Below, piece after piece: positions 1 through 64,000 of a stretch of 64,000 nt of DNA. The translations under genes and the position numbers were made by a program. The notes below the pieces were generated by a model, which did not search any database, had not been told where the DNA came from, and saw only the letters and a list, made by a program, of their open reading frames with translations. Within the stretch, counting starts at the first letter, position 1, and every line of letters starts with the position of its first letter. Source of the DNA: Odiellus spinosus (taxonomy: Eukaryota; Arthropoda; Arachnida; Opiliones; Phalangiidae); assembly GCA_963920705.1 (NCBI GenBank), contig OY987225.1, positions 28,829,538 through 28,893,537 of the forward strand. Direction: 5' to 3'.

Positions 1-514
1 AATTAAATTGATATTGACTTGACTTCTTTTCAAAAATAATTGTATAAACTATTTTCATAACTTATGAAGATTAATATAATGTATTATTTCACCTCAGTTT
101 TCGCTACATTGCAATCTAATCTTAAAAATAAATAATAAATCGGAAAAATGATATTACCGGTGCTTAATCAATGCCAAAAAAAATGTTTTATATCGAAAAA
201 TATCATCATATATTTTAGTTTTATCGACAAGGTAAACTTTGTAAAGGATCTAACAACCTTATGACGTACTAAATATTTAAAAGATTCGTCCTAGACCTCG
301 CCCTTGGCATTTGACAAGATAAAGAAAAAAATAAAATGACCATGGAAGCATAAACATATTTCAATTAATAATGATTAATTATAATTACATCGCCAAAGTT
401 GTTTTATTTATTTAAAGGGAAGGTGAAGTAATTTTTTTAAATGAGTTTGCTTCAAAACATTCAGGAAGTGTCTTTGAATTGTACCAAAAAAAAAAAAATA
501 AATAAACTATACGA
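1..514. other. intergenic, no gene seen
   Basis: AT-rich DNA. No open frame with splice sites, no RNA gene and no clear repeat was recognised. Confidence 0.5.
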
Positions 515-943
515 TTAAAGGGAGAATGCAACCTAACAACAAGTGATTTTTAATCGATTCCTTATCGTTTAAATAGCCCTAATCAAACAGTAAAAAAATT
601 TAAAAACCAATATTAAACGAGAAATAAATTTAAAACATACCTGGAAAAATAGGCTTAGCTGTATTCATGGAGATATCCTGAACTCCCAGTATAATGACTA
701 GGAAAAATGACATTGATCATGGAGATTCTTCATTCCCTATATAAGAGCCATCGATCAATATCATTGGTCGCGTCCTTATACAGGGAGAGCAGGTGATCTA
801 CATGTACCCAGCTAAGCCTATTTTCCGGGTAAGTTTTAAATTTATTTCTAGTTTAATATTTGTTTTTATTTATTTTTTTAACTGTTGAATTAGGCCTATT
901 TAAAACTAAAAATATAATCCATAGACATTCATCCTCCCTTTAA
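515..943. mobile_element. TTAA foldback MITE, copy A1
   Basis: The left end reads TTAAAGGGAGAATGCAACCT and the right end finishes in CTCCCTTTAA. This is the same outer inverted repeat as at 13815, 48476 and 54319. Inside, a second pair of arms is shared with the other copies: GGCTTAGCTG near 653 and AGCTAAGCC near 811, with AAATTTATTTCTAG further out. The right outer arm has diverged in this copy. There is no coding capacity. TTAA at both ends fits a piggyBac- or Kolobok-type target duplication; the superfamily is an inference. Confidence 0.75.
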
Positions 944-2075
944 AGAAAAAAATGATTAAAGATGATAATAGTCTATTATTATTTTTCAATAGAAAGGACA
1001 TGGGGTGCTCGAGGGAGAAATTATATTTCAAGCTTAAATTCCAACAGGAGCGTAGCTAGGTTTTACCCCTTTATCTCTGAATTTTTGCCTCGGAATCACA
1101 GGAATACTATCTTTGTACGTGCTGCTAACACGACATGAAATTGATTAAAATTTGATATAAAATAGGTTGATAAAGACTGCTATAAATTGGTACTAAACGT
1201 TTAAAACAAGTGAGGTAAGACCATTAATACCTTAACCCAGAGTAAATAGCCTTGTAAAAACCTATGACAAATTAATAAAAGCAAGCATATGGGCGTATTG
1301 ATACAAAATGTTAAACAAATATATTGGTAATGATCTTAAACCTGTAAAGAAATGTAACCCTCATTATCAAATCATTCACGAATTAAATTAGATTATCTTG
1401 TTTGACATTCTGCTTAATTTAAGATGGTTAACTTTTTAATTTTGTTTTTGATTTATATACTTTATCGTGACCTAGCTAGATATTTTGTTTTTCTAACGAG
1501 ATTCCTGGCAAAAGTGATAGTTGGATTTTTTAGATTAAAATATTTATTTTGTAACGATGTCTTATAAATTTATATCTAGATTAGGTTCAGAGGTGAATTT
1601 TCAGGTAACTTCTTTAACTATTTGGTTTTATTTTATTAAGAGGGGTCGGATATAAAGTTTAAATTTTGGGAAAAAGGTAGAATTAACATATCCCAATCAT
1701 TTTTGATGTAGAAAAGTTTTTATGAATAAATTAATTTCGGGATAGTTAAATTAAAATGTGGTTTTGTGTTAAATTTAAATATTAGTGTGAATACATTTTT
1801 GAAAACTATATAATTTCCTCTTTATCTATATATAAATTGTTAATCTATAAATAGTTAAATAGTCCTAAAACAGATAATTAACCACAAATTTGTAGTTAGT
1901 GTCAGCTTCTGGGATAATTTACCTTTCGAAACTTTTTCTTTGTCTCTCTCCCTCCATATTTATTATTTATGATTTTTAATAGTATATAGTGTATATAAAC
2001 CCCTTTTAATCAAACACCCCTTGGAGATTAATACTATCCTAAATTACAACTAAGCATTAAACATAATTTCAATTA
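944..2075. other. intergenic, no gene seen
   Basis: AT-rich sequence between two MITEs. No supported gene or recognisable repeat was found. Confidence 0.5.
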
Positions 2076-2082
2076 ATTCAAT

Positions 2083-2419
2083 CAGAAGCCGATGAAACCC
2101 TCCTTTGAAGTCTACTACTCTAATGTTCCATATAGCGCTCCTCTCTGTATGGGTAAAATTCCCAATTTTACGAGATCGGAGGGGTCCTACTTCATACCCC
2201 CTGTCTACGGAAAATTGGAAATTCTCTCTCTCCATAAACGACGACGTTTTTTTGACGAACTCCAAGGCTGCTAGAGATATTCGCTCGGCGAACTCAAGCT
2301 CCGAAAATATCTACCGTTAGGAGGCGTACGAATCGCGCTTTTTGAAACTAACCCATATAGAGAGGGGTTGACAAGACCCGGGAGTAATAGACTTCAAAGG
2401 AGGGTTTCATCGGCTTCTG
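2083..2419 (+). mobile_element. CAGAAGCCG MITE, copy M1 (7-bp TSD)
   Basis: The terminal inverted repeat begins CAGAAGCCGATGAAACCCTC and ends with its complement. The 7-bp direct repeat ATTCAAT lies at 2076-2082 and 2420-2426. The interior is GC-richer than its surroundings, has no transposase, and is nearly identical to copies at 8084, 15298 and 19673. Small open frames inside it are products of the repeat. Confidence 0.92.
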
Positions 2420-2426
2420 ATTCAAT

Positions 2427-3108
2427 GGATAAACGATATAAGGCAATCTGATGCAATCTTGAATCGTAATTTCATTATATTGGAAGTTTTATATTCAAGA
2501 TAGGATATGAAACTTTTGATCTTATATGCTGTAATAAGTTTAAATTACTTTGCCTGCTGTGGTTGCCAGTAGCCTTGGTTAGAAAATAAAACATTGCGCT
2601 CTAATACGGGATGTACTGAGTGAAATTGCGGTTTATTGAACAAATATCTTAAAGTCACCAAATTAAAGAATTCAGAAAAATTTTCAAGAGCACCGGAGTT
2701 AATCCTATACCATTTCACCCACACAACTAATATACATAAGAAATTTAATGAAATATCAATTTAAAATCATTATATAACTAAAAAAATGTTAACCCTCTCA
2801 AAACTCGTGTTATAAATCTTTGTGAATTTTCACACATGGGTGGAGCCATGGATTAAGTTTATGCAGATATAAGAATACGTTTCACGTGCACACTTTTTAT
2901 TACGGACACTACGATTGGATATTTAGGAGACAGAACTAAGGGTAACATCGACAAATTAGGGCAAGAATGAAAAAAAACTGTAAAAAATATTTTAAACAGG
3001 CGAGAAACGTTAAATTTCCTAGACAAGAATCTCACTTTCAGTGAGGCTGCCGATCAATGCCGTGAAGAAAAAAACATTTTTTTTTGACTGATAAAATTAA
3101 GGAGGGGG
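2427..3108. other. intergenic upstream of CP1
   Basis: AT-rich sequence. No gene seen; the CP1 upstream module begins at the right edge. Confidence 0.45.
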
Positions 3109-3139
3109 TCCTTGGGCAAGTCTTTAATATGGGTGGGGA
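3109..3139 (+). promoter_or_regulatory. conserved upstream module of CP1
   Basis: TCCTTGGGCAAG (3109-3120) is followed by ATGGGTGGGGA (3129-3139), about 125 bp before the TATA box. TCCTTGGGCAA recurs upstream of CP2 and CP3. GGATCCTTGAA plus ATGGGTGG(G/A)GA recurs upstream of CP4 and CP5. A regulatory role is inferred from conservation between paralogues only. Confidence 0.5.
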
Positions 3140-3235
3140 AATCGAAGCTATAAAGCGACAAATCTATGAAAGGGTGGAAAATAACTTAAGGTCAAGAAGA
3201 AAAGAAGGATCTAATTAGATTCGACGATCGCTAGG

Positions 3236-3285
3236 TATATAAGAAGCCGGTGTATCACCGAAATATTCAGATTCAGATTATTCAC
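3236..3285 (+). promoter_or_regulatory. CP1 core promoter
   Basis: TATATAAG at 3236-3243 is followed about 30 bp downstream by ATTCAGATTCAGATT, an arthropod TCAG-type initiator block shared with CP2-CP5. The spacing to the ATG at 3315 is short, as in the other genes of the cluster. Confidence 0.75.
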
Positions 3286-3314
3286 TGAAGCTAATCCAAA
3301 AACTTCTATTCACC

Positions 3315-4231
3315 ATGAACGCTTTCGTGAGTATTATATCGTTATTTATAACCCTTTTAGCCCAAAACTGAATGGATACTTTACCAAGTTCTAATTGAAA
3401 CAAGGATATTCGAAACTTTCTGGATATAATTGCTGCAAAATAATACTTGAAATTCCATTTTAAGTACTGTTTTGTTGGAAAAGCAATAACTTCGCTGTTT
3501 AGTTTAACAAATACTGCCACTATATATCTTGTAGGAAATTGTTTGATGTCCATTAAAAGTTAGAGAAAAAGCGAATGACAATGAAGATATATTAGAAGAG
3601 CTGGAAACAATACCAGCTATACAGATTTTGGGCTTGTTGTTCTAATAATTGCGTTCTTCTTTCTTCATAGGTTGCCGTACTCTCCCTCGCCCTCGTGGCT
3701 TACGCTAACGCTGGTGGCATCGCAGCTGGACCAGCTCTCTTGTCCGCTGGAATCCCAGCCGGAATCATTGGTGGACCCACCCTACTCTCCGCCGGAGCTC
3801 CAGCCATCTTGGGCGGTGGATTAATCGGTGCTCCAGCTTTGGGTCTTCGCTCCATCGGTGCCCCACTCTTGGGCGCTGGAATTATCGGTGGCCCAGCTTT
3901 GGGTCTCCGCACCATCGGCGCTCCTTTATTGAGCACCGGTTTAGCCGGCCCAACCCTCTTGAGCTCCGGATTGGCCGCCCCAACCCTCTTGAACGCCGGA
4001 TTGGCCGGCCACACCCTCTTGAGTTCCGGATTGGCCGCCCCAACCCTCTTGAACGCTGGATTGGCCGCCCCCATCGGAGTCAAGTCCGTAGCCGCCGCTC
4101 CTCTTCTTAGCGCCGCTCCTCTTGGTCTTGGTCTTACTTCCCCACTTGGTCTTCGTACCCTCGCCGCCCCAACCCTTCTTTCTTCCGGTTTGGCTGCCCC
4201 AGCCGCTATCGGAGTCAAATCTATTTACTAA
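3315..4231 (+). CDS. CP1: low-complexity cuticular-type secreted protein
   Basis: Two exons, 3315-3326 and 3671-4231, joined in phase 0 (donor GTGAGT, acceptor TTCATAG), predict 190 residues. Exon 1 encodes only MNAF. The signal peptide continues into exon 2 (VAVLSLALVAYANA). The mature protein is built from Ala, Gly, Leu, Pro and Ile, with repeated GPTLLSAG/APTLLNAG/GPALGLRTIGAPLL units, and ends GVKSIY. There are no cysteines after the signal peptide and no Rebers-Riddiford chitin-binding domain. The composition, tiny first exon and cluster context fit a structural protein of insect cuticle; the exact family is not assigned. Long antisense frames come from the absence of stops in the repeat. 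Confidence 0.88.
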
Positions 4232-4599
4232 ATAGCCTCTCTTGGTTATAGTACAAACAACGCGGAAACACTTCCGTGAAACGTAAGTTCCGGTTTCTTA
4301 CCATACGTATATACTTAAAATGGTGTTTAAGAGCAGTTTGTAACGATTAATTTAATCCCCGTTAGGTTTAACACTGTCTATTAAGCCGCCCTTACTTTAT
4401 ATTGTTTGCAAACTGCGCTTGAACAAAATTATAACTTGGAATATAGTTCAAAATAATTCAAAAAATCAGTTCTAAAATTCATTTATCTATTTAACAGGAA
4501 AGTTTCATGGAAAGTGTGACTCGTCGTCTTTTTCTGTCCTAACGCTCAATTCGACACAATCCTTCTATTGTTAATATCTCTTTAAAAAAAATTACGAGC

Positions 4600-4605
4600 A
4601 ATAAA
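4600..4605 (+). terminator. CP1 polyadenylation signal
   Basis: AATAAA lies about 370 bp after the CP1 stop, in a position comparable to those of CP2-CP4. It is the first canonical hexamer noticed downstream. Confidence 0.55.
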
Positions 4606-4609
4606 CTAA

Positions 4610-6320
4610 ATTATTTTATATATTTTAAAAAATATTTATGTCGTTTATGATTTCCAATTCCTTATTATAATAAGCTTACAAATACACATGGAAGAATAAA
4701 GATTGGCTTAAAATGTGCTCAAAGGGTTCAGCTTGTACAAAGCACAAATCCTCTCTATAATTAAACGTATGCAATTAATATGTATAAATATTTGTGCCAG
4801 GTTAAAAGTTTGGAAAATCTAAGTATATTAACTAGTTGAAATTATAGAAGCAGTCTAATTACTTTAATTTTGTTTAAATTATAGACCTTAGTTAATAAAT
4901 TATGGGCAAAGGATTATTATAAACCCTTTCCCGAGTTCTCCTATATGGCGACGCGATTAGCAAACAAAAGAAAATAAAAATGCAAGCTCATCAGAAATTC
5001 GGAAACAAGCGTTGTATACAATAGCCACCTTAAATGGAATCCTGTTTCGTCTAAACACATTTGTTCTCAATATATGTTAATATATGTTAATACTAATGGC
5101 ACCCCTTTTCTAACGGTTGAAAATTATCCCCAAATTAAAAATGCCTTGGATGTTTAACTTGAAACAAGTGGTCTTGATAACCTTGAATATTTTTCTTTCC
5201 TTACATTTTTTCTTTGTTAAACGTTACGTTTAGCAAGGTTACAGAGTACTATATGAAATTAATGAATATATTAACATAATTTATGTAGAAATAAGTTCAC
5301 AGGGCTCCCACCAAAATCCGAAAATAAGAAAAACCTATAGACCAAAAGAATGGTTACCAACATTTTTAAGATGTAGGAACCAACGAAAAAAGCCAAGAAT
5401 CTTTTATCAGCGTGAATTTCGCTGTGTAACTTTTCCAAATCGTATTGTGTTCGTGAAAAATATTTCATACAGAATTATTTCTTTCGCGTGTAGTTTTGTT
5501 TTTTGGTATTTTGACTATCAGGATTTTCCCTGAAATTAATCGAAAATAATTGAAGTTACTTTAGGGACCAAATTTCGATGTAAGAGTATTTAAGAGATTT
5601 GTTGGAAGCCCTGGGCCACTTCTGATTGGAATTTCCCTCCATGTTATTTTCTCTCAATCACTGTGTGCGCGACTATAGGAAATAATTTCTAATATAACTG
5701 CTACAGTAAAATGTTTCATCTCTGTAGTTTTAGTATTTATTAGTTTATTTCCAGCCCTGTTTGATCTCATAAAAAAGTGTGGTAGCAGAAGACTCTAAAG
5801 AAGGAGCTCCATAAAAATCTATCAGCAGAAGTAAATTTACTTCTGGTATCACACAATGTAACTACGCTATAGATTACTACGCATCTTGTATTTTGTTACT
5901 ATATTATTTAACCAATCGTTTCCTAATTACTAATTAATAATTACGTGCTCAGAGTTTGTACAACTTTTATAAAATTCAATAAAACTTACTCTGAACAAAA
6001 AACTTGCCAAGACTATTTAATACATAACTTAGCCAATCAAAAATGGGAGCTCAAAATTTCTAATTAACTTATAAAACTACGTTTAAACTTAATGAAGTTA
6101 TATAGTTAATTATAATCAAGAATGAATACATTAACTTCATTATACTAACAACAATAAAAATATAAAATTAAGTCGAAACATTTAAAATTTAAATAAAAGA
6201 TTAAATAAACTAAAGTTGGGCATGGAATAATATTTATCCACTCTAAAGTTGAAATCGATGTTAACACGACTATTGCTGGAAGTAATATGAAGAATTATTA
6301 AAAACTTTAAAATCCTAATC
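4610..6320. other. intergenic, no gene seen
   Basis: AT-rich spacer between CP1 and the CP2/CP3 duplication. No supported gene. Short open frames here (for example 5271-5468, minus strand) lack start context, splice sites or recognisable domains. Confidence 0.5.
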
Positions 6321-6534
6321 GTGAGTTTAAAAAAAAACACGCCCATATAACTCAGTGAATATATTCGTCCTTATTTTGATTGGTCGAAATTTAAGTGGGG
6401 AGAAATTTATAATTTTTTAGGACCGAGGTGATCCAGGCCTTCAATTTAAAATTAAGAGAAAAACGGGTATGAAAATTACACAAAACCTTTCCCAGGTAGG
6501 TTAAATTTATATATACGAAAAGGGGGTTATCGCA

Positions 6535-6546
6535 TCCTTGGGCAAC
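6535..6546 (+). promoter_or_regulatory. CP2 upstream motif TCCTTGGGCAAC
   Basis: Same motif as upstream of CP1 and CP3. It follows a purine-rich AAAGGGGGTTA stretch. Function is inferred from conservation only. Confidence 0.45.
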
Positions 6547-6818
6547 ACCACCGATTGTCAGCACTAGTTTAGAGTTTACATCACCTAAAAGATTAAGTTC
6601 CCATCTAAGTATCTTTACATGATTTGAATCACGAATTACTTTCGTACACGCTACGAACTAAAACTGACCATTTTCTAACGCGATAGTTAGTGTAGATTAT
6701 ATTCGATTATTGAAATAAGAAAGGGCGGATAAATTTAATACCATATTGCTGTACAAAAGCTGTTAAAATCTTAAATTTTAAAGACATTTAAGGTCGAAAA
6801 TGATGGCCTCTTTCTGAG

Positions 6819-6866
6819 TATAAAAGGAGACGGAGATTTCGGTGAAAAATCAGATTCAGATTCTCC
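6819..6866 (+). promoter_or_regulatory. CP2 core promoter
   Basis: TATAAAAG at 6819-6826, then the shared initiator/leader block AATCAGATTCAGATTCTCC. It is nearly identical to the CP3 promoter. Confidence 0.78.
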
Positions 6867-6891
6867 ACTGAAACTAAAACCAACTTTCATC

Positions 6892-7681
6892 ATGAACGCT
6901 TTTGTGAGTCCCTCGTTTGGATATTAACTTTTTTTTAAGTTCTTCAAATATAAAGTCAATAATTTGTAGCCTAAAGTTACTTAACTACCAAGTACTTTGC
7001 ACGAATTTTAAGGAAATGAGCAACGATTCCATTGGTTGATTAGAAAAGTGTTCTTAAAGTTAACCGTTGACTTGAACTAGCAAAAGACTTTGAGAGATTT
7101 CTAGTTAGATTTGTGGCTGGTTATTCCAGACTATATTTTACTGAGTATCAAGTTACCAGTTTAAATTACTTCATTACTAAGTTTCTACCACGAAATTTTT
7201 ACAATTTTTAGATAAGCGAGGGTTTGAACCAGCAAAACTATTAGAAATTCCCACGGACTTTTTATAATGTAAAATTCTATTTTCTTTGTAGGCTGCCGTA
7301 ATTACCCTCGCCCTTGTGGCTTACGCCCACGCTGGAGTCGTCGCCGGCCCAACCCTTCTTTCCGCCGGTATCCCAGCCGGAGTCATTGGCTCTCCATACG
7401 GTCTCGGTGGTGTTGTCGCCGCTCCAAGTGTCTACGGTGCTGGAATCGTTGCCGCCCCAAGTGTCTACGGTGCCGGAGTAGTTGCCGCTCCAGGAGTTAT
7501 CGGTGGTGTCTACGGAGCTCCTCTCGGAGTCCGAAGCGTCATCGGAGGACCAATCGTCGGAGGTGTATCTCCAATCGGTCTCGGTTACCGATCCGTTGTT
7601 GGCGGTGTTGTTGCCGGCCCAACCCTTCTTTCCGCTGGTGTCCCAGTCGGCGGTGTCGGTGTTAAGAGCATTTACGGTTAA
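6892..7681 (+). CDS. CP2: low-complexity cuticular-type secreted protein
   Basis: Exons 6892-6903 and 7292-7681 join in phase 0 (GTGAGT...TTTGTAG) and predict 133 residues. Exon 1 encodes MNAF; the signal peptide continues as AAVITLALVAYAHA. The mature part has GPTLLSAG near both ends, tandem APSVYGAGIVAAPSVYGAG units in the middle, and ends GVGVKSIYG. Val, Gly, Ala and Tyr dominate; there is no cysteine and no chitin-binding consensus. It is a close paralogue of CP3, with introns, promoters and 3' ends alignable, so the pair arose by recent tandem duplication. A structural cuticle role is inferred from composition, signal peptide and cluster membership. Confidence 0.88.
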
Positions 7682-7894
7682 ATAATGTTCCCAATGTAAG
7701 CGAATTTACGTTTTTCAGTTAACTACAAGCGGGAGTTGGTTTCGGATGTAATTGGAAACTAATTTTGTATTATAATTATTTTTGCAGAAACTTCTTGAAA
7801 AGGGATACTCTTCTATAACTGACTACTAGTTACAATTCGGCTTCTTCTATATTTCTATTGTTAATATTACTTCTGTTACAAAAGTTATGGAAAC

Positions 7895-7900
7895 AATAAA
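7895..7900 (+). terminator. CP2 polyadenylation signal
   Basis: AATAAA lies about 215 bp after the stop, within GGAAACAATAAA, which recurs at the CP3 3' end. Confidence 0.65.
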
Positions 7901-8083
7901 AAATAAATTATTGTATGATTTTTAAATACTGTCGTTTTCAATTTGTCCCTGAATTTTTGTTATTTCGAAATACGAAATTTCTTTTTCAAACCCTTATTCC
8001 GACTAAACAATACCAAAACTCGTGAGAAAAACTACGTTTTTCAAAATACGCTTGACCATATGGTTTACAATTTTACATTGAAG

Positions 8084-8420
8084 CAGAAGCCGATGAAACC
8101 CTCCTTTGAAGTCTATTACTCCCGGGTCTTGTCTACCCCTCTCTGTATGGGTTATTCTCAAAAGGCGCGATTCGTACGCCTCCTAACGGTAGATGTTTTC
8201 GGAGCGGGAGCTCGTCGAGCGAATATCTCTAGCAGCCTTGGAGTTCGTCCAAAAAACGTCGTCGTTTGTGGAGAGATAGAATTTCCAATTTTCCGTAGAC
8301 AGGGGGGATGAAGTAGGACCCCTTCTAACTCGTAAAATTGGGAATTTTACCCATACAGAGAGGAGCGCTATATGGAACATTGGAGTAGTAGACTTCCAAA
8401 GAGGGTTTCATCGGCTTCTG
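8084..8420 (-). mobile_element. CAGAAGCCG MITE, copy M2 (7-bp TSD)
   Basis: Same terminal repeats and length (337 bp) as M1 but with the interior reversed. The target duplication ATTGAAG lies at 8077-8083 and 8421-8427. No transposase. Confidence 0.92.
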
Positions 8421-8427
8421 ATTGAAG

Positions 8428-8946
8428 GGAAAAGTGAATTGGACATGAAAAAATTACATTAACATGTCCTTAACAACGCGAAAGACGAATAAACAATTGA
8501 AAAGTAAAGTAGACGATTGAAAACGTTAATCTTGAATCTCTTAACAATTGTTCACTTTTAATCCAAAAAGTTTTAAATTATAAATTATCATTTTGGTAAT
8601 TTTATAACAGCAAATCGTGAATTATAATTACCCTGGTAATTTACCGCGTAATTTACCAGGATGAATTAGCGATTTTCTATTCACCCATATACTAATAAAA
8701 ATTGTTCTCAATTGAGAAGTACGACTGAACTAAATGGCAATCAATTTTCTGGAAATAAAATCAATGGTGACTGATTTCATCTAACTTATATTTGCACGTT
8801 GACTAAAGAAGTTAAGACAGATGATGAATTGTTTGAACGGGCCTTTATACGCTTATATTGTCTATAATTTCAATGGGAGCTTTTCAGTTCAGTTGGAAAA
8901 ATATTTTTTGCTAAATTTCGTTCAACGATCTGTTTCATTTTAGCTA
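8428..8946. other. intergenic, no gene seen
   Basis: AT-rich. A small local inverted repeat occurs around 8629-8660 (TTACC..GGTAA elements). Nothing else is supported. Confidence 0.4.
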
Positions 8947-8954
8947 ACTTTTGG

Positions 8955-9244
8955 CAAGAAGGATCAGACAAGGAGAGGAAAAGTGGGGACGGCGCGGTTC
9001 CTACTGCGTCGGCCTAAACTCCCACTCTGGGAGAACGGGGGTAGAGACGTTTCGTGGTAAATTGTTGTCACGTGGGTAAAACGGATCCTTTATCAGCTTC
9101 GTAGTAGTCGACGACGCTAGCGACCACGTGACAACAGTTTACCTGGAGAATTTCCTATCCCCCTTTCCACCCGAGTGGGAGGTTGGCTCTTCTCTCTCTA
9201 ACTCAACGCAGCCCCACTTTTCCTCTCCTTGTCTGATCCTTCTT
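8955..9244. mobile_element. MITE with 8-bp TSD, hAT-like
   Basis: The ends read AAGAAGGATCAGACAAGGAG and its complement CTCCTTGTCTGATCCTTCTT, continuing through a GGAAAAGTGGGG arm. The 8-bp repeat ACTTTTGG flanks it at 8947-8954 and 9245-9252. Inner arms contain TTGTCACGTGG and CCACGTGACAACA. At 290 bp and non-coding, the 8-bp duplication suggests hAT mobilisation. Confidence 0.85.
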
Positions 9245-9252
9245 ACTTTTGG

Positions 9253-9780
9253 TTACTATATTTCTTTTAATTTTAGCCTTGATTATAGCTTTTCAAGTGC
9301 TCTTTAGAATTTTGTTATTTCGTGTGTACAACAGCGCGTGTCGTGAATACTTTACGAAGCCAAAGGCGGCAAGTCTTTTGATTGGTCGGAGATCTTCAAT
9401 TTTAAATTAAAGTTAAATCTGAATCTTTAACAATTTTTAACATAATTCAAAGACTTTTCCCGAATTTTTTAATAATAGAGCGATTAAGTTTTAGTTTTAG
9501 AAGTAGAATTGATAAAAAAAACCATCCTCTCTTGAATAAAACAAAAGAAAAATGGATCAAAATATTCTAATTTCGCTTTAAGCAATCCTTAAAATTTTAA
9601 TAACTTTAACGCTATCCTATAAAAACTATTAAATTTTAATTTTCGTATTAATTTTTTTGAATATTTATTCAAATTACAGCGAGGAAGTTACAGTTATCGG
9701 CAAACAGGTAGCTAAAGAGACGGTCTATAACCTAATTTTAGACACTTATTAATTCTACATATATTAAAAAAATTATAATC
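9253..9780. other. intergenic with a short dispersed repeat
   Basis: The stretch around 9330-9400 (GCGTGTCGTG, GAAGCCAAAGG, GTCTTTTGATTGG) resembles 53585-53650, a low-copy dispersed repeat. No gene seen. Confidence 0.4.
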
Positions 9781-9959
9781 TTAAAAAAAACCACGCCCAC
9801 TCATATGTCCTTGCTTTGATTGGTCGAAATTTAAATTTTTTTGGAACCGAGGTGATCCGGCCCTTCAATTTAAAATGAAGAGAAAACGGGTAAGAAAATT
9901 GCACAAAATCTTTCCCAGGTAAGTTAAATCTTTATACGAAATAAAAAGGGGTTAAGGCA

Positions 9960-9970
9960 TCCTTGGGCAA
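9960..9970 (+). promoter_or_regulatory. CP3 upstream motif TCCTTGGGCAA
   Basis: Same motif and preceding purine-rich GGGGTTAAGG as in the CP2 upstream region. Regulatory role inferred. Confidence 0.45.
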
Positions 9971-10263
9971 CACTATTTGATAGTCAAAATTAGTTTAGAG
10001 TTTACAATACGTATAAGGCTAGGTTTTTAATCTCTCTATCTTTAAATTTACATGATTTGAATCACGAATTACGAACTAAAAAAAATTGACCATTTTTTTT
10101 TACGCTTTTACTATACGAGAAAACGATGGGGATATTGGGTGTATATTATATTTGATCATCGAAATAAGGGCGGGTCAATATCATACGATTTTGCAGTATT
10201 ATAGGGCTTATGAAATTAACTTTAAAATACATTTAAGGTCAAAACTGATGGCCTTTTTCTGAG

Positions 10264-10311
10264 TATAAAAGGAGACGGAGATTCGGTGAAAAATCAGATT
10301 CAGATTCTCCA
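10264..10311 (+). promoter_or_regulatory. CP3 core promoter
   Basis: TATAAAAG at 10264-10271 followed by AATCAGATTCAGATTCTCC, almost identical to the CP2 promoter. Confidence 0.78.
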
Positions 10312-10335
10312 CTGAAACTAAAACCAACTTTCATC

Positions 10336-11082
10336 ATGAACGCTTTTGTGAGTCTCTCATTTGGATATTAACTTAAGTTCTTCAGATATAAAGTCAATAA
10401 TATGTAGCCCAATTTTAAAAGTACTTAACTTAGTTTCTAGCAAGAATTTTAACGACATTCGCAAAGATTTAATTGGTTGATTAGAAAAGTGTTTTATAGT
10501 TAACCGAGGACTTGAAAATAGCAAAAGACTAGTCAGCTTTGTGGATGATTATTCCCGACCATATTTTACTGAGTACCAAGTTACCAGCTTAAATTACTTC
10601 ATTACTAAATTTCTACCACGACTAGTTCTTAAAAATTAAGTGAGGGTTTGAATCACTTAGTAATTCTTCTATCTTCTTTGTAGGCTGCCGTACTTTCCCT
10701 TGCCCTCGTGGCTTACGCCCACGCTGGAGTCGTCGCCGGCCCAACCGTCCTTTCCGCCGGAGTCATTGGCGCTCCATTAGGTGGTGTTGTCGCCGCCCCA
10801 AGTGTCTACGGTGCTGGAATCGTTGCCGCCCCAAGTGTCTACGGTGCCGGAATCGTTGCCGCTCCAGGAGTTATCGGTGGTGTGTACGGAGCTCCTCTCG
10901 GAGTCCGAAGCGTCATCGGAGGACCAATCGTCGGAGGTGTTTCTCCACTCGGTCTCCGATCCGTCGTCGCTCACCCAGGTGTTGTTGGCGGCGTTGTCGC
11001 TCCTGGTGTTGTTGCCGGCCCAACCCTCCTCTCCGCTGGTGTCCCAGTCGGGGGTGTCGGTGTTAAGAGCATTTACGGTTAA
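10336..11082 (+). CDS. CP3: low-complexity cuticular-type secreted protein
   Basis: Exons 10336-10347 and 10684-11082 (donor GTGAGT, acceptor TTTGTAG, phase 0) predict 136 residues. It starts MNAF and continues AAVLSLALVAYAHA as the signal peptide. The mature chain is VYGAGIVAAPS-type repeats followed by LGVRSVIGGPIVGGVSPLGL, and ends GVGVKSIYG. Relative to CP2 it has an extra AHPGVVGGVVAPGVV segment near the C-terminus and lacks a short segment near the N-terminus, so the paralogues differ mainly by repeat-unit gain and loss. Likely an extracellular cuticle component. Confidence 0.88.
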
Positions 11083-11260
11083 ATAATGTTCCCAATGTAA
11101 GCAAAATCAGTAACTTCAACGAGACATTGGGATTGGTTGTATTTGAAAACCAATTTTTATTGTTAACTTCTTTTTTCCAGAAATCTAACTGACATCTAGT
11201 TACAATTCGGCTCCTGCTCCGTATTGTTAATATAAATTTTGTTACAAAAGTTATGGAAAC

Positions 11261-11266
11261 AATAAA
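11261..11266 (+). terminator. CP3 polyadenylation signal
   Basis: AATAAA in the same GGAAACAATAAA context as in CP2, about 180 bp after the stop. Confidence 0.65.
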
Positions 11267-11299
11267 ATATAAATTATTGGATGAATTTTAAATAGTGCC

Positions 11300-12440
11300 G
11301 TTTTCAATTTTATTACAATAAGAATTCCTACAAAATTGTTCACAATTGAAGCTTTTAACGTTTCCTAGACGTTTAGCTTCAAACGTCATAATTTACATAA
11401 TTTTTCATCTTGCAATTATCCTTAAGCTATTTCATGGTCCTCTATTAGTCTTACTTGGTTTGAATTACCAAGTGTTTCAAAGCCTCACTTAATTAAAACA
11501 GAAAACTTAAAATGGTCACTAGTGCGTCAAGTAATCTTGCAATCGAGTTGTTTATTAGGTGATTTTTAACAGATTAAAACTATGAAAATGTATGCTAAAA
11601 TGGAAGTTCTTGAAAAACGTAACTTGTCGTTTTTAGCAAAAGGGAAAGAATGGGTATAAACACAAGAAAATAATCCTTCAAATTTATAACACGACATACT
11701 GCGAGTTCGATTTTCTCAGTCCATGGTTATGTATATTCTTTCTAGAGTAAATGAGAGTCGAAATCGCGACGGCCAGGCGAGACACGCTCCTTCGTTTCGC
11801 GAGAGAGAGGCCCCCCCACACATTTTCACCGCATGTAAACGTCTAGAAAGTTCGGTGCAATATTAGCACCTCCTACTTAGTTCTAATTTTGAATTCAGTA
11901 TACCGACCGTTTAGAGTTTTTGCAAAAACAGTTATTTTTTTTTTTTTAAAAAATTTATTTAGGGTTTAGCGCGGAAAAAGGCTAAATTGGCTTAATAAAT
12001 ACGCTTCGAACCGTCTTCAAAGCGACAAGGCGGTGTTCATAGTCTAATTTATATCATAATTGTTTCTGCAATCGTAGTGAAGAGCTGGGTACTTTGTGAT
12101 AGACACCAGTGATATTTAAAGTCTGGATAAATAAAAAAAAATGAAATAAAAAATAATTCTAAGGAGTTCGTATACGTTTCAAATCCTCGTAGACGATTAA
12201 AATAGTTTTTGAAAACTGGTCTGTAACTAACGGTATGGTCTTCTAGACACCGCGGGGCGTGTCGAACTAATTTTCCTTTACAAAGATTAATCCTATTGGA
12301 TAAGCAGTACACAACAAAACCCGGTGACAAATTATGAAAATTAATAATATCATATCGAGAAATATAATTGGGCGAGATGCAATTAACGAAAGAGTTTTAT
12401 AAACTATAATAATTAATTTTATATAACTTAAAAACCAAGA
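11300..12440. other. intergenic, no gene supported
   Basis: Contains a GC-rich patch near 11755-11830 with several CG dinucleotides and a poly-T run near 11935. An open minus-strand frame at 12049-12330 has no recognisable domain. Nothing could be assigned. Confidence 0.4.
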
Positions 12441-12449
12441 CAGGCTAAG

Positions 12450-12497
12450 GGATCCTTGAATTATAGGTTCAGACTACTTTTTACAGATGGGTGGGGA
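12450..12497 (+). promoter_or_regulatory. conserved upstream module of CP4
   Basis: GGATCCTTGAA near 12450 and ATGGGTGGGGA at 12487-12497, the same pair as upstream of CP5 and close to that of CP1. Confidence 0.5.
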
Positions 12498-12627
12498 ACT
12501 TTAAAATTTGATTGCTAAGTTTACCAAACAAGAATACATACACCTATTGATATACTAACAAAAACAAAAATTATTTATATAAAAATATTCTTAATAATAT
12601 TAAGGTCATACCCCATCTAATTTTTAG

Positions 12628-12675
12628 TATAAAAGGGTCTGTCAGATTCCAGACAAATCAGATTCAGCCCAACTA
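12628..12675 (+). promoter_or_regulatory. CP4 core promoter
   Basis: TATAAAAG at 12628-12635, then AATCAGATTCAGCCC, the shared initiator block. Confidence 0.75.
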
Positions 12676-12705
12676 CTGAAGCCATCCCAAAACCTTCTAT
12701 TCAAC

Positions 12706-13536
12706 ATGAACTCCTTCGTGAGTATATATTATGAACAATATATTGTACTTGTACCAACTGGATAAGTGAAATAGAACGAGAGCTCTGCATACCCACTTTG
12801 ATATCTAGACAGTAATTGTGTGACTAAGTACCCCATGCAGTAGCGGAGATTTTTTCACGTGTTCAATGAATTTTTAGTACCATGGATTGTTATTTGATTA
12901 AAACTTGAGCTAAAAGAAAAAAAGGTCTCATGGCAACGGAGATGCAAAATTGTGAGCTAGAATTGGTTCTTAAATAAAAGTTTTTAATATTCTACAAGAG
13001 ACCCTTCCGATTAGTTTAAGTTTTCATTAATATCTACCATGTATTTGAGAGTTTAAAGTTACTGGTTATATATTCCATTTTTATTTTATTTAAAGATTGC
13101 CGTTATTGCCCTCGCCGTGGTGGCTTGCGCCCACGCTGGAGTCATTGGAGCCCCCGGTTTATTGGGAGCCTCAGGGCTTATTGGAGCTCCAGGACTTTTG
13201 GCTACTAATGGTCTAATTGGAGCCCGCACTCTCATCGGAGCCCCTGGTATTATCGGTGCGCCTGGTCTCTTGGCCGCCCCAGGACTATTAGCCACCCAAG
13301 GACTCTTAGCCACCCAAGGACTCGCCGGTCTCACCCTCGGCGCCCCAGCTGGTCTCTTGGCCGCTCCAGGACTAGCCACTTCCGGTTTGATCGCCTCTCC
13401 TCTCGGTCTTAAAACTCTTGGAACTGGTCTTCTTGGGGGCCCACTCGGAACTGGTCTTCTTGGGAACCCACTCGGAACTGGTCTTCTTGGGAACCCACTC
13501 GGTCTCGGTCTTACTGGTACCAAGATCATTGGTTAA
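12706..13536 (+). CDS. CP4: low-complexity cuticular-type secreted protein
   Basis: Exons 12706-12717 and 13096-13536 join in phase 0 (GTGAGT...TTTAAAG) and predict 150 residues. Exon 1 encodes MNSF; the signal peptide continues IAVIALAVVACAHA. The mature chain repeats GAPGLLGASGLIGAPGLLA-type units, then LATQGLLATQGLAG, and ends in three near-identical LGTGLLGNPLG units before GLTGTKIIG. It lacks the GVKSIYG ending of its neighbours but keeps the same gene architecture and promoter. The composition (Gly, Leu, Ala, Pro) suggests a structural extracellular protein. Confidence 0.87.
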
Positions 13537-13720
13537 ATAATTAAAAATGTATGGATATTGCTTGAAATATCAAGTACAATTTGGATTCTAATTTGTCTAA
13601 CCATTTCGAATTTGGTTTCTCTTTTTAGATAGAATTTCCGTCCGCTATAGATACACTGGACTAAAAATCTTTTACTTCAATTCGAAATCAATCTGTTGTT
13701 AATATTTTCTATTATGAAAT

Positions 13721-13726
13721 AATAAA
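13721..13726 (+). terminator. CP4 polyadenylation signal
   Basis: AATAAA about 185 bp after the CP4 stop, in an AT-rich 3' UTR. Confidence 0.6.
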
Positions 13727-13814
13727 ATAAATTATTTTATCATCTCAATATATTGTTTTACGTTTTTGACTAAATATATAATATTTGGATCTCGCTATAA
13801 ATTCCTATACCATT

Positions 13815-14197
13815 TTAACGGAGAATGCAACCTAGAAACAAGCGATTTTTTATCGATTCCTTATCGTTTAAATAGACCTAATCCAACAGTGAAAAAATTT
13901 TAAAACGTATATTAAACTAGAAATAAATTTAAATCTTACCATCAAAATAGGCTTAGCTGGATTTATGGAGATCACCTCAACTCCCCATATGAGGACTGGC
14001 AACCAGTGACATTGATATAGGGCTCTTAAATGGGGAATGCAGGATCTAGCTAAGCCCAATTTGTTGGTAAGTTTTAAATTTATTTCTAGTTCAATATTTG
14101 TTTGTAAATTAGTTTACTGTTGGATTAGGACTATTTAAACGATAAGGAATCGATAAATAAAAAAATAACTTTTTGTCAAGTTGCATTCTCCCTTTAA
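13815..14197. mobile_element. TTAA foldback MITE, copy A2
   Basis: Left end TTAACGGAGAATGCAACCTAG, right end TTGCATTCTCCCTTTAA. The subterminal CGATTCCTTATCGTTTAAAT is mirrored by ATTTAAACGATAAGGAATCG. Inner GGCTTAGCTGG and CTAGCTAAGCC arms form a long foldback. No coding capacity. Confidence 0.85.
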
Positions 14198-14230
14198 CCC
14201 AAAAATTTTAACTACAATTTTAAGATTTAA

Positions 14231-14552
14231 AGGGAGAATGAAAGGCCGAAACAACCTATTTTTAATCGATTAAGAATGCTAAAATAATGAGAAAAGCAAT
14301 AATATAACTTTTTATTTTTAAAAATACGCGTACTCGCTCGTGATTGGCGACAAGAAGAGCCGCGAATATTAAAAAAATACAGGTCGTGCTAGCCTAGTTC
14401 TCCAAGCTAGTCAGCCTAGGCTTAGCATCGGAACTTTGGAAATTGATTATGAAATAACGAAATATTTTTGGTGAGTTATATTATTGTTTTTCTCATTATT
14501 TTAGCATTCTTAATCGATTAAAAATATGTTGTTTTGGCCTTTCATTATTACT
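14231..14552. mobile_element. TTAA MITE of a second, related family
   Basis: TTAA at 14227-14230 and 14553-14556 flanks inverted repeats beginning AGGGAGAATGAAAGGCCGAA. The arms extend through TTTTTAATCGATTAAGAATG and GCTAAAATAATGAG. The first ten bases match the A family, but the interior differs. It lies just after copy A2. Confidence 0.8.
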
Positions 14553-14559
14553 TTAAACC

Positions 14560-15215
14560 AAAGCATATAATTCCTATTAGCTAAGTACCGTAAAAGATTT
14601 CAATTCGTCTTATAAATGATTCAAATTGATCTATTTTATCGAAATATTCAACGGTATCTAGTTTTTCATATTTCTTAATAACTGTATTATAAAACTGTCA
14701 AAAAGAAAAATAATTTCACCCAATTATACCTATCAGTTTGAAGGTCGTAGAAAATTGGTAACCATTTAAGAGAAAACTGGATATTACCGGTTAAAACTGG
14801 GATCCCGTTTCAATCGCCAGACAATTTTGGTTTTATTTAGGGCGTGAACCGAACTTTCGAAGGTCCACTACTTTAAATCTTGATTAAATAGGATTGAAAA
14901 AAAGTAGTAAGAAGAATTTTCGGGGTTAATAATACGGAGTTCCACCCAAAATGGCGACAAGAATTACTCACACAATTATATCTGCTATACTAGATTTCAT
15001 TTTAAAGTGATTATGTTACAGATTTCATTTGGTCTACTCTATTTTGTCGAATTATATTGAAATTTTCATATTCGGAACATATCTGACCGAATTATAAGAT
15101 TTTTCCTCATTGGGAAAAATCGATTTCTTTCGCTATTCTATGGGAGTACATTGAAATGAAAAGTAAAACCGACGTCACGCGTACGTAAAAACATTGCGTA
15201 AGAATTAAAGTACAC
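14560..15215. other. intergenic, no gene seen
   Basis: AT-rich sequence with no recognised gene or repeat. Confidence 0.4.
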
Positions 15216-15219
15216 GTTC

Positions 15220-15870
15220 CCTAGATTATTTTAAGATAATAGAACTATGCCTCGCCACTGATTGAAATCGTGCCCAAGTCCCAAATATGACACCTATCAG
15301 AAGCCGATGAAACCCTCCTTTGAAGTCTACTACTCTAATGTTCCATATAGCGCTCCTCTCTGTATGGGTAAAATTGACAATTTTACGAGATCGGAGGGGT
15401 CCTACTTCATACCCCCCCTGTCTACGGAAAATTGGAAATTCTCTCTCTCCACAAACGACGACGTTTTTTTGACGAACTCCAAGGCTGCTAGAGATATTCG
15501 GTGGACGAACTCCCGCTCCGAAAATATCTACCGTTAGGAGGCGTACGAATCGCTCTTTTTGAAACTAACCCATACAGAGAGGGGTAGACAAGACCCGGGA
15601 GTAATAGACTTCAAAGGAGGGTTTCATCGGCTTCTGCACCTATCTTAAAATGGTCGTAAACCGATTGCACCATTAGAAAGTAGACATTCCTTAGATTATT
15701 TTAAGATAATAAAATCCTGCCTCGCCACTGATTGAAATCAAGGCAAAGTCCGAAATATGACCCCTATCTTAAAATGGCCGTAACTTTTCTCTACTATCAC
15801 CTAGGCATAAACCGATTGCACCATTAGAAAGTAGACATTCCTTGCCTAGCCACTCGAAAAAGATGCCTCG
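15220..15870. repeat. imperfect direct repeats interrupted by MITE M3
   Basis: The string CCTCGCCACTGATTGAAATC occurs near 15251 and 15720, with a partial copy near 15866. ACCGATTGCACCATTAG followed by AAAGTAGACATTCCTT occurs near 15660 and 15812. M3 is inserted inside the first unit. Confidence 0.75.
15298..15636 (+). mobile_element. CAGAAGCCG MITE, copy M3 (7-bp TSD)
   Basis: Same family and orientation as M1. The target duplication CACCTAT lies at 15291-15297 and 15637-15643. It interrupts the local direct repeat, so it is younger than that repeat. Confidence 0.92.
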
Positions 15871-16445
15871 CCACTGATTTGCCATAATCAGATTTCCGAT
15901 TTACTGTTCAATCCAGAGACACTTCCTAAATGTTTTACTAGGAAAACATCATTAAACTTGTCTTATAATTAGAAGAACAATAAATAATAATGAAAACTTC
16001 ATTTTCCTCTTCATAATCCCTTTAGAAAAAAGTTTATATAAATTTAAAGCCTTTTTTGACATAAAAAAATCAAAATTATTTTTAAAACTATAAGCTTTCG
16101 GGGTGTGGTATTCCGTAATCAGCTTATTATTAGCCTTAATTTCTAATATTTTAGAAACGTTTTATAGAAATCACGTGATAACCACGATCCTAGTCCCACC
16201 TAGTCGATGTGCAATCAGAAACATGCTGAAATTTCATCACGAATAAAGCTAATCTACGCTAATCTAATCCAATTTTTAAAAATAAGAATTTACGACAGTG
16301 CTAACAATTCCGAGTGGGTCAATCTTGCAAAGAAAATACATTTTCATACCGTGATAATCGAGGTGACGACTTTCACCTTTCAAAATGAATACCAGATGAA
16401 TATCTCTCTCTTAAATTTAGGTAAAACTGCTTAAAAAGGGGTTAA
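15870..16445. other. intergenic, no gene supported
   Basis: An open plus-strand frame at 16207-16434 has no signal peptide, no known domain and no splice context. Treated as non-coding. Confidence 0.4.
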
Positions 16446-16447
16446 AG

Positions 16448-16479
16448 GATCCTTGAAAGTTTTTCTATATGGGTGGAGA
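16448..16479 (+). promoter_or_regulatory. conserved upstream module of CP5
   Basis: GGATCCTTGAA (near 16448) and ATGGGTGGAGA (16469-16479), preceded by AAAAAGGGGTTAAA as in CP2 and CP3. Confidence 0.5.
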
Positions 16480-16610
16480 TTTTCTCTAAGATCTTTTTCT
16501 TTATAATTTTAAGATAATATTACAAGTCTTATGTTCAGAAAAAAATAAATGCAAGAAAAACTATGGGCACTGCACAATTTTTGATTTACAACTAAGGTCG
16601 ACAAATTTGA

Positions 16611-16655
16611 TATAAAAGGAGTCCTAAGTTCGTAAGGAAATTCAGATTCAGTTAT
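16611..16655 (+). promoter_or_regulatory. CP5 core promoter
   Basis: TATAAAAG at 16611-16618, then AATTCAGATTCAG, the shared initiator block. Confidence 0.75.
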
Positions 16656-16685
16656 TCCTCTGAAACTAACCAAACTTTCTTCAAC

Positions 16686-17090
16686 ATGAACTCTTTCGTG
16701 AGTTAATTCCCTTGTTATAAGAAGTTCTGTTCTAACAAAGATTGTCCCAGTAATTAGCTGAATCAATTTTAATAGGTTGCTGTTCTTGCCCTCGCCATGG
16801 TGGCTTACGCCCACGCTGGAGTCATCGCCGGCCCAACTCTATTGTCCGCCCCAGGAATTTATGGCGCCCCAATTGGACTCCGCACCATCGGTGCCCCAAT
16901 TCTTGCCGCTCCAGCCCCAATCATCGCTGGTCCCACTCTTCTTTCCGCCCCAGCTGCTATCGGTGTTAAGAGCATCGCCGCCCCAACACTCTTAGCCGCC
17001 CCAGCTCCAATCATCGCTGGACCAACTCTCCTCTCCGCCCCAGCTGCCATCGGTGTCAAGAGTATTTCCAGCCCAGTTATTTATGGATAA
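16686..17090 (+). CDS. CP5: low-complexity cuticular-type secreted protein
   Basis: Exons 16686-16697 and 16776-17090 flank an intron of only 78 bp (GTGAGT...AATAG); introns of CP1-CP4 are 340-390 bp. The product is 108 residues: MNSF, then VAVLALAMVAYAHA completes the signal peptide. A 24-residue segment beginning AAPAPIIAGPTLLSAP and containing AIGVKSI occurs twice almost exactly. GPTLLSAP and GVKSI tie it to CP1-CP3, and it ends SSPVIYG. It is the shortest of the five left-cluster genes. Confidence 0.88.
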
Positions 17091-17177
17091 ACCATCAAAT
17101 AGTTTGAAAGTAAGTCTGATGAAATTACTTCTAAGATCTAAAAGTCAACCTAACTCGTAACGAAACCGCAACTGGTT

Positions 17178-17183
17178 AATAAA
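17178..17183 (+). terminator. possible CP5 polyadenylation signal
   Basis: AATAAA 88 bp after the stop. Other A/T-rich hexamers occur further downstream, so this site is tentative. Confidence 0.4.
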
Positions 17184-17189
17184 ATCCCC

Positions 17190-18384
17190 GCCAAACTTTA
17201 AGGAAACCAGAGGCTATATGATCGAAATTTCAGAGCCCTATACATTTCTTTCATTCTAATTACAATATAGTAGCTCGTCTCCCTCTATCTCCAGACTTTG
17301 AAAATAATCTAATCTTCCTTTCCCAAAACAGGTTAATATTAAAGTGAGACTGACATCATTTTTTTTTATTCAAAATTTTATGGGTTAACGCTTTCTTAAG
17401 AAACTTAAAAATTAAAATGTCAAAAATATATTGGTCATTTTTTTTTTTTCGATATGACGTAGTTTATATAGTAATGACGTAGTATTGATGGGAATTTTAA
17501 TTTTTAAAATATCGAAAATGGCGATTATGAAATATGTATTTTTAATGTTGGGTTAAATGTTTCTATGACATATATTCACTTATTTGTAATCGTTTTTTAA
17601 CGATCTTAACGAAAATGATACTTAATTTCAATTTGGAGTTCAAGAAAAGTCCGTGTCAACCTCACTTTAAAAACAAAAATCTGTTATAGTTCGTTACTTT
17701 AAAACTAGATATCACTACCGTCACTAAATCTAACCAATTTATTAATTTTTTGTCTTGGAATTCAAATATAGATTGTACCTCGTGGAACTTATGGAAATAT
17801 CAACGGCCTCAATTTCTTCAATTAGAGTTTAATTAATTCGACTTTTAACCTATTTTTGTAATTACAAAATGTCTAATAAATTATGCACCACGATTTTATA
17901 GAAAATTGAAAATACTGGTCTATTGTTATATTATTATTATCCTCATTATTATGCAAGCCTATTTCAATTCGACGTCCACATTCTTCAAAATACAATGGTG
18001 TTTACGGAAAGGAAAAATTATGAAATTATGTTGAAATTTGCTTTCTTTAAGTTTCAAAAATTCCTTTGTATTTTAAAATAAACATTGTTATATAATAACA
18101 ATAAGCTTGAATATAATATATGCTCGAAATTTTGGGGTAAAACTTAAAACTCTGTATTATTATTTATATTTAAAGGCAGGGTGAAAAGGAAAGAAATGAA
18201 ACTTCCCATCCCTGCTTTACCTTTGGAGGAGAATTCCCTCTTACAAGCGTTTTCCTACAGACTAATATTAAAATTATGGTAACTTACTCGAGTTAGGCTT
18301 ACATGTTAGCGAAGTTTGAGATCCATAAATGAGCCCTTTAAGTCCAGTTTTCTAATACGAAAACAAGACTCAAAAACATCCCTG
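17190..18384. other. intergenic, no gene seen
   Basis: AT-rich spacer with poly-T and poly-A runs. No supported gene. Confidence 0.45.
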
Positions 18385-18760
18385 TATGTCAATAGCTACG
18401 ATTTGAAACGGTAAAATCAAACCCATATTTTGTTTGAAATGGCTTTTTAAGCGTCATGTGTTCACGGGTTATTTTTATAAATCGATTTATTGTAGCTTCA
18501 ACTATCGGTTGTTGAAACCGAATCAGTATGAAACTGGTTCCCGAAGCAGTTTCGAGAAATCTAATCAAACTGTTTCGACAAAAACACGATTTCCTGTTCA
18601 CACTCGTGACTCCAGCGAAACGTTTTGAAACGGTTTAAATCGATTCCAAGGTCGTATGAACGCGTCTAATTTACCACTAACAAGAAAAATGAAAAATTCT
18701 CTCAAAAGGTTATCCAATCAAGTCTTATGCTGAATTCCACTGGGCCAACTTTTTCAGCAA
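18385..18760 (-). repeat. dispersed repeat family C, copy C1
   Basis: The complement strand carries CGCGTTCATACGA, AATCGATTTAAACCGTTTC, AAAACGTTTCGCT and GCTTCGGGAACCAGTTTC, as in copies at 30580-30990 and 32641-33009. Homology extends into a CCAGTGGAATTC block shared with C2. Probably a decayed DNA transposon derivative; no coding frame is conserved. Confidence 0.7.
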
Positions 18761-19665
18761 TTATTGCTGAAGAGTGCAATTACCTTGTGGCTCATCTTAG
18801 GAAATATTTACATAGGGTCCAAAACTGATAATTACAAATAATTATCGAAATTTTCATTTTCATTCTACCTTTAAAAATATCATTTCAAAGTTATTTGTAC
18901 CGGAAATTCGTAGGGAAATAAAAGCAGATATGATTCTAAGAGAGATAAATATTATCATTTCGTAGGTAAATTTTATTTTCTTTAAATTTCCGGGAAAGTA
19001 AAGGGTCAGCAATCTTGGGTGCATCTTTTTCCGAAAGAGATTTTTCATTTTTCCAAGAATCATCGTTATAATCGAGTCGTTACGATGGTTGTATAGCTAT
19101 AAACTTGTTTGAGCATCGTAATGTCACTCGTCTCGTTTTCGTTGCGTGTTAACGTTAAGGTCATTGAAACGTTACTGAAATTCTTTATCTGTTTGATGAT
19201 CTAGAAATTATGGGACATTAAACTTGAATATTTTATTTTTCTTTTGCATATAATGTTTGGCAAAATGATTCTATTAACCGTTATTTTAAAATTTAATGTG
19301 ATGGAATCTTCTGCGTAAAATAAAGTTGAAGAGTAATTGATGGGAAATTAAGTTTGGATGGAAACTTCAGCCATTTTTACAAGCTTTGTTAATCTCTCTC
19401 TGGTTTTTTGTAATTAAATATAAACTAAGAAATGTTTTCACTATTTTTGATTGGAGGAAAGGATTTTTATTAAATTTTTAATGAACCAATTAAGGCTTTT
19501 AATTTTTCCTTCAAACGGCGCTTATTGGATGAGTTTCAATATTAGGAAAAATCTAATTTTCTTTCTATGGCGGTCTCGATGCTCCAAATATTGAAATATA
19601 TTCTTTTCATATTTAGGAGATGCTTAAAAATAAAGAGTTGATATTTTTCTTAGGTTATTTGATAA
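18760..19665. other. intergenic, no gene seen
   Basis: AT-rich sequence; nothing supported. Confidence 0.45.
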
Positions 19666-19672
19666 CGTACAT

Positions 19673-19993
19673 CAGAAGCCGATGAAACCCTCCTTTGAAG
19701 TCTATTACTCCCGGGTCTTGTCTACCCCTCTCTGTATGGGTTATTCTCAAAAGGCGCGATTCGTACGCCTCCTAACGGTAGATGTTTTCGGAGCGGGAGC
19801 TCGTCGAGCGAATATCTCTAGCAGCCTTGGAGTTCGTCGTTTGTGGAGAGAGAATTTCCAATTTTCCGTAGACAGGGGAGATGAAGTAGGACCCCTTCTA
19901 ACTCGTAAAATTGGGAATTTTACCCATACAGAGAGGAGCGCTATATGGAACATTGGAGTAGTAGACTTCAAAGGAGGGTTTCATCGGCTTCTG
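19673..19993 (-). mobile_element. CAGAAGCCG MITE, copy M4 (7-bp TSD)
   Basis: Reverse orientation like M2, with a small internal deletion (321 bp). The target duplication CGTACAT lies at 19666-19672 and 19994-20000. Confidence 0.92.
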
Positions 19994-20000
19994 CGTACAT

Positions 20001-20596
20001 TAAGAAAAATATAAAATCAAGACAGTAACGCGTCAGTTTTCATTTATCCTTTAAACATACGTCAATTCAAAGGTGGCTCCTTAGACAAATATGATGACAA
20101 TATCACTTTAAAAAGAGTTTTACAAAGTAAATTATTCTTCGAAATTAGTACATTATGAAAAAATAATTTATTTTTAGCATACAAGAATACGCTTGCTTCG
20201 CAATTATTTACGAAAAACAATACATCTTTGGGGATTAATTATTTACAAGTTTTATTGAAGGGTTTCCCTGGAATGTTTTACTCGTATCATAAACTTCGAT
20301 TCCAGTAATGAAAAATGCTATAAACGTGAATATATCCGGACACAAAAAGAGCGTGACAAATGGACACGATTAACATCAATGTCCGGTATTTGTGTTCCAC
20401 GTTCTTTCGACGGTAAATACCTTCCTGTTAAACAGAAATAAGACCATCCTTTGTTAAACTTTTAAAGTTAAGTTATTTCTCTCAATTGTGCAACAAAATG
20501 CAAGATTTTGGCTCAAAATAAAAGCAAATAATCCATGTAAAAAGCCCGATATAAAATAGGATTATAGGAACAGCACCAAAAGCTAGTTGCGAAGTT
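20001..20596. other. intergenic, no gene seen
   Basis: AT-rich; nothing supported. Confidence 0.4.
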
Positions 20597-20840
20597 CAAT
20601 AATTGGAATGCAAGTACCAAAAATTAATTTATCCAAAAAAAAGCTACTGCAAATTTGGTAACCAAAGCGAAAAATGTTGAAGTTAGAAAATGATTAGCTG
20701 AAGCAAATAATGTTGAAGTTAATTTAAACCAAAATCAAAGCAATTACTTATGGCAAAGTTGAAAAATAATGAAAATCCAAGCTACTAATCTCAAATTTGA
20801 AAAATATTAATAAAATCTGAAGCGAATGAAGCCAAAGTTA
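20597..20840 (+). repeat. direct repeat R, upstream copy
   Basis: Begins CAATAATTGGAATGCAAGTA and ends GAATGAAGCCAAAGTTA; nearly identical to 22430-22675 on the other side of the hAT-like element. It contains short AAATGTTGAAGT repeats. No coding signal. Confidence 0.85.
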
Positions 20841-21085
20841 TGGATTATAATCAAAGCAAAGCAACCAATATCTAATCCATGGTAAACATTTCAAAAACCC
20901 TATTAAACAGATTCGAAAATTCCCTACAGAGAAAATAAATATTCGCCGAGATGAAATAAAAATTGTAGATGGCGTTACTCCACGTATCTCTCTTCTATCA
21001 GCTCTATCAAACCCTCCGTAAACATCTGGCTCCATCTAGGATTACTAATTTCGATCCATTCATAGGTTTCTAATAAGATGAAAAT

Positions 21086-22062
21086 TAGGGCTGGGCGAGT
21101 ACTCGATTGATTCGAGTAACTCGATCGAGTACCGAGTCGAGTACTCGACTCGGTACTCGATCGACCTCATTTTACTACTCGTGACGAGTATCGAGTATTG
21201 GTTTTACTACTCGACAAACTACTCGATAAGCATTCGCGATAAGAATTCGCGGAACCCATTAGAAACTCGGCAAGGCTAGTAAATAGAAATTAATATCGAA
21301 TTCGTACACAAAGGAAATAAAAACGCTCCCTGCAGAGATACAAAAGTCTAGAGAGGGGTTGTCATGTAGCACAGTTATATTGTTTTGTAAAAATTGATGG
21401 TGCGGACGATGCGATAGAGGCTATTTGAAAATAGCGCCTCTATAGCGTCGTCTGCTCCATCAATTTTTACTAAAACTGCCACCTGATAACCCCTCTCTAG
21501 ACTTTTGTATCTCTCCAGGCGGCGAAATGGAATTTCATGGCGGGATAGGACCTGCCTGGACCCTGCAAGCGTTTTAGTTTTAGTTTGGATTTCTGTCTTC
21601 TGAAGTTTTAATACAAAGCCTGCAGGCAATGGAGCTTATATTCTTTTGGATTTTTACTTTTGGGTCGTAAGGTGGGAAACTGGAACTTTCTTTGCAAGCA
21701 CTGATTTATTATTTCTACATGAAAATCTAAACAGTGAAATTTTCTAACTTTTGTTCTGACTGATCTCTACTTCATGTAATGTGATATAACACAAAACAGT
21801 TGTAAAAGTTTAAAATATGATTTTCTTTATATTGTTATTGTTAATGTGGAATGGTTAAACCTAAGCTCACTCCTTAATTAGTTAATACTCGCGAGTAGTA
21901 GGCTTAAATACTCGCGAGTACTCGAGTGCATGAAAATTAACCAAGGCCCAACTACTCGATACTCGACCCAATATTTAATACTCGACTCGGTACTCGACAA
22001 CGAAAATTTTTGGTACTCGATACTCGACTCGGTACCCTAAAAGTACTACTCGCCCAGCCCTA
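21086..22062. mobile_element. non-autonomous hAT-like element, 977 bp
   Basis: Terminal inverted repeats TAGGGCTGGGCGAGTA and its complement TACTCGCCCAGCCCTA (allowing internal mismatches). The perfect 8-bp target duplication ATGAAAAT lies at 21078-21085 and 22063-22070. Both ends carry many CGAGTACTCG/ACTCGACTCGG subterminal repeats, typical of hAT transposase binding regions. There is no transposase frame, and a nested hairpin element sits inside (21335-21513). Confidence 0.9.
21335..21513. mobile_element. hairpin MITE nested in the hAT-like element
   Basis: Perfect terminal arms of about 26 bp, beginning GAGATACAAAAGTCTAGAGA, with further mirrored sequence (TAAAAATTGATGG..CCATCAATTTTTA; AGAGGC..GCCTCT). 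Almost the whole 179 bp folds back. Confidence 0.8.
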
Positions 22063-22255
22063 ATGAAAATATACCAAAGCTTTTCTGTACCTCATGCGAA
22101 AATAAATCTAAACATAACTAACGTGAAGCAGACGTCTAGATTTCCAAAATTATATGTTGAATTATTTTCCCTTTCATTTCTAACTTGGAAATCGAAGTGA
22201 ATTTGATTGAATATAATCAAATCAATACAGATAAAAACGTCGAAATTATTATCCA

Positions 22256-22848
22256 GTTAAAAAAGGCTTAACTCAAATTGAAAATCAATCATCAACCTTC
22301 ATGCAACCACCAGCTGACATAAAATAAATGTCAAACGCCAAAACCAAAGGAAAAGGACCAAAACCAAAAACCATACAAAAAAGTATGGAAAATTTCAGAA
22401 ACGTGTGGACTTAATAACTTACAGCATCATCAATAATTGGAATGCAAGTACCAAAATTAATTTATCCAAAAAAAAAGCTACTGCAAATTTGGTAACCAAA
22501 GCAAATAATGTTGAAGTAAAAAAATTATTAGATGAAGCAAATAATGTTGAAGTTAATTTAAACCAAAACCAAAGCAATTACTTATGGCAAAGTTGAAAAA
22601 TAATGAAAATCCAAGCTACTAATCTCAAATTTGAAAAATATTAATAAAATCTGAAGCGAATGAAGCCAAAGTTAAAAAAGGCTTAACTGAAATTGAAAAT
22701 TAATCATCAACCTTCATGCAACCACCAGCTGACGTAAAATAAATGTCAAATGCCAAAACCAAAGGGAAAGGACCAAAACCAAAAAGCATACAAAATAATA
22801 TGGAAAATTTGAGAAACGTGTGGACTTAATAACTTACAGCATCATCAT
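22256..22848 (+). repeat. 415-bp tandem duplication (second unit partial)
   Basis: GTTAAAAAAGGCTTAACT begins at 22256 and again at 22671. The first unit runs to 22670 and includes repeat R (22430-22675). The second unit stops at about 22848, inside a candidate minus-strand exon. A weak open frame (22405-22596) falls in the repeat and is not considered a gene. Confidence 0.85.
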
Positions 22849-23011
22849 CGTAACCTTCATTAAACAATATAGCGGCCAAGGAATTATAAACGTCTCCAGG
22901 ATAATTCGAATTCATCGTCGTTAAAGCATACGAACTGAAAAATTTACACGCACTGAGTACGAACAAAAAAAAAGATACCAATTTGATTAATCTCTTTTTC
23001 GAATCATCAAA
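22838..23011 (-). CDS. candidate exon of a small secreted protein (uncertain)
   Basis: Read on the minus strand, this open stretch encodes a strongly hydrophobic signal-like segment (RLIKLVSFFLFVLSACKFFS), then SYALTTMNSNYPGDVYNSL and an acidic end GYDDDA immediately before a GTAAGT donor (22832-22837). The frame closes upstream at TGA just above 23011, so an initiating ATG would have to come from another exon, which I cannot place. The TATA-like sequence at 23128-23139 reads as TATTTATATA on this strand. No family is recognised. It may be an exon of a gene disrupted by the adjacent tandem duplication, or chance. Confidence 0.3.
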
Positions 23012-23640
23012 TCAAAGAAGCATTGTTCATTGCTTGACTAACCACACGTACTAACCACAGAATACGTGAGGTTATTCTGACAAGGCTTAGGTCACCGAGA
23101 GATTTAAGTTAGGTTATCGTATATAAATACCGGTTTAACCATTCCTAAACAAACACGCGCATTCGAAACCTAAACATCTATCTTTCCAACGTTCCTACCC
23201 TTTCTTTATCTCGCTTGACACTGGTAGGTTATTTATAAAAATCATGAGAAAATGCGGGAGAAAACTCTAACCCTAAGAGAGCTAGGACTTTCACCGGGGA
23301 ACTCTTCATTTCAAGTTCACAAAACTTATCTTGTGTGGCCTCTGAAGAAACAGGGATAAAATGTTTTACCCGCCTAACCGATGTATACAAAAAGCATGAC
23401 GCACACTAGGAAATTGGTAAAATGAAAGCAATGCTCAAATATTGAACGAATTGTAGGAATTTCGTCAATATAGGACTTAAAGATAACGGTTATATTTTAG
23501 GGAAAATTTCAGATGTAATTATTGGGTTTAATAATTAATTTTCGTTTCTAAAGAATAAATTTTAAGTCATTTATAAATAAAATTATGGAATTATCCATGA
23601 ATATCCTCACAAATCCTATGTAAATTTATTTAAACTATTA
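23012..23640. other. intergenic with an orphan TATA-like site
   Basis: TATATAAATA at 23130-23139 on the plus strand has no recognisable downstream coding exon. No gene supported. Confidence 0.35.
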
Positions 23641-23689
23641 ATTTCTAGCCTAACCTTCATACTGAAATATATTATTATATCCTAAACTT

Positions 23690-24115
23690 TATTCTAATCA
23701 AATTATAATTAAACCTAAACTAATCTCAATTTTAACCTAAAACAAACCTCAATTTCAACCTTAAATTTAATCAAATCACAAGTTTAACATAATTCGTAAC
23801 TAAATTAACCTCAAGTTTAACCTAAATCTTAATTAAATCAATCTCAAGTTTAACATAATCTTAAATAAATTATCCTCAAGTTGAACATAATCTTAAATTA
23901 ATATCAACTTTGACATAATATTAATTAAATTCACCTCAAGTTTAACCTAAATCTAGATTAAATTAACCTCAAGATTAATCTAATTTTAATTAAACCAATC
24001 TCAATTTTAACCTTAAACTTAATTAAACCAATCTCAATTTTAACCTAAAACTTAATTAAACCACACTAAATTTAACGTAAAACTCAAACTAGCATAAATT
24101 TAACATTAAATTTAA
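23690..24115. repeat. degenerate AT-rich minisatellite
   Basis: Roughly ten imperfect units built on CTCAAGTTTAACCTAAA(T/A)CTTAATTAAAT, with a period of about 35-40 bp. The orientation is consistent throughout. Confidence 0.8.
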
Positions 24116-24798
24116 TTTAATTATCAACGAACCATTTAAAGGGGGAGTGAAATGCAAAATTTAAATTCCCTTACCTCAAACCTAGGTTTTAAATAACCAT
24201 TTAAACCACTGATATCGATTATTAAAAAAAAATTTAAACACTTACTGCAAATTTAGGTTTAGCTTAAGTTTAAAAATACAAACAACGCAGGCTATTAATT
24301 ATTTATGCGTTAATTTAAATAAATTTTATAGTATTTTTACACTGGCAGGGAAATAAGAAGATATCGGCTTTATCGCGAAGAACCAAAAAAGGATTTGAAA
24401 TAACTTTACTACTCCTAGCGGCTATATTAGAAAGTATATAGCCATAGTCCCAGACACTGTAGTTCTACGAGTAAATCCAAATTTGAACCGGATTTCGCCT
24501 TGACCGAAAAAACGAGAGTGAAATTAAGGTAGAAAATATCTTGCCATCAAATAAAAGAGAAAACATATTACCCAATGTTTTATTTTTCCTATTATATTAT
24601 CTAGGTTTCGGTCAAATTTAATTTAAAACTCGTATAATTTATTATTTTTGAAGTAGAAGATAAGACGAGCAGCTGGTTTTTCCCGGCTATTAATATAATC
24701 TTTAATTTATTCATCTGAACTTTTAATTTATTTGAAAATAAGCTATTTCAACATTATAATAGGTTATTGTTTTATATTGGCTATATTGGTATAGATAT
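24115..24798. other. intergenic, no gene seen
   Basis: AT-rich; a TTTAAAGGGGGAGTGAAATG start near 24137 faintly resembles the TTAA MITE ends, but no partner end was found. Confidence 0.35.
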
Positions 24799-25292
24799 AG
24801 AGCTCGGAATTCGTATAATCTTTGTTTATTGAATATGATTAATGTAATTTTTTTTATTAGGGTTAACGAATATCTGAATGCAAGGCAAATTTTTTATTCG
24901 TACTCATTCATTCGCCGATAAGAACAATTTTAAACTCGAGTTTCTTCGCGGATTTTAACGTAAATTGAGATATTGAAGCTAGAATGTAGAAATAATTTAT
25001 TCGGTTCCTTTCAATTTAGATTAAAATATAATTATTATATTTCATTCTACACGGATTTTGAGAAACAACAAATTTTTATCTTTGGATTATCCGTTCGAAT
25101 ACACGCGTAATTTGTTTATTAATCAAGCTTTAAATTTTATCTCCGGATAATTCGTATCCATTTGATTGATATACGTCTGTTTATATAATTTATGGTTTTA
25201 TATTAACAAACAATTTATCCTAGATTAAAATATATGAAAAAAGCCTAGTTATTAATGGATATCCTAAGATATTCATCCGATTCCAAGCTCTA
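24799..25292. repeat. probable MITE with TAGAGCTYGGAAT ends
   Basis: TAGAGCTCGGAATTCG near 24799 is mirrored by CGATTCCAAGCTCTA near 25277. A third end-like site, GATTCCGAGCTATAG, lies near 25419. Ends resemble those of the 33010-33198 element. No coding capacity and no clear target duplication. Confidence 0.5.
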
Positions 25293-25484
25293 GGTATAGA
25301 TTAAAATAATAAAATTTAAACCTAAAAGCCATAGTCATTTTTAGTCGCAAACAATTTATCCAAAAATTAAATTAAATATGAAATTAAAACAAGATAATGG
25401 TTATTAGATTCCGAGCTATAGTTGTAATTCCATTAAAGGACAATTATAGTATAATTTTTTAAAGGGCTTCCCATTTTTTGTATA

Positions 25485-25516
25485 ATAATAATAATAATAA
25501 TAATGGTGGTGGTGGA
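25485..25516 (+). repeat. compound microsatellite (AAT)n(GGT)n
   Basis: About eight AAT/TAA triplets followed directly by four GGT triplets. Confidence 0.9.
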
Positions 25517-25519
25517 AAG

Positions 25520-26406
25520 CATCAATTAGATTCAACTTAATTTTTTTAAGATATAGGGAAAAAATTATAAAACTTTATACCCTCAAGGTTGCAAAAATTC
25601 AAACTTTTTCACAATATAATATTATAATGTCGAACTAATTATTAAAAAAAAAACCTAAAGGGGATACTTAAAAGCTACAACGAGTAATTAGAAACTACTA
25701 AATTCATTGGAATTTTGGAAAGTTTAAGTTTAAAGAGCTAATCAATTATTTTAAAAAATCATCCAATCTAAGTGTAATAAATAAATTTATTATTTTTGTA
25801 ATAATGAATATAAAATGGAGCTTTAATTCGACTACGAAATTCTAATGACGCAATTAGGATACATCTACCGTTAATTAACAACACACGATTAATTTCGACA
25901 ATGAGAGTTAGAAAATAATTTAATTGCAGCTAGTTTGTTTTATCGGTTGTTAAGCCATAATTGAAATATAAATCATTTACCCCTTAAAACTAATAATTAA
26001 TTCAAGGTGGGTGTTTTAATGAAGTAGCTTAATTACATAGAGATTCTTCTCAATAACGCCCTGATGGGTCATAAAGTGTGATGATTCCAATTAAAAATTA
26101 AACTTATTAAAATTCTTATCTTTCTTTGTAAAAGTGTTATTTGGTGAAAATTTCAACGGATTTAATTTGTAGAATTAAAAACGCTTAAGAAACCCTTTAG
26201 TTAAAAATAACGATTAAATTTCCCCCATGCTTCGGGTGATATTTCGACACAGCATGCCGTAGACTATAAAATAAACTTTTTTTTTTGTTAATTTTATTTT
26301 AAAGACTATGATGAAAATAATGAGATTTTTTATTAGAGGCTTAGAAATCAAAGGGTTAGATGCGCGATATTTATTGTACTAAAAATTATTCAGGTAATTG
26401 TATTTC
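25520..26406. other. intergenic, no gene seen
   Basis: AT-rich; nothing supported. Confidence 0.4.
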
Positions 26407-26839
26407 AGACAATTAAAAGGACTAGAAGGATCGGGTCTAATTGGGTTATGTTCCGGTTCCGGCGTTCGCTGATTGGCTGTAAACCTCTGATGTCATAGGA
26501 ATCACGCTAGGGATGATCATTTATTTTTTTGTACGCCGATTACGTATTGAGTTATTATCAATACGATTACGGTGATTACGCGAGTGATTACGAGGACTTC
26601 AATGACTACACAAGTGAGTACGATGTTTACGGCTTTTTTCGTAGCGCCTACATCGATTACAGTCATTATAAAATGCCTACGAATTACGCGAAGTAATCAA
26701 TTCATCGGAATCACGTGACTTAACGTCATTGCCTTTAGGATCAATAGTTAGCCACGGTTTCCGGAACATACCCAATTTTAGGCGTGACACAATCAAGCTT
26801 TTCAAAGGTTATTCTTTCTAGTCCTTCTGTTTATTGTCT
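26407..26839. mobile_element. nested MITE: imperfect inverted repeats with a GATTACG core
   Basis: Left arm AGACAATTAAAAGGACTAGA plus AATTGGGTTATGTTCCGG; the right arm is CCGGAACATACCCAATTTT and TCTAGTCCTTCTG up to ATTGTCT. The centre (about 26510-26720) is a different sequence dominated by repeated GATTACG/CGATTACG motifs, which may be a second element inserted in the first. Confidence 0.65.
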
Positions 26840-26844
26840 ATGAT

Positions 26845-28400
26845 AATTAAAATTCACCCATTAATTTAATGTACTAAACTTTATCCAAATGATAGAAAAG
26901 CAATTTTTCTAGAAAACTATAAGTACACTATACCTTTAATTCACGATTTTAAACAGGTTTCAATCTCCCATGTAGAATGTACGAAAACGTTTAAACAGCC
27001 GCTAGTTGCGTCGTGATTTGTATATTGTCTTAAACGGGAGCTTATTTTGAAACCTTAACTAACCCAGATAACTTTCAATTGTATTTCACTTTCAACAAAC
27101 AATTACGTCAGAGATGTAATTAGGTACTGGTGTAATCATAAGACCTACGTTACTGTTAGCCAGGTTTCCTACACCTTTAAATTCACAATTTAAAAAAAAT
27201 GACTCTTATTTTAGGGGGGTATCTTGCATTACGATTTTCACTATGAAGCGCGAACCAATGCAATAGATTAGACTAAATACAGTAAAAGCTATATAAGGAA
27301 AAATATAAATTTAAGAGCCATGATGATGTCATGATCATTGACGTCCTATTCAACATGTACGTCTTTTAAATTTATTAAACTACGTCCAAGACAATAGAAC
27401 GATTTTTAACTAAAGTTAAAATAGTTACAGAATCCTAACTGATTAATATAATGAAATACTTTTTACTTTTCATGGGCAATTGACTTCTAATCGTTTGAAT
27501 TAAAACTAAATTACATTCAAACTAATAAAAAGCAACTGTCCATGAAGTAATTACTGTCATTCATTAAAAATAATTTCATTATTCAACACCAATGTAGCAA
27601 ATAAATTTAACATATAGTTATTTTTTAATATAAATAATCCAGAATTACGTTTAATTAATCAAGTCTACAGAAGTGGTTCAATCTCGATTAAAACTAATTT
27701 TGTAATAAAGATTAATAATGTAAATAATTTTGTTTTTAGTGATCGAATGCTCACTTTAATTATGATAATAATTTATACGTTAATTAAGAGTGCGTGAGTG
27801 AGATTTTCGGGTGTTATTTAGTGTAACACAGATGACAAAAGTGTAGAACTTTTTGAGCGAATAGTTTCTGGTTTTAATTAGATATTTAAATTATTTATAT
27901 ATGTAAAAGTTAAATATATAAATTTAAGGTTTTTATATAGTAATTTAAACTGCATTAGAACAGCATTAAGTATATATTTAAATTATATTTTTGTTCGAAA
28001 GTAATTCTTGGCTAAATCATATTGAAAATAATTTTCAACAATTAATTAATTAACGTAGCCGGTGTACAAGCCTGTAGCTTCGACTGTACTATAAAGCCAT
28101 TACGTAACTGTCTACCTATTTAGCATAGTCAAAGGCTGTAGTCAGTTGTGTAATCAGGTAGTCAGTGTGCAGATTTTACGTTAGTTAATAACCGCTCGAC
28201 TCTTGCGAACGGGATATTTAGTTAAAATTAAAATGCTAAATACTGTTCAAGGGGAATTTGGTCACAACTATATCTTATATGTATAAGCTAAGAAAATTAA
28301 CTTTGCAACAATAAAGTTTCAATCACACTTAGAAGTATCCAACTATTGTTCGAGGTTTATGTTAATTTGGTTAAAGTGAGGCTGTTCTGCATTTTTCATG
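26845..28400. other. intergenic, no gene seen
   Basis: AT-rich, nothing supported. Confidence 0.45.
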
Positions 28401-28469
28401 AACTTCAAATGAAAATTGAATATCATTTTCGAAAAGATCGTTAGAAATCTATTCAAAATATATATATGC

Positions 28470-28690
28470 ATATGTCAAAGAAATAATTTCGGCAACAGTA
28501 AAAATATATATTTCATAATCGCCATTTTCGAAATTTTTAAAAATGAAATTAAGTCGCCGGGTGGCTATTGTAGAGCCTACATTAATAATTCTAGCGCGTT
28601 GTGCCACGTGATAAGGTCACTTTCGCGCGTTTTTTTCGTAAAAATACTTAATCCAATATTTTAAAATTATCGTTAATTACATTCTACAAA
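28470..28690 (+). repeat. dispersed repeat family D, copy D1
   Basis: Shares CGCGTT(G/C)TG(C/G)CACGTGATAAG, TTTCGCGCG and AAAATTATCGT(T/C)AATTACATT with 51640-51870, over about 200 bp. An open frame in this copy is not preserved in the other. Confidence 0.65.
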
Positions 28691-28699
28691 AAAACTACG

Positions 28700-30580
28700 T
28701 CACATCAACCGAAAAATTTAAAAATTTGAATATGCCATGTTAATAGAATGAGAAGATATAAAATTATAATATCCATATGCATTCGAAAAATATTTATCAC
28801 AGCCTCACTTAAAACTTAAAATTTAATTTCAATCATTACATTACATAAACTAAATTATTCAATATAAATCAATAAAATAAAACTAACCTTGTCGCTTAAG
28901 GATTACAATATAACCAATTCGAATTACTTTAGCAACGTAACAAGAAATACGCGACTAATAACAACGAACCGACGTTGAATCTATATAACCAGAGAATGAT
29001 ATATTACTTTAAAATTTTCAAAACTAAAAAAATAAAAAATAAAAACCCCGAACAATACCGTTTGTCTTGCGTGAGTTACGCTAATCACGAGAATTTTTTC
29101 ATAAAAGAACTACGTAATGTCATTCAAAATTAAGGGGTCTGAGCGCGCAAATATAGCGACCTTTATTATAACTAATAGAGAGACACGCAAAAAAAAAAAA
29201 AAAAAAATTATACTCTTGTTGTAACAATAAGCTAGAAAAACTGACCTTCTCCACGCTGACACGGTGATAAAATTGTCGCTAATGTAATTTTTAACTTTAG
29301 TATAATGCAAAAAGATATAGACAACTTGCTTTGAATGTTTTTTAAATCCTTTACCGGGTACGTTGAATAAGTTTATTTTTTTTTTTTGGCAAGAAAGATA
29401 TTTAGTCAACTAGAGAAGCTGTTGACCATGAACATAACGCTTCTATGGTTACTCGGGAAATGGGTTCAACGTAATTACGACATTTAGAAAAGTTGCTTCG
29501 AGTGTTCACCCAAAAATAACGAATGAATGAAAAGTTATACATATAGTTAATCAAACCCGTTAGGAAACTTTATCTCTGTTATAAATTTCGATAAGTGGAT
29601 CTACCTTGGAACAGAGACTTATTTAGATTTTTATTACATATTTCTTTACACGTGATTTTTAATTTGAGCCCAATTTAGTTTCGAAACTAGATGTTTGGAA
29701 ATAGACTATGCATTCGGAATATTAAATTAGTTAAAGAGCAAATGTGATGAGCATATATTTGTTACGTTCAAATTCATAGGAAAAAAAAAAAAAAAATTCC
29801 ATAAATTCAGGTGCATATAAAACATTTCCTGATTTTTTCCAGAAACTAAGATTTTGAAAACTGCTGATTTAGTGTCATTGAAATTTAGGATTAAATCATC
29901 GTAGAGTTCTATACATTTCCCTGCTTTCCCTGATTTCCTTGATTTCCATGATTTATGTCAATTTGTATGAGGTTTTTCTGATATTTTCCTGTTTTTTTAG
30001 CAACATTCAAATTCCCTAAACTTAAAATTCAGCCGTGAAACTTGCTCTTTAAGGTGGCGAAAATATTGCTACAAATATCTTGAATTTTATGAAATTTCTA
30101 ATATATGTTTTATTGATTTTCAAAATGTACTCGCTGATTTAGACGAACGATAAATTTAAATAAGTGAAGTATGACATAATTGTTTTATGAACTTAGTCTT
30201 ACGGTTCATTTAAAATTAATTTTATTCTTAAAAAAAATGAGAGTGACGTTTAGATTTTGAAATATCATTTTGAAGAAATTTCATACTAAAAATTTCAATA
30301 ATGAATTATTTCAAAACTCAAATATATTAATATAGTTGTCGATTTTAAAGTCAATTCTTTTATATGGAAATTAATTCTTTAAAAATATTAAATGCCTGAT
30401 CAGAATACAAATGTCATTAATTACAGGGATGCTAGACTCGTGTATTTGTAATCGATATGAACTGTAAAAATACGCGTTGAAACAAGTTGAAGGGAGGGCG
30501 ATGTAAGTGTTTTTTCATTGATTATGCGACACGTTTTGCGAAATAAAATATTCAGGAATTGTTTCTGAAGAGCATTCTGA
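28700..30580. other. intergenic, no gene seen
   Basis: AT-rich spacer with poly-A/T runs near 29190, 29375 and 29790. No supported gene; open frames such as 29110-29409 (minus) are low-complexity and without domain. Confidence 0.45.
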
Positions 30581-30990
30581 AATTGGTCCAGTGGAATTCA
30601 CAATGAATCTCGCTGAAAAATCTAATAGCTCTTGCCCTTCAAAACAATTAGTCATCAAGTTGCGTAACTACTACCGTGACCCCACGAACCGTATAAGCCG
30701 CGTTCATAGTACGAATTGAAATCGATTGAAACCGTTTCAAAACGTTTCGCTAGAGTCGTGTGAACGGAAAACCGTCTTTTCTCGAATCGATTTGATTCGA
30801 TTTCTCGAAACTGCTTCGGGAACCAGTTTCATACCGATTCGTTTTCAACAACCAATAGATGAAGCTACAATAAATCGATTTATAAAGATAATTCGTGAGC
30901 ACGTGACGCTTAAAACGATTCCTGGCGATTTTAATATCGGTTTGATTTTACCATTTCAAATCGATAAAGAAATGCTAGTGTAACCGAAGC
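30580..30990 (+). repeat. dispersed repeat family C, copy C2
   Basis: Contains AAGCCGCGTTCATAG (30695), AATCGATTGAAACCGTTTC, AAAACGTTTCGCTAGAG, GCTTCGGGAACCAGTTTCAT and GAAGCTACAATAAATCGATT. The 85-codon open frame inside is not kept in C1 or C3. Confidence 0.75.
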
Positions 30991-30999
30991 TATTGTTTA

Positions 31000-32640
31000 A
31001 TATTATTGTTGTTAGAGACTTCCATATAAGGGTGTATCATTGTAAAGCCATTCCATTTTTCTACCCCCCAATGGTTGCGCATACATATTCCCACATTTTA
31101 GTACTAACACTTGTGACTTAAATTAACCATTACCATTAATTAGTGAATCATAATTTAACAGGGTCAGGACAAAATTTGAATTTAAAACTAATTTCCTAAG
31201 AAAGAAAAACAGATATAAAGCCCATATCTGTCTGCTTTGAAACGTTGGTATTCAAAATGAATAAAGGCGTAGGCTTAAAATGTGTAGATAAATACCCCCA
31301 TAAGTTTTAAGTTCCATTGAATTTGAATTTTTGAAATATATAATCGTAGGCGTACGAATAGTTTTTAAGTTGTTTTCAATAGAAAGGTTCCCGGAATCCC
31401 GTTTTCACTTTTAAAAAATCTTTTTCTAAGTTCCCTCTTCTTGGCTGACAATTTATTTTGCGTAATCTTCACTCCTATCCGTAGAATCTAGGTCGAAGGC
31501 GCGGTAATTCGAAATGAAATACGGTAACTAGACATTTATCGAGAAGGCCCCTGCTGTATTTCTTGTTCTCACTCGTGTAAGCTAATTTAAAATTTGTTTT
31601 CGGACACCCAATAAAAACTCATATATTGAAAAGTTATATTGCAAAATAACCATCATTAAACCATGGTTTCTAAATTTATTCACCTATTGCTTTATTTTAT
31701 TAATAGCCTGTCTAAATTTAAACTTTTCTGACGTCACTCAGTGAAAAGTTATAAATAAATAGCTTAAGTTTAATAGTTTAAATGAAAGTATATACTTCAT
31801 TAGCTGGATTTCGAGATTATAAACAAATCTGTCACACCATCTATACTCTATTGGTAACGGCATCCATTTAAAACTTTAAACAGCTAACCACTACTTAACT
31901 AGTGGAAACCTATAAGGAAAATTTGCTTATATTATTAATTGTAAAGCTAAAACAAAACATAAAAAAACAGATAAATCTTCCTAAATACTTAAAAGCTCTA
32001 TTAAATTTGGTTATATTCTTAATTTTACGAGAAATTTAAGAGTCTTACACATGCAACACAAAACCGGTATATGAAATTAAGCATAATAGTGCCAAATGGC
32101 GCCACCGCACTCAAAAGACTTAAAAATAATTTAATACAGTCGGTGGAGAAACAATATAGTTCAATGAGAGTTGATACGGACTACTTTTTTACACGTGGTT
32201 TAATATTGCGTATCAATTCTCCTTAGCTTCCCCCTTTACTCCCAACTATTCTTGAACATAATTAGGTACATTAGTAGGAAAGAAAAGACAGACCGGCCTT
32301 GAAGGAAATTCAACATTTAAATAATTCAAAATAAGGCTGAGAACTTTCTAAACCCCATCTTTGTTAAATACGACGAAACTATAAGATTTAAAACTTAGTT
32401 TTAAATTGATTATATTTTATTTTAAATATATATGATAGTATTAAAATAAAATATAGCAATTAAATATGAATAAATTACATTTTTTTAATCATTTTGTGAT
32501 TAAATAAACGACATCTATATCCAAAGTAACGCGAGTAAAATAAATTAAAGTGATGTCATAATATTTTTTAGGAAAGTCTATGTATTATACTTTTATCTTT
32601 TTCATACTGGAAGCGAGCGAGTTTGAATTTTAATTTATTT
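31000..32640. other. intergenic, no gene seen
   Basis: AT-rich; nothing supported. Confidence 0.45.
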
Positions 32641-33009
32641 AAGCCGCGTTCATACTAGGCCTAGGAATCGATTTAAACCATTTCAAAACGTTTCGCTAGA
32701 CTCGTGTGAACAGGAAACTTTTCTCGAATCGATTTGATTGCACGAAATTGCTTCGGGAACCAGTTTCATTACCGATTCGGTTTTAATAACCGATAGATGA
32801 AGCTACAATAAATCGATTTATAAAGATAATGCTCGAACACGTGACGTTTAAAATGAATATCGGGTTTCAAATCAATTAAGAAATGCTAGCTCAAATAAAA
32901 TTATAATAAATCAATTTATGATGATAGGTGAACAGATGAGGCTCAAAAGTATTTAAATATCGGTTTTGAATTTATCGATTAAAATCGATTGGATACGCTA
33001 GTGTGAATG
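32641..33009 (+). repeat. dispersed repeat family C, copy C3
   Basis: Starts AAGCCGCGTTCATACTAGG and ends GCTAGTGTGAATG; GTTCATACTAG and its rough complement CTAGTGTGAA suggest short terminal inverted repeats. The interior matches C2. Confidence 0.75.
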
Positions 33010-33198
33010 TAGAGCTCGGCGTTTGGACAAGATTATTCATAAATAACGGTTAATCATTTATTTATGAATGAAAATCGATATTATTCAGTAAATTATTCGC
33101 GATAACATGCTTTTATCATAGACTCCCCTGTGGATAATCTCAAATTATGAATAAAGATAAAACAAACGGATATTTTCTTGTCCAAACGCCAAGCTCTA
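33010..33198. mobile_element. MITE with TAGAGCTYGGCGTTTGG ends
   Basis: TAGAGCTCGGCGTTTGGACA at the left is mirrored by TGTCCAAACGCCAAGCTCTA at the right, with one mismatch over about 23 bp. 189 bp, non-coding. It begins exactly where repeat C3 ends. Confidence 0.82.
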
Positions 33199-33660
33199 GG
33201 CCCGAATTGAATCAGGTTGTGTTGGCTACTTTAAAGGTCATAGCAGATAATTTTTTTTTTTTTTTCCATATAATAAATATTTTAACCATTAAATTTGCAT
33301 AAATTGTGTCAAACCATTAAGCTAGTAGTAAAAGCGAGAAATATTTTGTTATTTTCCTTATAACTAAATGTACTAGTAACTATTTAATCAAAAAATAATT
33401 ATAAGGTATTTCGTCAAAATTTACAACAAACCAGGAAAAAAAAAAATTTAATCATCGCTTCAAGCAACGGCGAAATTCGTTTCAAAGGGGCCCCAATTCC
33501 CATTTTTCAAGGTGCTACAGTTTTTTTTCTTCTTCCAGATACATGAAAGTAAACCGTTATACAGGAGATGGGCCCCAAATAATTTAAGAACGCGGGTCAA
33601 CAAAAAGATAGATTTCTTCCGATTGGTTGAAATTACATTAAAGACACTAAAGGCCCCCTT
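33199..33660. other. CP6 upstream region
   Basis: AT-rich with poly-T runs; no gene. The two overlapping open frames (33460-33784) run through the CP6 promoter and exon 1 and are not genes. Confidence 0.4.
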
Positions 33661-33671
33661 AAAATCGGGGC

Positions 33672-33679
33672 TATATAAG
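33672..33679 (+). promoter_or_regulatory. CP6 TATA box
   Basis: TATATAAG 66 bp before the ATG at 33738, as in the other cluster genes. Confidence 0.7.
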
Positions 33680-33737
33680 CGAAAGAATTCATTTCCAAGC
33701 ATCTCAAAAACGTTTTTCGAAAGTTTTAAAGAGCACC

Positions 33738-34727
33738 ATGTTCAAGTCAATAGTAAGTTAATTTTTCACAATATTAAAATTTAAAAAAATATTTTTTTAT
33801 TATTCCCGCGTTCAATAGTTGGTAAAGACTAATTTTCCCCTATGATCGGGTTTATCATATATCTTTTTCCCAATATGCCAACTTCCAACGATTATAATTA
33901 ACCGTGGGTTAACCACTTCCGTGAAATTTGTATGTCTTATTACAGCCCTTGGTTGTTAATGCTAAATAGTCAAATTTAGAGCCTTGTACACCAACCAATT
34001 TAGACATTTGGACTATGCTAAGGAACCAATATTTTAAAATTAACAATGATTCTTTAATGTAATAAATGTGAACAACCATTTTCAGTCAATTTGGGCAGTT
34101 TTGATAGCAGTATCCAACGCAGGATATGCACACAATCCCGGACCTCCCATAATTCAACAAGCACCCCTTCAAGCAGCCCCAGTAATTCAACAAGCGCCCC
34201 TTCAAGCAGCCCCAGTAATTCAACACGTACCGCTTCAAGCTGGCCCCATATTCCAACAAGCTCCGCTTCAAGCTGGACCAATATTTCAACAGGCCCCGCT
34301 TCAAGCTGGTCCCGTATTCCAACAGGCTCCGCTTCAAGCTGGTCCCATATTCCAACAAGCCCCACTTCAAGCTGGACCCATATTCCAACAAGCTCCGCTT
34401 CAAGCTGGTCCCATATTCCAACAAGCTCCGCTTCAAGCTGGTCCCATATTCCAACAAGCCCCACTTCAAGCAGGACCAATATTCCAACAAGCCCCGCTTC
34501 AAGCAGGACCCATATTCCAACAAGCCCCGCTTCAAGCTGGACCCATATTCCAACAAGCTCCGCTTCAAGCTGGACCCGTATTCCAACAAGCCCCGCTTCA
34601 AGCTGGACCAATAATCCAAAGGGTACCGCTTCAAGCCGCGCCTATTGTCCGCGCCGGACCAGCTGTATCAGTGTACAAAGCCAAATCCGCGCTCAGAACG
34701 GTTCGGGGTCACATTAGTAGTAGGTGA
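33738..34727 (+). CDS. CP6: repeat-rich cuticular-type protein, cut by the palindromic element
   Basis: Exon 1 (33738-33752) encodes MFKSI. After a 333-bp intron (GTAAGT...TTTTCAG), exon 2 starts at 34086 and completes the signal peptide (SIWAVLIAVSNAGYA). The mature chain is about fifteen copies of an 11-residue unit, QAPLQAGPIFQ, encoded by a 33-bp tandem repeat (about 34149-34640), then IVRAGPAVSVYKAKSALRTV. At codon HI the palindromic element begins; it supplies three foreign codons and a TGA at 34725-34727, giving 218 residues. The host gene's own C-terminus lies beyond the element at 46272-46349, so this allele is a truncated form. Long open frames in the other phases and on the other strand come from the 33-bp repeat. 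Confidence 0.85.
34149..34640 (+). repeat. 33-bp coding tandem repeat in CP6
   Basis: About 15 units built on CAAGCTGGNCCCATATTCCA plus ACAAGCNCCGCTT, with few substitutions between units. No stop arises in several frames on both strands. Confidence 0.9.
34710..34715 (+). repeat. target site duplication CACATT, left copy
   Basis: The 6-bp direct repeat immediately left of the element; the partner lies at 46266-46271. Polinton/Maverick integrases make 6-bp duplications. Confidence 0.88.
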
Positions 34728-37700
34728 AAGGAGAGTTCACCCGCAGGAGCGGGGGAGCAATATCCGGGCCTATTTAAAAGTGGAATATTTGTAATCTTAT
34801 CTTTTTTTCTTTTTTATCTTAAGTTGTTATCTGGGTTTTTAAGTTTATTTGCTATCTTAATTTTTTATTTTCTATCTTAAGTTGTTATCTGGGCTTTTAA
34901 ATTAGGATATCTTTTTCCTCTTTCTAAATTATTATATATTCATTAACTATTATATTTTTCTTTCTCATAGATAGTTTTAGTTGAATATACGGTTTTCTAA
35001 GGTTTATGCTCTCCTATTTGATCTCCAATGATTTATATACTGCCAGAGGTAGACGGTTTTTCCAAAACGGACAAAATGTTTTTCTCCCGCTTAGAAAGGG
35101 GAACTCCGACCCTTTACAATAGATAAGACCCATTGTAATTGTGGCGTGCGTTCCGACTGTCAGATGTCTTCTTCTTCTCGATATCCCTTGTTCTATGTAG
35201 AGCACCATCTAGTGTTTGAAATCGGTAACTTTCGGCGGAAAAGCAGCCTTAACTATTAGTTTTTCTTTCTCCTAGATAAAAAGCCCTAAATTCAACTAAA
35301 ACTACGTTTTCTGCTCTCATATTTGATCTCTAACGATTTATATCTAGGTTTTCTCTTAAAGTAAAGCCCTTTTACCTAGACCCAGATATGTTCACTATGA
35401 CTCATATTTACTAATGCTTGTATGTTTAACACTAAGATAAGAGACATTATTTTTGAAAATCAAGTATATTTATTTGAAACACAACACCAAACCAGTTACA
35501 CAATATTAGATATTTCAATTGGAACTATATTAAGAAACACTTAAATTAAGACATTAAAAAAATTTGTTAAAACTAGTTTCAATTATCATTGAGGACTATT
35601 TTTAACAGAAAAACTCGTTAAATGGAATATTATCAATACAATGTCATTCTTGTTATCATGGGTATAAAAGTCCGTATTTACACAACTTTGAGTGGAAAAA
35701 ACCTTAAACTAATCGACTTCCATCGCGCTTTCATTAATCTTATAATGTCCATGAGCTAGTGTTGTTATTCCATCCGAAAGTATGTATCTCTTATCATCGG
35801 CAGCTGTCATCCCACACTTATTTTGTTGGATGGTATATAGATCATGGTTATAACTCTGGATTTTTGTCATTTCCACTCTCTTAATTTCCTTCTTAAAAAG
35901 GCAGTCCCGATAGTTCTTGTGGTTTAAAGCATGTTTTACCACACTCTTACTCACACCCTTTGCCCGCTTAGACTCCACGCCTCCTTTAGCGTACGAATAC
36001 AGTTTCGGTCTTAAGGCCACGAGTTCTGAGATAGGTTCACCGAAACTCTCATCTTTCATTTTGCCAAGTTTCTTCTTATTAACCTCACTGTGAAGGAAAT
36101 GGGTCTTGGGCATATCTGAAGTGTCATAATGGTGAGAATGAAGCAGCATATCTTTGTAGATATCATCCGTCTCAATGCAATAGGTTAAAGAGTCGGTGTC
36201 CGTTAATAGCAGCTTAGCTTTATCACCATACTGCACTCTTATTTGGTTGTAGTGAAAGTCATACATGAGGTACTTGCTTAGTTCGAGAATGCAAAAACCA
36301 ACATATATAGGTCGGTTGAGGAGTAGCTTTTTCCGATAGCTACTAACGGCAACTAGATCTTCATTGAACACATTCACAGACTTGAATGATGGAGAGGCCG
36401 CAACCTTGGTCAGGCGCTTTTCGGTATGAATAAGTTCCACATTCGATCGAATCCTCAAATTCTCCATCGTCTTGCCAAACACACTATTATTCATCAACTT
36501 GAAAAACGACTTTTCAAACTCATTATTTGCCAATTTTCTTTGTTCGGTATTGAAGTCGATGTATGACTTCATCCATGGAGATTGACTAAATTCGATCACT
36601 TGATGGATTTTGGTTAGTCGTATTCCTAAAGCTACATAGAGTTGAAGGTTGCGGTAATGTATGACGTAATCTGACTTGTCATTCAAATTGGGCAATAGTT
36701 TTTTGATATTAGGAGAGTGTTTCAGACCTAATGTTTTTAACAACTCCGTAGAGTAAGGTGAAAGCATATCTTCAGTAATATTGACATTTTCAGGAGCTAA
36801 TGGATAATCGCTATGACTGTCATGTAAAGAGGGAGGATACTCTAAATCTACTTTTAAAATGTAACCCTTAGCAGACTGTGAATCAACTTTTAAAAAATCA
36901 AGGCAGCTAATTTCTTCATCACTCAACCAACGAAACCCACCAGTTGGCATGGGTTGGGACATTGCCCAACCGTAGAGATTATTAGCGTCATAATACATAA
37001 TATATGTCTTAGGATCTGTGGGGTTATAATCCTCTAAATAAGGGTTATTTGCCTTGGCATATCGATGAGATATCATCGAGATACCCCCACGAATCCCTTC
37101 TTCGCATAACAAATGCATATCAATATCGGTAAAAAGTTCGAGTTCAACATTCGACTTCTTAAGACAAGCCTGCCAAGCGAGACCGGGAGAAGTTAGAAAA
37201 TATCCACCAGGATCCAATTCATAATGTTTCCTACATACATCCCTAAAATTCTCAAAAACATCAGCTAACAATAAAACGTCCGTTTTATTATATAATTCCT
37301 GATACGCCCCAAGATTTTCAATTTCGAAGCTTTCCCAAATTGACTTGGCAAAGTCATAATCATCTTGAGGGAGAGGTTCACTAGTAAGACTATTATGAAA
37401 AGCCTCTATAGGTGGTAGAGATGTTTCTAAAAACCTATCTTCACAATCTATATAATCATAAGGAAATACTCCTTTCCTGGTTAACAGAGGGACCTTATCC
37501 AGAGGAATGCAAGAAGATAGAAGCTTAAAGTTCTGCAAGCCTGCTTTTGATAAATTATTCACAAGACTGTCTAAGGAACTAGACATAAACTGAAATGAAT
37601 CAATAAATTTATACCCACCTATGGTGAACGAGACATATTTCTCAACATTATTTGCAATGCATAACAACTTTCTATCTTTATACTTCCCAACGCTCGACAT

Positions 37701-40473
37701 TAAAATGTGACTATCATAATTTCTTAAATTGTGAAATACAACAGGGATGGTTTTGGAGGCTTTGAAATTTAAATTGCAAACGTTACAGGCAGGACCACGA
37801 TATATACCAGTCATATGATCATGGTCCCTTACCTTATTTGTCAAATCATTCTTACAAATATGACACATAGTTGCATGTCTAAAGCTCTCCTCCTCCTCTT
37901 CAGATATAATCATAGGTTTGTTGATCCCAACCCTGCCTAAAAGTTCGGCCTCTATCTCCATTAAAGAGTCGAGAAACCTTTCGGAAGCATCACTCCCCCT
38001 ATAGTTAACTGGTCCCTTATAAAGATCTCCATTGTAGTCAACAACGATATAACAGAAGCCTGAAGGGATATGTTTTCCAATTTTAGTAGTGGAGGGGATG
38101 TTAGGATTCGGTTTGCAAACAGATATTTTTGGAATCATGCATTCAAAATCTGCGTATATAATATAGGGAGTTTTAAAGGAATATCGATGGCCCTCAAATT
38201 TCAGTACATTCTCGCCAACTAAAGGCAATGCAATTTTTTGAGCTGCATGTGCATTGCAGTTAATTGAATGCTGTTTAAGAATATCTCCATTACTAAATCT
38301 ATGTAGACATCTTCTACAATAGAACTTCTTGCCATTATGCTTGGTTAATGATCCAAGTAGACGACTCAAACTTCTAATTGAGCAATAATGCTTTTGAAAA
38401 CCATCAGATATAAGAAGCAAATCCACTTCCCTATCCTCTGTCACAATTTTCTCACTTACGAATAGTGGAATCACCTCACTATCTTCATATCCAAAAACAT
38501 TAATTGACAAATTGTTCAACTCCTCAAATCTAGAAACTTGAGAGATCTCCATCGGGAAGGAAAACCCTTTAACGTGAAGTTCATTCAGGAAAGGCTCATA
38601 GCTCGAAACACGATCGCTATCCTTCACTATTTCTTTATGTAGAGAAGCTAGAATACTATAGATAAAACAACGAGAATCCTTGTTTTGAACATTAACAATT
38701 GCTTTCTTAGCCTTTAGAACGCTGGGTAGATCCACATAGCTAGACCCATACAGAGGAGTATACATCAAGATGTTTAAATCTAACCTTTCTATGGTGTCAA
38801 CCACCCAACCACTCCCCATATGAATGAAATTACTACATAGATTTAAAATTTGAGCAAAAGATCGGTCTAACTTAAGATTAACACTATCTTTAGAAGTCAG
38901 AGTTACCCGACAAAACCCGTGAAAAATCGAAGTAGTATATCTATCCCCACAAATATCTGAATCCATGGCTCGTATAAACCTAACAACTACGGCCACATAC
39001 CATTTAACGGCCCTCTTACCTTCCTCCATAACTCTCAAAATTTCACATCTAAGTTTTGGCTTAACTAGTTGAAAAAATTTGCTAAGATCGACAAATTCAC
39101 CCTTTGGACGAAATTTATAGCAACCAACCCGTCCATTAATGGCACTGACATTTTCAAATAGTTCACATACATCTTCCAACTCACTACCTTCATCATACTT
39201 TACGTCAACCTCCGAATCTATATCTAAACTACAACTACCGCAATTATGCGAATCCAAATCAAATTGGGTATCGAAATGCTTCGAGCATTGACTACAAACA
39301 TGTTTAACGATCACACCTAGAGAGAAATAAATGATATAAGCCATCAACTGATTAGAATATTTAAATATTTGAGATACATACCTAATAATCCTTCGTGCGA
39401 AATTCTATGCTTCTTCAAATTAGAAAGTCGTAAAAACGACTTGCTACAAATCTCGCATTTAAAAGCGGGTTTTTCACCATGTTGCTCCTTTTCGTGACGT
39501 TTCAGATTTTTCCGCTGTGAGAATGTTCTATCACAGTTAGTGCATGAAAACATTATAAAATTAACGCAATAGTCAGAGACTTGGAATTTAGATGACTTTA
39601 CTCTTCAAAGATCTGGCGTAGAATGAATTTAAATGCAGCATCATCGATAGATATACCAAGATATAAGGAGGGTGTACTATGAACTGTGATATCAGTCTAT
39701 CATGTTGACTTAGACAATAAGACAAAATACATGTACGAATCGGGAGAATAAAATCGAGATGACTTCACTCTTCAAAGATCAGGCAAACAATAAATTTAAA
39801 TGTGGACCGTCGCTAGACATACACCGAGATAACCAGGACTATATGATAAAATGAATTTACGAGCCAATACTTAAAGCAATCCGAATTTAAATACTAGATC
39901 GTTTAGGGAAAAACATCAGTCTTATCTTATCGATGTTGAAAATTTCAAATACTGCAATAACGGGGAAAATCCTATTTCGTCATTGTAAGTATGGAAAAAC
40001 CCAATTCATGATGTCTTTATCACTAAACTTAAACCAAAGAGGTGGTTTTTCCGAGTAAATATTGCGAAAACGGTATGATTGAACTTGTGGTAAAACCCGA
40101 GTCGACATTGCACAATGGAACTAGAACCTAAGGATCGCCATATTTAGGATAAACACATTAAAAAACCTCCGACAAGAGATATCTCTTATCTATAAACAAG
40201 ATAAACAGGGGAATCCCGCAAATAAAGGGGAAAACCCCAATTCGCTAAACTTAAACCAAAGAGGTGGTTTTTCCAGGAAAATATCAAATATTAGGATAAA
40301 AAGAGAGGAGAAATTCACAGATAAGCTCATTTCTCGACACTTTGCAGCCTGTCTTATCTTAATCGTAGATAAACACTTGAAAAAACCTCTGATAAGAGAT
40401 ATCTATTATCTATAAACAAGATAAAAAGGGCAATCCAAATTAATTTAAAAAAAGGGGGAGGAGGGGGTCGTCC
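34716..40473 (-). repeat. left arm of the palindrome
   Basis: 5.76-kb inverted copy of 40507-46265. Gene coordinates in the two arms sum to 80,981 throughout, so no net indel lies between the outer ends and the polymerase genes. A single extra A in the right arm's central purine tract is the only difference noticed. Confidence 0.92.
35709..39553 (-). CDS. protein-primed family-B DNA polymerase, left-arm copy
   Basis: Mirror copy of the gene at 41428-45272 with an identical predicted product. Exons are 39553-39382 and 39316-35709, joined by a 65-bp phase-1 intron. See the right-arm entry for domains and motifs. Transcription runs outward, from the palindrome centre towards the left end and into the truncated CP6 gene on the opposite strand. 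That both copies are intact and identical implies a very recent origin or continuing gene conversion between the arms. Confidence 0.9.
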
Positions 40474-40540
40474 GCACCTTTTTGATGCTCGCCTTGGCGA
40501 GCAAAGGGACGACCCCCTCCTTCCCCCTTTTTTTAAATTA
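40441..40540. other. centre of the palindrome with asymmetric loop
   Basis: G-rich and C-rich tracts (GGGGGAGGAGGGGGTCGTCC, mirrored at 40507-40526) enclose a unique loop of about 33 bp (40474-40506). Inside it is an off-centre 8-bp perfect stem TGCTCGCC-TT-GGCGAGCA (40486-40503). This is the only non-symmetric part of the element and resembles a resolved hairpin terminus; that reading is inference. Confidence 0.75.
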
Positions 40541-40559
40541 ATTTGGATTGCCCTTTTTA

Positions 40560-41400
40560 TCTTGTTTATAGATAATAGATATCTCTTATCAGAGGTTTTT
40601 TCAAGTGTTTATCTACGATTAAGATAAGACAGGCTGCAAAGTGTCGAGAAATGAGCTTATCTGTGAATTTCTCCTCTCTTTTTATCCTAATATTTGATAT
40701 TTTCCTGGAAAAACCACCTCTTTGGTTTAAGTTTAGCGAATTGGGGTTTTCCCCTTTATTTGCGGGATTCCCCTGTTTATCTTGTTTATAGATAAGAGAT
40801 ATCTCTTGTCGGAGGTTTTTTAATGTGTTTATCCTAAATATGGCGATCCTTAGGTTCTAGTTCCATTGTGCAATGTCGACTCGGGTTTTACCACAAGTTC
40901 AATCATACCGTTTTCGCAATATTTACTCGGAAAAACCACCTCTTTGGTTTAAGTTTAGTGATAAAGACATCATGAATTGGGTTTTTCCATACTTACAATG
41001 ACGAAATAGGATTTTCCCCGTTATTGCAGTATTTGAAATTTTCAACATCGATAAGATAAGACTGATGTTTTTCCCTAAACGATCTAGTATTTAAATTCGG
41101 ATTGCTTTAAGTATTGGCTCGTAAATTCATTTTATCATATAGTCCTGGTTATCTCGGTGTATGTCTAGCGACGGTCCACATTTAAATTTATTGTTTGCCT
41201 GATCTTTGAAGAGTGAAGTCATCTCGATTTTATTCTCCCGATTCGTACATGTATTTTGTCTTATTGTCTAAGTCAACATGATAGACTGATATCACAGTTC
41301 ATAGTACACCCTCCTTATATCTTGGTATATCTATCGATGATGCTGCATTTAAATTCATTCTACGCCAGATCTTTGAAGAGTAAAGTCATCTAAATTCCAA
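40560..41400 (+). repeat. inner direct repeats upstream of the polymerase
   Basis: GGAAAAACCACCTCTTTGGT is present near 40708 and 40930. A GATAAGAGATATCTCTT-type block lies near 40570 and 40793. A second pair (TTTAAAT..ATCTTTGAAGAGTRAAGTCA) lies near 41180 and 41347. The mirror set occupies 39580-40420 in the left arm. Possible promoter or replication-related repeats; function unknown. Confidence 0.75.
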
Positions 41401-41427
41401 GTCTCTGACTATTGCGTTAATTTTATA

Positions 41428-44400
41428 ATGTTTTCATGCACTAACTGTGATAGAACATTCTCACAGCGGAAAAATCTGAAACGTCACGAAAAGGAGCAAC
41501 ATGGTGAAAAACCCGCTTTTAAATGCGAGATTTGTAGCAAGTCGTTTTTACGACTTTCTAATTTGAAGAAGCATAGAATTTCGCACGAAGGATTATTAGG
41601 TATGTATCTCAAATATTTAAATATTCTAATCAGTTGATGGCTTATATCATTTATTTCTCTCTAGGTGTGATCGTTAAACATGTTTGTAGTCAATGCTCGA
41701 AGCATTTCGATACCCAATTTGATTTGGATTCGCATAATTGCGGTAGTTGTAGTTTAGATATAGATTCGGAGGTTGACGTAAAGTATGATGAAGGTAGTGA
41801 GTTGGAAGATGTATGTGAACTATTTGAAAATGTCAGTGCCATTAATGGACGGGTTGGTTGCTATAAATTTCGTCCAAAGGGTGAATTTGTCGATCTTAGC
41901 AAATTTTTTCAACTAGTTAAGCCAAAACTTAGATGTGAAATTTTGAGAGTTATGGAGGAAGGTAAGAGGGCCGTTAAATGGTATGTGGCCGTAGTTGTTA
42001 GGTTTATACGAGCCATGGATTCAGATATTTGTGGGGATAGATATACTACTTCGATTTTTCACGGGTTTTGTCGGGTAACTCTGACTTCTAAAGATAGTGT
42101 TAATCTTAAGTTAGACCGATCTTTTGCTCAAATTTTAAATCTATGTAGTAATTTCATTCATATGGGGAGTGGTTGGGTGGTTGACACCATAGAAAGGTTA
42201 GATTTAAACATCTTGATGTATACTCCTCTGTATGGGTCTAGCTATGTGGATCTACCCAGCGTTCTAAAGGCTAAGAAAGCAATTGTTAATGTTCAAAACA
42301 AGGATTCTCGTTGTTTTATCTATAGTATTCTAGCTTCTCTACATAAAGAAATAGTGAAGGATAGCGATCGTGTTTCGAGCTATGAGCCTTTCCTGAATGA
42401 ACTTCACGTTAAAGGGTTTTCCTTCCCGATGGAGATCTCTCAAGTTTCTAGATTTGAGGAGTTGAACAATTTGTCAATTAATGTTTTTGGATATGAAGAT
42501 AGTGAGGTGATTCCACTATTCGTAAGTGAGAAAATTGTGACAGAGGATAGGGAAGTGGATTTGCTTCTTATATCTGATGGTTTTCAAAAGCATTATTGCT
42601 CAATTAGAAGTTTGAGTCGTCTACTTGGATCATTAACCAAGCATAATGGCAAGAAGTTCTATTGTAGAAGATGTCTACATAGATTTAGTAATGGAGATAT
42701 TCTTAAACAGCATTCAATTAACTGCAATGCACATGCAGCTCAAAAAATTGCATTGCCTTTAGTTGGCGAGAATGTACTGAAATTTGAGGGCCATCGATAT
42801 TCCTTTAAAACTCCCTATATTATATACGCAGATTTTGAATGCATGATTCCAAAAATATCTGTTTGCAAACCGAATCCTAACATCCCCTCCACTACTAAAA
42901 TTGGAAAACATATCCCTTCAGGCTTCTGTTATATCGTTGTTGACTACAATGGAGATCTTTATAAGGGACCAGTTAACTATAGGGGGAGTGATGCTTCCGA
43001 AAGGTTTCTCGACTCTTTAATGGAGATAGAGGCCGAACTTTTAGGCAGGGTTGGGATCAACAAACCTATGATTATATCTGAAGAGGAGGAGGAGAGCTTT
43101 AGACATGCAACTATGTGTCATATTTGTAAGAATGATTTGACAAATAAGGTAAGGGACCATGATCATATGACTGGTATATATCGTGGTCCTGCCTGTAACG
43201 TTTGCAATTTAAATTTCAAAGCCTCCAAAACCATCCCTGTTGTATTTCACAATTTAAGAAATTATGATAGTCACATTTTAATGTCGAGCGTTGGGAAGTA
43301 TAAAGATAGAAAGTTGTTATGCATTGCAAATAATGTTGAGAAATATGTCTCGTTCACCATAGGTGGGTATAAATTTATTGATTCATTTCAGTTTATGTCT
43401 AGTTCCTTAGACAGTCTTGTGAATAATTTATCAAAAGCAGGCTTGCAGAACTTTAAGCTTCTATCTTCTTGCATTCCTCTGGATAAGGTCCCTCTGTTAA
43501 CCAGGAAAGGAGTATTTCCTTATGATTATATAGATTGTGAAGATAGGTTTTTAGAAACATCTCTACCACCTATAGAGGCTTTTCATAATAGTCTTACTAG
43601 TGAACCTCTCCCTCAAGATGATTATGACTTTGCCAAGTCAATTTGGGAAAGCTTCGAAATTGAAAATCTTGGGGCGTATCAGGAATTATATAATAAAACG
43701 GACGTTTTATTGTTAGCTGATGTTTTTGAGAATTTTAGGGATGTATGTAGGAAACATTATGAATTGGATCCTGGTGGATATTTTCTAACTTCTCCCGGTC
43801 TCGCTTGGCAGGCTTGTCTTAAGAAGTCGAATGTTGAACTCGAACTTTTTACCGATATTGATATGCATTTGTTATGCGAAGAAGGGATTCGTGGGGGTAT
43901 CTCGATGATATCTCATCGATATGCCAAGGCAAATAACCCTTATTTAGAGGATTATAACCCCACAGATCCTAAGACATATATTATGTATTATGACGCTAAT
44001 AATCTCTACGGTTGGGCAATGTCCCAACCCATGCCAACTGGTGGGTTTCGTTGGTTGAGTGATGAAGAAATTAGCTGCCTTGATTTTTTAAAAGTTGATT
44101 CACAGTCTGCTAAGGGTTACATTTTAAAAGTAGATTTAGAGTATCCTCCCTCTTTACATGACAGTCATAGCGATTATCCATTAGCTCCTGAAAATGTCAA
44201 TATTACTGAAGATATGCTTTCACCTTACTCTACGGAGTTGTTAAAAACATTAGGTCTGAAACACTCTCCTAATATCAAAAAACTATTGCCCAATTTGAAT
44301 GACAAGTCAGATTACGTCATACATTACCGCAACCTTCAACTCTATGTAGCTTTAGGAATACGACTAACCAAAATCCATCAAGTGATCGAATTTAGTCAAT

Positions 44401-45272
44401 CTCCATGGATGAAGTCATACATCGACTTCAATACCGAACAAAGAAAATTGGCAAATAATGAGTTTGAAAAGTCGTTTTTCAAGTTGATGAATAATAGTGT
44501 GTTTGGCAAGACGATGGAGAATTTGAGGATTCGATCGAATGTGGAACTTATTCATACCGAAAAGCGCCTGACCAAGGTTGCGGCCTCTCCATCATTCAAG
44601 TCTGTGAATGTGTTCAATGAAGATCTAGTTGCCGTTAGTAGCTATCGGAAAAAGCTACTCCTCAACCGACCTATATATGTTGGTTTTTGCATTCTCGAAC
44701 TAAGCAAGTACCTCATGTATGACTTTCACTACAACCAAATAAGAGTGCAGTATGGTGATAAAGCTAAGCTGCTATTAACGGACACCGACTCTTTAACCTA
44801 TTGCATTGAGACGGATGATATCTACAAAGATATGCTGCTTCATTCTCACCATTATGACACTTCAGATATGCCCAAGACCCATTTCCTTCACAGTGAGGTT
44901 AATAAGAAGAAACTTGGCAAAATGAAAGATGAGAGTTTCGGTGAACCTATCTCAGAACTCGTGGCCTTAAGACCGAAACTGTATTCGTACGCTAAAGGAG
45001 GCGTGGAGTCTAAGCGGGCAAAGGGTGTGAGTAAGAGTGTGGTAAAACATGCTTTAAACCACAAGAACTATCGGGACTGCCTTTTTAAGAAGGAAATTAA
45101 GAGAGTGGAAATGACAAAAATCCAGAGTTATAACCATGATCTATATACCATCCAACAAAATAAGTGTGGGATGACAGCTGCCGATGATAAGAGATACATA
45201 CTTTCGGATGGAATAACAACACTAGCTCATGGACATTATAAGATTAATGAAAGCGCGATGGAAGTCGATTAG
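41428..45272 (+). CDS. protein-primed family-B DNA polymerase, right-arm copy
   Basis: Two open frames overlap at TGATG but are better joined by a 65-bp intron (41600-41664; GTATGT...CTCTCTAG, phase 1). This gives exons 41428-41599 and 41665-45272 and 1259 residues. Order: three C2H2-type fingers (about residues 4-25, 33-53, 65-84), another Cys/His finger in the middle, and the 3'-5' exonuclease motifs D447-F-E449, H586-N587...D592 and Y733-x3-D737. An endonuclease VII-like zinc motif (C542-x2-C545, D555-H-D-H558, C568-x2-C571) lies between them. Then polymerase motifs A (D834-ANNLYG), B (K997...NNSVFGK1006), C (D1097-T-D-S) and K1162-L-Y. All catalytic residues are present. The architecture matches polymerases of Polintons and related virus-like elements. 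AATAAA follows at 45507. Confidence 0.92.
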
Positions 45273-45506
45273 TTTAAGGTTTTTTCCACTCAAAGTTGTG
45301 TAAATACGGACTTTTATACCCATGATAACAAGAATGACATTGTATTGATAATATTCCATTTAACGAGTTTTTCTGTTAAAAATAGTCCTCAATGATAATT
45401 GAAACTAGTTTTAACAAATTTTTTTAATGTCTTAATTTAAGTGTTTCTTAATATAGTTCCAATTGAAATATCTAATATTGTGTAACTGGTTTGGTGTTGT
45501 GTTTCA

Positions 45507-45512
45507 AATAAA
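45507..45512 (+). terminator. polymerase polyadenylation signal, right arm
   Basis: AATAAA 235 bp after the stop; mirrored in the left arm near 35469-35474. Confidence 0.6.
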
Positions 45513-46265
45513 TATACTTGATTTTCAAAAATAATGTCTCTTATCTTAGTGTTAAACATACAAGCATTAGTAAATATGAGTCATAGTGAACATATCTGGG
45601 TCTAGGTAAAAGGGCTTTACTTTAAGAGAAAACCTAGATATAAATCGTTAGAGATCAAATATGAGAGCAGAAAACGTAGTTTTAGTTGAATTTAGGGCTT
45701 TTTATCTAGGAGAAAGAAAAACTAATAGTTAAGGCTGCTTTTCCGCCGAAAGTTACCGATTTCAAACACTAGATGGTGCTCTACATAGAACAAGGGATAT
45801 CGAGAAGAAGAAGACATCTGACAGTCGGAACGCACGCCACAATTACAATGGGTCTTATCTATTGTAAAGGGTCGGAGTTCCCCTTTCTAAGCGGGAGAAA
45901 AACATTTTGTCCGTTTTGGAAAAACCGTCTACCTCTGGCAGTATATAAATCATTGGAGATCAAATAGGAGAGCATAAACCTTAGAAAACCGTATATTCAA
46001 CTAAAACTATCTATGAGAAAGAAAAATATAATAGTTAATGAATATATAATAATTTAGAAAGAGGAAAAAGATATCCTAATTTAAAAGCCCAGATAACAAC
46101 TTAAGATAGAAAATAAAAAATTAAGATAGCAAATAAACTTAAAAACCCAGATAACAACTTAAGATAAAAAAGAAAAAAAGATAAGATTACAAATATTCCA
46201 CTTTTAAATAGGCCCGGATATTGCTCCCCCGCTCCTGCGGGTGAACTCTCCTTTCACCTACTACT

Positions 46266-46349
46266 CACATTCAATTGCACCCGCAAAGGTTCGACGGATT
46301 CGTTCCATTGTCAACTTCTTACAAATCCGATAAAGTTTATCTTTTCTAA
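46266..46349 (+). pseudogene. CP6 C-terminal fragment stranded beyond the element
   Basis: Starts with the right-hand CACATT duplication (46266-46271). Read in the CP6 frame it continues QLHPQRFDGFVPLSTSYKSD to a TAA at 46347-46349, 25 codons in all. The intact neighbour CP7 ends in a similar way (VHPGRGPFVPLSYTYRHGIF), supporting this as the authentic CP6 C-terminus. It is separated from its gene by 11.55 kb, so it is translated only in alleles lacking the insertion. Confidence 0.85.
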
Positions 46350-46404
46350 AACAATTACTGATATATAAATATTTTTTGACTGACCGACTGAAACTTGCTA
46401 ACCT

Positions 46405-46410
46405 AATAAA
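46405..46410 (+). terminator. original CP6 polyadenylation signal
   Basis: AATAAA 56 bp after the stranded CP6 stop. Confidence 0.6.
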
Positions 46411-46994
46411 TAACTGACATAAAACTAAAGTGTGATTATTTCAAGAACAATTTAAGAGCCCAAATATTTCGTGTTTTAAGACAATCCTACAAATTTGAGT
46501 TTGGTAATAAACAAATTTCAGTATTCTAGCTATTACCTACAGACATTTTTATGAAACATGTGTAATTATTGCCAAATTTGCATAAAATTACGAGCTGGGG
46601 ATATTAAAGAATCATCATTAAAAAAGAAACCCGCATTTTTCATTTATTCAACCAAAATATTAAGTTCACTCTCATTTGGTATATTGAAAGCGGAAATAAT
46701 GAAATTCAACACCCAATATCTAAAGTAGGTCAGTGTCAAGGGGCCTAACTCTCGATCTCCCATGCATTCTAATATTTTTAAAAACCAGCAAATTCGGTCA
46801 CCACACCCTAGTGAACCACGTCTTTTAAAGATATGCCCAACCAATAATGGTACACTCAATATTATTTTCAAGGTGTTTCAGACTATAAGTATACATATTT
46901 TACCAATTATGGCGAACGCAAAAAATATTAATTGACCATGGCGATTAAATTGCAATGTTATTAAATTAATATTAAGAGACTGATAAAGGGACTG
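46411..46994. other. intergenic, no gene seen
   Basis: AT-rich; the open minus-strand frame 46644-46871 has no domain or promoter context. Confidence 0.4.
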
Positions 46995-47335
46995 TCTGCG
47001 ATTTTTAAATCCACTTTAAAGTCGACTTTTTTTCAAGCTTAGCAGACGACGTTTACCATAGCAAATTGTACAGTCTAAGCTAGGTTGTGTGAATAAGGGA
47101 AGAGCATGTTAAAGGGGCAAATAACTAAAATAAAAAAGAAAACACAAAAGTCAACTAATCTGCGATTTTTAAATCCACTTTAAAGTCGACTTTTTTCAAG
47201 CTTAGCAGACTACGTTTACCATAGCAAATTGTACAGTCAAAGGTAGGTTGTGTGCATAATGGAAGAGCATTTTAAAGGGGCAAATAACTAAAATAAAAAT
47301 AACTAAAATAAAAATTAAAAACACAAAAGTCGACT
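46995..47335 (+). repeat. 164-bp tandem duplication
   Basis: TCTGCGATTTTTAAATCCAC begins at 46995 and 47159, and the two units match closely through CATAGCAAATTGTACAGTC and AAAGGGGCAAATAACTAAAA. The second unit has an additional short ATAACTAAAATAAAA duplication. Confidence 0.9.
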
Positions 47336-47930
47336 AAAAGTAAAGCTTAAATTTTCGACGGGAAAACCCTAAAAAACGTTAAATTTTCAAGGTAAAATGA
47401 AAGAATTTATGTAAAATCTTATATTTAAAACTAAAATACACCTAAAACTTTAACCCGTTACGTATAGGTAGGTGTGTACCAAACCATACCCTATTAACTA
47501 AATTTACACTAATTGAAATAATTTTGAAGGTGAAAACGACAAAGAATGCGACTAATATAGTAATGGCAGTTGATAACGTTTAGCTCAATTTGTGTTGTTA
47601 GGAAAAAAACGTTTCTTGCCATTTCTAAATCACAGAGGTGGAGACGAATTCATAAGGTTAAGGTCATATTTAGACAGGAAAAATAAAACGACAAAAGAAC
47701 TTAAGGGTGTTAACCAGTACAATAATTATTAATTAATACAAAGCATGTTGCTTCGCGATAAGTGCCAAATATTTACGTCCCACGAGGTTAAAGTTATAAT
47801 ATATATTATATTCCTGTTGACTAAGCAATTTAGCAGACTACTTTTAACCTCTATGAAGGTTAAAATTGTGTATTAATACGCCTCAACTTTGGTTAGTTTG
47901 AGAAGAAATGTCATTAATGTTTGCGCTTCT
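47336..47930. other. CP7 upstream region
   Basis: AT-rich, no gene seen. Confidence 0.4.
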
Positions 47931-47939
47931 CAAATCGGG

Positions 47940-47947
47940 TATAAATA
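47940..47947 (+). promoter_or_regulatory. CP7 TATA box
   Basis: TATAAATA about 90 bp before the ATG; the left-cluster TCAGATTCAG initiator block is absent here. Confidence 0.65.
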
Positions 47948-48028
47948 CAACGCACAGTTTCAAGTCGAAATTAGTCACAATCTTGAGTCTCATCCAGAGA
48001 AGTCAGAAGACTAAACTTAACTTTCAAC

Positions 48029-48422
48029 ATGAAATCAATCGTAAGTTTTAAGTACAATTTAAGTTAATTTTAAATTAAACTACGGTACCAGGAGTCTATA
48101 ATCCTCAATCAAATACTTTCTTGGGTCTTAGATGGGTTATAGGGGAAGGAAAAAGCTTCGAATTGATTGGTTAAAACATGGTTAAAAATTAAACATTGAT
48201 TAGGCTTAGCAATATTCAAAGTATTATTCTAATGTATCAATTTCATTTATTTAGATTGCTTTGGTATTGCTGTTTGCCCTGTTGTCGGTTTGTACAGCCG
48301 GTTATATCTACACCCGACCTCTTTACAGCAAGTACCGAATTGCACCCGGTAATTTCCAAGTGCATCCTGGTAGGGGACCATTCGTTCCTTTGAGCTACAC
48401 TTACAGACATGGTATTTTCTAA
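48029..48422 (+). CDS. CP7: short secreted protein, CP6 relative
   Basis: Exons 48029-48040 (MKSI) and 48255-48422 join in phase 0 (GTAAGT...TTTAG) and predict 59 residues. The signal peptide is MKSIIALVLLFALLSVCTAG. The mature peptide, about 39 residues, is basic and aromatic (YIYTRPLYSKYRIAPG...), ending VHPGRGPFVPLSYTYRHGIF. It has no repeats. The KSI start and the FVPLS tail match CP6, so CP6 looks like a CP7-type gene with an expanded PLQAGPIFQQA middle. A cuticular role is likely by neighbourhood, but a secreted peptide with another function is possible. Confidence 0.8.
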
Positions 48423-48475
48423 GCTACAGATTTAATTGCAGGTAAATGAACTGTTTTACACAATTCAGAGACTTT

Positions 48476-48872
48476 TCTTACCAATTCCTTTTCGTTTAAA
48501 TAGACCTAATCCATTATTAAAATTATTTACAAACAAATATTAAACTTAAAATCAATTTTAAATTTATCCCAAAAAATAGGCTTAGCTGGATTCATGAAGA
48601 TCCTTAAGTTCTTTGAATTTATGAGTCAGCGACCAATCGAATTTTATTAGTAGTCTCGTGGAAATCTCGCCTTAACGACAGGGCTTTGCTCATTGGTCGC
48701 TGACTGATCAATGCTAAGAAATTAAGGATCCCCATGAATCGAGCTAAGCCTATTTTTTTGGGTACTTTTAAATTTTAATATTTGAATTTTACTGGTGGAT
48801 TAGGATTATTTAAACGATAAGGAATCGTAAAAAAAAAAAATCACTTTCAATTAGGTTGCATTCTCCCTTTAA
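48476..48872. mobile_element. TTAA foldback MITE, copy A3
   Basis: The left end is truncated (begins at CCAATTCCTTTTCGTTTAAAT). The right end is complete: AACGATAAGGAATCG ... TTGCATTCTCCCTTTAA. Inner GGCTTAGCTGG/GAGCTAAGCC arms and CGACCAAT repeats are present. Confidence 0.8.
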
Positions 48873-48874
48873 GA

Positions 48875-51345
48875 AATTTCTCAAAGATGAAGTAACAGTC
48901 TCGAAAAATAATTTAATATCTTCTAATATGCTTTATATTTTCCTTATAGGATATATGGAATAACTTTGGGTCTAAATCACTCTTAAAATCTTAAAACGTA
49001 TTCAATTTTCTAAGAAATGTTAAAGTTATATGTACATGTACAAATATTATGGCACAATTGTTAATTAAAGTTTTAGTTCGTTGAAAAAAAAATTATGTTT
49101 GGTCTATGTTTAAATTATAAGCCTATAATTAGTCTAAAATAGAAATCCAAAACAATTCTTTACCTTAAGGCTAAAGACAGGTATTTAAAATCATTACCGA
49201 GTCAAAATCTTGCTTTCAAGATAACTTTACTTAAGTAGGTATATCTATCAAAAGCAGCGACAACATTACTTGACAACATAAATATCAGTAATGTAATTAA
49301 CTAAACCTTGAAAAAGAAGTTCAAATTACGACAATTAAAATTTCATGATTAGAATTAAAAAGAGATTAAGTGAAAGTTAGAGTATAAATAATTACATCTT
49401 TGGAAGGTACATAATTTTCGATAGAAAAGCCAGTTTTTCAATGGAAAGTTACGTCTTTTCAAGGTTAACTAAGTTTTATTCCTAGAAAAAGACCTTAGTA
49501 ACAGGTAAAAATTCGCCCACATAAATTTCAAAAACCGGATTAAAATGTTTAATCCATATTATAATAAATAGCCTCGTACCGGAATATGTAGTCTAAATTA
49601 CAAATGAAATAAGAGTTGGTTGAACTCAATAATAATATGCATATATCCTAAAGGCTTTTAGGAACATCTGATCGAAATATTAATAAAAAAAGAAAAAAGG
49701 GGGGGGGGGGGGGTTTGAAATTTTTGCGTTTAATTTTGGGTTACGTAATTTTTATTTGGGCGTTGGTCTACAGACAAAATTGAAGATTTCATTAATCTTC
49801 AAAATTTAGACTCGAATTTATTTAATTGATTTATTTTATCTATATTTAATTTCTTAAAAATAAAGACTTAACTTTCAGAGTTCATACAACATTTTAACAA
49901 TTTCCCTGATTTTTCCGTGGTATTTCTAGGTACACCAACTTTCTAATGGTACGTGCAATCGGTAATTTGCCTAGGAGGTCGAAGATTAAGGTTATAGCGT
50001 TTTAAGATCTAACTAGGGATCATTTTTGGACCATTTCAATTAAATTCCCACCAGTGGCACAGCAAAAATTCCTGACCTCACCCAAAACATTGACCTTTTA
50101 GGCATATTTTCCCAGACTTTTCAATGATTTCCAGGTCCTGTACAGGAATCATGTTTCCGCGAGTTGACAAATTCTTATAGAATCAAATTCACTAGCGAGA
50201 ATCAAACTTTAAATATGCCCAATCAAATTTTAGAACGCTGTGAAAAGTGGGCTCGTATGTTTCGGGGCCAAGGCCAATTTACAACACTTAAAAAGAATTA
50301 TATCCCAAACCCTATCCTTATTATAATTTTCATCTTTAATACATTTAGAGTTTATGACCATAACATGTTCCCCACAATACCTTTAGCCAATGAATTAACC
50401 CAACTCAACTTGAAACTTCAGCCAAGGTCATTTTAGAAACTCTTTTTGGAGCAGTACATTAACCCCCAAAATTATATAACATTACTTAAACAAGATGGAT
50501 CGTTGTGACACGATAATTACTCAACGTCATGAATTTTATCGCGTAGGCCCATGTATTTGATTGTGCATGATAGCTAAAGTTATTAAAAAAGCATGTTTTT
50601 GCGTAACTAAAAAGCTAGATAACCACTTTCATTTTCAAATAATTTCAAGGTAAAGGGAGTGAGTATTCTAAACATGATATGGTACAAAGAAAAACGCCCT
50701 ATAGGAAACCAACGCCTAAAGCGAAATGCTTGTATTGAAATAAGCTACTAAGAGCACTATTTCTACAACACTATGACTAAGTACAGATAAATCTGAAGCG
50801 GATTAAGACTCAATGTAATTTTAGTATTAAAATAAAGCAGTTTTAAAAACTAATTTTGACAAATTTAACCATGATGTACCATCTACTACAAATATTTCAG
50901 CAGTAAGGTTTTGTACATGTAACGTTGAACTTAGTTTAACTACGTAGAGTATGCACTTCACTTAACACTAAGTAACAAGCTTTGAAGGGTTTAAATTTCC
51001 ATAAAAAAACCAGTTTTTGAAGAGTATTTGAGTTTATTCTAAGGTAGTAAACCCTTACGATAGAGTATTTTGGTATAGACATAATCCTAAGGCTTTGTAC
51101 TAATTGAAATTTCAAGGTGAAATAAATTTAGATTTGATGGTCAGAGTGAATTGTCATTGCCTGTAAGTTATTTTCTAATAAGACAAATGACACGCAGATC
51201 TAGTTTGGAGGGTATTGCAAACTTATTTTGAGATGTATATTAAATGAAAGGGGTTTAAATCTTATATATTAAAGTTATAACGAATGTCTTGAAGGGTTTA
51301 AATGTTAAAAAAAAAAAAGACGCTAAGACATTTTGATGAGGGAAA
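48875..51345. other. intergenic with a 15-bp G run
   Basis: A run of about 15 G follows poly-A at 49699-49713. Otherwise AT-rich. The open frame 50164-50436 has no signal peptide or recognised domain and is not called a gene. Confidence 0.4.
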
Positions 51346-51353
51346 GATGCGGG

Positions 51354-51362
51354 TATATAAAG
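51354..51362 (+). promoter_or_regulatory. CP8 TATA box
   Basis: TATATAAAG 96 bp before the ATG at 51450. Confidence 0.65.
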
Positions 51363-51449
51363 GGTTGTCAGGGATCGACCACTTTACAACTAGCTTCAAA
51401 ATCATTTTGCACGTTCCTGAACTTGTGATAACTAAATTTCAACCCAAAA

Positions 51450-52766
51450 ATGAACGCTTTGGTAAGTATAGTTTTGAAACTTTTTGGTTTTTGTGGATAA
51501 TAAAGTTCTGGTCCTCCGATTTCACTTAATCTTAAGGGCATAGTTGATATCCAAATGGAAATTGAGTAGGTTTTTCGTTAAAAAAACGATTAAAAAAAGT
51601 GTACAAGATAAATGCCATATAGAAACAACATGGCAAGTTGGCAACAATAATAAAAATCCATATTTTATTTATAATCGTCATTTTGGAGACTTAAAATTCC
51701 CCGTAAAACTACGTCATCACTATGGTCGCGTGGCCTACAGTTGATTCTCGCGCGTTCTGGCACGTGATAAGTTTCTTTCGCGCGGTCTTTTTAGTAAAAG
51801 TACTTAATCCAGAAAGTTCTACCTTATTTCGTATGAAAATTATCGTCAATTACATTTCAGAACTAAACTAAATTTTTGAAGAAAATTATAATAATTTGGG
51901 ATTGAAGGATATAAATCTAAATATTATTTCTAACATAATTGAGAGCCGGTATAAAACAATTGAACGAAATCCAATTTCAATAATTATTCTGTAGTCCTTG
52001 GTAATGATCTATAAATAATAATGGGGACCTGCGCAACAGCTAGAGTTTCCGAAAACCGCGAATTTTAAGGAATTTCCCGTTTACAGCTGTTACCGAATAC
52101 CGCTTAATAATTCTTCAAATGTCTCTTAAAATTGTTCAACATATTTTAAACTAATCTAAACTGCGTTATTTTAAAAACCTCCCAAAACAGTCGATCACAG
52201 ATTTTTGTTTCTTATCCAGTAAACTAGCTAGGGTTTTAGGACCTTACAGCTCTTGATTGTCAATTTAAGTTTTAAAATTAAGTACTAACAAATGCTATCT
52301 AAAGAAATTAATTAGTTAACATAATAAATACAATTATAATCGAGGAAGAGAGACGGGAAAACCCAAAGACGATGAAATTGAGGTTTAATAATAAATCTGT
52401 GCTATCTGTTAATTACAGACGGGACTATCTATTTTCGCCGTATTGGCTATGGCGATGGGAACAGCTTTGTACTATCCTGGATCGTACGTCTCTGGTGCCT
52501 ACGCCCCACTGGCCAGCGCTTACTCCCCGATCGCTAGCGTCGCTAGCGCTTATTCTCCCATTGCCAGCGCTTATTCTCCAATTGGCAGCGTCTATTCGCC
52601 ATACGCGAGCGCTTACAGCAGTTCAGTAGTTCGCAGTTATTCTCCAGTTGCCAGCTACTTGGGTTACCAACCGGCTCTAAAGTCCAGCTACGGTGGACTA
52701 TCCGGAATTGGTGGTTATAGCGGTTATAGCGCTTACGCCTATCCTTACGGTGTCAAATACGTTTAA
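51450..52766 (+). CDS. CP8: Ser/Ala/Tyr/Pro-rich cuticular-type protein
   Basis: Exons 51450-51461 (MNAL) and 52419-52766, with a 957-bp intron (GTAAGT...TTACAG, phase 0), predict 119 residues. The signal peptide continues TGLSIFAVLAMAMGTA. The mature chain has repeated SAYSPIAS/SVYSPYAS units, then a Gly/Tyr-rich end (GGYSGYSAYAYPYGVKYV). AGGTAAGT follows the TAA, and a TTTTACAG acceptor lies at 53172, suggesting an intron in the 3' UTR. The composition fits a structural cuticle protein. The intron is the longest in the cluster and contains family-D repeat sequence. Confidence 0.83.
51640..51870 (+). repeat. dispersed repeat family D, copy D2
   Basis: Matches D1 (28470-28690): GCGCGTTCTGGCACGTGATA, TTTCGCGCGG, ATTATCGTCAATTACATT. 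It lies within the CP8 intron. Confidence 0.65.
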
Positions 52767-53199
52767 AGGTAAGTTTATCTTCAGGGATGCTCATAGCTAG
52801 GTTTAAAATGTATTTAAATTTATATTTTAATATGGGCTGAGGATTAAAATATGCATAAAATTATTTTTAAAATTTCCCAATTAGTAATTTACAGTTAATT
52901 AACCAAGTTACGATCACAGCACGCTAAGCCTAACTTCATTTTAAAACTGATAAAAAATAGAGATAAATTAAACAACGTTTAAAAATGGGACCGTGAAATA
53001 CTTTAAATTAATTTCTAGAGTTAAACCTAACTTCATTGGTCAATCAAAGCAACAGATACATTTAACAATAGAGTTTCTTGAACTCTTGAAATACGACTTC
53101 TATAAACAATTAGTTTATATAAATTTTTAACCAAAAATATTGTGTAAAAACTTAACGTTTTCTATTTTACAGATCAGCTATCATTGCTAAACCAGAATC

Positions 53200-54318
53200 A
53201 CCGCGCCGTATTGTTCAAAATCAGCATCAGCATAATTATTTTCCATTGTAAATTTTTCGTTAAGAATAATTGAAATTCCGAAACGTTCTCATTAAAAAAA
53301 CCCGCTTTGTTATTTGTTAAGAAACGCAATCTTTGTCGTTATTTTTCTTTAAAAAACTAGTTTCAGTTCAATAGGTTATAAATTATTCAATAGCATTTGA
53401 CAGAATTACCAACAACGCGGAAAATTCTACCAATAGTTTTTTTTAAATCACATAATCACAAATTCTAAGTCAAAATGACATTTTACAGCCAACTATTTTC
53501 CTTTGGGTGGAAATAATACACTAGTATTCCTACGCCATAGCTTTATACGCGCTAAAATTAACTGATTTAGCGCAATTCATAGAGTGTACCGTAGCACGTG
53601 TCGTGGGGATTTTATCAAGCCAAAGGTTAGGCGTCTTTTGATTAGCTATAAATGCCAAAATCAATAGGTTTCCATTTTTTCCTAAATCTTTTACTATATT
53701 TAAATCTTGCAGTAGAAACGCGTAAAGTATGGGAAAATATAGGAAAATTGTCGAGATTATAGGAATTTATAGGAAAAATTATGAAATATAAGAAATATGG
53801 TCACCTTAAAAAACTTCTAAGATTTTCAGTAAAACACATTTGACCAAAATTTAACCATAAACCAAAAAGAAAATGACCAATAACAATCGCGAAAGTTAAA
53901 TCGTATGCAAATTAGGCATATTAATATACAGTGGATATACAGGTAATCCATCGGGTGTGGTTTAAGATAGAAAAAGAAAAGGTGGCTGGCGCACCGAGCT
54001 GTGACTAACACCGGACTCGCGAGATAAAGAAAAATTTATAACAATAAAAATCGGAACTTTATAAATCATAGTATATGGGCGCAAAAATGATTAAGGGGGA
54101 GGGGTGGGGGATAATTTTGATTAACCTATAAAATATTGCACGTTTGGCCTTTGTCAGATTTTGTCTCTCTTAAAGAGAAAGTATCACGTCATATTGATTA
54201 GTTTTTTTATTTAATTTAGATGGCGAATGAAGCTAACACAGAATTTACTAAAGATTCATTATAACTCACTTAAAAAGTAGGCTTAACAAAGATCCATGGA
54301 GATTTTGGTATCTTTTGG
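53200..54318. other. intergenic, no gene seen
   Basis: The CP8 3' UTR exon probably begins at 53173. Around 53585-53650 there is a copy of the short repeat also seen at 9330-9400. No other gene. Confidence 0.4.
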
Positions 54319-54762
54319 TTAAAGGGAGAATGTAACCTAAATACAAGTGATTTTTTATCGATTCCTTATCGTTTAAATAGGCCAAATCCATCGATAAAAA
54401 GTTTACAATACAAATATTAAACTAGAAATAAATTTAAAACTTACCCTGATAATAGGCTTAGCGGGATTCATGGAGATCCTGAATTGCGTCCGTGTAAGGT
54501 CTAGCGACCAATGAGCAAGGGCCCGTCGTTCACGCGAGACTTAAGTCGCGTGTGATTGGTCGCTAAACCTTACACGCGAGGAAAACAGGACCTCCATGAA
54601 TCCCACTAAGCCTATTTTCAGGGTAAGTTTTAAATTTATTTCTAGTTTAATATTTGTTTGTAAATATTTTCAGTAGTGGATTAGGCCTATTTAAACGATA
54701 AGGAATCGATAAAAAAAAAAAAAAAAAAAATCACTTGTAATTAGGTTGCATTCTCCCTTTAA
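54319..54762. mobile_element. TTAA foldback MITE, copy A4 (complete)
   Basis: The best preserved copy: TTAAAGGGAGAATGTAACCT at the left and AGGTTGCATTCTCCCTTTAA at the right. Subterminal CGATTCCTTATCGTTTAAAT and its complement are both present, with an inner foldback (CTTAGCGGGATTCATGGAGA / TCCATGAATCCCACTAAG) and repeated CGACCAAT/ATTGGTCG near the centre. Confidence 0.9.
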
Positions 54763-55450
54763 ACAAGTGCTTTTGCTCGTTGGTTGGAGCTAGTACTATT
54801 AACAACGGACACATATCTTAATAGATAAAGGTAAATAACCAAAAAATGCCGTTCATAAACGGCAAACAGTTGCAAAAACAGTAGTTTTGTTAATTTTGCC
54901 AATGTTTGCCGTTAGAGGACGCCTACTTTAAGTTAGAAATTTGTTTCTAGCTAAACAGTGACTTATAAACTTGTCGCTGGGTCTCATTTGAGATTTAATA
55001 ATTAGGGATACTTCAATAATCAGGAAAATTAAAATATTTCTTCATAATTCTAAAATAATCGTTCCTGAAGGTTTACTTTAAACCAATATGGCCTTTTTTT
55101 CCCCCCCTCTTCACCCTCCCTTAAAGATCCTCACGGTAAATTTCAACGAATCGTGGCATTATCCCTTTAATTTCTCGATATTTGTACCAAGAAAAGCATG
55201 TACCACAAAAACGCTGACACGACAAAATTCCCGGATTAACTGATTTTGAAAAAGGAAACTTTAGATATCGCAAGGGCATTTTTTTTTCTTTGGTCATTAT
55301 TATTTAGTTGTTGGTTTTGTTTTGGGCGGACGCCCTCCTTTAAGAGAAATTTAAGAGTTACGAAAAAGAAAAAGAAAAATTTAAAGGGTGGGGATATAAA
55401 ATAAAGTGTCCGGTAATTACTAGTGTCAGTATCCGGAGCATTGTTATTCA
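54763..55450. other. CP9 upstream region
   Basis: AT-rich with a short TTGCCGTT..AACGGCAA inverted repeat near 54850; no gene. Confidence 0.4.
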
Positions 55451-55456
55451 AAATCG

Positions 55457-55464
55457 TATAAATA
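55457..55464 (+). promoter_or_regulatory. CP9 TATA box
   Basis: TATAAATA about 75 bp before the ATG; a TATCAGTT initiator-like site lies about 30 bp downstream. Confidence 0.7.
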
Positions 55465-55530
55465 CGAACGGCAATGTGACTAACGATATCAGTTCTTAGG
55501 ATTAAATCGAATCAAAAACACTCGACAAAA

Positions 55531-56618
55531 ATGAACTCTTTGGTAAGTACCGTAAGTTTGAGGTATTTGATCAAGTATATTAGGTTAAGTTTGTATTTGT
55601 ATTGATTTTATGGTAAATTTAGTCGATTTTACTGGTGATTTTATGGTAAATTAAATAGCTATAATCATTCCCATTGAGCTTACATTAAATACAAAAAAAA
55701 AAAATGTCCCTACAAAATACGGAAGTACTTGAAAAATTACTTTAAATCAAATTCTATCTCAGTCTTTTCAATCGAGAGACATTCTCTAATAAACTAGCAA
55801 ATTTGCAAGTACATCCTAATAGTTACGAGCCTTTGATTGCACGACAAATAAACCCACGTCTATTGCGCAATCCACTTCGAATTGGCAGCTCGAGGATAGC
55901 TAGGTTATTTCTAATATATGTGTTTACTTAAATATAAAAATGAGCCTAGTTATTGACTGCGTGGTCAATTCAAAGTAGAATTAATCCAAGAAATTGAATA
56001 AACACCCCCATATATTATCAGTAGACTTTACTTGCTCAAATCATTTGAGCCAATAAGTACGGGAAGTCTTAGATTCTGGTACACCAAAGGTACCAAGTAC
56101 TTATGATCATTAACTCGTTTCAGATCTTCATCTCCGCTCTCTTGGCTTGCGCCACTGTCGCCCTTGGTGGTTTGATTGCCCCAGTAGCCCCGGTACTTAA
56201 GGTAGCCAACTCCGCAGTCACCTACTCTTTTGACAACCAAAAGGCTTTGCCTTACGGAGGCTACGGACACGGTGTTGGTCTTGGTTATGGCGGGTTAGGA
56301 TACGGTGGGCTAGGAGGTTACGGAGGCTATGGTAAAGGACTCGTTGCCGCCCCAGCTGTCGCTGTCGCCGCCCCAGTAGCTGCCTACGGTCACGGTGTTG
56401 GCCTAGGTTATGGCGGACTCGGATACGGAGGAGTTGGAGCCCTAGGTTATGGAGGATATGGTAAAGGACTCGTTGCCGCCCCAGCTGTCGCTATCGCTGC
56501 CCCAGTAGCCGCCTACGGACACGGTGTTGGCCTTGGTTATGGCCGTGGACTCATTGGAGCCGGATATGGTTTGGGTTACGGACATGGATACGGGCATGGA
56601 CACGGATATCACGGTTAA
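55531..56618 (+). CDS. CP9: Gly/Tyr-rich cuticular-type protein
   Basis: Exons 55531-55542 (MNSL) and 56124-56618 join in phase 0 (GTAAGT...TTTCAG) and predict 168 residues. The signal peptide continues IFISALLACATVALG. A short N-terminal region (APVAPVLKVANS, then AVTYSFDNQK) precedes long Gly-Tyr repeats of the type GHGVGLGYGGLGYGG, alternating with VAAPAVAVAAPVAAYG blocks, and a His-rich end (GYGHGHGYHG). The AVTYSFDNQK motif is shared with CP10. The pattern is that of glycine-rich insect cuticle proteins. Confidence 0.87.
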
Positions 56619-56619
56619 A

Positions 56620-57155
56620 CATATCCTTACTTAAAGAGGTACTTGCAAATTTTGCAATACGATACGGTTCATGAACTAATTGGGTTTAATTTTAATTCAT
56701 TTTAGGTTGAAAACTACCAAAGATTTGCCAACTGGTTTTAATTTAACCAGATTTAACTTAATTACCACCTAAGATAATTATTATTTTAAATTAATTAAAT
56801 ATGTAACTTAAACAACACCTAAGATTTAATTAAAATGGTTTTAAAGCAAAGTGTATTTGTTTCTAATTATAGCATTCAAAACCGTAATTACTCGGGGATA
56901 ATATCGATGGGTTTAATATTGAAACCACCAATGGTCTTTATAAAAGTTGATCTTAACTAAAATACGTATCTTTAATGAAATTATTTAATACTAATGAAGT
57001 GTTTGTACTTACGTAAATTTAGATTTATAACCACACTTCCCTCGCCCAAAAGAGTAAATTAAAATTAATTCCTACCTTTAGTGAAGTTTTAGTTGCGTCG
57101 AGGTAACTAGTTGAGATTTGTTGATTTGTAGTATCATAGTTCGAAACACAAAAGT
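56620..57155. other. CP9 3' flank
   Basis: AT-rich, no gene seen. Confidence 0.4.
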
Positions 57156-57626
57156 TTATTTTTTTCTCCATTTGGTTGACGAGCGAGGGCCAAAAGCTTT
57201 ACAGTTCCAGTAAGAGACTACCAAATTGAAATGGGTTCGTAGTTTCATCTTAAAACGGCGCACAGAGTTGACTGGGACAATTTCATATGAAAGAGCATTC
57301 CACAGCGGGTCCTGACGTGAAAATTGGTGAGCCAGTTTATGGGAGTAATCCCTAGTTGCGCAAATATGATAATAGTCTTGCTTGAGAATGCAGAGAACTT
57401 TAAACCAAGTCCAGGAAAATTGACCTTTGACGGTAGCCAGAAGAGCATTTGTTCGACCACACGTTTTAGATATGTGGTTATGAAATTTTAAATCATGGGA
57501 AATAAAAGCTCCCAGGTCGCGACATTCATTAACTTTTTGAACGTTCTTCCCGCACAAGAACATGACCATTACATCCTTGAACAAAAATCGCTCACGTAAA
57601 AAAACACACCATAACTGCGACGACAC
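57156..57626 (-). pseudogene. LINE reverse-transcriptase C-terminal fragment
   Basis: An open minus-strand frame of 156 codons resembling the region after the catalytic core of Jockey/CR1-type non-LTR reverse transcriptases. It carries CRDLGAFISHDLKFHNHISK, followed by TNALLATVKGQFSW, and later the C-terminal pattern LWNALSYEIVPVNSVRRFK. The catalytic YxDD region is missing. It is a 5'-truncated, dead relic; assignment is by pattern recall and not by a search. Confidence 0.7.
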
Positions 57627-57629
57627 ATA

Positions 57630-59070
57630 AAATTAGGCCTTGTAGGCGTAGTACTCTCGAAAATATCAAGTGTGTATACAGGCGAACATCTCTAAATCTT
57701 GTTAACTGGATTCCAAACTAGTCTGACAGTTGTTCAACTTATCTGTAAATAGAATAAAATTATCTTATATTACGTATTTTCGTCGAAAAATTGACTACTT
57801 CATAAATTAAAAAAATTTTGGTGGCCATCTTATTTTTAGATTATATCCTAGGAGCGTTGCTTATAACGTGGGCAACGCTAGGAGGCGCTACATAAGCGTC
57901 AGGGTCATAGGTCAAAGAAGCTTTCACATCTAAGATATCTATTTATGAAAACCCAAGCTCCAATTTAACTAATTTTCAATTATAACTAATAAATTGAAAA
58001 CGCTATTGACCATAAAAAATTACCTTAAATTTAGTTATGGTTCCCAACAAAAGGTTTCGGCTAACGCATGGGTGAGTGGAAGGCGGCAGGGATGCCGCCG
58101 AGGGGGGGTGAGAAGGGTGACCTTTCACAGAATGGTGAAAACCAACAAAGATAAGAACTTAGCAGGCTTGAGTTCTTTATCTTGAACTACAGGTCGGGGT
58201 TTGAACAAGATAATTTGTTTGTTTCATCTAATTTCTATTCATAATTCAAAAATATTCACGGGAAGTCTCTGATAAATGTAATGTAATCGCGAATATTTAA
58301 CTGATTTTTAAAATTTAATAAACTTCCTGTAAGCGATCGTAAAAATCGTCAGCTAGCAAACCCACGGCCAACTTAGATCAGAAAGAAAAACGTAACTCTA
58401 GGCATAGGAGCAAATTTTATATATTCCAATGGGCGAATCAGAAATGGTTCTTGTCCTAGCTCGTTGTAGAACATTAGGCCTGTATCCCCCAATCAAATCC
58501 GAGAAAAATTTACTCTTTTTGGGCGGCTATTTCGAAATTGCTCTGTTTTCTCTTCCTCTAGCGCACTAGGGTTTTATTTTAATCATAGATTTTTAATTAA
58601 TAGCGAATTAAATTGGGTTCAGAGCGCCCTGAAAGTAGTTCAGTTAAATTCCCTATTAATTTCGATGTTAAATTGAAAAATGAATGAAAATAAAGCACTG
58701 TATATTTAAGCGAAAGAAAAATAAATAAAAAACACCTTAACCTTCAAAACAAGTCTGTACCAATCATCCAGACATCAAAAATTAAACGCTCTATCGATTT
58801 CCTAAGATGCCATCAAGGTTGGCAATGTGGAAAACCAAGAACGCCTAAACATATTATTATTCGCTTCCATGAAGTCTAACAACCTTATATTTTTCCATAA
58901 AAAAAATCGAACTAATTAATCGATTTTTCCGCTAATTTAAGCGTTAAACACTAGAAGGCCCAATGCTATTATTGTTTACACCTTTTGGCGTATCATTTAA
59001 ATTCAATGCAATGTCAAAATACCGGGTAGTAATTAACTAATTACGATGTTGACCAGGGGGGGGTGGTTGT
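57630..59070. other. intergenic with two GC-rich hairpins
   Basis: CCTAGGAGCGTTGC (57847) pairs with GCAACGCTAGG (57872). GGCGGCA-GGGA-TGCCGCC lies at 58082-58099. No gene seen; the open frame 57994-58185 has no domain. Confidence 0.4.
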
Positions 59071-59076
59071 ATTTAG

Positions 59077-59084
59077 TATAAATA
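59077..59084 (+). promoter_or_regulatory. CP10 TATA box
   Basis: TATAAATA 94 bp before the ATG at 59171. Confidence 0.65.
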
Positions 59085-59170
59085 CAATTAGAATCAACTA
59101 CAAACCGCTACAAACAACAACTCTTTTTCCTTCAGCACTTAAAAGAAACCGAAGCACGTACCCTCCAAAA

Positions 59171-59826
59171 ATGAACATCATGGTAAGGGACAAACTGGGA
59201 GTAACTGCTTTAGACTTCTTTACATTAAGACCTCACCCTACTCTATAAAAATCAGATTGTTCTGGCTGTCATCGCCGCTCTCTGCACCACCAGTATGGCC
59301 GGAAGTCTTGGCTTAGGGACCATAGGACACGGTGCAACTGGAAACGTTGGTAGTTCAGCTGTCACTTACAGCTTCGGTATACGTCCGGGTTTTAGACTTT
59401 TAATCAACCAACCAAAGGTGTGGAATTATAACTTGATTATCAACAGATAACCAAAAGACGTACGGAGGAGTAGTTGGAAATGGTTTTGGAGTCGCTCCAA
59501 TTGGACTCGCTGGTCTTGCAGGAATCGGCCCAGTTGGTTTGGCTGGTATTGGACCAGCTGTAGGTTTGGCGGGAATCGGAAAAGGAATCGGTTTAGGAGC
59601 TGCTCCAATTGGACTCGCTGGTCTTGCAGGAATCGGCCCTGTTGGTTTGGCTGGTATTGGGCCAGCTGTAGGTTTGGCCGGAATCGGAAAAGGAATCGGT
59701 TTAGGAGTTTCCCCAGTTGGTCTCGGAGGAATTTCCCCAATTGGAATTGGAGGACTAGGTTTAGGCTACGGAGCCGGTCTCGCTGGTATTAATGGTATCG
59801 GTCTTGGCAAGGGAATTATCGGTTAA
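59171..59826 (+). CDS. CP10: Gly/Ile/Leu-rich cuticular-type protein
   Basis: Three exons: 59171-59182 (MNIM), 59256-59376 and 59447-59826. The introns are 73 bp (phase 0) and 70 bp (phase 1). The product is 170 residues: signal peptide MNIMIVLAVIAALCTTSMAG, then SLGLGTIGHGATGNVGSS, the motif AVTYSFDNQK split by intron 2 at the Asp codon, and repeated APIGLAGLAGIGPVGLAGIG and GIGKGIGLG units, ending GLGKGIIG. Without removal of intron 2 the frame hits a stop, and splicing restores exactly the motif of CP9, which supports the model. Confidence 0.85.
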
Positions 59827-60130
59827 ACTTTCTTCAATCGTAATTGAATCCATTTTCAAAATATTTAAACTTTGGTTAGTATTCATAATAACATTCAATT
59901 TAAGAATGAATTGATTAACATGGAAAAACTATGGTTCATGTATTTATTTAATTTGTAATAACTATTTTCTATATATTAAACTATTTTCCAAAAACGCATA
60001 ATGAGACTGTTTTTATTGACCTGTATTCGTCAGTAAATTTCCATGTTACCAGCATAACCTGAATTAAACCCTTATAAATCGAAGCCCACATCTTTTAGAG
60101 AATTTTAACCCGACATACTTTAATATACTT

Positions 60131-60140
60131 TATATAAATA
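60131..60140 (+). promoter_or_regulatory. TATA box of the Pro-rich gene
   Basis: TATATAAATA about 50 bp before the ATG at 60182. Confidence 0.6.
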
Positions 60141-60181
60141 GTTAAGTTTCATCTCGATGTATTATAATCTCTGTTTAATCC

Positions 60182-60520
60182 ATGGGACGCGAAGAACGAA
60201 TTGAGAAACCAAGGCTTGCCCTAACCTTCCTATTATTTTGTCTTTGTTGGTTCGAATGCCAGTCCATCTTATTTGGATTATCATCACTGTTTAGGCCACC
60301 GACAGTCTTGATCGTTCCGATGCCATATGGCGTACGACCACCTTGGATCAACCGGTTACAAGCCTTTTTTCAACAACAGGGACTCTTTGGGGGTCCACCA
60401 GTGAATCAACCACTTCCACCTCTTGGTGGAGGCCCACCACTGGGTCCTTTGCCTCCTCCTCAGTTTGGAGGTGAGCCTGGTGAGGGGCCACCAGGACCAT
60501 TACCTGGTCCCCCACTATAA
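60182..60520 (+). CDS. small proline-rich secreted protein
   Basis: Single-exon frame of 112 residues. A basic start (MGREERIEKPR) precedes a hydrophobic segment (LALTFLLFCLCWFECQS, about residues 12-28) that looks like a signal peptide. Then come LFGLSSLFRPPTVLIVPMPY, a Gln-rich stretch, and a Pro/Gly tail of GGGPPLG/GPPGPLPGPPL type. Its TATA box, stop and AATAAA at 60590 frame a compact gene. Unlike its CP neighbours it has no tiny first exon. No known family is recognised; it could be cuticular or another secreted Pro-rich protein. Confidence 0.7.
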   Translation: MGREERIEKPRLALTFLLFCLCWFECQSILFGLSSLFRPPTVLIVPMPYGVRPPWINRLQAFFQQQGLFGGPPVNQPLPPLGGGPPLGPLPPPQFGGEPGEGPPGPLPGPPL

Positions 60521-60589
60521 GTTCTGTACTTCAAGTACTTGATAACGTATTTAAAAAATAATTTTTCCATATTTTTGTAACGCATTTAA

Positions 60590-60595
60590 AATAAA
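60590..60595 (+). terminator. polyadenylation signal of the Pro-rich gene
   Basis: AATAAA 70 bp after the stop. Confidence 0.6.
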
Positions 60596-60911
60596 AACAT
60601 GTTTAAAGCTATTTGAAATTACCGCTATTTTTGTCACTGCAACGTTAAAAATCTCATATTTTGACGCTCTAGCGGAAATAACATGAAACTAAAAAGGCGC
60701 CTTTCCATTCTTTGATAAGGAACAAAGAATCGCAGAGAAATGTAAACAGTTTTTTGTTAGTAGTAAAGGGCGCGATTATTTTATTTATTTAAATCAGTTC
60801 AAAGAGTTGTTTGCTAGTCATATTCGCTTCCCAAGTCGGCATCCAGAAATATTTTTTTACTATCAACATCAACAGGCCCTTTAAACGCTTTAAACGCATG
60901 TGCACTGAAGA

Positions 60912-60924
60912 TTTGGCGGGAAAA
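60912..60924 (+). promoter_or_regulatory. E2F site at the Cdt1 promoter
   Basis: TTTGGCGGGAAAA is a textbook E2F site, 18 bp before the ATG. Cdt1 is a known E2F target in animals. GGCGCG and GGCGCC boxes lie further upstream (about 60768 and 60694). There is no TATA box. Confidence 0.8.
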
Positions 60925-60941
60925 GTCACGGACTAGCAAAA

Positions 60942-63311
60942 ATGGCGCAAACTACGGTGACGGAATTTTTTCAGGCTCGGAAAAGAAACTTTGACAGTGG
61001 AATAATTAAAAAAGTTAATGTTAATTCGACTAGAAACAAACAAGATAAAGGTCTACTCGGACTGCAAGACGTCATTCCGTCAAAAGTAAATAATTTACAG
61101 TCTAAAACGAGTCCTAAGTCCAACAATGATAGCCAAGGCTTCAGCGAAGAACAAGATGGAAAATTAGAAATTAATGAATTAAATGAAGGATTTCTGGATG
61201 TAACTAAACTAGAAACACCTAAATCTAGTCAGTCTATTCCAAATACCAAAACTCCTTTAAGACAAGGTGCCAAGAAAAGAACTATAACTAGTGTTAGGCG
61301 AGTTCCAAAACGTCGGAAACTTGACTTGACCGAAGATAAAACGATAAAGAACTTTTTCAACGCTGTTACTAAAGAAACTGAGACTCAGGATAGCCAACCA
61401 GCTTCTAGCTCCAAGCCAAAAGAATCTACCAATATGCTTGTTCCGCAAATGGAAAATACCATGGTCAAATTAATGACTTACTCAATGCCAAGATCAACTT
61501 CGCCATTATCCCATACCCCACCACCAGTGGAGAAATCTGTTTTTAAACAACCTAAGAGTGTGAATTCAGAATCGTCAACACTAAAGAAACCTTCCATCGA
61601 TGAAATCAAAGCCAAACTAAAAACATGCGGCAAATTGCAAGAGTTGAAACAGTGCCTTTTTAAAATCAATGAAAGTTCGTCAAAGTTGAAAGACATCAAT
61701 GTTCTGAAACAAAAGTTGTTTCAAACTACTTCTCCAGTTAAAATTACATCACCATCCAAAAGGTATGTCATATTAAACCTTGAATAAACTTATAAAAAAA
61801 TTAAATCTAAACATTCTTTCAGTCCGAACAAAGTTCCTTTACACCTTTTGGTCAAAGACTTTGAAAACAACTCTATTACATCTCCATCGAAAGCCAAAGC
61901 TTACGAACGCTACCATAATTTGGCATCTAATGATCAAACTAAGAGTTTAGCTCTTCCCTACAAATACAAAACCCTAGCTGAATTCTTTCGCTGCTTGGAT
62001 ACCGTAGTTTGTATGCTTCACAATCGGAAAGAGGTTTGCACTTATGATAAAGTTAAAACCAGCGTTCAACAAATGATTAAAAGGGTTTTTGACAAGACTA
62101 AGTTGGCGCAAATCAAAACAGTTTTTCCACGCGCTTATTTTTACGGCTTGGAAACTGTCTCCAAACTTGTTTCCAACAAAGATAGCAATGCCAAATCTTT
62201 AACCATTACTCCGAATTTCCATTTTGGTAAAATTTATCAAAACTTTGACGAAAAAGTATAAAAAAAAAATCTAAAACTAATCTTTCATTTCAATTTTAGA
62301 AGAAAGTTCCAACGTTAAAAAAACTGAAACTAACAATGTTCTGGATCCAACTGCTATGACGCAACGAAAGTTAATTTTTCATAAGCATCTAGTTGAAATC
62401 ACTAAAAAACATCACGAAGTGTTTCTATCTGGCCTTAACCCTCCGTTAAACGTGGAAAACAATCGTATAGTTCGTTGGCACCCCAAATTTCCTTTGGACG
62501 AAGTACCCGACATCGAACCTAGTCCTTTACCTGAAGACACTCAAGAAAAGGTTCAAACTGCTCAGGATGTTTTGGAGAAAATGAAAATAGGAGTTTGCCC
62601 AAGGGTAATTATCCTTAAACTCTTCTAATTTACGGTTAATTCTAATTTAGTTCATTTAATTTCAATTATTTTAGATTGAAAAAGCTTTGGAATTAGTTTC
62701 TCAAAAGAAACAACAAGTATCTGACGCTATTAAAGATTCGCCTAAAAAGGAAAACGTATCTAAAGCTTTGAGGGGAATATCTCAATCGTTAATTGACAAA
62801 GTCAGTAGAAATTTAATAATAATTTCCTTAGTTTGCCTTTCGGAACTAAATTAACTCGATATATTTTAGATCAGAGCTAAGGAATCAGCGACAGTTATGC
62901 GTGATATGCTACGAAATCCAGATTCGGAGAAAAGATTATCTATGCTTAATCGTTTACCCGAGTTTGCTAGCATTCTTAGATCTTATTTCATCCAAGAAAA
63001 GAAAGCCGCTATTGTAATGGAGGATGCAGTTGCAAAATTGTTCGAAAGTTATCGTACCTCAATCTCGCAAAGTACGTAACACTAACCCTTATTTCCTAAG
63101 TTAAAAATTTAAAATTCTATACTCACTAAGTTTTGTTTTTCTTTCAGGCGAAGTCGAAGATCATATCAGATTGCTAGCCAAAACTCTTCCCCGTTGGTTA
63201 TCATTGATCCAGATTCGTAAGGGACTCTTCTTGAAGATCGATAAAACTCAAGATTTGGGCGATTTGAAGAATCTGATCGAAGCAGCTATAAAGAAAGAAA
63301 AATCGGATTAA
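60942..63311 (+). CDS. Cdt1: DNA replication licensing factor Cdt1 (double parked)
   Basis: Six exons: 60942-61762, 61823-62226, 62300-62604, 62675-62800, 62870-63071 and 63148-63311; 673 residues. Cdt1 loads the MCM2-7 helicase with ORC and Cdc6 in G1, is inhibited by geminin, and is destroyed in S phase. The N-terminus MAQTTVTEFFQARKRN is a PIP-box degron with the basic residue four after the second Phe. A Cy-type site RRKLDL lies at 124-129. The geminin-binding winged helix contains LPYKY (318-322) and TLAEFF. RWHPKFPLDEVPDIEP begins near 467. The C-terminal MCM-binding winged helix (about 553-673) includes IRAKES and LPRWLSLIQIRKG. Exon 2 is ended at GTAAAA (62227) because that keeps the frame with exon 3. 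It is the only conserved housekeeping gene in the window. Confidence 0.93.
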
Positions 63312-63556
63312 TTAAACTGTTGGTAACGAGATTTACGCGTTTTTTTTTAACCAAATATACTAAGAATTTTTTTAGCAACCTTAAAGAAAGTTTGAATTTT
63401 TTAAAAGATTTGCCTAAGAATTTTGTAAAGAAAATGGTTAATGCATGTTTAACTTCTAAATAATTTCATTGAAGAAAAAAATGTTTGAAATTTATAAATA
63501 TCCCTTTTGTATGTAATTTTTTACGAAACTCTGTATAAGCCTTTCATATGACTGCA

Positions 63557-63562
63557 AATAAA
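63557..63562 (+). terminator. Cdt1 polyadenylation signal
   Basis: AATAAA about 245 bp after the stop, within GCAAATAAAATG. Confidence 0.6.
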
Positions 63563-63597
63563 ATGTTTTACTTTTACTTGGACGCTGCTGTCGGTAT

Positions 63598-63830
63598 TGC
63601 CAACTAATCTAGGAGCTATTACACCCAATTAAAAGATTTGCCAAAACGATCTAAGAGCTTTTTCTCTAAATTAATTGCCAAAACGATCTTGAGAGATTTT
63701 TTTTCTAATTAATAGAATTGTCAAACCGATCTAGGAGCTTTTTCTTTAATTAAGAGAATTACCAAATGATCTAAGAGGTTTTTCCCATAATTAATACAAT
63801 TGCCCAAGCTTTTCCAGTAATTAAACTTAT
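63598..63830 (+). repeat. minisatellite downstream of Cdt1
   Basis: About five to six degenerate units of 41-45 bp built on TTGCCAAAACGATCTAAGAG followed by CTTTTTCTCTAATTAAT, directly after the Cdt1 3' end. Confidence 0.85.
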
Positions 63831-64000
63831 TTTAAACCCAAATAAATTTCATTAAATTCATGCCTGCACCATTTTTAAACTAATATTATCATATCTTCTA
63901 AGTTATAAACTTATTATTTAATATGGAAATCATTCTTCAATCATGAATATTTAGATAAAGCTTTATTATAAGCATTTTAATTGCACTTTATTTAATTCTA
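63831..64000. other. window edge, no gene seen
   Basis: AT-rich; nothing supported. Confidence 0.4.

Follow-up and report, generated by a model that had tools for sequence, protein, structure and literature searches.

A palindromic, polymerase-bearing element with Polinton-type ends that transposes as a single unit in Odiellus spinosus

Self-comparison of the window, that is, the whole stretch of 64,000 nucleotides of Odiellus spinosus DNA analysed here, revealed a near-perfect inverted repeat of 11,550 bp at positions 34716-46265. The two arms transpose together as one unit, which has Polinton-type ends and is bounded by 6-bp target duplications. We consider it probable that the element is a polymerase-only, fully palindromic Polinton/adintovirus derivative, which moves and replicates as a palindrome through a snap-back hairpin and is integrated in trans.

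The arms (34716-40467 and 40514-46265) are 5,752 nt each and align with 100% complementarity; as the earlier note had claimed, they mirror each other about 40490.5, with paired coordinates summing to 80,981. Beyond these arms, a 1-bp indel is followed by about 20 further paired bases, up to 40473 on the left, leaving an apex of 33 nt (40474-40506) unpaired. The AGTAGT/ACTACT ends and 6-bp duplication described in that note are likewise present, at 34716-34721, at 46260-46265 and as CACATT on either side of the element (34710-34715 and 46266-46271). The flanks (300 bp) of the window copy show no mirroring, and the terminal 20-mer, with up to 3 mismatches, occurs within the window only at both element ends (0 in 100 shuffles). 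The whole molecule is self-complementary with one loop, which is the form of a snap-back genome. Its features, read from the sequence and from self-comparison, are as follows:

34710-34715: target-site duplication CACATT, left
34716-40467, plus strand: left arm of 5,752 nt, matching the right arm at 100%; pairing restarts after the 1-bp indel, to 40473
34716-34865, plus strand: outer end AGTAGTAGGTGAAAGG..., proposed replication origin and integrase site
35042-35252: dispersed repeat of about 210 bp in the outer non-coding part, with eight other genome matches at 83-88%
35709-39316, minus strand: PolB exon 2 with an endonuclease-VII-like insert, within the 1,212-aa ORF 35709-39347
39317-39381, minus strand: putative intron, 65 bp, GTATGT...CTCTAG, with predicted splice sites
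39382-39553, minus strand: putative exon 1, two C2H2 zinc fingers
40454-40473: G-rich stem beside the centre, left
40474-40506: asymmetric 33-nt apex with the mini-hairpin GCTCGCC-TT-GGCGAGC inside, a proposed hairpin loop; the family 2 apex is similar
40507-40527: C-rich stem beside the centre, right, 1 base longer than the left stem
40514-46265, minus strand: right arm of the palindrome
41428-41599, plus strand: putative exon 1, mirror copy of 39382-39553
41665-45272, plus strand: PolB exon 2, mirror copy, within ORF 41634-45272
46116-46265, minus strand: outer end, mirror copy, ...ACTACT
46266-46271: target-site duplication CACATT, right

The palindrome had been taken for one transposed unit, and a search of the same 443 Mb genome for copies with the same ends bore this out. 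The terminal 16-mer occurs 28 times, with 26 occurrences forming 13 convergent pairs, compared with 0 for a reversed control pattern. Overall, the genome contains at least 14 polymerase palindromes in three related families, and a 6-bp target duplication is present in 14/14. Families 1 and 2 comprise 13 palindromes on ten contigs, every one with its own perfect duplication, each different, and with different immediate flanks. Family 3 is represented by C8, a 10.7-kb palindrome with arms 97.9% identical over 4.3 kb and the duplication GTGAAT. The element has a young appearance at several sites. In at least one relative that keeps PolB open (C2:2278528), the portion read contains a single arm.

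Each arm contains an uninterrupted polymerase ORF of 1,212 aa, in line with the intact gene claimed for both, and an upstream zinc-finger exon probably makes this a two-exon gene in each arm. With 50% identity to a PolB named from the Parasteatoda house spider adintovirus and 48% to that of the coral Corynactis, over 99% of the region searched, the enzyme falls within the adintovirus class (P0080 and P0116, at these same identities). It is predicted to be a family B polymerase of the protein-primed type with a phi29-like fold: the top PDB fold match of the modelled polymerase was phi29 polymerase with terminal protein, and a sequence search of the PDB returned one chance-level match (E 0.94). 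For an OTU-like N-terminal domain, no Pfam match was found on PolB, the fold model covering the protein without its N-terminal part. The polymerase is under purifying selection; between families 1 and 2 it shows 88.5% amino acid identity, a dS of 0.51 and a dN/dS of 0.11, and the frame is open in both arms in 9 of the 13 copies. Besides the two PolB frames, there are no stop-free stretches of more than 96 aa in the element, a threshold that strongly intron-split genes would escape; at this threshold, no integrase, ATPase or capsid genes were found within it, and no terminal protein was identified for it. Taken by itself, the element is correctly described as polymerase-only, with integrase-like and capsid genes sitting elsewhere in the genome. 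Separately, the window contains a cuticle-like ORF, for which a homologue search came back empty.

The arms within a copy evolve in concert while copies and families diverge, because within-copy arms differ little and differences between copies are mostly found in both arms. In ten well-aligned copies, there are 0-7 arm-to-arm mismatches (C5c 7, C274 6, C5a 3, and none in the window copy), and C14 and C5b show 0 differences both within and between copies. Arm identity elsewhere is 99.6% in C72, 99.3% in C137 and 99.7% in C17. Of the variable sites, 9 of 13 in the four family 1 copies and 18 of 26 in the six family 2 copies distinguish copies from one another with the same base in both arms. 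Random arm pairings gave as few mismatches in 2.9% of 20,000 trials for family 1, where the test is weak (13 sites; 2/24 right-arm permutations do as well), and in 0.4% for family 2, where some random pairings beat the true one (12 vs 16 mismatches) and 12/720 permutations are as good, because C5c/C12 and C274/C14/C5b share arm types. A mosaic copy, C12 (17.43 Mb), carries in both arms three derived bases that are present in only one arm of C5c; its innermost two sites are still arm-specific, like those of C5c.

We infer hairpin replication to be the best reading of these concerted arms. The polymerase would initiate at the identical, protein-primed ends and displace one strand, and this 11.5-kb strand would fold back into a 5.76-kb hairpin. 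The blunt end of the hairpin would recreate a double-stranded origin, with the 33-nt apex as its loop; copying through the apex would yield the palindromic duplex again, and repair or resynthesis in the stem could turn one arm into a copy of the other. A Polinton-type integrase from relatives elsewhere in the genome may then insert the ends in trans. Alternatively, the palindrome could be inherited while the host maintains arm similarity through gene conversion between the two arms of an integrated copy, the process known from sex-chromosome palindromes. Arm-to-arm conversion is indeed visible when C12 is compared with C5c; however, integrated arms do diverge, as in C72, C137, C17 and family 3, the 7 and 6 differences in C5c and C274 have gone uncorrected, and the mutually identical C14 and C5b have no arm asymmetry at all, in agreement with insertions that are symmetric at birth. 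Conversion by the host is an unlikely explanation.

The palindromic state is inherited in families 1 and 2, because both share the asymmetric apex despite a polymerase dS of 0.51. This apex is present in 11/11 copies with the centre read (four in family 1 and seven in family 2), and the remaining two centres, in C72 and C137, have been changed by deletions. Among undamaged family 1 copies, junction positions do not differ in the four read. The likeness of the family 1 and 2 apices was judged by eye, automatic alignment being poor (56%). On its own, the family 2 apex has no folding advantage over shuffled sequences (55/200 as good), and the centre of family 3 differs from those of families 1 and 2, so strict conservation of the apex does not extend to the whole lineage. 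Origin as an inverted dimer, suggested in the earlier note, is likely, but not as a fresh accident, since a centre shared at this dS marks the state as old and inherited. A snap-back event in an ancestor of conventional layout probably gave rise to this architecture.

A second alternative holds that conventional elements gave rise to each palindrome independently, as a dead-end defective snap-back genome that integrated once. AAV forms snap-back genomes of either half (PMC8235507), and a separate origin looks right for the capsid half C4, the centre of which falls inside a truncated PolB, and perhaps fits six further mirrored MCP pairs. As an account of the polymerase palindromes, it is improbable: the same kind of asymmetric apex recurs in the 11 copies of families 1 and 2 with the centre read, substitutions between copies occur in both arms on top of this common apex, and PolB has remained open in both arms of most copies at a low dN/dS between families. 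Independent formation of each copy was therefore retained for C4 but discarded for both of these families.

Long-read data are known to suffer from fold-back artefacts (PMC12870357), and the 100% identical arms of the window copy would agree with a chimeric read mirroring a single-arm Polinton. Such a read would mirror the flank and leave no target duplication, whereas all 13 copies have duplications and different flanks, several have real arm differences, and the same asymmetric centre recurs in independent copies. On these four grounds the artefact reading was dropped, and given many independent copies, a chimera or a locus with one arm only is very unlikely. The flanks of C5a show low-identity, repeat-like similarity to each other. 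Spread of a host-domesticated polymerase palindrome through segmental duplication would agree with the many open PolB frames, but it would bring flanks along and is refuted because each copy has its own target duplication in different immediate surroundings, leaving it scarcely credible.

Among known systems, the palindromic element shares its ends and polymerase type with Polintons. Vertebrate Mavericks, as described in PMC8097293, have (AGT)2//(ACT)2 ends, 6-bp target duplications and a family-B polymerase of the protein-primed type. The element likewise has AGT-repeat ends, 6-bp duplications (13/13) and, judged from sequence and modelled fold, a predicted polymerase of this type. In contrast to Polintons/Mavericks, no retroviral-type integrase, packaging ATPase or capsid genes were found in it, and it has two polymerase gene copies and a palindromic centre. 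Moreover, Polinton/Maverick terminal repeats of 46-1,447 bp surround a unique core, whereas here inverted repeats of 5.76 kb make up the whole element. In the Foldback-type transposons Galileo and Tetris, the genes between the repeats are of other transposase families. They are similar in that very long inverted repeats form much of the element; here, however, the gene lies inside the repeat and encodes a polymerase.

AAV replication uses Rep and hairpin ITRs, with no protein-primed polymerase. Self-complementary AAV genomes that cover one half, either rep or capsid, resemble the present element and can replicate given helper functions (PMC8235507); these snap-back forms are subgenomic particles, whereas here integrated families have been kept for long times. 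Adintoviruses are defined by PolB and Hexon and, in addition, carry a gene for a chromodomain-bearing integrase (PMC11071296), whereas neither Hexon nor integrase-chromodomain genes were found here, PolB being the one gene found in the element. Bidnaviruses are small viruses that acquired a Polinton PolB and terminal repeats; they differ in their parvovirus-derived genes and in terminal repeats that form no hairpins, and the available portion of the source describes no palindromic genome (PMC4061559). Among the titles and abstract openings listed in searches of the open literature, none showed a palindromic Polinton.

The same genome holds integrase-like, chromodomain, ATPase and MCP frames of the adintovirus kind, in separate elements. 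Two further palindromes, both with target duplications, represent half-genomes: a distant one on C12 (14.1 kb) is a PolB half, and C4 (15.9 kb) is a capsid/integrase half. The integrase-like frame of C4 has a TGA break in both arms, and C4 also carries an Adeno_IVa2-like frame; its outer ends have only AGTAGTAGG in common with those of the window element. The genome contains seven mirrored MCP pairs, of which C4 alone was read. More tentatively, the polymerase palindromes may be a self-sustaining transposon class living as permanent snap-back genomes, with one origin, one polymerase, a conserved apex and a second arm rewritten each cycle, which together with C4 and other capsid-bearing copies could form a split system whose parts exploit or complement each other. 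A scan of IMG/VR with a single protein found no relatives, and an alignment scan found one, L001, a 17.4-kb contig with 41% identity; judged by eye, its frames resemble a conventional element's, with no inverted arms in 15.5 kb of the contig. The ATPase-like frame of L001 has no match in the genome, which says little, since C4 has an Adeno_IVa2-like frame.

Chromosomal palindromes that are both long and perfect should be unstable, yet here a mobile element is inherited in the form of an 11.5-kb palindrome. To our knowledge, Polinton replication has never been directly seen; the palindromic element makes it testable and documents in nature the way in which a phi29-like polymerase of eukaryotes may treat its own displaced strand. 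It also connects transposons with snap-back defective viral genomes and suggests one way in which viruses may break into gene-poor, polymerase-only elements. Finally, it serves as a warning that real palindromes in long-read assemblies could be deleted by artefact filters.

Outside the coding region, the outer end is the best-preserved part of the arm: over aligned columns, it is 82% identical to family 2 in the first 50 bp and 73% in the next 100 bp, compared with 45-60% identity between families 1 and 2 in the remaining non-coding arm sequence. AGATAA, a GATA-like motif, is more frequent than in any of 200 mononucleotide shuffles in three of the four non-coding parts of the family 1 and 2 arms, but not in the fourth.

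The element at window positions 34716-46265 is 11,550 bp long and is, as the earlier note had proposed, a near-perfect palindrome: when aligned, its arms proved identical across 5,752 nt, beyond which a 1-bp indel is followed by about 20 more paired bases and the unpaired apex. The claimed AGTAGT and ACTACT termini were both read, as was the 6-bp target-site duplication (TSD), which is a copy of CACATT on either side; no mirrored match was found between the 300-bp flanks. Each arm carries one gene, directed from the center outwards and encoding a family-B DNA polymerase (PolB).

Features of the element (window coordinates)
34716-40467: left arm, 5,752 nt, identical to the right arm
39553-39382: putative zinc-finger exon, left arm
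65 bp between the zinc-finger exon and the long exon: putative intron
Ending at 35709: long exon (PolB), left arm
40474-40506: unpaired apex, 33 nt
40514-46265: right arm, 5,752 nt, identical to the left arm

The suggestion that both arms hold an intact polymerase gene in a polymerase-only element is borne out: one PolB frame was read per arm, and no other stop-free stretch longer than 96 aa lies wholly within the element, so that integrase, ATPase, and capsid frames were not found there. When a very large protein collection was searched with residues 330-1212 of the 1,212-aa PolB frame, at least 7,990 proteins matched. The 120 matches listed are 43-56% identical and mostly unnamed; named relatives among them are from animals (lacewing, spiders, molluscs, corals, and anemones), including the adintovirus PolB of the Parasteatoda house spider (50%) and of the coral Corynactis (48%). 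In a 32-row alignment, the residues of the exonuclease and polymerase-site motifs fall in invariant or nearly invariant columns. A structure model of residues 380-1212 (mean pLDDT 90) has phi29 DNA polymerase bound to its terminal protein as its top PDB match (E 1.1e-16), and the first nine rows are all phi29 entries.

A search of the assembly (443 Mb, 286 contigs, here numbered C1, C2, and so on, with copies named after them) with 1,785 bp of arm returned at least 84 rows from the 40 of 178 candidates scored, with mirrored pairs at many loci. Arms and flanks were fetched for 12 further palindromes, which form two families, the window copy belonging to family 1. All 13 palindromes have a perfect 6-bp duplication, every one different, and copies with the same ends were recovered by an exact genome search with the terminal 16-mer, which occurs at 28 places: 13 convergent pairs and two lone ends (C8:5501783 and C137:503865), against 0 for the reversed control pattern. 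The palindrome, which had earlier been suspected of behaving as one transposed unit, moves as such, with symmetric arms and one gene. Nine copies keep the PolB frame open in both arms, three in one arm, and one in neither. Insertions are present in C72 and C17, the former also missing some 360 bp close to its center; in C137:537920-547316, the center is gone together with the inner portion of one arm, and there is a short inverted filler, the kind of damage that palindrome decay would be expected to leave.

Palindromes account for 14 of at least 16 loci whose PolB is at least 72% identical to the query (38 of 660 candidates scored). A third family is represented by a 10.7-kb palindrome (C8:2842618-2853345) with arms 97.9% identical across 4.3 kb, a broken PolB frame, and the TSD GTGAAT in a 23-bp satellite. 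At each of the remaining two loci, a single arm was found. That at C2:2278528 has an open 1,320-aa frame (L037 4996-8955), with zinc fingers and polymerase in one exon, and may be a relative that lacks the palindromic form; the frame at C3:187494 is broken. Two distant PolB loci (C5:2259619 and C2:28651579) are also present.

Comparison of eight arms from four family-1 copies (first 5,720 bp, ungapped sites) revealed 13 variable sites, nine of which set a copy apart by both arms and four of which concern a single arm of one copy. Among 12 arms from six family-2 copies, 26 sites vary, and at 18 of these the difference lies between copies whose two arms agree; the arms of some copy differ at 14 sites, eight of them solely in this manner. 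When arms were paired at random in 20,000 trials, the mismatch count was as low as the true one in 2.9% of trials for family 1 and 0.4% for family 2. Permuting the right arms alone did as well in 2 of 24 permutations for family 1 and 12 of 720 for family 2; since arm types are shared among some copies, the best random family-2 pairing gave 12 mismatches versus the true 16. C14 and C5b, on separate contigs and with different TSDs, show 0 differences within or between them over the first 5,800 bp. C72, C137, and C17 were omitted from these counts because of insertions and deletions; where aligned, their arms are 99.3-99.7% identical. At three sites, C5c deviates from the rest in its left arm alone, and the deviating bases recur in both arms of C12; near the center, two arm-specific bases of C5c are still found, and still arm-specific, in C12. 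From this pattern, homogenization seems to act by tracts and to be able to end before the center.

Families 1 and 2 differ at approximately 12% of coding positions; their polymerases are 88.5% identical, with a dS of 0.51 and a dN/dS of 0.11 by a simple counting method. Identity between them is 82% then 73% in the first 150 bp, 88% in the gene, and 74-79% in the 150 bp adjoining the apex, and falls to a nearly unalignable 45-60% in other non-coding parts. The centers, read in four family-1 and seven family-2 copies, share a layout of an A-run, a G-rich stem, and an asymmetric loop (CTTTTT-ATGCTC-GCC-GGCGA-CA), a likeness judged by eye; the final 34 bases, which form the apex, align poorly by the automatic method (56%). 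The apex alone folds better than shuffles in family 1 only. Had each arm evolved on its own since the common ancestor, the two would have diverged to the same extent as the families, and they have not; most simply, then, the palindrome would be older than the split between families 1 and 2, its arms having been rewritten from one another. AGATAA-type motifs are over-represented in three of four non-coding arm parts in families 1 and 2. Such motifs also accompany a 69-bp repeat (90%) near the center (window 40148-40216 and 40368-40436), and a piece of arm of about 210 bp (window 35042-35252) has at least eight dispersed copies outside the element families at 83-88% identity.

Host gene conversion could possibly have made the arms alike; however, in the more degraded copies the arms have drifted apart, which favors symmetry at birth. 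Replication is inferred to be initiated by protein priming at the identical ends and to proceed by strand displacement, with the displaced strand snapping back into a hairpin looped at the apex, which would be copied through the loop and corrected within its stem. This hairpin model would account for the identical ends, the sufficiency of one gene, the joint evolution of the arms, the retention of an asymmetric apex, and the possible sparing of sequence near the loop from correction. Insertion would be performed in trans by a Polinton-type integrase from another element, as the termini and the 6-bp TSD suggest.

Other palindromes exist in the same genome. One with a distant polymerase, of 14.1 kb (C12:8005092-8019209; ends AGTAGATATAAAAGG, TSD TGTATC) has arms 99.4-99.9% identical, polymerase identity of 43-55% in its pieces, and again a G-rich stem and asymmetric center, with the gene orientation reversed relative to family 1. 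Another, of 15.9 kb (C4:1518381-1534306; TSD GCTATT), has arms 98.5-99.8% identical.

Frames of the C4 palindrome
ATPase-like (Adeno_IVa2, E 9.4e-5)
Integrase-like, with one TGA break in both arms, then a chromodomain
Minor- and major-capsid-like
PolB, truncated at the center

The major capsid protein (MCP)-like frame has no Pfam match and 108 protein matches, including F54H12.2-like proteins of Planococcus citri (39-40%), the usual label of Polinton capsid proteins. In its own genome it gives at least 122 rows, mostly single; 40 are 97-100% identical across at least 336 of 340 residues, indicating that an adintovirus-like element has recently multiplied on a large scale. Seven mirrored MCP pairs lie within 7 kb, of which that on C4 alone was read as sequence; the other six are perhaps independent snap-back dimers with other junctions.

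Mirrored MCP pairs besides C4
C15:2932845/2935372
C1:12527601/12529677
C13:19327795/19333963
C14:19571258/19573055
C16:3826925/3828883
C3:232865/239604

Integrase-like frames give at least 129 rows (22-32% identity), seven of which lie in frames exceeding 1,200 aa and are more retroelement-like. Possible integrase donors are thus present in trans, and snap-back dimers of either genome half appear to have formed on several occasions.

In its termini, TSD, and polymerase, the window element is of the type seen in Mavericks/Polintons, which, according to PMC8097293, carry integrase and capsid genes and terminal repeats of 46-1,447 bp; by contrast, the window element has an arm repeat of 5,752 nt and no integrase or capsid frame was found in it. 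It also falls outside the adintovirus definition given in PMC11071296, its polymerase nonetheless being adintovirus-class. Functionally, it is most like the AAV snap-back genome, for which left (rep) half and right (capsid) half forms are described (PMC8235507). No palindromic Polinton was found in the titles and abstract openings searched, a scope that would miss one in Repbase or in other journals.

Elsewhere in the window, five related GC-rich exon-like stretches (3654-16852), starting with a secretory LALVAYAHAG-type signal, were labeled by eye as a cluster of cuticle-like paralogues; no homologue of one of them was found in the protein set. A tandem array of 33-bp coding-like units (QQAPLQAGPIF; 34146-34619) ends approximately 100 bp left of the insertion site; a host gene of this type may contain or adjoin the element.
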